64,000 bases of DNA from Nelumbo lutea (taxonomy: Eukaryota; Streptophyta; Magnoliopsida; Proteales; Nelumbonaceae), in contig JAKGHH010000004.1 in NCBI GenBank assembly GCA_022828595.1, positions 77,094,270 through 77,158,269 on the forward strand, in the 5' to 3' direction. Positions 1 through 64,000 of this stretch are shown piece by piece (position 1 is the first letter of the stretch; every line of letters starts with the position of its first letter). Made by a program: the position numbers and the translations under genes. The notes beneath the pieces were generated by a model. It worked only from the letters and a program-made list of their open reading frames with translations, made no database searches and had not been told where the DNA came from.

Positions 1-795
1 GCCTTTCAGTCGCAAATGCACCTCGCCAGGGCTAGCGAGTCAGCGTGCATGTGCGTGGCCTTTTACCACCACCCTCAGGGGGGTAGCCCGCACTTGGTAC
101 AGGAACCTGGCCCCCGGGTCGATAAAGTGCTGGGCCCAGTTCGTGCAAGTCTTCACCACACACTTCGTCACAGCCGACGGTGCCCCAGAATAGAGGAAAG
201 CATTTCGGAGTGGTCCAAAGAGAAGGAGAGTCTATTCGGGGCTACATCAAGCGGTTTCAACGAGGCATGCTTGCAATACCACGGTTGGACCCCGCAGTGC
301 AGCTCGCGGCGGCCAAAAGAGGGGTGACGCACAAAGAGTTCAAATGCACATGTGGCCAACCAGCCCGCGACTCATGGCCGAATTCCTCAAACTCCGGATA
401 AGTTCATGAGGACTGAGGAAGAGATCAACCAACGAACCGAAGGCGGGAACGAGAAAAGAAGAGAGAAGGCGAGGCTCTCCAACCCGGTGAGTAGAAAAAA
501 ACCCGACCGGAGCAAAGCCGAAACCAATCCCTTCCGGGCCCCCTTAGCAGTCCGGACGGACTACACGCCGTTGAAACACGAGGGGACAGAGATCTTAATG
601 ACGATCAAAGACGCTCCGTACGTTAAGTGGCCACCTCGCCTGAGGAAAATCCGAACGATAGAAACAAAAAAAATTTGTATTGTAGTTTCCATCGAGGACC
701 ATGGTCATAGCACCGAACAGTGTAATAACCTCCGCGACGAGATAGAGGATCTCATCCTCGCGATACTTGAGAAATTTTGTACAGCACAACAATAA
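1..795 (+). pseudogene. Gag, partial and frameshifted (Tat-like element 1)
   Basis: The reading begins in the middle of the gag capsid region. The first 30 or so codons match the equivalent gag stretch of the second Tat-like element (near 34700 on the - strand), including the shared MHLARASES block. A later segment (about 590-780) carries DAPYVKWPP and the region of the zinc knuckle; HGHSTEQC is present, but the first cysteine positions seen in the other copy are lost. At least two frames are needed to follow it. It ends in a run of Gln/stop codons where the other copy has a long Asn tract. Gag would form the virus-like particle in the cytoplasm. Confidence 0.8.
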
Positions 796-1039
796 CAATA
801 AAGCAGGTCGGCAAAGGGAGCAAGAAAAGGATGCCCCCGAGTCTAGCAAACAGACCTGCCGAACCATTGCAAGAAGCAGCCTCCGGAAGAGAGGCCAGTT
901 CGGGGAACCATCCATGTAATAGTGGGAGGATCCGTAGTAGCGGGGTGTACCTCGCAAGCAGCCCGGACTTCAGTTCGCGAAATGGCCCTCTGAAGAAAGG
1001 AACCCCCCAAAAGAGGCCAAAACCAAGAGCCAATCTTTC

Positions 1040-1459
1040 ATGGAGGACGACGCGCGAGGAGTCCACTACCCCCATGATGACGCGCTTGTCATTAAGCTAA
1101 GGATTAGCGATTTCGAGGTCAAGCGCGTGCTCGTAGATTCGGGCAGCTCAGCGGACATCCTCTTCAAATCGGCATTTGACCAGCTGCAGTTAAAGAGGAG
1201 CGAGCTGAAGCCCGCGAACACTCCCCTGGTAGGTTTCAGCGGAGAGGAAGTTAGGCCCCTCGGAAAAATAACTGTCCCTGTGGAAGTCGGCACATGGCCT
1301 TGTGCGGTCAGACTCAACCATGATTTCCTGGTAGTCGCGACCCCCTCCCCATACAATGCCATAATAGGGCGGCCGATCACGCATGTCCTACGGGCGGCGG
1401 TCTCCACCTACTATTTGGCCATGAAGTTCCCTACGGACTTCGGTATAGGGGTAGCGTGA
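1040..1459 (+). pseudogene. Retropepsin-like aspartic protease domain of gypsy element 1
   Basis: This is an open stretch of about 139 codons. VLVDSGSSADILF near residue 32 holds the catalytic Asp-Ser-Gly triad of retropepsins, and the IIGRP motif occurs about 70 residues later, where the second protease motif is expected. It would cleave the Gag-Pol polyprotein. It lies directly downstream of gag and upstream of RT. The counterpart in the second Tat-like element is at 33129-33758 (-), where the triad is altered. The domain itself is intact but sits in a broken polyprotein; the stop at 1457-1459 may be a single-base change, because homology with the other copy continues beyond it. Confidence 0.85.
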
Positions 1460-1546
1460 GGCGACCAGCTCGAGTCCCGCAAGTGCTACGTTGCCGCCCT
1501 AAAGGGAAAAACCAAGACGGCCGACGACCTCGAGCTGGAGCGGCCG

Positions 1547-2860
1547 GTGGAGCAAGGTGAGGAGCGAGCTTCGCCCACGGAGGAAACAGTCGCAATCCAG
1601 GCTTCAGCTACGGACCCAGCTCGCACACTAAGCATCGGAGCTTCCATCGAAGATCCCCTACGAGCCGAACTGGTAAGTTTTTTACTCCAAATTTTAGATA
1701 TTTTTGCCTGGTCCGCGGCCGACATGCCCAGCATTAGCCCCGGACTGATAACTCACAAGCTTAATACTGACCCTGTAGTCAGACCCGTTAGACAGAAGAA
1801 ACGCAACTTAGCCCCAGAACGCTGGAGAGCGGTCGACGAGGAGGTTGAGAAGCTCCTCGCAGCAAACTTCATAAGGGAAGTCCACTACCCGAGCTGGGTG
1901 GCCAACCCGGTGTTGGTAAAAAAGGCAAGCGGCAAGTGGTGCATGTGTCTGCTTCGACCTATACCGACCTTAAACCGAGCTTGCCCGAAAGGGACTGCTT
2001 CCCCCTCCCCAGAATTGGCCGCCTAGTGGACGCGACCTCGGGGAAAACGAGTTGCTAAGCTTCCTGGGATGCCTACTCGGGCTTACAACCCAAAAGTTAG
2101 GATGGAACCCATCCGACCGAGGAAAAAAACCAGCTTCATTTACCGAGTTTCGGCCTGTATTTTGCTACAAAGTCATTGCCCTTCGGACTAAAAAACGCCG
2201 AGGCAAACTTTCCAAAAGACTTGTTAAAATAAGCTGTTTCAGCGCCCTGATTGGGCACGAAGATAGAGTGCTATTGTAGACGACATGGTCGTTTCAAAAA
2301 CTCAGTTTTTCACCAAGAGTTAATACAAGACTTAGATTCTGTTTTCCAAATCCTGCGAACATTTTAGGCATGAAAGTTGAATCCCAACAAGTGTGTTGCC
2401 TTCGGCGTCACCTCGGGCCAAGTTCCTAGGCTACATTTGTTTCAATCGGAACAGTATTCGAGGCCAACCCGGAACAAAGTAAAAGCCGTTCTAGGATATT
2501 TGAAACCACCTCGGAAAGTAAGAGAGGTCCAGGAGGCTAAAACGGCCGCATAGCCGCTCTAAGCCGGCTTCTTTATCGCAAGTCTAGCAGGACCGCTGCC
2601 GTACCCCTTGCTTTCCAAGGACAAGTTCAAAGGCAAAGGGAATCCGAAATTGGACCCAGGATTTTGCCAGTTCGCCGTTCGACGAACTAAAAGGTTACCG
2701 CTTCGCTAGTATATGCCAACCTTAGCCCGGGCCGAGGTGGGCGAGGTCTTAACAAGCTTGTAAACCTCTCGAGACGAGCGACATCGAGGCGGGTCTAGTT
2801 GTTCGGTACTAATACAAGGAAACAGACCGGGTCCAATTCGACCCATCATATTATGTTAGC
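1547..2860 (+). pseudogene. Reverse transcriptase of gypsy element 1, heavily frameshifted
   Basis: The N-terminal RT part reads well from about 1740 to 1950, with LNTDP, PVRQKKR and the conserved NPVLVKKASGKW block that precedes the palm. After about 1960 the frame shifts repeatedly. The remains of the catalytic YVDD and the following MVV can be recognised near 2272-2292, but one extra base splits the motif. Homology with the second Tat-like element (32319-32880, -) continues to about 2860 in changing frames. The enzyme cannot be functional here. Confidence 0.8.
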
Positions 2861-3359
2861 TAAAGGGAATTTTTGCCAGGGAGCAGCAGGCAAGGTACCC
2901 GGGAAGAATAGAGAAACTAGCATATATCGGGGCTCTCCCCCCCCCCTCCTAAAAAAAAAACGTAAGTAGAGCATCGCCTCTGGTAAACTAACCGGGCCCC
3001 ATAGCTTCCAGGCTTCATTACAGCTCATCGTCCCCTAACTGAACAAGCCCTCTCAAGGAACAAGTTTTACTCAAAACCCGAAGTCTCCGGTCGAAACTGA
3101 CCGAAAAATGGGCCATCGAACTCAGCGAAGGTACGACCTCCAGTACAAACGAGAACGCGCTATCAAGGCCCAAAGCTTTTTGGGCTCAGAATTTTTATCA
3201 GCCGAGATGCAACTTTCAAGCCACGAAGCTCCACCAGGTCGAGCCCAGACGAGTCCCTCATATCGCGGCGAACACCCCGGAGCCTCCTGAGCCCATAGAG
3301 TTCGGAACCCCGTTGAAGTAGCATTCCCCAGTGTGGCATTCTCTCCTGATCAAGGGCGA
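2861..3359 (+). pseudogene. Decayed RT-RNase H connection of gypsy element 1
   Basis: This lies between the recognisable RT and RNase H parts. Only short matches survive, for example the QYKRERAIKAQ stretch near 3140-3175, which parallels LQYKPRTTIKAQAL in element 2. It contains a C-run (about 2938-2947) and an A-run (about 2951-2960). No open frame worth calling was seen. Confidence 0.6.
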
Positions 3360-3790
3360 AGAGCGAATTGGGATGAGGAGCCCTGGATCCTTCACGTGGA
3401 TGGTTCCTCGAACCGGCCAAGGGCAGCGGAGCTGGAATAGTCTTGTGTGGCCCGAGCGGCACAAAAGTAGAGTACGCGCTACGCTTTGAGTTCGCGGCAT
3501 CCAACAACGAGGCAGACGTACAAAGCACTAATCGCCGGGTTGGACCTAGCGCGAAAGTTTAAAGGCAAAACACTTGGTCATCTGCAGCGATTCTCAGCTC
3601 GTGGTAAACCAAGTTACCGGCGAGTACGAAGCACGCGTTCTCTCCATGATCGCATATTTGGCCAAAGTAAAAGAAGCCCTGCTCAACTTTCGGTCACACA
3701 TCATCAGGAAAATCCCGAGGTCCGAAAACACTGAGGCTGACGCCCTGTCCCGGTTAGCCAGCACGAGTCACAACAATATGAGAACCGTGT
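3360..3790 (+). pseudogene. RNase H domain of gypsy element 1
   Basis: Translation gives a WILHVDGSSN block at about 3380-3410 (first catalytic Asp region), then the ASNNEA segment near 3498-3515 and VICSDSQLVVNQVTGEY near 3575-3625, ending with SENTEADALSRLA near 3720. These are the ordered motifs of the RNase H that degrades the RNA strand in RNA-DNA hybrids. Two frames are needed, with a shift near 3520. The matching domain of element 2 is at 31144-31515 (-). Confidence 0.8.
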
Positions 3791-5109
3791 ACATAGAGGA
3801 CTTACCTTGGCCTAGTATTCTCGGGGGGACAGAGGAGGTCGCTCCCATATTAGAAGCAGAGCCGAGCTGGATCGATCCACTCGCGAGCTTCCTGATAGAC
3901 GGAACCCTCCTTGTAGAACGCAATGCCGCCAAAAGGGTGCAGCGCCAGGCGGCCAAATATGTCATAATAGACGAACAGTTATACCGACGGTCGTACACGC
4001 TCCCTATTTGCGGTGCCTGCGACCTACCGAAGCCGAGTTTGTACTCTCGCGACACTCATGAAGGCCTGTGCGGCGGACACTTGGGGGGCAGAGCACTCGC
4101 CCAAAAAGGCACTTCGACAAGGATACTATTGGCCAACGATGAAGGCAGAAGCTGTCGAGCTCGTCAGAAAATGTGACAAGTTGTCAGAAGCACGCTAACA
4201 TCCACCATCAACCTGCCTCCGACCTCAAATACCTCACCAGCCCGTGGCCCTTTGCACAATGGGGCATCGACCTCCTCGGCCATTCCCACCAGCAGCAGGC
4301 GGGTGAAAATTCTTAGTTGTTTGCGGTAAGATTATTTTAACGAAGTGGATAGAAGCCGAACCTCTGGCAACTGTTACGGCACGAAACATACAGAACTTCT
4401 TTTGGGAAGAACATAGTATGCCACTTCGGATTACCTCGGGTTCTAATTTCCGACAACGGCAAATCAGTTCGAGGATATCAAGTTCCAAGAGTGGTGCCAG
4501 GACATTGGGGATTCGGAAAATTTTCACATCAGTCCGTGCACCCACAGGCAAACGGTCAGACGAAAGTAATGAACAGAGCCATCCTACGCGGACTGAAAGC
4601 ACGTCTGGATCGAGCTAAGGGATTGTGGGCCGAAGAAGCTACCAAGTGTCTTATGGGCTTCACCGAACGACCGAAAAAGCAGGCCACGGGAGAAACCCCC
4701 TTCAACCTCACCTACGGCTCAACTGAAGCGGTGATCCCGGCCCGAAATCGAAATACCAATGTTGCGATTAGAATCATACGACGATCGGACGAACGGAGAC
4801 AAGTTATGCACCAACCTCGACCTACTGGACGAGGTAAGGGACCTCGTGCACATCCGAACAGCGGCATACCAGCAGCAGGTAGCTCGCTACTACAATAGCA
4901 GAGTAAAGCGACGAAGCTTCCGAGTCGGCGAACTGGTCCTCCGGAAAATTATGGTGCCCGAACCCGGCGTCGGCAAGCTTGGACCTAATTGGGAAGGGCC
5001 CTATAAAGTAAAAACAGCGCTCGGGGGCGCATATGAACTCGAAACCTTGGAAGGCAAACGAGTACCCCGAACGTGGAACATCGTGAACTTGAGGCGATAC
5101 TACCTATAA
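3791..5109 (+). pseudogene. Integrase of gypsy element 1
   Basis: The N-terminal zinc-binding region is visible near 4050-4100 (THEGLCGGHLGG), with a following Cys region near 4170-4190. The catalytic core covers about 4230-4620 (WPFAQWGID, then HPQANGQT) and is split by frameshifts. The C-terminal domain is intact from 4759 to the stop at 5107-5109, including RVGELVLRK and GPNWEGPYKV and ending in NIVNLRRYYL. This ending without a chromodomain fits Tat rather than chromovirus elements. It would insert the cDNA into the genome. It is inactive because of at least three frame changes. Confidence 0.85.
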
Positions 5110-5315
5110 ACCACCTAGCGAAGTGGACAAAGTCAGGCCGTGCCACAAGGCAAGCCGAGGAACTTCAGCACATTATCAGTTCGGCAAAAAATCAGTTCGT
5201 GGCATAAAAGACCACGGAAATCTAAAAACCCAGCAAAGAAACAGCTCGGGGAAGATGAGCAAGGGGAAAAAGACACTCCATTGCAAGAAACAGTACATTG
5301 GCAAAAAAAAAAAAA
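5110..5315. other. Spacer between integrase and antisense gene
   Basis: This is about 200 bases, rich in A and G, between two convergent reading frames: the pol stop at 5109 and the stop of the antisense gene at 5316. It holds an A-run at 5303-5315. Open frames on the + strand here are low-complexity, Lys-rich and without recognised motifs. Confidence 0.6.
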
Positions 5316-7300
5316 TTACATGCCCGGAGCTACTTCTTCGCCATCGGAAGGCACTTCAACAACACCCGAAGGCCCTGCCTCTCCTTCAGAGTCCGGCTCG
5401 CCATCGGCAGCATTGGCCATCTCCTGAGTTATGCGCGAAGTGGTTATGGCACTTACATCGAGGTCGGGGTATGTATTCCGGATCATCCACCGGCTCAACT
5501 TGAACCCCCTCCTGTAAGAGTCCACCATCAGATCGTCAAAACGCGGGGAGGCAATATAGTCTTCAACTGCCTTCTTTTTGGCATCTTCAATGCCTTGGGA
5601 GAAGATCTGCGTTCTCTCCCTAATGTCCTCCTGAAGATACTCGACTTGATGCTGCAAATCCAACTTCAAGTCCTCCATGTGCTTGACAACTACCCCCATG
5701 GCCTCGGCGTCACGCTGAGACCTCGCCTGTTTGGCCATCGTGACGCGAGCGGCCTTTTCAGCAACGTAAGCAGCCGCCTCAGCAGCCCGGGTATTTGCCT
5801 CTGCAGCACGGAAGGCTTCTTCAGCCGCATGAGCAGCAGCCTCAGCAGCTCGCGCCTGTCGCGAGCTCCTCTCCACTTGGGCAGCCAAGGCATTAATTGA
5901 AGAATTCACCTACCAAAAGAAACAAGTGAGCAAATAACAGCAGAAGCAATAGAATAAAAAAGGAAGACAGAATCTCACTTACCACCATGGCATGTGTTAC
6001 GGCGCGGCAAGCGACCTGATTCAAGGGAAGATCGGTCCACGCCGCGACCTCCTCAGGGAAAGTAGAATCCCTACTCTTTTGAAGAGCGTAGTTCGGCATC
6101 AACACGCTCCTAAACTCCCCTTGAGCTCCCGAGCCTAAGGGCCCAGCCCGCGTATGAGCAGACCCGGAGTGAGTTGCACTTGAGTACGTAGGAGCGCCCG
6201 TATGAGTGGTTTCAGCGAAAGGCGCCCCGGCAGTCTCGTGCACCGGTGGAGTCACCTCGGGCTCCCTAGGCAAATCCTCTGTCGTATGGTCTGGGGCTTG
6301 GGGCTCCTCATCCAGGGGCAGCTCGGTACGAGTTCGCTTGGCGACCCGCTTCCTCCTCTTCATACCTTGGAACAAACGCCCGCCACGAGTTCTCTCCGCA
6401 TCCATCACACCTGCAGAACGAGTTCGACATCAGAAAAAATGAAGGAACAGAGCAAGCAAGAAACCGCATAGCCAGAAACCTACCCGAACTCAGGCTGGCT
6501 GCAAAAAGCTTAGCCTCTGTTAAGTAGTGGTGGCACTTTAAGCCTTGTCGTGCCCACTACCGGAGACCCTTCACCGTCTCTTTATCAAGAGATACGCCCG
6601 AGTCAGGAGCAGCCTCACCCCACTCGGTCTGAAAGGGCCATCCTTGTGCACTTCGCACACCGAAATAGTCTCGCTTCCATGCCGGGACCTTGTTAGGGAG
6701 ATCGTGCAGAAGCTTAAAACCCTGGCGAGGAGTAAGGTAATACGCCCGTCTCTCCCCCAGGAAGAGGACCCACCTGTCTCTTGAGCATCAAGATAGAGGA
6801 GAATATCTCTAAAGTCCAAGGGGAAATTCTGCTCGCAAAAAAAGGGATATCGTCCCCACCAGGTTCCGAATAGAGTTCGGGTGAAGCTGGCCAATGGTGA
6901 CACCGAAATGGTTTATGACTTCGACGAGGAGGGGATGGAAAGGAAGTCGCAACCCTGCGGTGAGCTGCTCTCGAAAAATCACGATCTCGTCGGGACCGTG
7001 TTCCCAAGGAAAGCTACCCGAAGGAATGAAATAGGTGTACCCCTAGGAAGATTGTAGGACAGAAGTATGGATTGAAGCCCCACAGGCGTCATGGTCGAAG
7101 GACCAAACCTGTCTAGCATCCGACCTCGGCGGGAGGTAGACGCCAAACTGCCCGAAGCAACTCGGCCCACTAGTTCATAGTCTTCAAGCTCCACCTTGGG
7201 GTCACTGAGGCAGTCTGGGGACACGGCTCAGTTGGTGGAACCTACGTCGGCCCTACTCGAAGAATCGTCTGAAGCTATCAAAGCTAGACATTGGGGAAAA
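5316..7300 (-). CDS. Antisense Transposase_28-type gene of the gypsy element, three exons
   Basis: Read on the - strand, exon 1 runs from about 7300 to 6484, exon 2 from 6410 to 5983 and exon 3 from 5909 to the TAA at 5316. Introns of 73 bp each (6483-6411 and 5982-5910) have GT/AG ends and keep the frame. Exon 1 carries a block near 7010-6840 (FREQLTAGLRLPFHP, then HFGVTIGQLHPNSIRNLVG) typical of Pfam Transposase_28, 'putative gypsy type transposon'. Exon 2 starts with a basic RRKRVAKRTR segment. Exon 3 is an Ala-, Glu- and Arg-rich coiled coil and ends in an acidic tail. Exon 1 has an in-frame stop near 7210 and probable frameshifts, so the gene is probably dead although exons 2-3 are clean. 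Its function is unknown even in intact relatives. A matching copy is at 27839-29123 (+). Confidence 0.75.
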
Positions 7301-7465
7301 GATAGGTTCAAGAAAGTACTCACCGGAAAGTTTGAAGAACAAGCTAAAGAACCGTGAAGACTATATAACCAGCCTTGATGCGAGCTGGAAGAGAGACGCG
7401 AGTTGGAAGGTTGGACACGAACTCGATAGATAACCGCAAAAGTGACAAACCAACCGGGGTCCCCC

Positions 7466-7475
7466 ACTATTTATA
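7466..7475 (-). promoter_or_regulatory. Candidate TATA box for the antisense gene
   Basis: On the - strand the sequence reads CTATAAATAG, a good plant TATA box. It is about 180 bases upstream of the first recognisable codons of the antisense gene. A GTGAGT donor-like site at about 7325 (-) suggests a short 5' leader intron. Position and quality fit a promoter internal to the element and separate from the LTR promoter. Confidence 0.5.
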
Positions 7476-7928
7476 GCTACAGTAACCAAGAATCGACCGT
7501 GCAGACTGAAGACGATCCGACGACCCATGTTCTTACCAACCTTGCAACCCTTAAAGTCGAGACGTGATTGGCGCACGTCTTTCCGAAAAAAGCAGAACGT
7601 CAGCACGTCTTTTTGAAACCGACGTCGCTTCGACACGCGTCTTTTCGAATCTGACGCGGCGCACGTCTCCCTGACAGTCGACGGCGTACGTACAACAGTG
7701 GCATGCCTTTTGAAATGACCCGCTGTCACGTCCCAGCGGCGCGAGTTGGTTTGAAATTTAAAACGCACGGTCACAACCACCAGCGTTTTTGAGTAAGGCA
7801 CGTTTCCAGCCTTCTCGAAAACCGAAAAAACCCTAGCAAAAGCGTCTCGTACAGTGAAGGTTTGAAGGACGGGACAAATCTACAACCACCTCGTGAAAAC
7901 TCCCCGCACCATGGCAAGGCCCTCGGCG
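7476..7928. other. Non-coding part of gypsy element 1 before the 3' LTR
   Basis: This is about 450 bases between the antisense promoter and the polypurine tract. It contains several imperfect repeats of an 'acgtct' motif with Ts around it (about 7560-7670), giving a mildly repetitive, CpG-containing stretch. No protein motif was seen on either strand. Confidence 0.5.
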
Positions 7929-7943
7929 CAAGGAGTGGGGGGC
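7929..7943 (+). promoter_or_regulatory. Polypurine tract of gypsy element 1
   Basis: AAGGAGTGGGGGG lies immediately upstream of the TGATGAAGG that begins the LTR. Purine tracts in this position prime plus-strand DNA synthesis in LTR retrotransposons. Confidence 0.8.
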
Positions 7944-8061
7944 AATTGATGAAGGAAAATTTGGCCCGACCTCTTTATTATGAGACACATGGCAGAAATG
8001 ACAGCTCGGCAAAAGGGGTCAAGCCTAGGCGGCAAGAGCACACTCTGCCGAACTAACCCAC

Positions 8062-8384
8062 CTTGTAACAGCTCGGGGTAGACTTCGCCCAACGCCTTGT
8101 AACAGCTCAGGATAGACTTCGCCGAACTACCATCTTGTAACAGCTCGGGGTAGACTTCACCGAACTACCATCTTGTAACAGCTCGGGGTAGACTTCGCCG
8201 AACTGACCGCCTTGTAACAGCTCGGGGTAGACTTCGCCGAACTAACCGCCTTGTAACAGCTCGGGATAGACTTCGCCGAACTACCACCTTGTAACAGCTC
8301 GGGGTAGACTTCGCCGAACTGCCACCTTGTAACAGCTCAGAACAGACTTCGCCGAACTGACCCACCTTGTTACAGTTCGGGATA
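8062..8384 (+). repeat. 38-bp minisatellite inside the LTR U3
   Basis: There are eight full units and a partial ninth, starting at 8062, 8096, 8134, 8172, 8211, 8250, 8288, 8326 and 8366. Each begins CTTGTAACAGCTCGGG and ends with TTCGCCGAACT plus a short variable tail. Unit length is 34-40 bp. It sits upstream of the LTR TATA box, where enhancers of plant LTRs commonly lie. Confidence 0.95.
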
Positions 8385-8708
8385 CCTCCGAGCTCAAGAC
8401 CGCCTCGCTCAGCACTTCACATCATCTTCTAGGCACCAAAGCCAAACAAGTCGTACCATGCCTGGCACCAGGGAATTCCGTGTCCGAGGGCACCACGTCT
8501 GACTGACTTGGGATCTGACGTTTGGCAGCAACACTCTAAACGGCCACTTGCCACCGCCACTGACGCCGCCATCTCCAGTTGGACGGTCAGGCAGTGACGG
8601 TTAGGCAGTGACGGTTCTGTCTCAGCAGAAGGGACGACAGCCGAGTTGACAAATGCCAGATTAATCATACCCGATCTGACAAGGGCCTCGGGGCGAGTAC
8701 GCGAAGCG

Positions 8709-8717
8709 ACTATAAGA
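8709..8717 (+). promoter_or_regulatory. LTR TATA box (gypsy element 1)
   Basis: CTATAAGAG lies about 325 bases downstream of the minisatellite and about 270 bases before the LTR end. This is the expected place for the U3/R promoter that drives the genomic RNA. Confidence 0.6.
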
Positions 8718-8987
8718 GCCCCCTGCCCCCCCGGTAAGAGAGGTATGCAAAAACTTTGTGCTATCTGGTATTACCTTGCTTTTGAAAAATTCTAACTTGA
8801 GCTTCGGAGCCTCTACACCGGGTTCCCCCCGGAGCTTTCCCATCTCTCCCGTTTCAGGATCCCTGCTACCTCGTTCGAAAGTAAGGCAACGAACAGCTAA
8901 GACCAGCCGGATCGCACTCCGTCAGAAACCAACATCACAACCCGATTAAGAAACCTTCGTGTTGCATTGCCCATTCACCCCCCGACA

Positions 8988-9619
8988 GTATTCTATATTA
9001 ACGATCAAACCACTCATTAAAGAAACTAAACAGATAATACATCATTAAACCATCAGCTGAACACATTAAATATATATGATGAAAATAAAATTATAAAATG
9101 AAGAGATTAGTACAATTTAGTTATGTCAACTGCGGTTGCTGAAATGAGAGCAACACTCGGAGCGTATAAATTTGCACGGTCTTGCTGCACACCAATGCTG
9201 TGATTATTGAAGGAGAAAAAAAAAGATTATTTTGCTAAGAGAAAATAATTAGTTTTTTTTTTGTAGTGGGGAAAATAATTAACCTTGTAATTAATTGAAT
9301 AAAAAATAATTCTCTGAATTTACATTTCCAATTTACATTAGGTAATGGTAATCACAGATTCACAGTTTATGTATTGCGTCGGCGTTCATGGAAGGCGGCT
9401 GGAAGGACCTCTCTATTATCTGTCTGCCACGTGTTGCGGAAGTTTGGAATCCTTTAGTTCTTACACCGCCATTGACTCTGATAGCGACAATCGCGCTGTT
9501 CCGCGTTCAACGTTCGGCTGAGTCGTAGCTTCCTTCCCGGGTAGGCGGGTCTCAACTCTCACCCACGGATGAGTCGTAGGCTCGTAGCTTCCTTCCTCAG
9601 TCGGTCTCACTCTCAAGTC
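8988..9619. other. Intergenic DNA 3' of the ATL gene
   Basis: This AT-rich stretch between the LTR and the ATL stop codon includes the ATL 3' untranslated region (the gene is on the - strand). Bases 9480-9610 show two short copies of a 'gagtcgtagcttccttcc' type segment (about 9520 and 9570). No gene was seen. Confidence 0.5.
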
Positions 9620-10633
9620 TCACAGTGGACGTTGCGTGTCGACTTGTTGTTCTTCGCCTTCGCCACCTCTTTCGAGATCAATGGTCTGTGTGGTAGAGCT
9701 GCAATTCGGCATCGTTGCCGCAGAAGGAGAAGAAAATCCAGCTCTTCGATCTCTGCTCAATATCCTCCTTAACGATAGAATCCGACTTCCCGGTGACTTG
9801 AACCCCTGGCTTGCTGGCGATCCCAAGCCTACCTCCTCATCCACACCTCTGAATCCTTCGTTGTTCCTTCTAGGCACCTCAATTGAAACACCCGCCAGCT
9901 CCAATGGCTTCCTTCGGGACCCTAAAGACGTTGATTCCGCCGGTGCTGAAGGAGGAAAAGGAAGAGGCGAAGAAGAAGAAGAAGAAGAAGAAGAAGAAGA
10001 CATGCAGGTGCAACTTGTTTCACTTTCATAATGGTGACACCCTGGGTTAAGCCCAGTAATCGACTCCACTTCTGTCTCGGGGGATTCGCCCACAGGGATA
10101 ACGACCTCAACCGGAGTTTCAGTCGCAGGGGCGGGAATATCGGGCTGGACAGGTGCTCGGCAAAGTGGGCAAGTAGAGTGAGAGTGGAACCACATATCTA
10201 TGCAATCGATATGGAAGCTGTGCTTGCATCTTGGGAGGAGACGACCCTTCTCGTTCTCCTCGAACTCGGATAGGCACACGGCGCATTCCAGTACTTCCTT
10301 GTGTGTGTCGGAGGAATAGATGAAGATGGGGAGAGCTTTCAGAACCGATGCGTCAAGACCCCGAGAAACGGTGTAAGCGGAAGCGACGGGGTCGGAGGTG
10401 GTGAAGACAATGTGGGTCCGGTGTCGGCTGCGGCGGATGTTGTGGCGCCTACGGGACCTTATGAGTAACCAACGGGCGTAGATATGGAGGCAGACAATCA
10501 ACAGTACGACGGCGAACAGTATGACAATTGCGCTCAGCATTATCTTCCCGCTAAGGGCGTAGTTCTTAGGCACATAGGTTCGTGACCCAGACCCATTATC
10601 CATGGAGACCTGCTCCTGATGTGTGCTACCCAT
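9620..10633 (-). CDS. ATL-family RING-H2 finger protein (predicted membrane E3 ubiquitin ligase)
   Basis: This is an intact single-exon gene of 337 codons. The first in-frame ATG is at 10633; a longer reading to 10645 would need a TTG start, so it is rejected. In order: a short hydrophilic N-terminus; one membrane helix (about residues 28-50, [19 protein letters not shown]); a basic segment; the GLD motif ([11 protein letters not shown]), diagnostic of ATL proteins; and the RING-H2 finger from CAVCLSEF through [13 protein letters not shown] to CPLCRAPV, with all eight zinc ligands present. The C-terminal half is variable, with an 11-Ser tract and a conserved-looking [13 protein letters not shown]. 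Known family role: transfer of ubiquitin from E2 to substrates at membranes, often induced by defence elicitors. Lack of introns is typical for ATL genes. The ATL subgroup is not resolved. Confidence 0.95.
9967..10000 (-). repeat. GAA/TTC microsatellite coding for the Ser tract of the ATL protein
   Basis: About eleven GAA triplets on the + strand are read as TCT (Ser) codons on the gene strand. They lie in the variable C-terminal region, so length changes would be tolerated in frame. Confidence 0.9.
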
Positions 10634-11100
10634 TAATTTCTTCAAGGTTGCTTATGGTTATGGACACTGAACTTGTGTGGTTTGGGGGCTCTGAGAAGAA
10701 GGGAGAGATAGAGAGAGAAACTGCGTATTTGTGTGTGTGTGTGAGAGAGCGAAAGAGGTTTCGTTGGGGAGCGTAGGAGTTTGGGAGGAAGGTTCTTGGT
10801 TGCTTGCTTTTATCGTCACCGATCCTCTCCTCCTCTGCGAGTCAGTCATCGGTCTTCAAACGAAGACGCCCGGATTGAAGCGCGTTGTGAGAGACGAAAA
10901 TACCCTTGGCGAACAAAATGAATTCCAAAGAGGCGTGGGTCATGTGAGCATGGGATGGACGGATCTGGTACAGCAGCAAACATGGCCCACTTGCAAATTA
11001 GTTGAGCCGTCTCGATTGTCGACCATCCGATTTACTATATACTCCATCATCAAGAGAGAGAGAGAGAGATAGCGAGAAATCCTCAAAAAAAGTCTAAACA
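10634..11100 (-). promoter_or_regulatory. Upstream region of the ATL gene
   Basis: On the gene strand the leader is rich in CT (about 10690-10760), as is common in plant 5' leaders. A GA/CT microsatellite lies at 11051-11070. A weak TATA-like GTATATAG is near 11033-11043 (-), about 400 bases before the ATG; its use as the promoter is a guess. Confidence 0.4.
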
Positions 11101-12254
11101 AAACACAGGGGGAGGGCGGAGGGCGGAGGGGGATGGAACTTCAGAACTTGGAAGTCTGGAAGAGGAGAATATTGATAGTACGGGAGAATACGAATACAGA
11201 ATACTGAATAGTATATACATGAGGTATAGATATATGATGGGATCGCTGCTATTGAGTTGGTCCCACTAATGCTTGACAGCTTGAGACTTGAGACGTGGTC
11301 ACTCACTCTCTCTCTCTCCAGACTCAAGAGTCAAGACTGAAGGTCAATGAGAACGCTCTCATGTAAAATTAAACACGTTAGAGTTAACACGTGTGTTAAC
11401 ACGTGTTAAGGTATTATTATCTGAGCACTGAGCTTGTAGGCTGTTGGCTTGTTGCTCCCAACCAAGTTCCACCTGCTCTGATGGTCTGCTTTCAAATATT
11501 TTCTTTGTCTGGGCAGTCCGCGAAACAGCGTACTCAAAATCCAACGGCTGTACTATTTTGATCTCATTTGTAATTACTTTTTTATTATTTTGGTCTCGAT
11601 TATAAATTTATAATTACATGCTCCCTGATATTTCGAACTCAAACTGCTTTCGTTTTGTCTTTTTGTTTGTTTGTTGATTAAAAATCGATTTATGCAAAGA
11701 AAAAACCAAAAGGGAAAGGGAAAGGCGTAGAGGCACTAGAACACCTGAGGTTGAGGTCGAAGAAAAACAAATCCCCTGCACCCATTTTATGAAGTGGGAA
11801 GGTAGGGAAGTAGGAACCCAGAATCTTCATGGCGTACTACACCACTTACCTCCTCACTTCCTCCCTTCCTTCCCCAGTCCCTACTTGTTACTTTCTTCGT
11901 GGTGCTTTAAATTAGAAGTCTAAACTGAACTCTTTAAAGTTGCTCAACTTTTCTGCTTTTTTATAACATTCATTAATCATTTTAGTGCCAAAAATAAATA
12001 AATATATATAGACATATTCATTTGAACATTTTGACTACTGGCTGATTAGGGTCAGGGGTAGAGAGAAGTAGAGTGAGAGGAGTCTCTTATCTAGCCAGCC
12101 CTGCTCTCTACTTTTTACTCACTCAGCAGGAAGTTTCCTTTCGAGTCTCGAGCAAGCAGTAACGATTTTTCCTATGACTTGCTTAGGATATCATCATCGT
12201 CGTCGTCATGTCAAACTCACACGCCTCCTTACTCGGAACTCGTATAGTCCGAAG
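11101..12254. other. Intergenic, no gene seen
   Basis: This stretch contains a CT-run near 11304-11319, a repeated CACGTGTTAACACGTG-like palindromic stretch at about 11378-11408 (two overlapping acacgtgt units) and AT-rich DNA. No coding motif or complete element was recognised. Confidence 0.4.
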
Positions 12255-12740
12255 TAGGGCCGTTCATAATAATTCAAACCGATCAATCCGGTCGGATACA
12301 ATTCAAATTGGCTGCTTTTTTTTCAGCATCGGTCGGTTTTAGGTTATATGTTCGATTCAGTTTCGGTTTTGATATGTAAAAACTGAACTCAAATCGATCT
12401 AAACCGACTTAGATATATATATATATATATATATATTTCAACTTTATTTCAGAAATATACATATTATATATAGAATTTTATATATATAAAATATCAGTTT
12501 TAATCCATCAAATCATTTTTAATTTTCAGGCATCCAGCCTTTGCTTTCTTAGATTTGAATCCTTTATCGCTCACACCAAGAGAATCACTCACAAAATCGA
12601 CCCAAACCGATTCAAACCGACCAGGTCAGTTTTACTTAGTACTCGATCGGTTTCAATTTCATTTCTAGGTAAACCGACCAGGTCGGGTCGGTTGGAAAAA
12701 TGCCAATAAACTAACCCAACCCGACCCATGAACAGCCCTA
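12255..12740. mobile_element. hAT-like MITE with 8-bp target duplication
   Basis: It starts TAGGGCCGTTCAT and ends ATGAACAGCCCTA, a near-perfect terminal inverted repeat. It is flanked by GTCCGAAG (12247-12254) and GTCCGTAG (12741-12748), matching at 7 of 8 bases. Eight-base duplications and TAGGG-type ends are typical of non-autonomous hAT elements. The interior has repeated ACCGAC/GGTCGG motifs and a TA microsatellite (12412-12437). There is no coding capacity. Confidence 0.8.
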
Positions 12741-12789
12741 GTCCGTAGCAAGGAGATTCATTTCATTTTTGTTTTCTTTAAAATTTTTT

Positions 12790-13332
12790 GGGTAAATTGC
12801 TAAAACCTCCTTGAAGTTTATGACAATTATAAACCCCTTATAGTTTCATTTTAATAAATACCTCCCCTAAACTTTTGAGAAACTCAATAAAAACTTCCCT
12901 TTCGTCACTGTTCCGGACGGAAGACATTAGATTGATGCACCCGTTTTTTTCCAAATGCACATTCTACCCTTTTAAAAATTATTTTGCATACCGAATTACT
13001 GAAATAATCCCATTCTAAATTAACAAAAACCTCTTTTAACGATCATTTCAATAATTTTACATACAAAATTACTGAAATATGTTATTTTGTTGAGTTAAAA
13101 TGGGATTATTTCAGTAATTTTGTATGTAAAATAATTTATAAAAGGGTAGAATGGATATTTGGCAAGAAAAAAACCAGTTCATCAATCTATTGTTTTCTAT
13201 ATGGAACAATGAAGGAAAGGAGATTTTTGTTGAGTTTCTCAAAAGTTCAGGGGAGGCATTTGTTAAAATGAAATTATAGGGGAAGTGTTTATGATTGTCA
13301 GAAACTCCAGTGGAGGTTTTTGTATTTTACCC
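12790..13332. mobile_element. Long-TIR foldback MITE (Mutator-like)
   Basis: The left arm begins GGGTAAATTGCTAAAACCTCC, and the right arm is its inverted copy ending GGTTTTTGTATTTTACCC. The pairing continues almost to the centre (about 13060-13090), so the single strand could fold over its whole 543 bases. Ends beginning GGG and long TIRs match other elements in this window that have 9-bp duplications. No clean duplication is visible here because both flanks are A/T runs. Confidence 0.75.
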
Positions 13333-13416
13333 TTTTTTTAATTTGTATAAACCTCTGATATCACATTGGTGCTTTACAGAGGGTGCCCCATATGCACATC
13401 TCGATTTGAGATCTTT

Positions 13417-13579
13417 TGCCAACAAAACGCGTCCCTATTTTCTACTTTCTACCAACTTGATCTAACACCGCACATCTCCCTATTAGACTAGGACCCACCA
13501 TAAAAGTGGGATCCACCATATATGAGATGTGCAGTGTGAGGTTATGTTGGCAGAGGGTTAGAATGTGTTTTGTTGGCAG
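13417..13579. mobile_element. Short foldback element
   Basis: The ends TGCCAACAAAACGCG and TGTGTTTTGTTGGCA are inverted copies. The inner CACCGCACATCTC is mirrored by GAGATGTGCAGTG. Related inverted stretches are at about 60281-60412 and 60550-60698, making this a small family. Confidence 0.6.
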
Positions 13580-13689
13580 GTGATCTGGACTCGCACATCT
13601 CACCATGCTTACATGGGTGATAGGTGTTGTGGGATGCCTTCTTTGGAGTGCCGATCTGATCTCAAAACCTCCCCTCATGTTTCTGGTTG

Positions 13690-14147
13690 TTGTTGAAAGC
13701 CTAAAGCCTCCAATCACCTCTACTCAACTTTTAGACATAGTTGCAAGCAAAACCCCTCTTAGAATTTTTCTAAAAGAGGTGTGAAAATGTCCAACATAGG
13801 CATGTAGTTATTTTGACCAAAATGTTTATTTTTCAAGTTCATTACCCCAAACCCTTCTAATCTCTTTTATGAAATTGATTTCTTTTCCAAAATTGTCCTT
13901 CATATCAATTGCTCTATAATTTTGAATTCTCCTTCTTTGGTTTTCATAAAGTTTGTATGGTTTTTTCTATAAAAACCACCTCAATCATGGGTATTTTGGA
14001 CATTTTCATGACTCTTTTTAGAGGATTAGGGGGTTTACTTAAAATTGTGCCATAAAACTCATAAGAGGTGACTGCAATTACCAAATTTTATGAGAGATTT
14101 TAACAATAGTCCAAAACTTCAAAGAAGGTTTCAGTAATTTACTCTTT
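13690..14147. mobile_element. Mutator-like MITE, same family as 63404-63977
   Basis: The inner part of the left arm contains GACATAGTTGCAAG and AAATGTTTATTTTTCAA. The right arm carries their inverted partners and ends in CAGTAATTTACTC. The same order of motifs, inverted, is found in the element at 63404-63977. The left terminus is eroded, so that boundary is approximate. Confidence 0.6.
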
Positions 14148-14595
14148 TTTTATATTTTCAATATTATTACATTAATTTACAAGCGCATGCTATGCACGTC
14201 TCCAAGTCAAAGATAACTAAATATCAAGTTTTTACACATTCTCGACGCCATCTTTCAAGCTTTAGGCTTGGGCTATAAAATTAACCTTAGGTTACTGTCT
14301 CAGGTAGCCCAAGCCTGACACGGCCCACCTAGGGGTGTAAGCAAGCTAAGCACACTAAATGAATGGTCCATTGATCAAATGTCAAATGCAAACCACCCAG
14401 CTAAACCAAAAAATACGCTACACAACGGAGAGCATGCTTTCTACATTTTTTTTCTTTAAAATTTAATTAATGCTTTTTTCAAACATGGTGTGGCACACAT
14501 TGCTTTTGGAACTTACAATCACGCAAATGATAAATAAACAATGCATCATATACATTGAAGAACACCTCTTGGCCTTAGGGTTCAAGTCCTTTTTC
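14148..14595. other. Intergenic, no gene seen
   Basis: AT-rich DNA with a short Pro/Gly-codon-like run near 14300-14330 ending 'cctaggggtgtaa', which looks like one end of a lost hAT-type element. Nothing else was recognised. Confidence 0.4.
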
Positions 14596-14885
14596 TAGGG
14601 GTGAGCAAGAAAATCGAAAAAATAAAAAAACTAAATCTAACCAAACCGATGAAATTGAATTAAAAAATAACGATTTTTTTTTATAATATAATATCTTATA
14701 TTTATTATACATCATTTATCATATATAATATTATGAAAATTGAAAAACCAAAAAACTAATGAATCAAATCGATCGACCAGTTAACCGATCAGCTACGATT
14801 CAATATTGATTACCACTTCTCTAAAAACCGGTTCGGTTTGAAAAGAAGGCCCACAGTTTAGTTAACCGAACCATGAACACCCCTA
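14596..14885. mobile_element. hAT-like MITE with perfect 8-bp target duplication
   Basis: This 290-bp element starts TAGGGGTGAGCA and ends TGAACACCCCTA. It is flanked on both sides by the identical octamer CCTTTTTC (14588-14595 and 14886-14893). The interior is AT-rich with ACCGAAC-like motifs near the ends. No coding sequence. Confidence 0.85.
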
Positions 14886-15025
14886 CCTTTTTCTACACGT
14901 TTTCTTACACCTAAGGCCTTGTTCGTTTACAAATTTCTCAACACTTAAATGCAAAAAGAACACTATAAAGTTGGTCAATGGGAAAGAGATACCAATTGAC
15001 CAACTTTCCTCCTCTTATTTTTCGC

Positions 15026-15509
15026 TACGGGTGTCAATTGGATTGGATTTTGTCTAATCCAATCCAGTCCAATGTGAGTCCATTATAAATGGACCAGGTC
15101 CAATCCAATCCAATGAATATTTTGGAACGGTCCAATTCAATGTTTGGGCTATACAATCTGTTCAAATTTGTTTTGACTTAGATTGGTTTCAACCCATGCC
15201 CGATCCATTTCAATGTCCGGACTATCCAATCTATTCAAATTCATGTTGATTTAGATTGGTTTTAACCCAAGCCCGATGCATTGACACCTATATTCTTATC
15301 TTATATCAATAGACCAGATATTGGCTTAGTCCAGCCCAATCCAATATAAATTTATTATGGACGGACCAGGCCCAATCCAATCTAATAAATATTTTGGACC
15401 AGATTGGTCTAATCCAATATGTCTTGTTTGTCTGTCCAATCCGTCCAAATTGATTTTGGACTGAACAGGACCCAATCCAAAACCGGTCCATTGACACATG
15501 ACACCCTTA
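15026..15509. mobile_element. hAT-like MITE of the 'GTCAATTGG' family
   Basis: It starts TACGGGTGTCAATTGG and ends ATGACACCCTTA. The interior is a degenerate array of AATCCAATCC and GGTCCA units. The flanks TTTTTCGC and TTTACCGC match at 6 of 8 positions. The same interior recurs in 17976-18353 and 25592-25804, so they form one family. Confidence 0.65.
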
Positions 15510-15666
15510 TTTACCGCTAAATGAATGGGGCCTTAGGTTGTGTTTGGTTTAAAAGAGAAGACAGGGAAAGGAAGGGAAAGAGAGATTAATCTATACAAGA
15601 TTTGTACAGAATTTCCTTTCTAACCCTTCCTTTCTCTACCTTATTTTTTCAAACCAAACACATTAA

Positions 15667-15787
15667 GGCTCAGTTTAGAAGGAATACAAATAGAAACATG
15701 TACTCCTTTCAAATATATACAATATACATAATTTTGCACTCTACATATTTCTACATATTTGTATTTGTATTCCTTTCAAACTGGGCC
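15667..15787. mobile_element. Tourist-like MITE with TAA target duplication
   Basis: The 121-bp element has ends GGCTCAGTTTAGAAGGAATAC and GTATTCCTTTCAAACTGGGCC (inverted), flanked by TAA at 15664-15666 and 15788-15790. A 3-bp TAA/TTA duplication with short TIRs is the PIF/Harbinger (Tourist) signature. Several relatives occur in this window (25903, 48888, 53784, 54277). Confidence 0.75.
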
Positions 15788-17829
15788 TAATGAATTACAT
15801 TCTAGTTTTGGAAGCTAAAGTAAGATTGGCGTGAGGATTATCCTTGCTGTAGGAAGCCTTTTTATCTTTTCAATATGCAAGGAAGGAAGCATTGAAGAAA
15901 TAAAGATAAAGAGATATAAAAAGTAGATATAACTCGACACAGATGCTGCCTTGTTATTTCTCATGACTTCTTTTCTGTCTAACCCTTGGAACGTGCTAGG
16001 ATATGCTACCTACAAGGGAATATTTCCCTTAGGGGAATGTTCTCAAGGTGTTCCATGTGTATGGATGTAGGAACAATTTGAGGGTAATAGATAGGGAGTA
16101 GAGTCGTTGTAATCTGATTCAGATTTGATTATGGAAATTCGTATCTTAAATATGATCGAATTTGAAATTCAAATGTCAACGGTCTTGGATCATATTCGGA
16201 TTTAATCTAATTCTGTTTTACTTTTTTAAGATATTAAAAATTAATTATTTGAAGTTAAATCCAAATTCGATTATTAAATTCTAATCTAATTCGATTTCAT
16301 AAAAACAACATCTAAATCTAAGATAATCAAATCAAATATCTAATTGGGTTCGGGTCTCAAATTTTCAAATATGCATAGACAGACTTAATCGTAAATGGCT
16401 TGAAACAGCACAAGACCCGAATCGATCATTAGATTAAACACACTTTCGACGCTTTTTGCTATTCTTTGTTTAACCCTCACGGCATTAAACATTGTTACTT
16501 TTCACCTGGAACATCCCTTACATGTAAAGTGGGGGCATATAGCTAGCCCTTGCAAGAGTTGCAGCTGCAGTTGCAAATTGAAGTGTGGTTCATATAATTA
16601 CAAACACTCAAAGCCGGCGATCGAGTAGCTGACTGAAGTTGAGATGGTCACACGGCAGACCACGCAATATGTAGGCATGGGATTAAACCCGCATATCTGC
16701 AGCCTCTCCATACTATGGTTAGTAGACTGTCTTCACAACAATTTTTTGTTTATTATATATTGATAGATAAGCAATCAATTTTTCACTTGCTGCCTTTTTC
16801 TATAAAATTTTTGTGTCATGACATAAGCCTTCCATCTAAGAAGAATGGGCTAAATCATATTGTTTCCCATTCCTGATACAAATGTTTAATCAGAAATCAA
16901 ATCTGATTTAGTTTTCTAAAACAAATAAATAAAAAGAAAGTGCTAATTAGAGCTCTGTTTGGAAAGAATGCAAATACAAATATAGTACAAATACCATCAA
17001 GCCTGATTAATTAATAGTCTCCTTTAATCACAATTGTAATCCTATACTTAATTTTCAACAACAACAACAAAGAAAAAACTCTGTACTTAATATGGGAAAG
17101 CAAAGCACTTGGATGGGAGGACTCTTCAAACATGTGGCCAGGCCATCCCTCTCAAAAAAGGGGCTAAATAATGTGGATCAAATATAGAATTTGGGTCTCA
17201 TATAAATCACTAAAAACAAGGTTTATTCCTAATTCAAACCACAAATGTAGCACAAATCCATTAATCACAAACCCTATCTTAGTAAAATAACAAGTCCAGC
17301 CCAAAGTCTTTTAAGAGTTACCACGTGAATACTAGTTCTTCCTAAGCTAACTACTTATCCTTGCTCACAGTTCATGGACCTTAGTCTTCTATACTTGCCA
17401 AAACGGTGGGTATGAAGTAAAATACATGTATGGCTGCTCTATCCTGAGGGCTGGGCCCTTAGTATATAGGGTATATAGTATGTGTATAGTAACAGAAAAC
17501 CAACATAATTATAAACAAATTTATATGGTCAGGCCTAATAATAACTAATAGTCCCAAAACCTGCAACTTTCTGAACAACACAAATTTTAGGCATGTTATT
17601 TGAAGAGATAGATCTAAAAGTTCAGGTAAATCCATACATCGCCTTATTATTTTGGGATAAGGTGGATGAATTATTATTGGGTGCCAAAGTACACATAGAT
17701 ATGATGCATGGAAACAAATATGGCAGTTAGCTCATTGATAAAGTCTCTTGTGCTTGTCATCAAGACCTAGGATCCAATCCCATCTTGATCAGGGTTGGGG
17801 GTACAGGGGATGAGTTAGTTACCCCATTG
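15788..17829. other. Intergenic, no gene seen
   Basis: About 2 kb of AT-rich DNA. A 'CTCTGTTTGGAAAGAATGC' Tourist-like end without its partner lies near 16953-16972, and a GAATTC/AATCGAAT-rich stretch (about 16110-16370) resembles the interior of degenerate hAT-type repeats. No supported reading frame. Confidence 0.4.
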
Positions 17830-18437
17830 TAGGTGTGCAATTTGAGCAGGCCCAACCTGAGTTTTGCTTTTTCATGGGTTGGGCTTGGGGCTTCAAGCTG
17901 GGCCCAGGTTAGAAAACTTGGGCCTGACCTAAACTCGGGTTGGGTTAGGGTTGAGGCCTCAGGTAGCCCAACAAGTAGTGGTGTCAATTGGACTGGATTT
18001 ATTCCAATCTGGTCCAGTCTAATGTGAATCCATTACAAATAGACCTGGTCCAATCCAGTCCAATGAATATTTTGGACCGGTCCAAAGACTGTCCAATCTG
18101 TTCGAATTCCTGTTAATTTAGATTGGTTTCAACTCAAACCTGGTCGGTCTATGGACACCTATGTTCTTATCTTCTGTCAATGGACCAGATATTAGCTCAA
18201 TCCAATATAAATTTATTATGGACAGACCAGGTCCAATCCAGTATGTCATATTGGTCCGTCCAAATTCAATATGTCTTATTGGTCATCCAATCCATCCAAA
18301 TGGATTTTGATTTGGATGGAGTCCAACACAAAACTAGTCCATTGACACCCCTACCAGCTAAGCCCAAAGTTTACATTGTTATGGTTGGGCCTGGGTTGAT
18401 CCTCAACCCAACCCAAACCACCCAAGTTACACCCCTG
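17830..18437. mobile_element. hAT-like element interrupted by a second hAT-like element
   Basis: The outer element starts TAGGTGTGCAATT and ends AAGTTACACCCCTG. It is flanked by CCCCATTG (17822-17829) and CCCCATTC (18438-18445), 7 of 8 identical. Its halves are rich in GGGTTGGGC/CAACCCAACCC. The second element at 17976-18353 splits it, so the outer one is older. Confidence 0.75.
17976..18353. mobile_element. Inner hAT-like MITE, nested
   Basis: It starts TAGTGGTGTCAATTGG and ends CATTGACACCCCTA. The GGTCCAATCCAG-type interior is the same as in 15026-15509. The flanking octamers (CCAACAAG and CCAGCTAA) agree at only 5 of 8, so the duplication has eroded. Confidence 0.65.
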
Positions 18438-18445
18438 CCCCATTC

Positions 18446-19668
18446 TATAGCTCCTAAACAAATAAAATGGCATATTAGTATGGATGATAATGGGGAATGT
18501 TTTGTAAAGGGGATTTTACAGGTATAGGGTTGAAGGGGATGTGGTTAAGAGTGATTACTTGGGATAAAACCTTATCCACCTTCTAATGCCAATCTTCAAA
18601 ACCTTGTAGCCTTGCATAAAAATGAACGAGGAGAACCATCTGTTGATTTCTTTTCTCTTTTTACATCTTGTTTTCCGTGTTTTTTGTTGGTTGACACTTG
18701 AGAATTGGTTGTCAATCATTTCTTAATTGATCCAATATTTGAGATGGGATTCAGTCCTCACAAAACAGTGTTTACACCGTATTTACAGCAATTGCAACTG
18801 TACATTAAAAATATCTCCCATGAAATCAAAACATACAAATATGAAGATATTCCTAATTCACGATTGCTGGTAAAGCACCATGAGTATTGAATCCGATTTC
18901 CCAATGTTTGAGAGTGCAAATTAAGAGGGCTTGGGTATGAGCCATTCTATAAAATTTAAACGGGCCTAGTCCAAAGGCCCATGCACATGCAATTTAAATG
19001 CTTTGAAGTAGCTATCTGACTTGCACCCTTCCCAATACAATGACTAGTTGGCTATAGATATTTTATGAAATAAAGGACATTAGGTTAATAACAATATGCC
19101 GCATCAACCTAATATTGGTACTGGTGTGCAATGCGGACGTGGCATATCATAATTGGCCTTGTAGTACCAATAGAGTTATGGATGGAATATTAGAACTCAT
19201 TTGTAGTCTATAGCACTGTAAACTGTTTTGTATGATTTATCTTAACAGAAAATTACTAAGGTCGTGTTTAGTAAATCTAAACTTTAACCTTCGAAAACAA
19301 CATAGTTTTGATTTGAGATCACTTATGAGCTCAGATGTTAGATTTATGACTGAAAAATGCTTTTCTGCTTTTTTACATTTCTACATGTAGTTGGAGTTGT
19401 TTAGTAATTTGATTATTAAAACCTTTTGAGAAATGTTTTATATTTTATTGTAATACATAATATATTATTATGTTTTCATATTTCATAATTTTGTATGTTA
19501 TGTATTTTATTGTAATACAATATTATTACATATTAAATTATTATATATATTTTCATATTCAAAAGTATGCTTGAATGCTTAATCGAAAAAGGAAAAAAAA
19601 AGTTCAGAGTTCAGAGGCCAGTTTGGTGCTACCAAATACCACCTAAAAGATCCCTTGCTTTCTGAAAA
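18446..19668. other. Intergenic, no gene seen
   Basis: AT-rich DNA. Around 18740-18800 there is a CAGTCCTCACAAAACAGTGTTTACACC stretch, related in wording to the hairpin arms at 50735-50915. No coding motif. Confidence 0.4.
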
Positions 19669-20175
19669 GAGTCATTTATTAAAATACCCCCCATAATTTC
19701 ATGGACTCACTGAAACCTATCCTATAGTTTGCATTTTACTAAAACACTCCTTGTAGTTTGAAATCGGTTTACTTAATTGACCTTCCCTTAGATGACAGTA
19801 GAAGTGACAGTTTTGACGCTAATGTTCAATTGAATAAATTTAATCAAAAGAAAATAAAATAAAATACTATTTTTACCCCTAATAAGACACAAGAAACCAC
19901 TCTATTTGGCTCTCTTTGATCTTTTTATTTTTTTGTATGGAGAAGTGTTAGGGGTACTTTTTGGAATAAACAATCATGGACCCATGTCCATAAACATTTT
20001 CTACCCAGTTTAGGTGATTGTTACTATTTTTAGATGGCAAAACAAACACCTTTTGGTGAAAGATCGATTAAGTAAATAGGTTGCAACTTATAATGGTTGT
20101 TTTAGTAAAATGAAAACTGTAGGGTAGGTTTAATTAAACCCATGAAACTATAGGGAGTGTTCTAGTAAATAACCC
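19669..20175. mobile_element. Mutator-like foldback MITE
   Basis: The left arm GAGTCATTTATTAAAATACC pairs with the right arm, which ends in TCTAGTAAATAACCC. Pairing continues through TTTCATGG and CATTTTACTAAAAC blocks for about 110 bases. The flanks TTCTGAAAA and TTTCAAAAA agree at 6 of 9, consistent with a decayed 9-bp duplication. No coding sequence. Confidence 0.65.
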
Positions 20176-20331
20176 TTTCAAAAAATAGGTTTGAACCCAT
20201 CTCTTACATGTGTTTACTTAGCATAGATCTCCTTTTGTCATAAGTTAGTTGAATGGGTTAGTAAAACAATATCATGTTATTTTTAGACAAATTCATAAAT
20301 CAAAATGTCATTATCTTGTCTAGTTCTATGC

Positions 20332-20639
20332 ATGGTTTTAAAAAATGATCTAGAAATGGAATCGTTCTGGCCACCAGTTTTTGGGTTGACGGTTCGAATG
20401 GACGATCCATTATGACAACAAAATTTTAAAAATTAAAAATAAATTAAAAATAAAAAACTGTTAAAAACAGTTGAATGGGTTGACAGATCGATGATTCGAC
20501 CACCGGGTCAACGAGTCATTGATCAATTCAACGGTTTTTGGTTAAGGACTGGGTTTGGGGTAAAACAAAACTAGGTTCCTGGACGGCTCCCAGGCCAAAT
20601 GGTCCGACCATCTGGGTCAATGACGATTTGAAAACCATG
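20332..20639. mobile_element. Inverted-repeat element, family A copy 1
   Basis: It starts ATGGTTTTAAAAAATG and ends GATTTGAAAACCATG. The flanks GTTCTATGC and GTTTTATGT agree at 7 of 9. The interior contains GGGTTGACGGTTCGAATGG and 'cctggacggctcccagg'-type motifs. It is homologous, in opposite orientation, to 52536-52838 and to the fragment at 20985-21190. Confidence 0.65.
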
Positions 20640-20984
20640 GTTTTATGTTATATTAACAATCGAGGATGCTAGTAGTGGAGAGTCCATACAAATTATAAAG
20701 TAAGGAGTGGAGAACGTTTTTGTAAAAAAAATAAAAGTAATCTTAAAGCTAGGGTAAAAAAATCTTTTTTTTTTCTTGGGTGTGTGTGTGTGGGTGGGGG
20801 GGGTAGGAAAGTAAAACTTCAATATATGCAAAGAAAAGACTATTTTCTATTTTTTTAATTTTGAACTTTTGAGTTTTTTTGGGTTTCTTATTGGGATTTG
20901 GGATGGAGATTTGCCTTGTCAACGATGGGAATCAATAGTGATACCCGATTGTGGACAGGGATTGGCGTGTATATATATTATATT

Positions 20985-21190
20985 CAACGTTTTCGAGCCA
21001 TTATTGACCCGGATGGTCGGACTGTTCTGCCTGGGAACCGTCTAAGTAACCGATTCCGTTTTACCCAAAACCCGAAATTTGGTCAAAAATCATTGAAAAA
21101 GTCAACAAACTATTGACTTGAGCAGTCAAACCGTCGACCCGTTCAACACTTTTTGACTATTTTTTATTTTTTTAAATTTTTCTATCAGAA
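20985..21190. repeat. Family A fragment
   Basis: TTCGAGCCATTATTGACCC, CTGGGAACCGTCTAAGTAACC and the following TTTTACCCAAAACCC match the first two thirds of 52536-52838. The remainder fades into T-rich DNA, and no terminal duplication was found. It may be nested in a longer 'ggatggggatgggg' type repeat that spans about 20877-21300. Confidence 0.55.
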
Positions 21191-21299
21191 TAGTTGGAGT
21201 AATTTGTAAAATTACTCTGAATCAGTCAAACTATTGACTCGAGATGGGGATGGGGAGTATGGTCCCCACCCTAAATCAGTCCCGTTGCCATTCCTAGTT

Positions 21300-23567
21300 T
21301 TTTGACATAATTATATTCTTAAAAGTTAAAATAGATGTTGTAACCCAATTTTAAAATACACAGAATTTTCTAACCAGATCCAAAAATAGTGAGAAACAAG
21401 CTCATGGGGTTGTGCAATAATTAGTAGTGCAAATTGGGTCAAAATAGTTGGAGTAATTTGTAAAATTTTGAATAAGCCCAAATCCAAAGCCAAGCTTAAT
21501 CTATTTGAAGCAGGAGAAGGGATTAGTTGAACACAAATTTTTCAGTTGGCTGTGGAATCAAGAACACTTCACACCAGTAATAAAATATATGGTACCCACA
21601 ACCATTTAATTTCTCACTTTGGACCCTATGTATTATCATTGGTTCCACAGCCGGCTGAATGGTAATCACATTCAGTTCAGCTAAGCCAACTTCTTGAATC
21701 AGACAACCCAAGACCCCTAAAAGAAAGTAGTGAAGCGGTTTAAAGGTTATAACTGGGTTAATTGTTAAGGTAGTGGAGACTTGGGAATGATTCCTGCATT
21801 CACTAGGGTTTGGGGCTGGGAGGTTATGGGTACTGTGAGTGGCTAGGACTGTCAATGGGCTGGAGTCCAAAACGTGAACCAGATATCAATATGATTATTT
21901 TGGATTCTTAGGTAAAAATATAATTATTTTTTATTCAAATCTTAGAACATGTATCCCTTTAATAATCAAATTGTAAGCCCTTTGACATGGATGAAGCTCT
22001 CTGAAAGTCTAAGGAGAAATGACAATGAGGAGGGGAAATTGATGGAGGAGATAATGGATAGCCAGACCCTTTGAGGAACTGTGATACTTACCTTTCGAAG
22101 AGGGATCAAGCCATCATACTTCCAAAACTCTGTCAATCAAGGTGGACATTTTCCGGTTGGTAGTTTGTTCTTACAATGCTCTTATTATTTGTCTAGATTA
22201 GTTCTTGGTAACCCGAGTTGGTAATTGGACCAAGTAGTTGTGATTTTGGTTTATGATGGATTGAGCTGTGTATGTGGTGTTTCGTGTGTCTATGGCTCTA
22301 TGCTTTAATGTAAATTGGACAAGGATTTTGTTCCATTCAATTTGATTAATATTCAAATCTAATAAAAATTTAAAATAGCTTAAAATTCATAATTATTAAA
22401 CTACTTTAGATATTTTATATCTACAAAGCAAAGTAGATACTTGACTTGATTTTGGTGCATGTCATAAAAATAAAATTGGATTATATAATGTTAACTTATG
22501 TTTTATCCTTTACTTGCATATGTATAAAACACATGTCCTCACATTAATAATTATATAAAATTTATAATTAATAAATTATTTACAAAATTTGTCATCTAAA
22601 TAAAAAATAGTTATTTTTTAATTTCTTTACTTTAAGCACAATAAAGTACATTCTAATTAAAACCGAATCTCATATGCTAAATTGTAAATTGAATTGAGAT
22701 ATGAATTTTTCATAATTAGATTGAATTTGGCTGTGACTGGATCTGATCCAACTCAGATCCGTTTACAACCCTGAATGTAAAGGACTGAGTAAGGACAGCC
22801 CTGGTGTCTAACAATGTGAAAACAGCAAGATATTAATGCAGAACTGTGGGGGTTGATGGCATTAATACGACGTAGCTGTGATGGAAACCTAAAGGAGTCC
22901 TGCGCTCCTCACACCAATCTCATAACATGTTTCAGCCGCACCTGAGGAACATCTCTACATCTGTATTGTTATTCATGGCCGGAGGTGTTTTAATACACGG
23001 TGGGATGTGCTCTGACGTCAGTGCGAGGTGTGCTCTGTGAGACAAATCCCGATTCGATATCAAAGGGCCACTGTAATTAGTGGGTTCCACCAAATAAAAT
23101 CATTGACGATTCATAATGTCTGGACTGGATGAATTTACCGAGCTTTGGTTTTGGTCTTTCAGTCCAAAATGTCGGTCGTGGACTCGTGGTAACTCTACTC
23201 TTTAATTAAGTGAGCTAAATGGTTTTATTTAATGACTTGTCTTGCTTGCTAAGAATTAAGATAAAGGAATAAGTCATTTATTGTTCAGTCAATCAAGTTT
23301 ATTTTTAGATAATATGATTGTACCACCCCACTTCCGAGGACATGGATCCCAACAATTCTCCCGTAGAGAAGGGCGAAGGGGGACGGGGAACCAACCACTA
23401 CCGCTACCGCTTTAATAAGTCTAAGGGTCGTAAAGTTAATAAATTAAGAGGGAGAAAGCATTTACTAGAGTTTAGAGTCTTTTTGACTTTCGATTCCCCA
23501 AACACTTTGCCTCCCCTCCACTCCCACTTGTCCAGCCTCCTCTGCACTGCACATTCTTCTTTTCCTT
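21300..23567. other. Intergenic, upstream of the 179-aa gene
   Basis: AT-rich. A repeat tail ending 'cgtttacaaccctga' near 22760-22775 resembles the end of a hAT-type element. The last 250 bases (from about 23310) become more GC-rich and probably hold the promoter and leader of the gene at 23709. No clear TATA box was identified. Confidence 0.4.
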
Positions 23568-23595
23568 TCTTTCTTCTTCTTCTTCTTCTTCTTCT
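23568..23595 (+). repeat. TTC microsatellite in the probable 5' leader
   Basis: About nine TTC units lie some 110 bases before the start codon at 23709. CT-rich leaders are common in plant genes. Confidence 0.85.
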
Positions 23596-23708
23596 GCAAA
23601 TCTCAGAGCAGTGGAAGAAGTGGGCGGGGAGGGAGGGAGAGAACAGTGCTAAATTAAAAAGTAATACATATTACATGCAGGAGAGCAGGTGGGAGAGAGA
23701 GGAGAAAG

Positions 23709-24365
23709 ATGTCCAGCAAGTCTCCGATATGTCCGACGCCAGAGCCTCAGCATTTTAGCGACTACGGCTTCGAACCTCAAATCGACTATTTTCAGGTCAC
23801 ACATACATACATACATGTATTTTCTTTTTTCTGTTTCTCTGATTTATATTTCCTCCTTTCTCGTTTAGGTCTCTCTGAACTTGTTTTCACTCAATTCCTC
23901 TGAAAAATAAAGGTGTTAGAAGAAGCTAGAAAGTACAAACGAGATACTTTGAGATCCGTAGATGCTCTGCATTTCAAACTACAGAAGCCCATCTCGAAAG
24001 AAGAGTCAAATAAGAGCAATAAGAAGAAGAAGAAGAAATGGTGGAAAAATGCTCTTCTTTTCTGGAGGTGGAAATGGTTCGACGATGCAGGACTGGATGA
24101 TGGTGAAGATGGAGTCTACCCCAGGAGCCGGGTTTGCAGGGGAGCTGTATCTGGACCTGTATACATAACAGAGAGCAGAAGTGGTTCGAGCACGCCCTCC
24201 AGAACGAGCTGCCGTCCGGCGTCAGGGCCTCTCGCGGGGACACTTACACCGACACGTAATGGAGAAGTGGAGGTACCTTATCTCAGCCTGAGAGAGCTTA
24301 ATATAGAGCAGCAACAATACCATCGAATCCCAATATCGCCCATGCCTATCTACTTGGTTACTTGA
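23709..24365 (+). CDS. Two-exon gene, 179-aa basic protein of unknown function
   Basis: Exon 1 is 23709-23795 (29 codons, ending ...QIDYFQ). A 117-bp intron follows (23796-23912, CAG|GT to AAAG|G), and exon 2 is 23913-24365 (150 codons, stop TGA). The splice is between complete codons. Features in order: an acidic/aromatic N-terminus with PEPQHFSDYGF; a helical segment starting VLEEARKYKRDTLRSVDALHFKLQKP; a strongly basic run of lysines (about residues 62-75); a Trp/Phe-rich WWKNALLFWRWKW; an acidic patch; and a Ser/Thr/Arg-rich tail ending in ISPMPIYLVT. I recognise the overall pattern as a plant-specific uncharacterised protein type but cannot name it. There is no signal peptide or clear transmembrane helix; the basic-aromatic core could bind membrane or nucleic acid. 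It has intact frames and typical codons, so it is likely a real host gene. Confidence 0.85.
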
Positions 24366-25591
24366 GATTTGACTGTAACTGAAAAATGTTTCTGGTTGTT
24401 TCCACTTGTGTAAATGCTTTTGAATGTGTTTGATGGTTTGATGTTCGGAGTTCGGAATGAGGAGCTAGGAGGTGGGCGGGTTTACAGTTTACTCCGGTGA
24501 CTGCGGCTCAACTCGTGGTTTGACTCGGCTGACCTATCTTATGATTTTGTGTTGATTAATTAATAATTAATGGTTGTAGGTTGTAGACAAGAATAGTTTG
24601 ATTTATGACTTTTAAGGCCTTATGGACTCGTAATCGTGGCGCACATGGAGGCATGGTTCATGATTGAGAGAGTTGAGGCTTAAGATCCATCGGGATTGCC
24701 CCCAGGGCCACCCCCAGCCCATATGGTGGTGGATGTGGATCTGATCTCTCTCTCATGGGACATGGGCCAAAACCCAAAAGCAAAAGTTACTTTGGACCCC
24801 AGAAGGATGGATTTCACATGGAGAAGTAGAAAAAAAGTCTACAAAAATTACAAATATTCTTGACACGACACAGGGAGTTTGCTACTTTCCTAGGGTGCTG
24901 TTCCACAAGAGACAAGACCACAATTTCCAAGTAAAATCTAATAGCAGCAAAATTCCATCCAAAGACCTTTTCAAAAAGGCACAATGTCCTTTTTTTTGCC
25001 TTTGCTTAATGGTGCTGGCTGGTGGGTTGGGACTTGGAGTGGAGACTCCAAAACGGAATTTGGTGGGCCCTCACAGTCAGATGAGCACCGTAATCCTAAA
25101 ATGTTATAAGCCAATCAATATCTGCTGATTCCTACTCTCTATCGTGCTACCACTGAATTTGCATTGTCTCCGCGCCCCACAGCACATCCCAGTCGTGCAT
25201 TGGGAATATTAGATCGGACATGGTCCATCTGTAACGGATTTACAATGGATAGTGTCGGATTGAACCAATATACAGTCCATTAATAAAAGACAATAATACA
25301 GGTGCCAATGGACTTAGATTTGAGTTAGAATTAATCTAAGACCAATTTGAACAGATTGGAGTCATTGGACGGTTCAGACATTAAATTGGATCAATCTAAA
25401 ATGGTCCAAAGTCTTGGATTGGACCTGGTCCATTTATAATAAATTCATATTAGATCAGATTTAATTGGACCAAATTTGGTCTGATTGACACTACTATTGA
25501 CAAATACAGGAGCCAATCTGTTTCCAATGCACGCTGTGATGTGCATGTAAGGCACATTTTATGGGGGAGCCAATCTGAACCACACTACCAC
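24366..25591. other. Intergenic, with a degraded hAT-type repeat
   Basis: The first part is the 3' untranslated region of the 179-aa gene. From about 25200 to 25495 there are repeated GGTCCA/ATTGGAC motifs and a GATTGACACTACTA end similar to the 15026-15509 family, but no matching left end or duplication. No gene was seen. Confidence 0.4.
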
Positions 25592-25804
25592 TAGGGCTGT
25601 CCATGGATTGGATATTGGTCCAATCCAATCGAGTCCAACATGAATTCATTATAGATGGATGAGGTCCAGTCCAGTCCAATAAATATTTTAGATCATTAAA
25701 TCTAGACTGGTCCAATTCAATATGTCTTATTTGACCATCCACTTGTTCTGATTGGTCTTAATTCAGATTGGATGCCACCCAAACCCAACCCACTGGCATC
25801 CCTA
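25592..25804. mobile_element. hAT-like MITE of the 'GTCAATTGG' family
   Basis: It starts TAGGGCTGTCCATGGATTGG and ends CACTGGCATCCCTA, with GGTCCAATCC and GTCCAGTCC units inside. Its length (213 bp) is shorter than its relatives and no 8-bp duplication is visible, so it is probably internally deleted and old. Confidence 0.55.
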
Positions 25805-25902
25805 CTCTTATCTTCCGTCAATAGATTACGATCCAGTTTAATACAAATGCATTAGAGATGGATCAGGTCAAATCCTACCCAATGCATACTTTGGATTATT
25901 AA

Positions 25903-26742
25903 GGCTCCATTGGGTAAGAGTGCAAAACACGGTTCGAGAGATCAGTTTTCCCACCATTTGGTAAAGTGGTACAATGAACCCCGAAAATTCAGGAAAATAT
26001 GCAATCTTGTCAGTATTTTCCTCGATTTTGGAGTTAAATACACACATAAAAAAAAAAAAAAAAAAGCAAACCTGTGTTCGAACTTTCCATTGATGGAAAG
26101 AGAAGACTGATTTGCTCTCTTTGTCACATCTTCTCGTCGTGGAACACCATAGCAACAGTTACTTCTCACCAACAGCTACCTATCATCTCCTCGGCCTCCA
26201 GCGACAGAATTGGAAAACTTGAACTGCTACTTCAAACTCCAACAGCTACCTAACATCTCAGGTATGTATATCTGTCCTCCCCATGGAGATTCACCAGCGA
26301 TGGCAAGACCAAAGACCTCCGAACATCGCTGTATTTCATAGTATTTGGGGTATTTGGTCTTGCATTGTTCATCGGCAGTTGTTCATGCATTGTTCTCGTT
26401 GTATTTCACAGTATTTGGGGTTTCTTCTACTTTCCCTTTGGTTCCCAGATGTATTTGAGAAATAAATTCTATAATTATAGATCTGAATATATGTTTACAG
26501 AGGCCAGATATCACTTGCTCTCACTCGTTCTTCTAACTAGTAAATAGTTAATTCTTGATACTTGAAGGCCAGATATCAAGGCATGATGGCGGGATCCATT
26601 CTCTGGGTTTGCAACATAAAAAACTCCCAAGCACCAGCAAATTTGCGTTATCTGTTCACTTTCTTCCAGCCAAATAACAATGGGTGCAAATGACCATAAA
26701 ACCAGCCTGACTTTTGCATTTACCCTCTTCCCAAACAGAGCC
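25903..26742. mobile_element. Tourist-like element, 840 bp
   Basis: The ends GGCTCCATTGGGTAAGAG and CCTCTTCCCAAACAGAGCC are inverted copies. The flank is TAA on the left and TAT on the right, so the 3-bp duplication has one mismatch. It contains an A18 run (26048-26065) and a twice-occurring 'ccaacagctacctaacatctc' type segment. No transposase motif was found. Confidence 0.55.
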
Positions 26743-27632
26743 TATTAGTTCGATTCGGTTTTTATTTAAAAAAAAAAAAATCGGTTTTCGGTTTTGATTC
26801 GGTTTCACTGAAATTTTCAATTGAAAACTAAATTAATGTTGTTATTTAGTTAATATTTTAAATATTAATATTTTATTTATACTTTATGCTAATTAATTAT
26901 TATATTTTCCAATGAACAATTAATAATTGTTAATTAAAACGTAGACTCATTATTAATTGTTTATTAGTCATTAAGTATTCATTAATCATCAATTACTTTT
27001 GAAAATGGCCAATTCACTAATTCGCCAATTCCCCATGCCACTTTGAGCCTATTTTAACTTTCAATTAATAATAGCTAATTAATTAAAATCATCGAATTTT
27101 GGGGTCATTCTAAATTTTAATTAATAATAGTTAATAATTAATTAATTAAAACCATTGAGTTTAGGGGTCATTTTAACTTTTCATTAATAACACTTGTTAA
27201 ATGTTTGTTATTTATGTGAAACCAAGGCCCAACCAAATAAAAAATTGAACCAAATCAAACCAAATTCAATTAAGATCGATTCGGTTCTAAAATATATTTT
27301 AAATTAGAAGAAATGATAAAACCAAATAATCAATTAGATCATCAATTTGAACTGAACCAAGCCAAACCGACTGATTGTACACCCCTAACCCACTCTATTA
27401 ACGCCCCTAACTACCACAACCACTTCATCAACCCACAATCCTAGAGGGTATATGAAAATCTACAAAGGCGAAATTGCCCTATGCACTAAGCATTAAATAT
27501 GTTGTCCAATAAGAATAGCCATTGGGAAAGTAGCCATAGTGCATAGAGATTGTATTGTCTGTATTTATTTATGCCATGAACAAGGTGGATGATGCTTTTC
27601 CTTTTGTGTCTATAACACTATATCATGTATAT
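26743..27632. other. AT-rich repeat, probable left-truncated hAT-type element
   Basis: The stretch 26750-27390 has GATTCGGTTT at one end and AAACCGACTGATTGTACACCCCTA at the other, with TTAATTAATAATAGTTAAT motifs between. The right end fits a hAT-type terminus, but the left TAGGGGTGT is missing. The rest, to 27632, has no recognised content. Confidence 0.45.
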
Positions 27633-27830
27633 TGATGTGGCGCAATTCGGCTGTTTCCTACAGGAAATGATTTGGCTATTGGCAACGACGGATTCGATGA
27701 ACCTCCAAGAGATGAATCAGAGAAGCCGAGGTTGTTTACTCAACGGGGTCGCTCCGATGCTTAAGTTAGCACTTGGTTTGCGAGCTGAAAATGATATTAG
27801 ATTGTGAGAGAGCTAGAGAGTAGAGATTAT
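27633..27830 (-). repeat. 3' LTR remnant of gypsy element 2 (U5 side)
   Basis: On the + strand it begins TGATGTGG, like the TGATGTAG of the 5' LTR at 35775. It shares with that LTR a TGGCAA segment and a GATGCTTAAG followed by a GAGAGxxTAGAGAGTA-like stretch (27758-27825, compare 35897-35945). The U3 part with the TATA box is missing, apparently deleted together with the start of the antisense gene. Confidence 0.5.
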
Positions 27831-29123
27831 GCGCCTTTCTGACCCACTGGAGGGCCACCGTTCAGGATCCGGACATTGAGCTGAACCCAAAAGTTCGGGA
27901 AACGCTACAGTCTTGGGTGGGGGTAGGCTTCCTCTGTTGGGACTACCTGGCTGAGGACAAGCTCGTGCAGGTCAGCTTGAGCCCCGATAGGTCACCCTTA
28001 GGTCATCTTTTCTTTTCTTTTTTTTTTCAAGCTAGACTAAAGCCTTGTGATTCTTGCAGCCAACATGTCTAGTGTGGATGCACGTCGCCTTTTGTCGAGA
28101 AACCAGAAGCGCAGGGCGAAGAGGTCGCGCCCCAACCAGCAGTCCACTTCTGGGGCCGTCGAGTTCGAGGCTGCAAACCTAGCTTTTGTTCCGCCACAGG
28201 AGGTCCCACTTGTGCCCTTCAAGGGAGTAGCCGCGGGAGGCGGCGAAGAAGAAGAGGTCCCATCCCAGGATTACCCTTCAGCAGCGTGGTCCGGCCCCAC
28301 CGTCTTCCCATGGTTTTCTACTGAGTGGAGGGACGAAAATGTCACCAACTTCCTCGTGGCCTCGTGGAGGAGCCAGTAGGCGATCACTCATGAGGAGGTC
28401 GCGAACTGGGCCGAGATGCACCATAGGGAGCTTGCCAAGCTGGCCTCAACTCACTGCATGGTGGCAAGTGTCTATTTCTTCCCTTTTTCTCCCTCCCTTC
28501 TCTTTTCTCTCTCCCCCTTACTTACTTCGGCTTTCTATTGGAAGCTGAACTCCACCATCCATGCTATGGCCTGTTAGACTGCCATCCACTCCCACGACGC
28601 CGTCAATCAGATGTCAGCCGTGCGGAGGCTCCAACGTGAGCTCAACCAGGCCCGAGATGAGTTCCTCCAGGCTTAGAAGGGGAGCGAGGCCCAGGAGCTG
28701 CTAGGTAGGGACCAGGAAGCACGGATCTCCCAATTGTATGAGGAGAGCGCCTGTTACAGGGAGGAGTCTTCAAGGGTGGTGGCGAAGAGGGAGCTTCTTC
28801 GCCAGTAGGTCCAGAGCTTGGAGTCTACGCTCCATGAGAGGACCTGCAACTTCGACACCGCGGTGTAGACAGAGCGGGCTAAGGCAGTGGAGGACTTCAA
28901 AGAGTCCCAACAGCTCCATGACCTCAAGGTTGAATACAGCTCGAAGTGCTACTGCTCGGGGTTCAAGCTTTGCTAGTGGCTAATCTGGAAGAAGTTCTCC
29001 GGCCTTAACCTTGAGGGCGTAACAATGAAAGACCTGGCCCTAGAGATGGCGAACATTGCGGAGGAGGAGGAGCCTGACTCCCTGGAGGAGAGTGACGAGG
29101 ATGTAAAGGAGGTGGGGCCTTGA
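27830..29123 (+). pseudogene. Antisense Transposase_28-type gene of gypsy element 2, truncated
   Basis: The exons inferred are about 27839-28001, 28060-28463 and 28545-29123. Intron 1 (28002-28059) ends in TTCTTGCAG. Intron 2 (28464-28544) begins with GCAAGT, a non-canonical but known GC donor, and ends in AG. Both introns fall at the same codon positions as in element 1. Exon 2 starts MSSVDARRLLSRNQKRRAKRSR, like the basic block in element 1. Exon 3 is a coiled coil ending in the acidic EEEEPDSLEESDED. The N-terminal Transposase_28 domain is lost. Six in-frame stops (28377, 28575, 28674, 28806, 28866, 28975) are all TAG. The gene is not functional. Confidence 0.75.
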
Positions 29124-29823
29124 GGTTGGTTGCTCTCTTTTTTTCTTCTTCTGAAAAATGACTTTTGAAGTGGTTGCTCCCGGGCGACTGAGCCCAGTTC
29201 TCTTTCTTTTCTTTCTGCTTTACTGATGTACTCTCCCAGGCTGTTAGCCCCTATTTCTTTTTTAGAACTAGTAATGAAATGTTCCTTTTTTCTTCTAAGT
29301 ATTGTGTGATTCTCTCTTTTGCTGAAGTGACTATTTCACCCGAATTGCTAGGGAGAAGCACCCGAAGTGGGGTTTCTCGACTATCGTCGTCCCAAGCTAT
29401 CTCCCCATACTTAGTAGGGTGATTTTATAATGTACATTGAGGTGATCAACATAGTGAGCATATGTCTGACCTATGTGCACTTGGGTTACTTAAGTTGAAG
29501 TCACTTGTCCCTAGCGGGTCGAACTTGTATATCAGGGCGGGCTATGCATCATAGGATTCACACCCGAGCTACCTGTGCCTTTGGTATTAATATTTAGCCT
29601 ATGTCGATGAAGTGGTTAGTGTCGAGGTCTTCGTTAGCTCGGTGTTTTAGCCCTTAGGTTGGGGGAGTGACTTATGGTCCACTCTCCTAGAGTTTGCCCA
29701 TGTCATAGAGGCGACTGGGTCTTATAGTGCCGAGATCTTTTGTTAGCTCGGCATATTAGCCTTAGGCTCTGAGAGCGACTACAATCCACTCGGCTCGGTG
29801 ATTACTGGTAATATTACCTTAAG
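29124..29823. other. Spacer between antisense gene and integrase (element 2)
   Basis: About 700 bases, longer than the 205-base spacer of element 1. T-rich at first (the 3' trailer of the antisense gene), then a stretch with repeated 'gctcggtgttttagccttaggttggggg' type segments (about 29637-29665 and 29746-29775). No protein motif. Confidence 0.5.
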
Positions 29824-30990
29824 TTGACAATATTCCATGCCCGAGGTACTTGTTTCCCTTCTAGGGTTTCGAGTTCATACGTTCCTTCCCCGAGCATCCG
29901 CTTTACTCAGGAGGGTCCTTCCCAATTTGGCCCGAACTTATCAACACCGGGCTCAAGCACCATAACTTTACGAAGGACCAAGTCTCCGACACAGAGGTTC
30001 TGCTTCTTGACCCTGGCGTTATAGTACCGAGCTACTCTCTGCTAGTAAGCCGCCATCCTAATGTATGCGAGTTCCCGTACCTCGTTGAGTAGGTCGAGGT
30101 TGGTGCATAGCTCGTCTTCATTTGCCTTGTCATCATACACTTCCAAACGTAGCGTGGGAACTTCGATCTCGGCTGGGATGACTGCTTTAGTGCCATAAGT
30201 GAGGTTGAAGGGAGTCTCGCCTGTTGCGGTCTTTACCGTGGTCCGATAAGTCCATAGTACACTAGGTAGCTCGTCTACCCATAGCCCCTTGGCTCGATCA
30301 AGGCATGCCTTCAGTCCGCGGAGAATAGCTCTGTTTGTGACCTCCACTTGACCGTTTGCTTGAGAGTGTGCTACCGAGGTAAAGTTTTGTTGAATTCCCA
30401 TATCTTTGCACCAGTTTTGGAATTTAATATCCTCAAGCTGCTTACCGTTGTCAGAGATTAGTACTCGGGTAGTCCGAAACGACACACTATACTCTTCTAG
30501 AAGAAGTTCTGCACATTCCGCGATGTGATCGTCGTGAGAGGTTTGGCTTCTACCCACTTGGTAAAATAATCAACTGCCACCACTAAGAACCTCCTCTACC
30601 CTATCGCTGGCGGAAATGGTCCGAGTATATCGATCCCCCACTGTGCGAAAGGCCACGGGCTGGTGAGATACTTCAAGTCAGCAGTAGGCTGGTGGTGGAT
30701 GTTGGCGTGCTTCTGGCACTTGTCACATCTTCTGACGAGCTCGACCGCATCTACCTTCATTGTTGGCTAGTAGTATGCCTGTCATAACGCTTTCTGGGTG
30801 AGAGCCCTGCCCCCCAAGTGTCCACCGCACAGGCCCTCATGAGTGTTGCGGAGCCCGAGCTCAGCTTTGGAATGTCACAAGCAGTGCAGATAGGGGAGCG
30901 TGTAAGATATTCAGCACAGTCATTCATCTATTATGACGTATTTGGCCGCCTGATGCTCTACCTTCTGGTGGCATTGCGATCTGCAGGGAG
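29824..30990 (-). pseudogene. Integrase of gypsy element 2
   Basis: On the - strand the N-terminal THEGLCGGHLGG region is near 30840-30800 and the zinc-binding cysteines near 30735-30715. The core reads from 30557 (LISDNGKQLEDI, then HSQANGQVEVTNRAI) to 30042 in one frame. The C-terminal part continues to about 29824 after a TAG at 30042-30044. A further TAG interrupts the region before 30557. The pattern and the absence of a chromodomain match element 1. Confidence 0.8.
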
Positions 30991-31143
30991 GGTCCCGTGT
31001 AGCAGGAAGCTCGCGAGTGGATCAATCCAGTCTGACTCTACTTGAATGATAGGAGTGACCTCCTCTGCCCCCTCGAGAATGCTAGGTCGATGCAATTTCT
31101 CTATGTACACGGTTCTCATGGTATTATCACTAGTGCTGGCTAA

Positions 31144-31515
31144 CTAGGACAGGGCGTCGGTCTCAACATTCTCTGATCTCAAGATTTGCTTGATGAAGTG
31201 TGATTGGAAGTTAAGCATAGCCTCTCTTACTTTGGCTAAGTAGGCGATCATGGTTGGCTCGCGGGCTTCGTATTCACTTGTAACTTGGTTGACCATGAGC
31301 TGATAATCACTACAGACGACGATGTGTTTTGCTTTCACTTCGATTGCTAGAGCCAGTCCAACTAGTAACAACTCGTACTCCGCTTCATTGTTGGATGCCA
31401 CGAACTCAAAGCATAGCGCATCCTCCAATTTTACCCCGCTTGGCACATACAGAATGATTCCATCTCTGTTGCCCTTTTGGTTGGATGAGCCATCTACGTG
31501 AAGGATCCAGGGCTC
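31144..31515 (-). pseudogene. RNase H domain of gypsy element 2
   Basis: The reading contains CFEFVASNNEAEYELLLVGL, VVCSDYQLMVNQVTSEYEA and SENVETDALS in the right order. It follows a WILHVDGSSNQ-type start just upstream (about 31515-31480). In VVCSDYQL the catalytic Asp is kept although the usual Ser after it is Tyr. It ends at a TAG. Confidence 0.8.
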
Positions 31516-31521
31516 CTCATC

Positions 31522-32880
31522 TCAGTTCGGGTTCGATCTAACTAGGAGAGAAGTCGTACTAGTTGCTACCTCACGGTGCTCGAGCTCAACCGGCCTGGGA
31601 ACCTCGGGCTGATCCGACCTGGGGACTTCGGTGTTGAAAGTGCATTCTGCGACAAAGTCAGGTAAGGCTTGGGCCTTGATAGTAGTTCTCGGCTTGTATT
31701 GGAGGTCGTATTCACTGGGCTCAATGGCCCACTTCGTCAATCTACCAGAGACCTTGGGCCTGAGCAAGACTTGCCTTAGGGGCTTGTTGGTGAGGACGAC
31801 AATAATATGAGCTTGGAAGTACAGGCAAAGCTTTCGAGCTGCAACAACTAGAGCATATGCCAACTTTTCAATCTCTGGATATCTCGTCTCTGCTCCCTAT
31901 AACACTTTGCTAACATAGTAGATAGGTCGTTGGACCCTATCTACCTCTCTTATCAATACTGAGCTGACCACCTTGTCACTTGCAGAGAGGTACAGCTCCA
32001 AAACATCACCCTCCTCGGGTCGGGTTAAGACCGGGATACTAGCGAGGTATTTTTTGAGCTCGTCGAATGCGAGTTGGCATTCTTTAGTCCATTCAAAGCC
32101 TTTGCTTTTAATTGCCTTAAAGAAAGCCAGGCAGCGATCTACTGATTTGGACATGAAGCGGCTCAAAGTGGCTATGGGGCCATTCAACCTCTGAACCTCT
32201 TTCAATTTCCAGGGTGGTCTCATATTTAGGATGGCTTTAATTTTATCCGGGTTGGCCTCAATGCCATGCCAGTTAACAATGTACCCTAGGAATTTACCTG
32301 AGATGACACCGAAACACACTTTTTCGGGTTTAACTTCATATTAAATTTGCGCAAAATCTCAAAAACAGAATGCAAGTCTTGTATTAAATTATTTGAAAAC
32401 TAAGTCTTAACGACCATGTCGTCTACATAACATTCTACTTTTCTGTGAATTAATGGCTCAAATAATTTATTTACAAGTCTTTGAAAGGTAGCCCCGGCAT
32501 TTTTCAATCCAAAGGGCATGACCTTATAATAGTGCAAGCCTAGCCCAGTTATAAAAGTTGTTTTTTCTTCTTCGGCAGGGTCCATTCTTATCTGGTTATA
32601 GCCCGAGTAGGTGTCTAAGACACTCAGCAACTCATGCCCTGAGGCCACGTCCACCAGGCGGTCAATCTTGGGGAGTGGGAAGCAATCCTTCGAACAAGCT
32701 CGATTCAGGTCGGTATAATCGATGCACATGCGGCATTTACCATTGGCCTTCTTTATCAGGACTAGGTTGGCTACCCAGCTCGGGTAATTGACCTCTCTGA
32801 TGAAATCAGCTGCCTGGAGCTTCCCGACCTCCTTGTCAATTGCTCTCTAGCGCTCCGGGGCTAAGTTATGTTTCTTTTGT
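31522..32880 (-). pseudogene. Reverse transcriptase of gypsy element 2
   Basis: In order: CIDYTDLNRAC, FPLPKIDRLVD, VMPFGLKNAGATFQRLVN and the catalytic CYVDDMVVKT near 32440-32400, all in one frame (32729-32400). The thumb and connection follow in 32319-31897 and 31863-31522. At least two frame breaks and a TAG at 31897-31899 separate these parts. It would copy the element RNA into DNA. Confidence 0.85.
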
Positions 32881-33128
32881 CTAACAGGCAAAACTACAGG
32901 ATCAGTATTTAGCCTGCGAGTAATGATGGTTGGGTCTATGCTGAGCATCTCTGTCGTGGACCATGTAAAAACATCTAAATTTTTAAGTAAAAAACTTACT
33001 AGTTGAGATCGCAGAGGCTCCTCGATTGAAGTGCCAATTTGGAGTGTCCGAGTTGGGTCCTCTGTCGAAGTTGGGACGGAGACAGTCTCTTCTCTAGGTG
33101 TAGCTCGCTCTTCAAATTGCTCCGTAGG

Positions 33129-33758
33129 TCACTCCAACTCGAGGTCGTCGGCCACCTTGGTTTTCCCTTTGAGGGCAGCAACGTAGCACTTGTGAGACTC
33201 GAGTTGATCGCCTCGCGCTACCCCAACTCCGAAGTCCGTGGGGAACTTCATCACCAAATAATAGGTGGAGACCACCGCACAAAGAGCACGGGTGATGGGC
33301 CAACCTATTATGGCGTTGTATGGGGAGGAAATTGTGACCACCAAGAAGTCGTGGTTGAGCGGCACTATGGTAGGCCAGGTGCCGACTTCCATAGGTACTG
33401 TGATTCTCCCCAGGGGCTTGACTTCCTCTCCGCTGAAGCCTACCAAGGGAGTACTCGCGGGCTTGAGATCGCTCTCTTGGAGTTGAAGCTTGTCGAATGC
33501 TGCCTTGAAAAGAATGTTTGTCGAGCTGTCGGAATCGACGAGTACACGCTTCGCTTCAAAGTCATTGATCCTTATCTTTACGACGAGCGCGTCATCATGG
33601 GAGTAGTGGACCCTGTGCGCTTCATTCTCCATGAAGAAGATCGGGTCTTCCGTCCTTGGCCGCTTTAGGGGGTTCTGCTCTTCCCTTCCGATCTCCCGAG
33701 CTGATGTCTGAGCTACAACTGAGGTGCAGCCCATGACGACCGAACCTCCGACGATCAC
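33129..33758 (-). pseudogene. Protease domain of gypsy element 2, altered active site
   Basis: The reading is open for about 209 codons. The active-site segment reads VLVDSDSSTNILF, where element 1 has VLVDSGSSADILF, so the essential Gly of the Asp-Ser/Thr-Gly triad is replaced by Asp. The second motif IIGWP is at the expected distance. The flanking order, gag upstream and RT downstream, is normal. Confidence 0.85.
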
Positions 33759-33799
33759 ATGGATAGTCCCCCGAACTGGTCTCTCTTCGGGGGCTGCCT

Positions 33800-33868
33800 C
33801 TATGGCTGCTCAGCTTGCCTGCTGCTGGATTTGGGAGCGTCTCTACTTTGCACCCCCTGCCAACCTAC

Positions 33869-33937
<69 letters not shown>

Positions 33938-35707
33938 TTGTACAAAATTTCTTAGGTATCTGCGACGGATGAGATCTTCTATCTCATCGCGGAGGTTCTT
34001 ACAACTCTCGGTACTGTGACCGCGATCTTTATGAAAGCCACAATACAAATTCTTATTCCTTACATTATGGTCCCCTCTCAGATGGGGTGGCCACTTCACA
34101 TACGGGGCGTCCTTGATCGCCATAAGGATCTCGGCCCATTTTGCGTTCATGGGCGTGTAGTCTATCTTTTCTGCTGGAGGAGCTCAGAAAGGTTGTCTCG
34201 GCCTTGCCTCCCGAGCTAGGTCTTTCTTCTTCTTACTATCCCCATGGGTTGAGGACTCAACTTCTCTTTTCCTTTTCTTAGGCACGCTCTCATTCTTTTG
34301 GCCGATCTCATCCTCCGTCCCTATGAACTGGTCCGCGAGCTTGAGGAACTCGGTTATAGTCTTGGGCCGATTGACCACCATGTGCCACTTGAATTCTTTG
34401 TACGTGATGCCTCTCTTGGCCATTGAAAGCCAAACTGCGGGGTCCAGGTCAGGTATCTGTAAACAAGCGTCATTGAACCGCTTGATGTAACTTTGGATAG
34501 ATTCTCCCTCCCTTTGGACTATGCCAAGGAGGCTCTCTTGGGTTCCCAAGCACCGTTTGCTGGTGACGAAGTGAGAAGTGAAGACTTGCACGAATTGCGC
34601 CCAGCTTCTTATTGATCCGGGCGCAAGGTTCCTGTACCATGTGTGGGCCACTCATTTGAAAGTGGTGGAGAAAGCCATGCACATGCAGGACTCACTAGCC
34701 CTTGCTAAGTGCATCTATGACTGAAAGGTGTCTACGTGATCATTCGGGTCGAATGATCCGTCATATTTGTCCAGGGGAGGTAGATTGAAATCCTTGGGCA
34801 TTGGGATGGCCAAGAGTTCAAGAGACAGAGGGGATGGTACAGAGAGGAGCGGAGTGGCTTTTATTTCACCCAAGCTTACCTCTTCCTTACCCTTGAGCTC
34901 AGGCAGGTTATGTGTTGCAGTTCGGCGAGCTCGGCGACGTCTCCGCTGCTTTTTTGTGGGCTCTGCATTGGTGTTGCTAGCCTCGGTATTGTCGAGCACA
35001 GTTTTCGTAGGGAGGAGGACAGACTGCTGGTGATGGTTGCGGATAGAGGGATCTTGCCTGGAGTCTGTAGCCAAGACCTCGAACCGGTTCTCCACAAGCA
35101 GGGCCATAAACTCAGAAAGCTGAGGCGATGCAGGCCTGGTAGGCTGGGACCCTCCAGACATGACTGCGCTCGGTGAGGCAGGGGTGACTGGTCTTTCCTT
35201 CCTCCCATGGGATGAGACTTGACTCTTGAGAGGATTCTGGGTCTGAGAGGTCTCTCCCTGGCGAGAAGGACGTTCGTTCTGACGGCAAGGCCGGACTTGT
35301 TGCACGGTCGGATGCCGAGGAGGAAGCGGCTGCTGGGTCTGAGGTAGCGGAGGAAACTGCTACTGATAGTGATGCTGAGAAACTTGGTGCAGCATTTGCT
35401 GTTGATATAATTAGAATTGTTGAACCCGTTGCATCTGAGCTTGTATAACTCGAATGCATTGCACCAGGTCTTCAAGGTGGTTTTGGGCAGTCACGGGAGG
35501 AACAAGGGAGGGTTCGGTGAAGGTTGTTCCAACCGTGAAAGGAAGTTGAGCGTTCACGGGTGCCATTGTCTGAGGCACGTTTAGAATGGGAACTCCATCC
35601 GTAGAGAGGGGGATGGTGAACTGTCCAATATACACTACTGGGACCTGGAGTTGCTTCCCGACGGTGTTCATTTCTGCATTGCGTCCTGCGTTGCTGGAGA
35701 AAGCCAT
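33800..35707 (-). pseudogene. Gag of gypsy element 2
   Basis: The start is taken as the ATG at 35707 (MAFSSNAGRNAE). The capsid-type domain lies in 35305-34184 (KYDGSFDPNDHVDTFQ, later SWAQFVQVFTSHF and ESIQSYIKRFNDACLQIPDL). A zinc-knuckle-like CGFHKDRGHSTESC is near 34040-34000. Stops and frame changes occur near 35411, 34712 and 34652. Before the protease it has 22 Asn codons in a row, produced by a microsatellite. Confidence 0.8.
33869..33937. repeat. TTA/AAT microsatellite within gag
   Basis: About 22 TTA units on + are AAT (Asn) codons on the gag strand. At the same place element 1 has only a short caacaataacaataa stretch, which suggests expansion of a short seed after insertion. Confidence 0.95.
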
Positions 35708-35752
35708 GAGAACTAAAGTTTGCAAAGTTTTGGTGGAATGATTTTTTCAAGT

Positions 35753-35774
35753 GATTCCCACAAACGACGCCAAA
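35753..35774 (-). promoter_or_regulatory. Primer-binding site of gypsy element 2
   Basis: On the - strand, directly after the LTR end ACATCA, the sequence reads TTTGGCGTCGTTTGTGGG. It resembles the TGGCGCCGT... sites complementary to a tRNA 3' end (tRNA-Asp type) common in plant Tat/Athila elements, with mutations. Confidence 0.6.
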
Positions 35775-36522
35775 TGATGTAGTGTGATCTGGTCACTCCT
35801 AGCTGGCAGGGGCCTCGCTCCTAACTGGCAATGGACAACACCTGAGAAGGAGAAGGTGAAGGATTCCCGGGGAGCTCACCCGGCGGGAACACTCAGATGC
35901 TTAAGGTAGAACTCGGTGAAAAGCTTAGAGAGTAATGACAAGCTAAGAGTGGAGATGCACACTACTCGGTTGCCAAAAATTCAATTACCTTTTTCCTTGG
36001 GGGTCGGAGTCCTTATATATTAATGCGCTACCAAATCGGATGTAACCGCCTCTAATTCTCTGCTACAGTCGTTATTCGTCAGGCTGATTTGATTGGCGTA
36101 GGTATCCGTCGCAGGGTACGGTCCTGTCACTTGAGATATGTTATGCAGAGCTGGCGTGCACGACGTTGCCTGACGTGAGACGTGGGTGCAATCTTCTAGA
36201 TTGGCAGGTGCTGCACCGCACGACAAGAAACATGGGAGCAATCTGACAAGCACAGTCTTGTTGGATAAGAACTTTCCCGAAGGTTCCGGGTTACTCAATA
36301 GCGAGCTCCTTTGTAGCGAGCTCCCTTGTAGCGAGCTCTAATAGCGAATTGCCTTGCAGCAAGTCGTTCTATAGCGGGCTGTAACGAGTTGTCTTGTGGC
36401 GAACTGTTCTGCTAGGATTTCAACGAGCTTATTACGCCGAGTTGTGGCCAAACTGTCATTTACGTCGAGTCATATCCGCGTGTCCCTTAATTACGTCGAG
36501 TCAGAGGGGAGCTTCTTGGTCA
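35775..36522 (-). repeat. 5' LTR of gypsy element 2
   Basis: The inner end is fixed by the primer site (ACATCA at 35775 on -). A TATA box (TTAATATATAAGG, -) is at about 36013-36022. The U3 part at 36298-36400 has short degenerate repeats of AGCGAGCTCC(C/T)TTGT, reminiscent of the minisatellite in the other LTR. The outer end at TGACCAAG (36522) is only a TG-rule guess. Confidence 0.55.
36013..36022 (-). promoter_or_regulatory. LTR TATA box (gypsy element 2)
   Basis: On the - strand the sequence reads ATATATAAGG. It lies about 240 bases before the inner LTR end, a usual U3/R distance, and transcription would run toward gag. Confidence 0.6.
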
Positions 36523-36712
36523 TGCCGTTTTGTTTTGCTTGAAAAGCAATAGAAAAAGGGGAAATGGCCGTTAATGTCCACCTCCTGCTCAATACCAGGC
36601 ATCTTTCTTCTATTCTCTGTTTAATTACCGTTAGACGCGTAAACAAAAAACTCCTGAAAACTCGAACAAGCATTGAAGAGAGAGATCATATCCAACACTG
36701 TTTCTCGATCAA

Positions 36713-36899
36713 TATGGCTGCTTACCTCTTGCTCCCGACCATCTTTGATTGTCAGAGGCCCCCTATACTAGCCGTCCGAAGCAGCCGTTCTTCACCATTG
36801 GAAGTGACCTTTCCCCGATCGTGCACTCCCATCCACCGGAACAACTTCTGGGTGACGTTTAACGGTGAAGACTTAAACGTCTTTCTTATCTTGAAATGA
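36713..36899 (+). other. Short open frame, possible first exon remnant
   Basis: A 62-codon frame begins at an ATG (MAAYLLLPTIFD...) with a Ser/Arg/Pro-rich, acid-poor composition that would suit an organelle transit peptide. It ends at TGA with no downstream exon recognised. It may be the remains of a host gene cut by the adjacent retrotransposon, or chance. No family was recognised. Confidence 0.25.
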
Positions 36900-37787
36900 A
36901 TTCCATTTTTGAAATACGATTTAAATGGTTGTTTTTGGAACTGGCACTGAAACAGAGAAGTGAAATGTTGATTGGTCCAAGTCATCCGATATGATATGGA
37001 AAAGATGCTCCCATGAGGTTGAGGTTTATTGGCCATCAATGAGTATGTGCTTGTCTTTTTGTTTTCCTTACCGTCTTTTGCCATGTGGCTACCCTCTACC
37101 CTTCAGTCCTGCCCGTATAAATGTATGGGTCTTTTTGGCTTCCAAACCTAGCTTAAATAGCTATAACTAGCTTCCTGTCTTTTTATAAGCCTGAGAGTTG
37201 ATCTCATTTAGTTCTTCATATGTATATGATTGGTTATGGTTTGCAATAATAAAACTACGTAGAAAAATTACGATGCTCTAGAAGATGTAGAGGGAGGTAT
37301 CTTTGTTTTATATGAACGACCCATAAGAGGGCGAGAATAAAAAAGAAATTCATTTTGGGTTACTGAACTAGGTCTCTTTAATTACCATTTACTATACAAC
37401 ACCTAAGAACTTCAACATTAAGAAACCGGTATTCTTTATTACAATCCGGTAACCTATTTTGGAAGCTATTACCAGCTTTTTCGCATTGAGAGGATTAGAT
37501 TGAAGACAAACTGAGAACCAAACTTGTTCTCTTTCACCCCTTCTCTTTATAGTTAGCATGTAGGCATTGGGAAAGAATCCTTGTTTGATTCTTCCATTTG
37601 AATTGCTTAGTTCATATCAACTACAACTGGCACCGTGAATAAATCAAGAGAGATGGAGATGGGGACTTCAGCAGGTCCGATAACAGAGAGAGAAAGAGAA
37701 TCAAGGCAAATGGTACCAAAAAAGGAAAGGATTTCATAGAGAGATGTAGAAAATAATCGTTAGAGCAATATTTATTAATTTTTCTAA
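36900..37787. other. Intergenic, no gene seen
   Basis: AT-rich, with a GAGAGAGA-like stretch near 37680. Open frames on either strand are short and lack motifs. Confidence 0.4.
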
Positions 37788-38332
37788 GGGAAAATTTCAG
37801 ACTTTTTGTGTTTAGTGTCATTTTGGTCTCCAAACTTTAGAATGTGACAATTTAGTATCCAAACTTTCAAAGCATGCCAATCTAAGTACTTGCCATTAGC
37901 CAGCCCGTTAACCAACAGTTAAGTGACATTTGAAAAGACATAATTAAGTGTCATCTAACTCTCTTTATCAACCATCTAAACATTGACAAAAAATGAATAG
38001 TCACAAATCATTGCCTCTTTTGTTCAAGAAAGTTGGTGTCACCAGAATAACCACTAAGATGTAACCCCAACTTTTTTTAATAGAAGAGACAATGATTTGA
38101 GACTGTTCATTTTTTATTAACATGTGGATGGTTGATAAAGAAAATTAGATAATACTCAAAAGGCATTTGTATCTTTTCAAATGTCACTTAATGACTGGTT
38201 AATAAATCGGCTGATGACAAGTATTGGTTTGACACATTTTGAAAGTTTAGGTACTGAATTATTGTGTTTTAAAGTTCGGGAACTAAAGTGACACTAGGCC
38301 CAAATTACAGGGTATTAATTAGGAATTTGCCC
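37788..38332. mobile_element. Mutator-like MITE with perfect 9-bp target duplication
   Basis: It starts GGGAAAATTTCAGAC and ends GGAATTTGCCC, with long inverted arms (blocks TAGTGTCA, CAAACTTT, AAGTGACATTTGAAAAGA). It is flanked by identical TTTTTCTAA at 37779-37787 and 38333-38341. A 9-bp duplication with long TIRs defines Mutator-like MITEs. 545 bp, non-coding. Confidence 0.85.
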
Positions 38333-38341
38333 TTTTTCTAA

Positions 38342-40749
38342 TGCAATTGGTATACCTTCTATAGTCCTCTCCTCTACTTTTGCCACTATGTCCATCTCAC
38401 CTTCGTTGCTCCAGGCAGGCGCCCCAAGGGAAGTACCAGCTCACCTTCATTCACCTCAAGAAAGACCGCCAATGTGAGTTAACGTTTGGGTCAAAAAACA
38501 TAGCGCCGGTGTGAGCTGAGGTTCGGGTCACTTTCAATCTATTGAAAAAAGATAACTATGAAAACATTTGTAAGAAGAAAAAGAAGAAGAAGAAGAAGAA
38601 GAAGAGGATGCCAAAGAATGTACGGCTGGAGCTGGAGCTGCCGATGGCCGATGGCTTCTAAATGGACAGACACCGATATGAGCATGGTGTGCTCGCCGGT
38701 GCATGGGGTAGGGTTCGGTGGAGGAGAAACAGAAAATGGGAGAGACGGTTCGAACTATACTAATGGATTTTAATAAACTTTTTGTCATTTTGTGTCTGAT
38801 TCAACCGTTGGCCCATTAACATTAGAATGTTTTTGCCCAACAGAACGCGAGCTCATCAGTTTTCCTTATTACCTTTTCCAATGATGCTGCTGCATAAAGA
38901 AAAGGGTATTGAAATCAGCTCTGGATAAAATGTAAAAACTTCAGATGCAGCCATAAAAAAAAGGACTTTTTTGTTTTTTTTCCTCGTCTATTTTCCTAAC
39001 ACTGTTTGGTTTGAAAGAAAATGTAAGAAAAGAAAGGAAAAAATAGAAAAACCTTTATAAACCTTATATTGGTTTTCTTGTCTTTCCCTTCCTTTTCCTA
39101 TATTATCCTTGAATCAAACATAGCCTAATCTGAAAGTTAGTAATTGGACGTACATGAATATCTGCACAAATCCTGATATGTGGGAACTCAAGTCTCAAGA
39201 CGGTGTTTCGAGGTTTCCACGTTTACTGACCTTCAGTGGCTTGAATAGATTTCAAGCGAACTAACTAACCTGGCTTCCAAAACTTCATGGGATTCTTACT
39301 CTCGATTAGTTGATCTCACTGAAATCGATCAGCCAGGAAAAAAATGATTGTATTGAAATTGTCTTATTGAAATCATGAAGAAAATTCGTTTATTGAAATA
39401 CTCATGAATGTGCTCATGTCTTTTCTTTATAACAACCAGAAACGGTGCCATTTTCTATCTTTTTGCTGCAAAAATAAAAGAATGCATGAGGGGAAGAGAC
39501 CCAGAAATGTTGTCATACTCTCAAAATGCAACTACAACCACAATAAAATCAAGAGGTAATGAATTGGGGTTCATATTTCTTTTAACTGTGAGAAATTTAA
39601 GATGCAAATAGCAACCTTCCTATCTCTTAAAATATCTCCATCTTACCCTTGAAAAAGATTAAAAACAACTTTTGATATAGTTGTGAGAATATTTATTAAG
39701 TGTTCAAACCTACTTAATTACAATATTAAGGCTGCAATTTGGACTGGATTGAGTTGGGTTGGGTTGGGTTTGATTGATGCTCGAATTAGGGTTAGGGTTG
39801 AAATTCATGAACCTGATTTTACTTTGGATTGGGTTAGGATTGACCCCTCAAGTAACCTAACTCAACCCGAACCTGACTTATTGTACATGCCATATATAAA
39901 TGTATGTCATACATATGATATATCATACATTGATTAGAGTTAGGGTTGATATATCATATGTTATATGTTAGGATTGACTACTCTATTGTACTTCCCCCTA
40001 ATAAGCCAGCCTTCAATTTAGTGAAAATTGAGTTAACATCTTATATTAATAAGTTTTATGGGATTTTAAGAGATGAGAAAAGATCGGATTGGGTTAGGAT
40101 TGAAAAAATTCAGTTATATTAGGGTTAGAGGTTTAAAACTTAATTAGGACTGGAATAGAATTGAACCCTAGCCCCAAGGCTCGACTTACAGCCCAACTGT
40201 GCCTATTAGATGGGCCGGGCTTGGGCTACAACTGAAACCATACCTAACCGGCCACCCCTAGATGTATCTGCAATTGATTTTTCAGCTACTTGGAGTGCTG
40301 AAGTCAAATCGGAGAAACTCCAAGGGGTGTTTAATATCTTTCATAAATTAATATATTTAGAGAAAAATAACTCAATATCCACCTTATTGCCTTGGTAAGC
40401 TAGTTCAACAGTACGTGTAATTGTGTAATATATATTGGCCGGTCACGGTCCACCGGAGTATAGCACAAGATCGCCTTTTCTTGCTGCCATGGGGTCGACC
40501 TGTAAACAAGGTAAATCCAATGGGAACCAAAAAACGGAAGGGTACCGCATTGGACAGAAGACGATCCAAAAACGACTTAAAGAGACGAGATCGTATTTCC
40601 TGCACTCGGGTGGGTGTGTGCACGGGTGCACTTCCGATCAACATCGAACACATATTTACTTAAGCACCCCATGCGCGGAGAAAATTAAATTCATACTTTG
40701 GCCGCATATGGCAAGTCTTTCTGTGCGTTTTGGATTGTTTAGAAATTTG
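38342..40749. other. Intergenic, repeat-poor to repeat-like
   Basis: It includes a GAA microsatellite (38573-38607). The stretch 39728-40260 is rich in GGGTTGGGTT/GGGTTAG, with a CCACCCCTA right end like hAT-type repeats but no matching duplication. The sequence 40440-40680 is more GC-rich, but its open frames overlap in all phases without recognisable protein motifs. Confidence 0.4.
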
Positions 40750-40754
40750 GAAGC

Positions 40755-40990
40755 CGATCAACAAAAAAACAGAATGCACTTATCTAGGAACAGAAATTGA
40801 AGACTTATCTAATGCACTTATCTAGGAAACAGAATGCACTTATCTAGGAGCAGAATTGAAGACTTATCTATTCTAACAGAATTAAAACTGAATGGATAAG
40901 GCTTATCCCAACTAAGAGCTAACATGACCGGGTCTTCTGCTGCTATCCACTTTGACCGGGTCTTCGGCTGCTGCATGCATGCACGTATCA
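40755..40990 (-). repeat. 3' LTR of chromovirus, internally deleted
   Basis: This is a 236-bp LTR against 437 bp at the other end. The + strand starts CGATCAACAAAAAAAC directly after GAAGC, where the full LTR would start TGATACGC. The missing part corresponds to about 45295-45471. It also has one unit fewer of the GAATGCACTTATCTAGGAA repeat. Confidence 0.9.
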
Positions 40991-42321
40991 TTCTCCTCCC
41001 CCCCTGAAGGACCCTTGTCCGCAAGGAAGTTGGGATAAGCTTTTCTGAAGCGCCATTCATTCTCCCAGGTTGCATCCTCAGCTGGCGCCCCAATCCATTT
41101 GACCAAGGCTTCGGATTTTGGGCGGTATTTGCCCTTGTGAATAATACGGCGATCCAGGATTGCTTCCGGTTGGGGTAGGATGGTCGAAGTATCCGAGATT
41201 GGAGGAAGCTGAGTGGAAGTAGGGGTGATGGGTCCCAAGTGCTTCCGCAGCAAACTGACATGAAACACATTGTGGATTTGAGAGCCGGGGGGCAAGGCTA
41301 AGCGGTAGGCTACTGGACCAATCTTCTCAATGATTGGGTACGGCCCAAAATAACGTGGGGCGAGCTTCATGGAACGCCGAAACGCCACTGAGGTCTACCG
41401 GTAAGGCTGTAGCTTCACATACACGAAGTCACCTGCTACGAATGAGACTTCTCGTCGGTGCTGGTCCGCTTGACATTTCATCCGGTTCCGGGCTACCTGG
41501 AGGTTATGTTGTAGTTCGCGTAGGATGATGTCCCGGTCATGCAAGTATTCGTCAACTGCCCCTACTCGAGCTGTACCCGGTACATAGGTCAGGAGACTAG
41601 GGGGTGGGATTCCGTAGACTGCTTCGAAGGGTGTCATTTTGGTGGAAGAGTGAGTGGAGGTGTTGTAGCTGTATTCTGCCCAAGGAACCCACTCTACCCA
41701 TTTTCGCGGCTAGTCACCTGCAAAGCACCGTAGATATTGCTCCAACGTCTGGTTAACAACTTCGGTTTGCCCATCGGTTTGGGGGTGGTAACTGGAGCTA
41801 ATACACAATTTTGTCCCATGCATCTGAAAAAGTGTCTGCCAGAATGAGCTAATGAATACCTTGTCACGGTCGCTAACAATGGATGTTGGTACTCCGTGTA
41901 GGCGGACAACGTTGGCAACAAATGCCTTCGCGACTGTGGTGGCAGTGAATGGGTGTTTTAAGGGAATGAAGTGGGCATATTTTGTCAACTGATCCACAAT
42001 TACCATGATAACCGTGTACCCATTGGAGGAAGGCAATCCTTCAATGAAGTCCATGGAGATGTCTGTCCACATTTGAGTAGGAATTGGTAATGGCTGAAGC
42101 AATCCCGTTGGTCTCATGCAATCTGTTTTGAAGCGTTGACATACGTCACATTGTTGCAAGAACTCCTTCATCATCCGACGCATGTGGGGCCAAAGGAAGC
42201 TGTGCTTGATGCGAGAGAGGGTCTTATGAAACCCAAAGTGTCCCCCTACAGGGGATGAGTGGCAGTCTGCCACCACCTTTGAAATCAAGGTGGAGGTGGG
42301 GCTCAAATAAATCTTGGCCAC
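40912..42321 (-). pseudogene. Integrase with C-terminal chromodomain (chromovirus)
   Basis: The zinc-binding N-terminus reads VGGHFGFHKT...CDVCQRF. The catalytic core has the conserved acidic residues in DISMDFIEGLP and SIVSDRDKVF, with YHPQTDGQTEVVNQTLEQYL holding the Glu. A TAG at 41710-41712 and another at 41395-41397 interrupt otherwise continuous homology. The GPF-like part (LAPRYFGPYPIIEKIGPVAYRL) and the chromodomain (ILDRRIIHKGKY, then ALVKWIGAPAEDATWEN) follow. The final stop at 40912-40914 lies inside the 3' LTR, so the last codons are LTR-encoded. The chromodomain is expected to bind modified histone H3. Confidence 0.9.
40991..41006 (-). promoter_or_regulatory. Polypurine tract of chromovirus
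   Basis: On the - strand AGGGGGGGAGGAGAA immediately precedes TGATACGTGC, the start of the LTR. It is the plus-strand primer site. Confidence 0.85.
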
Positions 42322-43475
42322 CAGTCTGCGCGTGGTATAGAGATGGAAAGAAACTGAAATTCAGCCATACGTGACAAGGAATCCGCACCTTGGTTCTCAG
42401 CCCCTTTTTTATACTCGATCTCATAGTCGTAGCCCAGTATCTTTGGCAACTACCGCGTTTGTGCCGGTGTGGTTATCCTCTGCTCGAGTAAATATTTAAG
42501 ACTTTTTTGGTCGGTGCGGACTGTGAATGGTTTCCCAAGCAGATATGGGCACCATTTCTTAACGGCTTTGACAATAGCTAACATCTCCTTCTCATAGGTG
42601 GATAATGCCAAGGCTGAACCTTTCAATGCTTCACTGAAATAGGCCACCGGTCGGTTTTGCTGGATGAAGATGGCGCCAATCCCGGTTCCACTCGCATCGC
42701 ATTCAATCACAAACCGTTGGGAGAAATCTGGTAGACGTAGGATTGGCGGTGAAGTGAGTGCCTTCTTCAATTGCTGAAAGGCCAGCTCTGCTGCCTCGTT
42801 CCATTGAAATCCCCCTTTGGTCAACAGTTGGGTTAAGGGAGCTGCAATGCTTCCGAAGTCGCAGATGAACTTCCGGTAATATCCTGCTAACTCGAGGAAG
42901 CCACGGACCCCCTTTGCTGATGTCGGTGTAGGCCATGCGAGAACAACTTGTATTTTGGCTGGATCAATGGACACGCCTTGTTCTGAAATCACATGACCCA
43001 AGTACTCGACCTGCGAAACCCCAAATTGACATTTTGACATTTTTGCAAATAATTTGTTAGAGGATAATACAGTTAGAACAACTCTCAAATGAGATAGGTG
43101 GTCTTCCCATGATTTAGAATAAACTAGAATGTCGTCGAAGAAGACCAAAATAAATTTCCGGAGGTATGGGCGGAAGAGGTCGTTCATGAGGCTTTGAAAA
43201 GTTGCAGGTGCATTCGTCAAGCCGAACGGCATCACTAAGAACTCGTAATGCCCTTCATGTGTTCGGAAAACCGTTTTAGGAACGTCTTCTTCTTGCACTC
43301 GAATCTGATGGTATCCCGACCGTAGATCTAGTTTGGAGTAAAATTTGGTGCCGTAGAGCTCATCTAATAATTCATCAATCACGGGAATGGGATACTTGTT
43401 TTTAATAGTGATTTCGTTCAGTGCTCGGTAATCCACGCAAAACCGCCAAGCTCCATCAGCCTTCTTCACTAGCAA
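42224..43475 (-). pseudogene. Reverse transcriptase and RNase H (chromovirus)
   Basis: From 43475 to 42450 one frame carries CVDYRALNEITIKNKYPIPVIDELLDEL, SKLDLRSGYHQIR, MPFGLTNAPATFQ and the catalytic VFFDDILVYS. RNase H follows with VIECDASGTGIGA and TYEKEMLAIVKAV. A TAG at 42450-42452 interrupts it; homology continues to about 42260 (EYKKGAENQGADSLSR). RT residues appear intact. A small indel near 43480 separates it from the upstream frame. Confidence 0.9.
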
Positions 43476-45266
43476 ACCGGCGATGAGAATGGGCTATTGC
43501 TTGGTCTTATCAGCCCTGTCTGCAAAAGCTCCTTCACCATCTTCTCTATTTCGGTCTTCTGGTAATACGGGTATCGATATGGCCTCACACTCACCGGTCC
43601 TTTGTCGGGAAGCAGTGCAATCCGGTGGTCATGTGGTCGTTTAGGAGGCAGGCTTGTGGGCGGCTCAAACACATGGGAAAATTCGGTGAGAAGGTGGTCC
43701 ATCTCGGGTGGAAGAAAACCTGGTTGGCCGTTGCTATGTGAAGGAACTATTTGAAAAAAAAAATCCCGTACCTTGTAACCCATTGCATTCCTTGTTGGTT
43801 AAGGCTTCGATGCTGGCTCGTCCCAATCCTTGGAAGGTGCAAGAGAGTCCCTCCTTTTTGAACGTCAAGGTTAGTTGTTTGTAATCCATCTCGACGGGTC
43901 CAAGCGTCTCTAGCCACTGTACTCCCAACACCAACTGGCATGCTGCGACGGGAAGAACATAATAGTCAGCGGTAACGGGGTGTCCTTGAATGGCGAGGGT
44001 GAGAGATCGGCACTGTCCCATACACTCGATCTTTTCACGGTTGGCCACCATAACTTGAAATTTCTTGTCTCGGTTCACTGGCAACCCGAGCTTGGAGACG
44101 ATGGCTTGGTCAATGAAGTTGTGGGTGCTGCCGCCATCAATTAATACGGTCACGTTCTTGTTTTTCAGTTTCCCAAGAACACGTATGGTTTGCGGGTGCT
44201 CAGCTCCTGCAATAGCGTGGAAGGAGATTTCAGGGATGGCTTCTTGGTTTTCCTCCTCTGATTCGACAGTCTCCGCGTCCGCCGGTTCCGGATCCTCAAT
44301 CATGAACAGTTGTGGATGTGCACAACGGTGGCCGGAGGTGAACTTCTCATCACAGTAGTAACACAGCCCCTTCTCACGACGTTCTCGCGCCTCCTGGTTG
44401 GTGAGTCGCCGGAATGTTGAGGAAGGAGCACTGGAAACCTGGTTCGCGCGCGAGCTTGGTGGAGGCCCAAGTACACCGGCCATGGGGTTGGGCGACGCCT
44501 TCTGGGTTGTCATGGCTGATGGGGATCGAATCGGTTGGCTAGCTCTCCGCTGTAAGTGATTTCGTTCCTCAATTAACCAGGCCACTCCAATCGCCTCTAT
44601 CAAAGTTCGACGCTGCTTGATCTTCACATCTAAACGAACGTCATCACAAAGTCCTGCAATGAAACAGCCAATGAGAAAGCTCTCGGGCAGGCCGTCAACT
44701 TGGTGAGAGAGCCTCTCGAAGGCTTCTTGATAAGCCGTCACAGTGGTGGTTTGCTTTAGGCGGGTTAATGCCTCTGATGGGTCATCGTAGTCGGTGGGGC
44801 CAAACCGTTGTAACACCGTTTTGGAGAGTTCTTCCCATGTGAGCGGTCCGCGATGCTTGGTCAACCACCTGTGCCACTGTAAGGCGATGCCTTCCAAATG
44901 GAAGGAAGCTAGCTGCACCTGTTGGTCTGGAACAATATTTTGAAATTCAAAATACTGCTCCGCCTTGTAAATCCAACCGCTCGGATCATCCCCATTAAAT
45001 TTTGGGAATGACAGCTTGACATGTTGATGAGGGTGGTCATGGGTGGAGCTTGAACGGGAAGTATGGGGCTGTGAGGATTCTTCATGGGCGAAGGGGTTGG
45101 TCTCGGGAGTGGTATTGGGAGTGGTTCGTGAGGCTCGAAGGGCTTGGAGTTCAGTTAACACTGCTTGCAAGATAGTGTTCATTTGGTCGAAGCTCGACTC
45201 ATGTCGTGCTAAGGTTTCATTGACCTCATTGCGGAACTCCGCGTTCGTCTTTCCACGGGTGTCCAT
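43469..45266 (-). pseudogene. Gag and protease (chromovirus), frameshifted at the 3' end
   Basis: ATG at 45266 (MDTRGKTNAEF). The 510-codon frame has a coiled-coil N-terminus, the capsid domain (KLSFPKFNGDDPSGWIYKAE, later WEELSKTVLQRFG), a CCHC-like knuckle (CYYCDEKFTSGHRC) and the protease triad in VTVLIDGGSTHNF, where the usual Asp-Ser/Thr-Gly is Asp-Gly-Gly. It ends at 43734 after a frameshift in a ten-base A/T run (43755-43764). The next frame (43783-43469) continues into the RT N-terminus. Confidence 0.9.
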
Positions 45267-45276
45267 GGTCGAACCG

Positions 45277-45290
45277 GCTCTGATACCAAT
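45277..45290 (-). promoter_or_regulatory. Primer-binding site for initiator tRNA-Met (chromovirus)
   Basis: TGGTATCAGAGCC on the - strand lies directly after the LTR. It is the standard site complementary to the 3' end of initiator tRNA-Met. Confidence 0.9.
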
Positions 45291-45727
45291 GATACGCTCA
45301 AGTTATCTAACAAGAGGGAGAAGGATCTAGAATAAGGAGAAGAGAGAGAGAGAGAGTTTGTTTGTAGAAAAGCCAATGCCAACTCCATTCATTCAGGCTA
45401 TATTTATAGCCTTATGGTGCTACAAACTGGGAGTAGAAATAGGAACTACTGCCCCTTAATCTTAGGAGCTTATCAACAAAAAAACAGAATGCACTTATCT
45501 AAGAAACAGAATGCACTTATCTAGAAACAGAAATTGAAGACTTATATAATGCACTTATCTAGGAAACAGAATGCACTTATCTAGGAACAGAATTGAAGAC
45601 TTATCTATTCTAACAGAATTAAAACTGAATGGATAAGGCTTATCCCAACTAAGAGCTAACATGACCGGGTCTTCTGCTGCTATCCACTTTGACCAGGTCT
45701 TCGGCTGCTGCATGCATGCACGTATCA
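45291..45727 (-). repeat. 5' LTR of chromovirus
   Basis: 437 bp with inverted ends TGATACG/CGTATCA. A TATA box (CTATAAATA, -) is near 45401-45409. It contains four copies of a CAGAATGCACTTATCTAGG-type 20-bp unit and a GA microsatellite (45341-45357). It is nearly identical to the retained part of the 3' LTR. Confidence 0.95.
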
Positions 45728-45780
45728 GAAGCCTAACGAATCTGTCTCCCACCGACTGGCGCCTCAAAATCGTCTCACAT

Positions 45781-46763
45781 CATTAAAAGTTGCCGCGCAT
45801 CCTCCCACACGCATGCATATCAATCTCGCGCGGAGCTAATGAAACGGCGGTTAGCACCCATTTCCCCCAAAAATGTCGGTCTCATCTTTGTCTCTATCTC
45901 TGAAACCCAAACCACGGCATCTCCTCCCCCACCGGATCTTGTCAAGAAATCTAACGCCGACGATTATTCCGGTAAATACACCGGGGGTGTATACTCCCCG
46001 TTCCTCTCATCTCAGATATTCTTAAATATGTTTTTCTCAGTTTTTTTAACCTTCTTTTTTGCAATAAAAAAACGCAGAAGGGAAGAAGATACAGGTGCTG
46101 CTGGCTCTGGTTAGGACTCAAAGGCTTGAAACAAAGACAACAATGTCTTTTTATGTCATTCCCAGAAAGCTCTGTGACTTGATTATGAGACTTTTAGTTC
46201 GACAAACCAACTGCTTGATTTCCCTTTAAAGCACAGAAACACATCACTTGTTTATGAGGTCTTCAGCGCCAACCCTCTGATCACGGAAACGATTGTGCTC
46301 TGTCTGGCCCACACAACTTTTATGGATTTTGCTTTTATCTTTGCACTGCGTATCAGCCCAGCTGGAGACATTCCATGGTTAAACTCAAATCAGTGAATTT
46401 AGAGAGGAGTATTCCAGGAGGAAGAGAGAACAGATTCGAGAATACCTATCGGCGATTCTTCCCTTTTGCGTTTTTTCTATTGCAAAAAAATTAAAAAACA
46501 GATCTGACAATATCCGAGATGAGAGGGATGAAGAGTTCTGGTGTATCTACAGGAATGATCGTGGCGTGGGAGTTTTTTGGCAAGATCCGGCGAAGGAGGA
46601 GATGGGGCGGTCTGAGTTTCGGAGGGCAGGTCAATAGGAGTGAAATTCACTTTTTTGGGCGAAATCACGGAAATGGGAGCTAACGGGACGAGCTAACGGC
46701 CGTCCCATTAGCTCCGCACGTGGTTGAGGTACTTGCGTGTGGGAGGACACGCGGCGTTTTTTA
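45781..46763. mobile_element. Foldback element with about 300-bp arms
   Basis: The left arm (about 45781-46095) and right arm (about 46440-46763, inverted) share CCTCCCACACGC, GCGGAGCTAATG, CCCATTTCC and CAATA...AAAACGCA blocks in order. The middle (46096-46440) is a unique 345-bp insert that could be captured host sequence, but I could not identify it. Weaker arm similarity appears to continue left to the chromovirus border and right to about 46815, so the chromovirus probably landed within its left arm. Confidence 0.6.
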
Positions 46764-47010
46764 ATGGTGTGTAACGTTTTAGGGGCGCATGTCGGTGAGT
46801 GGCACAAGATCTATTGGAAAAAAGTTCCAATAATTCGAATTTTAATTTTTTCAGAAAGCTTCAAATTCGAATTCGGATATGGGATTTTCATTATTCATCG
46901 GATATCGAATCCAATTCAGATATCGGATTTTCTAATCATATTCTAATTCAGATATTGTTTGATCTTATTCGAATTCGATCCGTTTGTATCCCTACTTCGA
47001 ACGTGTGAAA
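46764..47010. other. Degraded repeat
   Basis: A GAATTCGAATATCGGAT-rich stretch ends 'cgtttgtatccctac'. It looks like the right half of a hAT-type repeat, but without a left end. Confidence 0.35.
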
Positions 47011-47505
47011 ATGTATGTAGACCCCACATGCATCTCCACCAATGGTATATGGGGCCCACCTTGTAAAGTGTATGTAGACCCTACGTACATGTCCACCAAT
47101 GGTATGTGGGGCATACTTTGAAAAATGTATGTAGACCCCATATATATGTCCACACATGGACCCTACATGCATGTCGACCAATGGTATGTTGAGCCCACCT
47201 TGTAAAATGTATGTGGGCCCCACATGCATGTCTACCAATGATATGTTGAGTCCACCTTGTAAAATGTATATAGGCTCCAGATACATGTCTATACATGGAC
47301 CCCACATACATGTTCACGAATGGTATGTGGGGCCCACCTTGAAAAAATATATGTGGACCTCACATACATGTCCATACATGGACCCCACATGCATGCCCAC
47401 CATGGCATGTGGGGTCCACCTTGAAAAATATATGTGGGCCCCACTTACATGTCCACCAATGATATATGGGATCCACCTTAAAAAATGTATATGGGTCCCA
47501 TGTGT
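47011..47505. repeat. Minisatellite with units of about 60 bp
   Basis: About eight diverged units start near 47011, 47069, 47125, 47208, 47264, 47347, 47427 and 47486. Each has the pattern ATGTATGTGGACCCCACATACATG, TCCACCAATGGTATGTGGGGCCCACCTTG. Some units carry a 20-bp extra 'tccatacatggaccccacatg' copy. Not coding. Confidence 0.85.
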
Positions 47506-48887
47506 TAAACGAAAGGTTCATTGGCCCACACACAAGATATTCACATACGCGTAACACACATTTTCATCACATTATCAATCGATGTTCTATCTTTTATGGT
47601 CTTTCATGATATCTATGGAAAACATTTCAACCAAACAGTTTTTGAATTTTCAAGATCTATTTTCAAAATCCTATCATGTCTTTTAACCATCAGATTTTGT
47701 AACAGATCTTCTGGAAAAGACTTACCAAACAATCACATAATTTTTTTTAAACAAACAAAAAAGAAAAGGTAAAAAATATGCAAGCCAAAACCTAATTCAA
47801 ACGAAGGAAGAATCTCAACCAAAGAGACCGGAAAGACGCCATTAATGATTGGATCATAAATCATAGAATATTGGCAGACTTTTCAAGCTCTACTTATATA
47901 TTTAAAAATAATAATAATTTATTTCGAATGGTTTTTCTCCCTTTGTCGAAGCTTAAAAAAGATAGAGTTTCCAGCAATCGTTAATGGTATTTTGTAAGGT
48001 TTTTCTTCAACATATTTTAGTTTCAAAACTTGTGGGTTAAAACGGACCATTTAGTTTTTTATACATGCTACTGGGTTCCCCACATGTGAACTATGATGTG
48101 CTTGATTTTGTTTGGAAATACACCCCTGCACACACCTATCCAAGTGAAGGAAATCCGGTCTCACAAGAGACATGTAAGAGTACGAACTTAAAGGAAGCAT
48201 TATGTATCAAAAGTGAAAGGTCCAATTCTCTTCTCTAAAACACATGGGTTCAGTGATTTTTCAAACCCAGTTCGCTTTTTGATAAGTTATTTATACGGTA
48301 AATGCAATTATCTAGGTAAATTTTTCTTAGAAAATACTTATCTGGGTAAGTACATTTACCCATATTCTTTTATTTCTTAGTTAAATAAGGTAATGACCAT
48401 TTTAGTCATAAAAATCCATTATTAAAAGAGACATTTTTGTTCTATTCAAATGTTTAACAACTTTCTTCCTATGTGAAAAAGTTATTTATTCACTTAGGAA
48501 ATGGGTATAAAAAAATAAACTTTCCCTGACTCCCACATTAATCTAAAAAATAAACATAGGATTCTTAGTCAATAGAAACAAAAATCTCATTGACCAACTT
48601 TTCCTACTCTCAAAATCCAAAAAAATAAAATCATCTCTTTAATTTCTTTCACCTTTGTCTTTGTCTTGCTCTCCTATTATTATAATCTCTTTAAATATGA
48701 TGAACAATGTTATTCTTTGCTCTCCTGCCGGTGGTCTTTGCTATATTTAAAGTTAGTCGTGTTTTTGAAAAAAAAAATTTATAAAGTGGGTTGTGAGATG
48801 CTTAATGACTGAATAGTATGTTGGATGAGCAATGTTCTTCTTTGTTCTCCTCAGTGATATTTGTTATATTTAAATTTATCTTTATAG
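47506..48887. other. Intergenic, no gene seen
   Basis: AT-rich DNA. Two short stretches with tctaggtaaa/atctgggtaa spacing (about 48310-48360) look like simple internal duplications. Nothing coding. Confidence 0.4.
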
Positions 48888-49005
48888 ATTAAATTTGGAA
48901 AGAGTGTAAATGCAAATATATACAATATAAATACATATAAAATAATGAAAAATATAAGGTTTTACACTCTACAATTTTGTATTTATACTTCTTCCAAACT
49001 GAGCC
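48888..49005. mobile_element. Tourist-like MITE
   Basis: The left arm ATTTGGAAAGAGTGTAAATGC pairs with the right arm, which ends ACTTCTTCCAAACTGAGCC. It belongs to the same family as 15667-15787. The 3-bp duplication is not clear. A second, orphan end (TTCCAAACTGAGCC) follows at 49137-49150. Confidence 0.5.
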
Positions 49006-49846
49006 ATACCAATTTTTACTGGGTAAAAAATTGCTTATTAAGTGGGTTGTGAGGTGTTTAATGACCGAATAGTATGTTTTATCATATGACTATTTTATCC
49101 TTTAAAGACAAAATCTTTCTCTCCTCTTATAACCGTTCCAAACTGAGCCTAAAAAATCAGAGAATTAATACATTGAACTTTTCAAAGAATTTAGTTTCAA
49201 ACACATGACCAGTCGCAGTTTTTCTATGTTTCTTCTCTTTTTCTTTCTACAAAAGTTACCAATAGCTGCCCCCGTTGCCTCGGAATTCAGCATAAAATTA
49301 TTTGGAATAATTCAATCTGATTGGACTCAATGTTCCATTTTCTTGGTTTGTTGCACCGGTTAGCATTGTTTTCAGAACTTCTAATTTCCTATTGAATTTC
49401 TATTTTCTTCAATCCAAAGAAAAAACGACCATTTGTGAGATAATGAAACAATCATAAAAGAAAAAGCTTATCCAATTATTGAAGAACTCAACAAGTTAGT
49501 GGCAGACAAGGGGGTTGATCGGCCTTAACTTGTGTTGAAGAAGGTTAATTTGGACCTTTACTTTATAGGCTTGGCACGGGCCCTGTCGCAGGCTCATTAC
49601 TCTACGAATCCAACTTTGCTTCACGGAGTTAACGAGTATAGTATTATTCCCCAACCCACTCCCTCTCGCTCTGATCAAGGAAAAGAATCCTATTATTGGC
49701 GATACCCGACATCCTGGGCCCACTTTCATAAAAGTGTTTATACGCATCAACCATAATGAGATAGTGTTTATACGCATCAACCATAATGAAATAATGAGAT
49801 TTGAAGTATTAATAAGCTGTTGTTCAATTGCCACCATGTCCATCCA
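49006..49846. other. Intergenic, short direct duplication
   Basis: Bases 49733-49758 and 49764-49789 are nearly identical copies of a 26-30 base unit (AGTGTTTATACGCATCAACC). There is no other recognisable content. Confidence 0.45.
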
Positions 49847-50086
49847 AGGTTAAAAATATCAGCACGTATTGATTCGTATCGGCTGATACGTATCATTTTA
49901 GGATACTTTTGATACGTTCTTATAGTGGGTGTATCAGAGTTCTGATCGGTTTTGGGTGTGAAAAAGACTTAAACCAGCCCCCTGAATCTGTTTAAAAAAA
50001 TTTAAAAAAAAGGTAAAAAAAGAAGGTATTGATTCGTCTGATACACCCATATCGACGTATCGAACGTATCCATATTTTGAACATTG
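49847..50086. mobile_element. Inverted-repeat element rich in GATACGTATC
   Basis: It starts AGGTTAAAAATATCAGCACG, and the right part ends CGTATCCATATTTTGAACATTG. Inner GATACGTATC and CGACGTATCG motifs are mirrored. CATCCA occurs at both borders (49841-49846 and 50087-50092), a possible short duplication. Confidence 0.5.
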
Positions 50087-52535
50087 CATCCACACATGCA
50101 ATTTCAAATATTATATCAATCGTCATGCAAGGGGGGACGTCATTAGGAATTTTAAACTTCATGTTAGATACACTTGATCATTAGCTTAGTTTGGGCTTTA
50201 GTGGTCCTACCTATAACTCAGTTTTTATAAAAGATATAGTAGTATGTGTTTGGTATAACATTCATTTATTAAATAAATGTTTGCATTTAATTTGTTTTCA
50301 AAACCGAAAAAAATACTTAATAAACTGTTTATTGACAATTAGCTTCTATTAGGCATTACATCATTGGAACAGTAAATAAACGCTCATTTTTTTGTACGCA
50401 CATAAATTCAAACCAACTTTCGTGAATATTTATGCATACAGATGAACATAATGAGAAAAATGCTGATTTGACAATAACATGACAACGTTTATCAAAATGC
50501 CTATCACGAAATGCCCACGGAATCAAATATACGCATAGTTAATGTTGTTTGTTATCAAAGTGATTTAGCTTTAAAATTATTTTACGAAATAAAAAAAAAT
50601 TTCTTTAAGAACTTTTCTTCAACTTCATATTTCTTTCTTATTTTCTAGAAGACCAAACACGGCCTTAGAGAGTTTACCAAAACAAAAAACAAAGAAACAC
50701 AGCCTTAGAGATGGGCTACACCATATTATGGCAATGAAATCGATTTCAGTGCTAACAAGACTGTGTTCACATCGTTGGCACAGTCCCTTGCAGTTTGCAT
50801 TGGGAATATTTCGCCATGAAAAAAAAAACATACAATGTGAAAATATTCCCAATGCATGGATTTAAAGGCTGTGCGAATGATGTGAATACAGTCTTGTGAG
50901 CACTGAAGTCGATCTCTATAGGGTGGGGCAGGGATGGAGATTGGTTCCCTATCTTCGTCCCCACCAATGGGGACAACTGAGATCCCCACTTTTCACCATT
51001 TTTTATGATGTTAAATTTGTTTTATTTTTTATTTCTGTTTTATTTCAATTTTTATAAAGTAAAATAGTTTTAATTTATAATCCTAATAAATAGATCTAAC
51101 TATATTCAAACATATTTTTAATTAATATAATCCACGTGAGGTGGGGATTGTTCTCGCCCCACCAGTGGAAATGGAAATTTCTCCATCCCCCACAGGGATC
51201 CAGCAAATGGGAAAAATGGCCATACTTAATTACAAGGGAAAAGCTTTAGCTGTTGGAGGTTGTTTGGAACAATCTTGAACATGATACATTACGATGGATG
51301 CAAGGTAAAAGAGTAATTGCATCAATATTCTTTTGATCAAAAAGAGATGCAAGCAGGCAAAAAGAAGATCCAACCCAACTAGAAAAAATAGAGTTGGGGT
51401 CTCATATTTAACTATCTGAATTTGTGAATGATCCAATCCAATCCAATCCGAAAATTTTGGGTTGAGCTGTGCCGGGTTATGGGTTAACCCGCTGACCCAA
51501 ATGTCTAATTGAAACTTTTATGTATTATTAGAAACTTCCACTCTTTAATCTTTACTATTTGGTCTTTATTCTTTATCATTTAATATTTGAATCATTGAAT
51601 GTTCAAGTTTTTTTTATTTTATGTTTAAAATTTTAAGATTAATTCTTTTCATTTTGACATTTTTTATATATTTTTTCTTCACTTTTTTAAAATTTCAACT
51701 ATTTTAGAATGAATGAATTGACCCGTAGAACCACCCTAAACTGATGCAGGAGACTGAATGGGTTGACATCTCATGCCAACCGAGCCCAAGTTTCCCCCAT
51801 TACAAAAACACAAGGAAAAAGGCTTGGCTCTTTAGAAAAAAAGCAGTCTGCACATGACACATTACCTCATTTGGTTTCTTATTTATTATTTTAATTAATT
51901 GGATATTATTTTTCTCAAGGAAGTGGGATATGGGTAAGTCTTAAATGGAATAAATGTGAAATATGGGCTCGACAGTGAGCTGTTATATTAGACTTAATGG
52001 CACCATGCTTAGGACCACTTGATTTTTGTACATTATATTCTGTGAATAGACTACGAATTCCACTTTGTAAATTTGGTTTTTAAATAGGACGATCTGTTTG
52101 TTATGTAGTTGCTGCTGCTTGTATCCGAATACTTTTTTCTATTTAAAGTAGGAGTTTACAACCTGTCCATTTAGGGGTGTTCTCCGATGTGAATTGTTTT
52201 TTCGTTGTTGTGAGTTTAAAAAATAAATTAAAAACTATCTAGTTTGAAAACAAAGTGTTCTCCGATGGTTGAGCATGTTTTCATCTAATATTTATCATCA
52301 TCTTTTATGCATAAATCATACAATATCTGCACTCTAAATTTGTTTTTGTTTTAAAAACCATCATTTTGGTGATTTTAAGAGTCTATTTGATTTATAGTCA
52401 TAATCACTATTCTTTTAAAAGGCTTAAGCCTTGAGGCAATGTGCACAGATTTTAACTCAAGATTTAAGCCTCAAATAAATATTTATTTTATGGATATTTA
52501 TACTTTTTATCATTCTAACTTGATATATTATATGT
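50087..52535. other. Intergenic with hairpin and GGGGATGGGG repeat
   Basis: AT-rich. It holds the hairpin at 50735-50915 and, next to it (50920-51205), an inverted stretch of GGTGGGGCAGGGATGG / CTCCATCCCCCACAGGG. A short AATCCAATCCAATCCG repeat is at 51433-51450. No gene was seen. Confidence 0.4.
50735..50915. repeat. Imperfect hairpin with about 85-base arms
   Basis: The left arm includes TTCAGTGCTAACAAGACTG and GCATTGGGAATATTT. The right arm has AAATATTCCCAATGC and CAGTCTTGTGAGCACTGAAG, inverted. The loop is an A-run (50819-50829). It is probably a small MITE; a hairpin RNA precursor is possible but unproven. Confidence 0.6.
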
Positions 52536-52838
52536 ATGGTTTTTGAATTGCCGTTGTTTCAGACACTTGGATCGTTCGGCCTAGGAACCGTCTAGGCAAC
52601 CAGTTCTGTTTTACCTCAAATCCAGTCCCTGACCAAAAATCATTGAATCGGTCAATGGCCCATTGACCCAAGTAGTCGAACCGTCAATCCGTTCCATGGT
52701 TTTTAGTTGTTTTTTATTTTAATTATTTTTTTAATTTTTTGTCAAAATGGGTTGTCCATTCGAACCGGGCAGTCAAATTATCGATCCAGAAATCGGTGGC
52801 TAGAATGGTTTCGATTCCAGGCCGTTTTTAAAACATTG
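52536..52838. mobile_element. Inverted-repeat element, family A copy 2, with 9-bp target duplication
   Basis: It is flanked by identical ATTATATGT (52527-52535 and 52839-52847). It starts ATGGTTTTTGAATTG and ends CCGTTTTTAAAACATTG. The interior, with CCTAGGAACCGTCTAGGCAACC and GAACCGTCAATCCGTTC, matches 20332-20639 (inverted) and 20985-21190. The 9-bp duplication suggests a Mutator-like origin. Confidence 0.75.
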
Positions 52839-52847
52839 ATTATATGT

Positions 52848-53783
52848 TATTTTTATCAATTTATAAATTTTATTCTTTAAAGTTGTGAGTTATATGTCTT
52901 GCAATGCATTGAGGCTTACACCTCACCTTTTTGGGCCTCAACTATATCTTTAGCCTTTTTAAACCTTGGGAACTGGAATTGAAATTGGAATGGTTTATTC
53001 CCATAATTTGATTGGTTCAAGCATAAATCAGAATAAGAATTGGAATCACATAGAATGAAATTTCATTCCCAATGGAAAAAGGGGAAGGAATGGTCATTTC
53101 CTCAAATGGGGGATTAATTACCATGTCACCAGAAATGGAAATGAAATTCCGATTCCCCCAACCAAATAGTTGGAACTGAAATGTCTCATTCTGATTTTGA
53201 TTCCAATTCTCTATTCCCACAAAGCAAACAAGCCCTAATTGTTTTTTGAAACAAAACCAGAACCTTTTTTACTACTCAAATCAATAACGCAGTCCAAGAA
53301 CATGATTAATATTCACTTCATAAAATACAAAATCACCCCTTACTTTTTTTCTCAAATGGAAATGCATTGACTGAAAAGATGCCATACAAACAGAGCCCAA
53401 CAATTATTAGCCAAATAAGAAGCAACGGAAACAGATTATAAAGTGTTACTAGTCACTTTGATTAGGCAACGGGAAGAGAAGAGCAGCTTCTTCTTCAAGT
53501 CTATCGTTCATCCAATCCGGCAGGGGGTAAAAAGAGGACCATCCAGACCTGATGATCCATGACCACGAGCTACAACGTCAGGTAACAAGCAATAACAAAC
53601 AATTGAACTCCCTTGGCCTTAACATAAAGGAAACTTCCACGTACTCTCACAACTCCAAAATGTCTTTAAGGGATAAGTACACCGCACTCCACTTCAGAAA
53701 TCTGAAATTCTACTAGTAGCCCCCCTATAAACCTCATCCTCTGCGGATTGATAAATCCATCAAGGCAAGAAACTAAAACTTTA
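52848..53783. other. Intergenic, no gene seen
   Basis: It contains a GAAT/ATTCC-rich stretch (52970-53215) with inverted GGAATTGAAATTGGAATGG / ATTCCAATTC parts, likely a decayed foldback element. No protein motif. Confidence 0.4.
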
Positions 53784-54162
53784 GGCTGCGTTTGGAAACA
53801 ATGCAAATAAGTGTGAAAGTAAATATGTAGAATGTAAAATGGTTCATATAAATTGCAAAGTTGAATTAATTTTGCATTGACAAATTTACCTTCTTACCTA
53901 ATAGACTTTTAGTTGTAATAGATGCCAACATGAATTTCAATAAAGCATATACTTTTTTTTTTATCAAAAGCCGACTTGAATGCAAATTTACTAATTTTTT
54001 ATAGATGTACTTTTACATCTTACTATCAATTTAAATATGCATTGGTCTGTCATTTCTTAATGCATAAATATAATGCTGCCAAAAACAAACAGAAATGAAC
54101 TAGAGTGCAAATTTACCTCAACCGGGATTTACACTCCATTTGCATCATTTCCAAATGCAGAC
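53784..54162. mobile_element. Tourist-like MITE
   Basis: It starts GGCTGCGTTTGGAAACAATGCAAA and ends TTTGCATCATTTCCAAATGCAGAC (inverted). The flank is TTA on the left and TTT on the right, so the duplication has one mismatch. 379 bp, AT-rich, non-coding. Confidence 0.65.
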
Positions 54163-54550
54163 TTTCAATCAGAAAAACAAATTGCATTGCTTAAGCCCAA
54201 AGATTCAAAAAACTTTACAGCCTTGCTCATGATAAAAAACTTCCCGTGGATTGCTAAAGATGCATTGTACTCTTTAGTCTATATTTGTTTGCAGTGTAAA
54301 ACTCCATCAATGTAAAAAGTTCATTGATGGAGTTCAACACCAATAGTTTAAAATTTGTGAACCATTGTATTTTGGTAAACGTGATTATCCATGTAGCATT
54401 TACATCGATATAGTATTTACATCGATTATCCATGTAAAACTTTATCTTAAGTGGAGTTTTATGTTGATTTATGATATAAAATTGTACTCCATCCAAACAT
54501 CGATAAATATAAACCGGAAATGTAATTTTACACCAATCTTTATTTATATC

Positions 54551-54779
54551 TATTAAGCGAGCAAGAGAGACTTATCTTAGAATCGCCTTATCCTCTGTAA
54601 ACCTTATCCTTATCTCTTGTATGTTTTAGTTGTTCTTGGTTTTGTTTTTCATTGTTCTTTTAAGAGACTGTAATTACATTCCTAGTGGTGAGTCGAACTC
54701 TCCTCCGTATATAAATTCCCAGCAATCGTTTGCTGGAACAGGGATGGAAAGAAAACTTTTCCTTCGACTGTAGTTCTCA
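54551..54779 (+). repeat. 5' LTR of copia element
   Basis: It starts TATTAAGCGAGCAAG after the ATATC duplication and ends GTAGTTCTCA, directly followed by the primer site. A TATA-like GTATATAAATTCC is at about 54707-54719. Confidence 0.95.
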
Positions 54780-54792
54780 TGGTATCAGAGCC
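54780..54792 (+). promoter_or_regulatory. Primer-binding site for initiator tRNA-Met (copia)
   Basis: TGGTATCAGAGCC is adjacent to the 5' LTR. Its last bases overlap the beginning of the captured RACK1 sequence. Confidence 0.9.
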
Positions 54793-55457
54793 TGAATAAT
54801 AGCCCCCGCATCAATCGAGTAGAGCCTCTTTCCTTCTGCCAAGTCCCAAAGCAGAGTTCTACCGTTTTTGCCACCACTGGCACAAAGAGAGCCATCGGGC
54901 GAAACTGCAACAGTGTTCACGTAACCTCCGTAACCGGTCAACGTGCAGCGCAATTTACAATTGGTAAGGTTCCAAACCTTCACGACCCGATCCCAAGATC
55001 CAGAGACAATAGTGGGTTGGAATGTATTGGGGCTGAACCTGACGTAGCTCACCTAGTTGGTGTGGCTGTAAGCATCCTGAATTGTGTACTTGCATTCTCC
55101 AAGTGCATCCCAAAGCTTGATAGTGCGGTCCCGAGAAGCAGAGACGATCTGGCGGTTGTCGATAGAGAAGGCAACGGAGAGGACATCCTTGCTGTGACCA
55201 ACGAAGCGGTGAGTGGTAATGCTGGTATTGAGGTTCCAAAGGCAGAGCTCGCTGTCCCAAGAGCCGGAGAGAGCGAACTGACCGTCGGAGGAGAGCACGA
55301 CATCCTCCACGAAGTGAGAATGACCGGTGAGATGGCGGCGGGGGACACCATATGTTCCTCTTCTTTGGTGAGATGCCAGACAAGGATGAACTTGTCACGG
55401 GAAGAAGAAACAATCATGTCAGAATTATCGATAGGAGTGGCGATAGCGGTCGTGGAC
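54786..55457 (-). pseudogene. RACK1: Captured RACK1 (receptor for activated C kinase 1) fragment inside copia
   Basis: On the - strand the reading starts [20 protein letters not shown] and continues through [81 protein letters not shown] and [14 protein letters not shown] to [17 protein letters not shown]. These are consecutive WD40 blades of plant RACK1, a scaffold bound to the 40S ribosomal subunit. About 17-20 N-terminal residues and the last part of the final blade are absent. There is one frameshift (near 55350) and one TAG (55053-55055) where a Trp is expected. No intron is seen across the fragment. It lies antisense to the element, in the place of gag. Confidence 0.95.
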
Positions 55458-56026
55458 GTGGAGGAGTACAGAGAGCAAATGCTGCGCAAGCAGTAGGGCA
55501 AACTTCTGAATCAATCCATGCAATAGAAGGAGATCGTACAACATTCGGTGGATTGACTAATGAACAATGGTCCACTTTTCTTAATCTCTTGAATTCTTGC
55601 AAACCCAGCACAAGTGAGAAGGTGATAGGTATGAATTGGATAATTGATACAGGAGCCTCACACCATATGACCGGGAACTTGAATCACTTGCATGATACCG
55701 AGACTGTGACTGGTTGTCAGGTTGGATTGCCCGATGGAAAGCATGCCATGGCAATAAAGAAAGGGACCGTCATTTTAAATAAACACATGAACCTTACTAA
55801 TATGCTTTATGTTCCTCGGTTGAATTGTAACCTGATATTTGTGTCGCAATTATTAGAGGAATCGAATTGTAATATCCAATTCACTAATAAGTTTTGTGTT
55901 ATACAGGACCACACTTCGAGGATGGTGATTGGTGCGGGTGAACTACGTGGAGGGCTCTACTGCTTCAAAGGTGCATACTCAAGCAAGGTTCATAAGGCAG
56001 AAGTTAAAGCTCCATACGAGTTATGA
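55352..56026 (+). pseudogene. Copia gag C-terminus and protease, fused to antisense RACK1
   Basis: The gag tail starts near 55445 with SGRGRGG and continues to LTNEQWSTFLNLLNS. The protease active site is NWIIDTGASHHMTG near 55635-55675 (Asp-Thr-Gly intact), followed by the conserved LTNMLYVPRLNCNLIFVSQL. The frame is open upstream through about 30 codons that are the antisense of RACK1, so a chimeric reading exists. It ends at a TGA where the pre-integrase region begins. Confidence 0.85.
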
Positions 56027-57090
56027 CACAAGAGAATGGGTCATCCCTCCGAGAAAGTAATTAAACTTCTTCCTAATGTGAACATTAGATGTAGTGGTGG
56101 AAATAGGATTTGTGGTGTTTGTTCAAAAGCCAAATAGACAAGAGGTACGTTTGATTCTAGTGAAAATAATGCTAAAGGGATTTTCGATTTGATTCGTTGT
56201 GATTTATGGGGTCCGTACTCTGTACAAGCATCTTGTGGTGCCTCGTATTTTTTTACTATTGTTGATGAATTCTCGCGAGTTGTTTGGATTTTCTTACTTA
56301 ATGACAAAAGTGAAGTGGGCAAAACGCTGCGGAGCTTCTTCACTATGGTTAAACGCCAATATGAAAAATTGGTGAAGATAGTTAGAAGTGATAATGGTAT
56401 TGAATTTACTTGCTTGAAGGAATATTTTTCTGAGCAAGGTATAATACATCAGACCTCATGTGTTGAAACACCGCAACAGAATAGATGTATCGAGAGAAAG
56501 CATAAACATATACTGAATGTTGCCAGAGCCCTTAGGTTTCAGGCTAATCTCCTTATTGAGTTTTGGGGAAAATGTGTTATGATGGCTGGTTATCTGATCA
56601 ACAGGACCCCCTTCACTCTCCTTTTGGGAAAAACACCGTATGAGATGTTGTATGGGCAGAAACCAAGCTACAAGCATATACGAACGTTTGGGTGTTTGTG
56701 TTATGCACGAAGCCTAAATCGTACCAGGGATAAGTTTGCCAGTAGAGCCAGACGTTGTGTCTTTGTGGGATACCCCTTTGGCAAGAAGGGGTGGAGAGTT
56801 TATGACTTAGAAAATAATTAATATTTTGTTCCCTGGGATGTGGTGTTTTCAGAAACTAAGTTTCCCTATGCTATTGAAGAAAAACAAGTCGAATACAGAC
56901 ACAATGATGGTAATCTTGATTATAACCAGGTGGAGACTGAAGTGTATGACGAGGAAGATAGTGAAAGTAAAAGAGATAGTACTCGTGAGGTCATTAGAAA
57001 GGGAGAACAAAGCGACAGTTGTGAAAATAATGAAGGGGAGCATGATGTAAGGGGGGATTCTGTGGAAGAAACGAATGCAGGGAATTAGCA
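56027..57090 (+). pseudogene. Copia integrase
   Basis: GAG-pre-integrase motif remains are near 56036-56140 (MGHPSEKVI, then the Cys pair in ICGVCSKAK followed by TAG). The core contains FTIVDEFSRVVWIF, IVRSDNGIEF and CVETPQQNRCIERKHKHI with the Asp-Asp-Glu set. The C-terminal motif region includes FGCLCYARSLNR and CVFVGYPFGKKGW. A TAA follows at about 56819 and a variable acidic linker runs to 57088. It is placed before RT, the defining Ty1/copia order. Confidence 0.85.
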
Positions 57091-57339
57091 ACTTGGACGA
57101 GGCCATAGAGTGAAGCGTCCTTCCAGTCATCTCAAGGACTACGTCATACACACCACATGGTGTTCCAACCACAGTCTGAGCCCCTTTGCCAGTTCACCTC
57201 GTCGATCTCACTCTTCAGGTACTCCCTATCCTATAACACAGTATGTGAATTGTGATAAATTTTCTTTGTGACACTGCTCTTTCTTAGCAGCTGTCACAGC
57301 AAGTCATGAGCCCCAGAGTTATTCAGAGGCTATCAAAGA

Positions 57340-58300
57340 CTCTCGTTGGAGATAAGCAATGAAAAAGAAAATTGAAGCTTTAGAAAACAATAGGACCTAG
57401 ACAGTGGAGAACTTGCCAACAGGGAAGAAGGCTCTCGGAAGTAAATGGGTCTACAAGATAAAGTACAACTCAGATGGCACAATAGAACAGTACAAAGCAC
57501 GTTTGGTGATCTTCGGAAACAAACAAGTTGAAGGGATTGACTACAATGAAACATTTGCGCATGTGGCAAAGATGGTTACAGTTCGAACATTCCTTGTAGT
57601 TGTTGCGGCTAGAAACTAGGAACTGCATCAGATGGATGTGCAAAACGCATTTCTCCATGGAGATCTACAAGAAGAAGTGTATATGAAGATGCCTCCTGGA
57701 TTTGCTTCAAGACTACCTGGAAAGGTGTGCAAGCTGCATAAGTCGTTTTATGGTTTGAAACAGACCCCTCGTTGCTGGTTTGCTAAACTCACGATAGCCT
57801 TGAAACAGTATGGCTTTACCCGGTCACAATCTGATTACTCATTGTTTACGCTTCGACGGAAGCACGAACAGTTAAATATTTTGGTTTACGTGGACGATCT
57901 TGTCATCTCTGGAAATAACGGCAATGCCATTTGGAGATTCAAGAAGTATCTCAGCCAATGCTTCCACATTAAGGACTTGGGAACTTTGAAATATTTTTTA
58001 GGAGTGGAGGTCGCCAGAAGCTAGAAAGGTATTTTTCTTTGTTAGCGGAAGTACTCGTTGGATATCATATCAGAAACCGGTTTGTTAGGCGCTAAGCCAA
58101 CTGGACTTCCCCTAGAACAAAATCATAAACTAGCTCTGGCAGATGATCCTCTGATGATAAAGTCGGAGAATTACAGGAGGCTAGTGGGTCGTTTAATTTA
58201 CTTGACCATTACCCGGGATAGGGAATTTTCCTTCCAGCTGGTAGTGATCTTCGATTGCATGCCTACTGTGACTCTGACTGGGTCGGGTGTCCACTAACAC
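57340..58300 (+). pseudogene. Copia reverse transcriptase
   Basis: Motifs in order: GSKWVYKIKYNSDGTIEQYKARLV, then MDVQNAFLHGDLQEEVYMKMPPGF, LHKSFYGLKQTPRCWF and the catalytic NILVYVDDLVISG near 57870-57915. Stops at about 57399 and 57617 (both TAG) and around 58022 break the frame. Near 58215 roughly 40-60 codons usually found between RT and RNase H are missing. Confidence 0.85.
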
Positions 58301-58734
58301 AATGCACTCTCACAGGATACTTTGTTTTATTGGGCCGAGCACCTATGTCGTGGAAGACAAAGAAGCAACTTACAGTGTCCAGATCATCAGTTGAGATGGA
58401 ATACAGGTCTATGGCAACAGTTGCATGTGAGTTGAAATGGTTAAAAGGGTTGTTGCATTCATTAGGAGTTGATCATCATGACCCTATGCGGTTATACTGT
58501 GATAGTCAAGCAGCCTTGCATATCGTTGCGAATCCGGTCTTCCATGAGAGGATTAAACACATTGAAGTAGACTATCACTTTGTCCGCAATAAAATCCAGA
58601 ATGGGAATATACGGCCTTCCTACGTCCGGACTTTAGAGCAACTTGCCGATATGTTTACAAAGGCCCTGGGCGGGCAACAATTCGAACATCTTCTTGCCAA
58701 GTTAGGCATTTCCCATTTACATGCTCCAACTTGA
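58240..58734 (+). pseudogene. Copia RNase H
   Basis: HAYCDSDWVGCPLT begins the domain (Asp of the active site). TVSRSSVEMEYRSMATVACELKWL holds the Glu, and LYCDSQAALHIVANPVFHERIKHIEVDYHFVR holds the later Asp. The stop TGA at 58732-58734 falls next to the polypurine tract. The domain itself is unbroken from 58255. Confidence 0.9.
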
Positions 58735-58741
58735 GGGGGGG
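58731..58741 (+). promoter_or_regulatory. Polypurine tract of copia
   Basis: TTGAGGGGGGG lies immediately before the 3' LTR start TATTAAG and overlaps the pol stop codon. Confidence 0.85.
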
Positions 58742-58970
58742 TATTAAGCGAGCAAGCGAGCGTTATCTTAGAATCGCCTTATCCTTTGTAAACCTTATCC
58801 TTATCTCTTGTATGTTTTAGTTGTTCTTGGTTTTGTTTTTCATTGTTCTTTTAGGAGACTGTAATTACCTTCCTATTGGTGAGCCAAACTCTGTTCTGTA
58901 TATAAATTCCCAGCAATCGTTTGCTGGAATAGGATGGAAAGAAAACTTTTCCTTCGACTGTAGTTTCTCA
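58742..58970 (+). repeat. 3' LTR of copia element
   Basis: 229 bp, the same length as the 5' LTR, with scattered substitutions and two single-base indels relative to it. It is followed by ATATC. Confidence 0.95.
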
Positions 58971-59056
58971 ATATCACAAACAAACGCCAACAAATGCAGA
59001 CTGGGAGTAGAGTTTTACACCAGTCCGTGTTTACACCACAAACAAACGCAGCCTTA

Positions 59057-60549
59057 ACATCTGGTGTGAAGTCAATGGCCTCAATGTTTTCAACACAGGT
59101 GTAATCCAGTCAGGCCTGTGTTGAATATTTGTCAAATTACCCACTGGGCCACCATTGATGGCAGAAAATTTTGGCTGTTGGGTGTCTACAGTTTATGACG
59201 TTGAGAGCATTTTTGGACATGACACAGTACCATGAATGTAGAGTAAAACCGTAAAAAAAAAGTAATTTCTCTATATTTTATAGGCTTCATTCGGGAAGAG
59301 TGCAAGGGGCTGTGTTTGGTTGCAGAGTGAATTTATTTTCATTAGTACATTTATTTCATTTGTATTGCAATCAAACAAAATAAATTAAAATTTGAAACAA
59401 AAATAAGTTAAATTTTATACTCAAATTTTACATTGATGCCAAACAAAACCTATAGTAAAAATACAAATATGTAGAATGCACTTGTGCATGTAAATGCAAA
59501 GTTGTTTTAATTTAATATGCATTGATGAAATTACTTTCTTGTCAAAGGATTTTAAGTTATAATGTGTTTAAACACAAATCCCAAGATTGAAATATACACT
59601 TTGAATACAAACATGCCTTGCTCCGCACTTGGCCACCTAGCGTTTACCATGGGCACAATAACTGGTACACCAGAGGTGCGTCCTTCCCGGTCCTCTCAAT
59701 GCTCTAATGCCCACACCGGATATGGACCGGAATTTATGAAAACTATCACTTTCAATTTGGGGTGCTCAAATGTGGGCCTATTTTCCAAATCAAACTGGTA
59801 ACTCAAATTGAACAGAAGCTAAACGATTAATCAATTGGTCGGCTTGGTTCACTGCCAATTCAATTCATCAATTTTTTTATTTCTAAAATATATTATAAAT
59901 AAATATATAAATATATAATATAAGTTAGAAATATATATAAAATACTATACTATAAATAATAAATAATATATATTATATTATATATAATGCAGATATATAT
60001 ATATTCATTTATGACATAAATAATATAATATAATATAATATATTAACCGACGGTTTTTTATATTGATTAACTGGAACTTAATTGGTACCTTTGATTTTTT
60101 TTTTTAAATACTGAACCAATTGATTCAGTTAACCGAAATTTTTTATTTAATCGTGTCGGTTCGATTTGGTTTTTCTATTTTTCAATTTTTCTATTTCAAT
60201 ACATAAGTAGATTCTTACTAAATACTATGACATCAAAACCAAACCCAAACCCAAACACATGTATTAATCCGCATCCCCTACCAACCAAATGGCATTCCAA
60301 CACCGCACAATCTCACTTTTATGCATGGTGGATTCCATTCCCATGATGAGATATGCGGTGTGTGACCATATTGATATTGATAGGGTGTTGAACATGTTTT
60401 ATTGGCAATATATCTCAATATCCACTTAACCATCATTTACACTCTTCGCAATGGACCCTTACGAAGAATACGATCCAGGGACCTTGGGCAGGTTTTTCTC
60501 TCGTATGCCCAGATTTCAATAATCAAGGTTTGAGAATAGACTAGATCAC
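59057..60549. other. Intergenic repeat debris
   Basis: It contains Tourist-like orphan ends (GGCTTCATTCGGGAAGAG at about 59283 and GGCTGTGTTTGGTTGCAG at about 59310), a very AT-rich TATAAATAATATA stretch (59880-60045) and a decayed foldback at about 60281-60412 related to 13417-13579. No gene was seen. Confidence 0.4.
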
Positions 60550-60698
60550 CTACTAAATAAACATGTTCCAACCCTCTATTAGCGTCATCTCACACCACAT
60601 CTCATACATGGCAGGGTGGGTTCCACTTTTATAGTGGATCTCAGTCTCCATTTAAGAAGTGCGGTATGAGAGGATGTTGGAACGCGTTTTGGTGGTAG
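60550..60698. mobile_element. Short foldback element, family of 13417-13579
   Basis: The left end CCTACTAAATAAACATGTTCC pairs imperfectly with GGAACGCGTTTTGGTGGTAG. The inner CACACCACATCTCAT pairs with its inverted ATGAG...GTGCGG partner. No duplication was identified. Confidence 0.5.
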
Positions 60699-63403
60699 AA
60701 GATCCCGGTTGGAATGGTATGGGCACGGGCTTGCCCTGATGCTGACAAGACTCAAGTTTTGAATTCAACGTGCGGCCTGTGCAAGTTGTGTTGTGCCAGC
60801 CCACGGGTTGTGCCTCCCTCCCAGATATTTTGGAAGTTGGTATGGCATGGTCAATGGCCCAAACCTGTGCGCCTGTGGGCCTATGCTGTGCTAGGTTAAT
60901 CCGTGGGCTGAGTCTTGGGTCAAGTCGGGCCATAGATTAGGCCAAAGTTATTTATTTAAAAAATTAAAAGAAAAACTTAAAATTTTAATTTTGTATGAAT
61001 TTGATATATACAATTGTTTATATATAAAATAATTAAATAAAATAGTATAATAAAATTGAAAAAAAATTATTTATTTCATTAATATATTATATAATTATAA
61101 TTTATATGACATATAAAATATATAAATATTAAATACATGGGTTGTGCCACAGGTTGGATCGTGGGCCATGAACAATACACGACAATGTGAGCCATGTTAG
61201 TCCTACTTGTCCCACTAAGTTAATGTTGGAGAAAAATTGGGTCACTGTAACTTTTGAGGAGAAGCTCTGAGTCGTGTCTGAAGACACTATCTTTAGAACG
61301 TTATTTGCCCCCACTCAGTTTTATTGAGTTTGCTGTTAGGTTACAGGCAAATTCGTTCACAGGATACAACAGAGCCTTGGGCGAGAATCTGCAACTAGCA
61401 AAGTTGAAGAGTCTCCAAAGAAACCTTCTGTGAGACTGTAGCAAACCGGACTGAGAGAGAGAGAGAGAGTGAGTGAATTTCGAAATTGTGTGATTTGGAG
61501 TCTGATTCATGCTCCTTAAATAATTTGTAAAAACGTATGAAGAAAATATAGGTGTTGGTTTAGAGAAGGCACTTTGAACAGTCACAATTTAAAAAGTAGT
61601 TAATAGTTGGTGACTGCTAATTTTGAATTGTGCCTCTTGATCACATCCGATCAAATCATGACTGTTGATCTCATTAACGGTGATCAACGATGATCAATGC
61701 ATCAAAACCATAACCGTCCATCGTGAACCACGCGGGTGCGAACAAAGTGAGCCTCTAAAGCGCCTCATTGCGCCGCACACACGTGCACGCGTTGCACGGT
61801 ATCGAAACCCCATACTCTCCTCTACTAATTCTAAGGAGTGTAAATCAGATCCTATTGAAAAACTGAAAACAAAATTTATAATTTTCCAATATAAGACAAA
61901 TTCAAAATTGGGTTTTTGTAAGAAAAAAAAACAGATTTTTCAAACAAGTGCAATTTCTCATGTAATTAAACAATCAAACCTGTTAGATTTAATCTCTTAT
62001 GAGATTAAAATCAAACAGTTAAAACCCCAAACCCAATACAATCCATCGACTCATACAAATCGTATTGGGCTTCAAAATCGTACAGCATCACAAACAGCAT
62101 GCCCCGATTTACTCCTCTCACTTGAATAGATTAAATAATGACACATGTATACCCGGCCCATGAAAATAAAGAAATCATAACTCATAATAAAATCATTTTA
62201 TTAATGTTTTATTAATACACGCATATCACGGAACTAAGCAAGCAATTAGAGCTCACAAGTGGTCACTTGTGACAGGCGCAGGCAGTTGGGTTGAAAATCA
62301 ATAGAAATGTGAATAGAGGGTCACCCACATATGGCCGGATGGGATGAGATAGCGAAATTTGTTTGCTCCATATCCATGCCTCGGTGATTTCATTGGGCAC
62401 ACAATGGAAATCCGTACGGAAAATATTTTACTTATGAAACATGCTTTGACATTTGCTCATCTAAGGTGCAATCTAGACATGTCATTCTGTATGATGTGGG
62501 GATACTGGCGGTGGGATTAATTGCCTTATCGTCAGTTGGTCACATCGTGGAGCAACTTTGGCCAGCAGATTCTAGTTGGTGCAGTACCCTATGATTATAC
62601 CTTCACAATACGCACGTCGAATTTTGTCCTTTCACCGCCACAACAACCACCCAAACTAAAGACGGGTGCCAAAATTATTCCTGTAAAAAACGTTAAAAAA
62701 AAAACAAGCTTTTTTAGGGTCCACGAGAATGATGTCAAATAATCCTGTAAAAAAATAACAACGCCTATCATATTCTTATATTTACAATGTCTTAAACACC
62801 AACCCGGACGAGGTGCAGATTTGAGTTAAATCATTCAACTGTCTCTATTCTCTAATGTCGTGCGGAAGCTTCATTTTACATTTTAGTATTTTACAACAAA
62901 ATGTGGCTTAGCCATTTTTTCTATTATTGAGTGTGGCTTAGCTGCAAGGGCGTGTATGGGCAAGTAGACTTGTACCATAATCCTATCATTACTGCTACCC
63001 AGTATCCATTCATGAACATATCTCTTCAACCCATATTGGTCGGATTCATACTCAATTTAAGAATAGAATACCCATATTGGTGGGATTCGTAAAATGAGGT
63101 GGGTTAAATGGTTGAGTCCTAAAAGTAAACGAAATTAAAATTAATTTTGATGCATATATAGCAATAATTATTAATAGAGATAGAGATGGAAATTTCTTAA
63201 AATGCACAATTAAGGATATAGTAATAGTTTAGACTTTAGATAATTTAGAGCGGCAATTTTTCTATATTTTTTAAGGCTATCCCTTGGGTTGCATAGCCTT
63301 TTATTTTTTCTTTCTTATCCCAAAAAAAAAAAAAAAAAAAAAAAGTTCCCATGGCTAATCCCATCATAAACTTCAACCCAAAATGAGGAAAAAAAAAAAG
63401 AAA
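60699..63403. other. Intergenic, unassigned repeat-like DNA
   Basis: From about 61225 (TGTTGGAGAAAAATTGGGTC) to about 61810 the sequence has a more GC-rich, LTR-like look, with a GA microsatellite (61454-61469), but no partner LTR, primer site or duplication was found. A-runs occur at 61922-61931 and 63321-63344. No supported gene. Confidence 0.35.
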
Positions 63404-63977
63404 GGGAAATGCCTGACCCCCCTCCCCCCACCCACGTTGAAGTTTCTGACCATTGTTGAAACTAGAAACCTCTCTTGAAGTTTGGTACTTGCAAAGTTGC
63501 AATCACTTCTACTAAATCTTTTGACACAGTTGCAAGTGGACCCCCTTTGTTAGAATTTACTATCAAGAGGCATGAAAATATCCAAAATACCTATGCAATT
63601 ACTATTAAGGCTGGTTTGTATAGAAAAACAACAATAATAAATAAAGAAAATTTAAAAGTTGTAATTTTACCTTTGAGCTATTGATAAGATGGGCAAATTT
63701 AAAAAATAAATTAATGTTAGAAAAGAGATTGGAAGGGTTTGGGCTAGCGATTCATACGAAGAGAAGATTTGAAAAATAAACATTTGGGTGAAAAGTAACT
63801 ACATGAGTATTTTAGACATTTTTATACCTCTTACTAGAAGATTTAAGAGAGAGAGAGAGAGATCTACTTGCAAGTTGCAACTATGTCACAGAGTTCAAGA
63901 GGTGATTACAATTATCAAACTTCAAGGGAGATTTCACCACAGACAAAAACTTCAGGGGATGTTTCAACAATTTACCC
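63404..63977. mobile_element. Mutator-like MITE with 9-bp target duplication
   Basis: It starts GGGAAATGCC and ends CAACAATTTACCC, with arms sharing TTGAAGTTT, GTTGCAATCAC and GACACAGTTGCAAG blocks. It is flanked by AAAAAGAAA at 63395-63403 and 63978-63986; the flank is A-rich, so the match is less telling than at 37779. It belongs to the same family as 13690-14147. It contains a GA microsatellite (63848-63861). 574 bp, non-coding. Confidence 0.75.
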
Positions 63978-64000
63978 AAAAAGAAAAGAAACCCATCATA

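Follow-up and report, generated by a model that had tools for sequence, protein, structure and literature searches.

An antisense RACK1 fragment next to the primer site of a decayed copia-type element, and its possible acquisition during reverse transcription

Capture of host genes by plant LTR retrotransposons is well documented (PMC13317346, PMC2577656, PMC5408686, PMC2774510, PMC3726574, PMC7264820, PMC5371799, PMC4838847). In maize, 425 intact LTR elements contain gene fragments, with at least 189 captures (PMC2774510), and 672 captured genes are reported from rice and 1,343 from sorghum (PMC3726574). With so many captures published in these three plants, the view taken in a preliminary description of the present locus, that such events are known in few cases, does not hold. 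Like those captures, the element described here has a piece of a host gene between its LTRs. It also resembles maize Bs1, an LTR element enclosing host gene pieces; Bs1, however, holds three host genes (PMC13317346), whereas here there is one, RACK1, placed antisense directly after the primer site. Transduced genes are usually found in the sense orientation of gag-pol, according to a review (PMC7264820), and the unusual trait of this element is the antisense orientation of RACK1, not capture as such. Extra open reading frames antisense to gag-pol occur inside the LTR elements Grande, RIRE2, Retand and PvRetro13, but their place is downstream of pol, ahead of the 3' LTR, and the same review reports no similar genes outside the elements (PMC7264820), whereas the sequence here is RACK1 and follows the primer site. 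In the literature searched, which was covered in part, we found no case of RACK1 capture and none of antisense capture at primer sites or of misdirected plus-strand transfer.

The element lies in a 64-kb stretch of DNA, called the window below (Table 1). It has the paired LTRs and the short target-site duplication of Ty1/copia elements, and its integrase domain is located 5' of the reverse transcriptase, as in Ty1/copia LTR retrotransposons. Both LTRs begin with TA (54551 and 58742); the usual LTR start is TG. The 5' LTR contains TATATAAA at 54708, and a G-rich tract precedes the 3' LTR. The primer site is putatively of the initiator tRNA-Met type, with a 13-base match to the presumed complement of the 3' end of that tRNA. 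With E values as high as 1 allowed, the open reading frames 54774-55493 and 55331-56023 gave no match to a gag family, and we therefore regard the element as a defective copia-type element rather than a complete one. The Arg-Gly-rich stretch is taken, by resemblance alone, to be the end of gag. The matches to pol are spread over several open pieces, indicating that pol is broken: in the three plus-strand frames of the internal region, stretches open for at least 60 codons number seven, one and three, and stops 29, 106 and 72, respectively. The open stretch at 58222-58731 resembles copia RNase H in its motifs. Outside the target-site duplication, the element is flanked by direct repeats (53821-53919 and 59465-59563) that are 74.8% identical.

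Table 1. Features of the copia-type element and of the RACK1 fragment within it (positions in the window)
Feature	Position	Strand	Remarks
Copia-type element	54551-58970	+	paired LTRs, ATATC target-site duplication, primer site, pol
Target-site duplication ATATC, left	54546-54550	.	sequence read
Target-site duplication ATATC, right	58971-58975	.	sequence read
5' LTR, 229 bp, TA...CA ends	54551-54779	+	repeat comparison
Primer binding site TGGTATCAGAGCC	54780-54792	+	resembles initiator tRNA-Met complement
RACK1 fragment, antisense to element	54793-55450	-	one in-frame stop, one frame change
Arg-Gly-rich stretch, then Pol_BBD	55451-56023	+	Pol_BBD = residues 103-177 of ORF 55331-56023
Integrase core (rve) and SH3-like domain	56138-56818	+	domain match
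Reverse transcriptase (RVT_2), two open pieces	57401-58021	+	domain match
Open stretch resembling copia RNase H	58222-58731	+	without Pfam match
3' LTR, 229 bp	58742-58970	+	repeat comparison

The RACK1 fragment occupies the 658 bases between the primer site and the Arg-Gly-rich stretch. This agrees, to within about ten bases in its coordinates, with the roughly 670 bases of minus-strand RACK1 reported in the preliminary description. With the stop read through, translation of 54786-55355 on the minus strand gives a 190-residue alignment to RACK1 (E 3.1e-105 for the best solved chain); the RACK1 stretch that extends up to about 55450 is in a different frame. Compared with four solved RACK1 chains, 150/190, 149/190, 153/190 and 146/190 residues are identical. 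In the list of 25 sequences, these four chains, which we take to be plant proteins, come ahead of the remaining RACK1 entries. A provisional segment of Arabidopsis RACK1 is identical at 144 of 190 aligned residues. There is no inserted stretch in the 190-residue alignment, which was made with protein chains; in Arabidopsis, a single intron is present in the RACK1 genes (PMC2577656). As expected of a captured host gene, the RACK1 piece is enclosed by the LTRs and by one target-site duplication.

The description of the fragment as antisense RACK1 in place of gag is borne out, as RACK1 adjoins the primer site and gag is missing at the threshold given above. The further claim that LTRs, RACK1 and pol moved as one unit stands insofar as a single ATATC duplication encloses all of them; it says nothing on renewed transposition. 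The overall interpretation put forward there is thus partly supported. The frame antisense to RACK1 and codon-aligned with it is open over 238 codons (54780-55493, plus strand). A fusion protein translated from this frame was set aside: the Leu and Ser codons of the RACK1 frame do not include TTA, CTA or TCA, and the open frame has no ATG before 55320.

At the first junction the primer site TGGTATCAGAGCC passes into RACK1 without a gap. Its bases CAGAGC (54786-54791) correspond on the minus strand to the RACK1 codons GCT CTG, encoding Ala-Leu. This pair matches two of the four references, the others having Thr-Leu and Ser-Leu, and the residue preceding it is Gln, in place of the His of three references and the Asn of one. 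With equal base frequencies assumed, the chance of a match at a random join is 0.016 for at least four bases and 0.0013 for at least six; the CAGAGC overlap was judged against protein references. The overlap carries less weight because GCTCTG recurs once within the captured RACK1 and because the window, both orientations counted, has 33 copies of the hexamer. The second junction, between RACK1 and the Arg-Gly-rich stretch, is located near 55448-55451.

We also considered a LINE-type processed pseudogene. No run of six or more A or T was found at 54770-54805 or 55435-55475, a test for poly(A) that is limited by the absence of the RACK1 3' end from the piece. RACK1 also has no target-site duplication of its own: the longest direct repeat shared by its two ends is 5 bases, does not lie at matching edges, and was equalled by 1223 of 2000 random pairs. 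A LINE-type insertion is disfavoured because the ends of the RACK1 piece show neither an A/T run nor a duplication beyond chance.

Between the two LTRs there are 13 substitutions over 228 sites compared (7 transitions and 6 transversions; K2P 0.0594), as well as two one-base gaps. At assumed rates of 1.3e-8 to 2.5e-9 per site per year, this corresponds to an age of 2.3 to 11.9 million years. The RACK1 piece is altered at 15 of the 150 residues invariant across the four references, or at 14 of 143 when the Arabidopsis segment is added, and some of these differences may be the host's own rather than decay. Half of the LTR divergence predicts 10.2 changes (P of 14 or more, 0.15), and the full divergence, representing a capture twice as old, which keeps some probability, predicts 20.5, compared with the 15 observed. 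The closeness of RACK1 decay to the prediction from LTR divergence suggests that capture was probably close in time to insertion. Ten of the 15 changes fit one C:G-to-T:A change (5 in CG, 2 in CHG and 3 in CHH context), four fit another single change, and one, Gly to Ser, needs more than one base and was left out of the test. C:G-to-T:A changes account for 10/14, compared with a 14.5% share of the nonsynonymous opportunities (P 2.3e-6, under a uniform null that ignores normal mutation bias). This excess is consistent with methylation-like decay. The strand distribution of the C-to-T changes (8 plus, 2 minus) is not biased above opportunity (P 0.33).

The explanation we favour, at about even odds, is that a now decayed, gag-less copia-type element acquired a piece of RACK1 while it was being reverse transcribed, through misdirected plus-strand transfer, and then integrated at this site. 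The misdirected strand would be the plus-strand strong-stop DNA, whose 3' end is the copy of the primer tRNA. Instead of annealing to its own minus strand, it would pair with RACK1 mRNA, or with RACK1-sense cDNA, through CAGAGC/GCUCUG; extension on that template would give antisense RACK1, and the growing strand would then move to the minus-strand cDNA, resuming where the Arg-Gly-rich end of gag lies. The insert would be antisense because the mRNA was copied in plus-strand synthesis, as minus-strand copying would give a sense insert. If true, such a transfer would explain at once why the piece is antisense, why it lies where it does and why gag is lost. In Ty3, a distant yeast element, the plus strand ends once 12 nt of the tRNA have been copied, and dead-end products accumulate (PMC5371799); the tRNA match here is 13 bases. 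More tentatively, misdirected plus-strand transfer may be a route of host gene capture in its own right, recognisable by antisense host mRNA sequence that adjoins the primer site directly, the join being made by a short match to the copied tRNA.

The strand could also have switched during minus-strand synthesis, moving onto antisense RACK1 RNA or RACK1 cDNA and returning near the primer site. In the published model of LTR-mediated capture, templates are switched at short similarities (PMC5408686), but sense mRNA would yield a sense insert, so that this explanation requires antisense RNA or cDNA, as well as a return at the primer site, and we consider it unlikely. Repair of a break in the already inserted element with RACK1 cDNA or a piece of the gene is less likely again: reverse-transcribed spliced mRNA is reported to serve in break repair in mouse zygotes (PMC4516963), yet it would have to be coincidence both that RACK1 is joined to the primer site and that its decay is so near to what LTR divergence predicts.

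The present element might instead be one copy of an older chimeric lineage that transposed several times as a unit. The number of RACK1 changes is somewhat above expectation (15 against 10.2), as such a history would have it, but tblastn across the window revealed no further RACK1, the best match beyond the element having E 1.2, and an element in which no gag was found would depend on help in trans, making this history improbable. The chimera is known from one assembly; an artefact of that assembly is nevertheless very improbable, given that the duplication is intact on both sides and that the decay of RACK1 is close to that of the LTRs.

If the junction has been read correctly as the product of misdirected plus-strand transfer, antisense host sequence directly after primer sites is a mark that can be searched for in plant genomes, and such searches would tell whether retroelements regularly pick up host genes at the second strand transfer. 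A putative antisense RACK1 leader might conceivably give rise to small RNAs directed at RACK1.

Viral contigs scanned with the reverse transcriptase, RACK1 and RNase H-like pieces contained no confirmed relative, and a 24-mer spanning the junction had 0 exact matches in them. A plasmid search gave no match, and Rfam at gathering threshold gave 0 matches in the window. A RACK1 search of prokaryote genome contigs gave 7 loci with 26-36% identity, which were not used.

The window also contains a Gypsy-type element on the minus strand (40764-45727) with matches to gag, protease, reverse transcriptase, RNase H and integrase; between its direct repeats (40764-40990 and 45501-45727) the identity is 97.8%. 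An open reading frame of 343 amino acids at 9623-10651 on the minus strand encodes a RING finger (zf-RING_2, E 1.2e-12) and is likely a host gene. Long inverted repeats at 1-5127 and 29785-34728 are about 72-74% identical.
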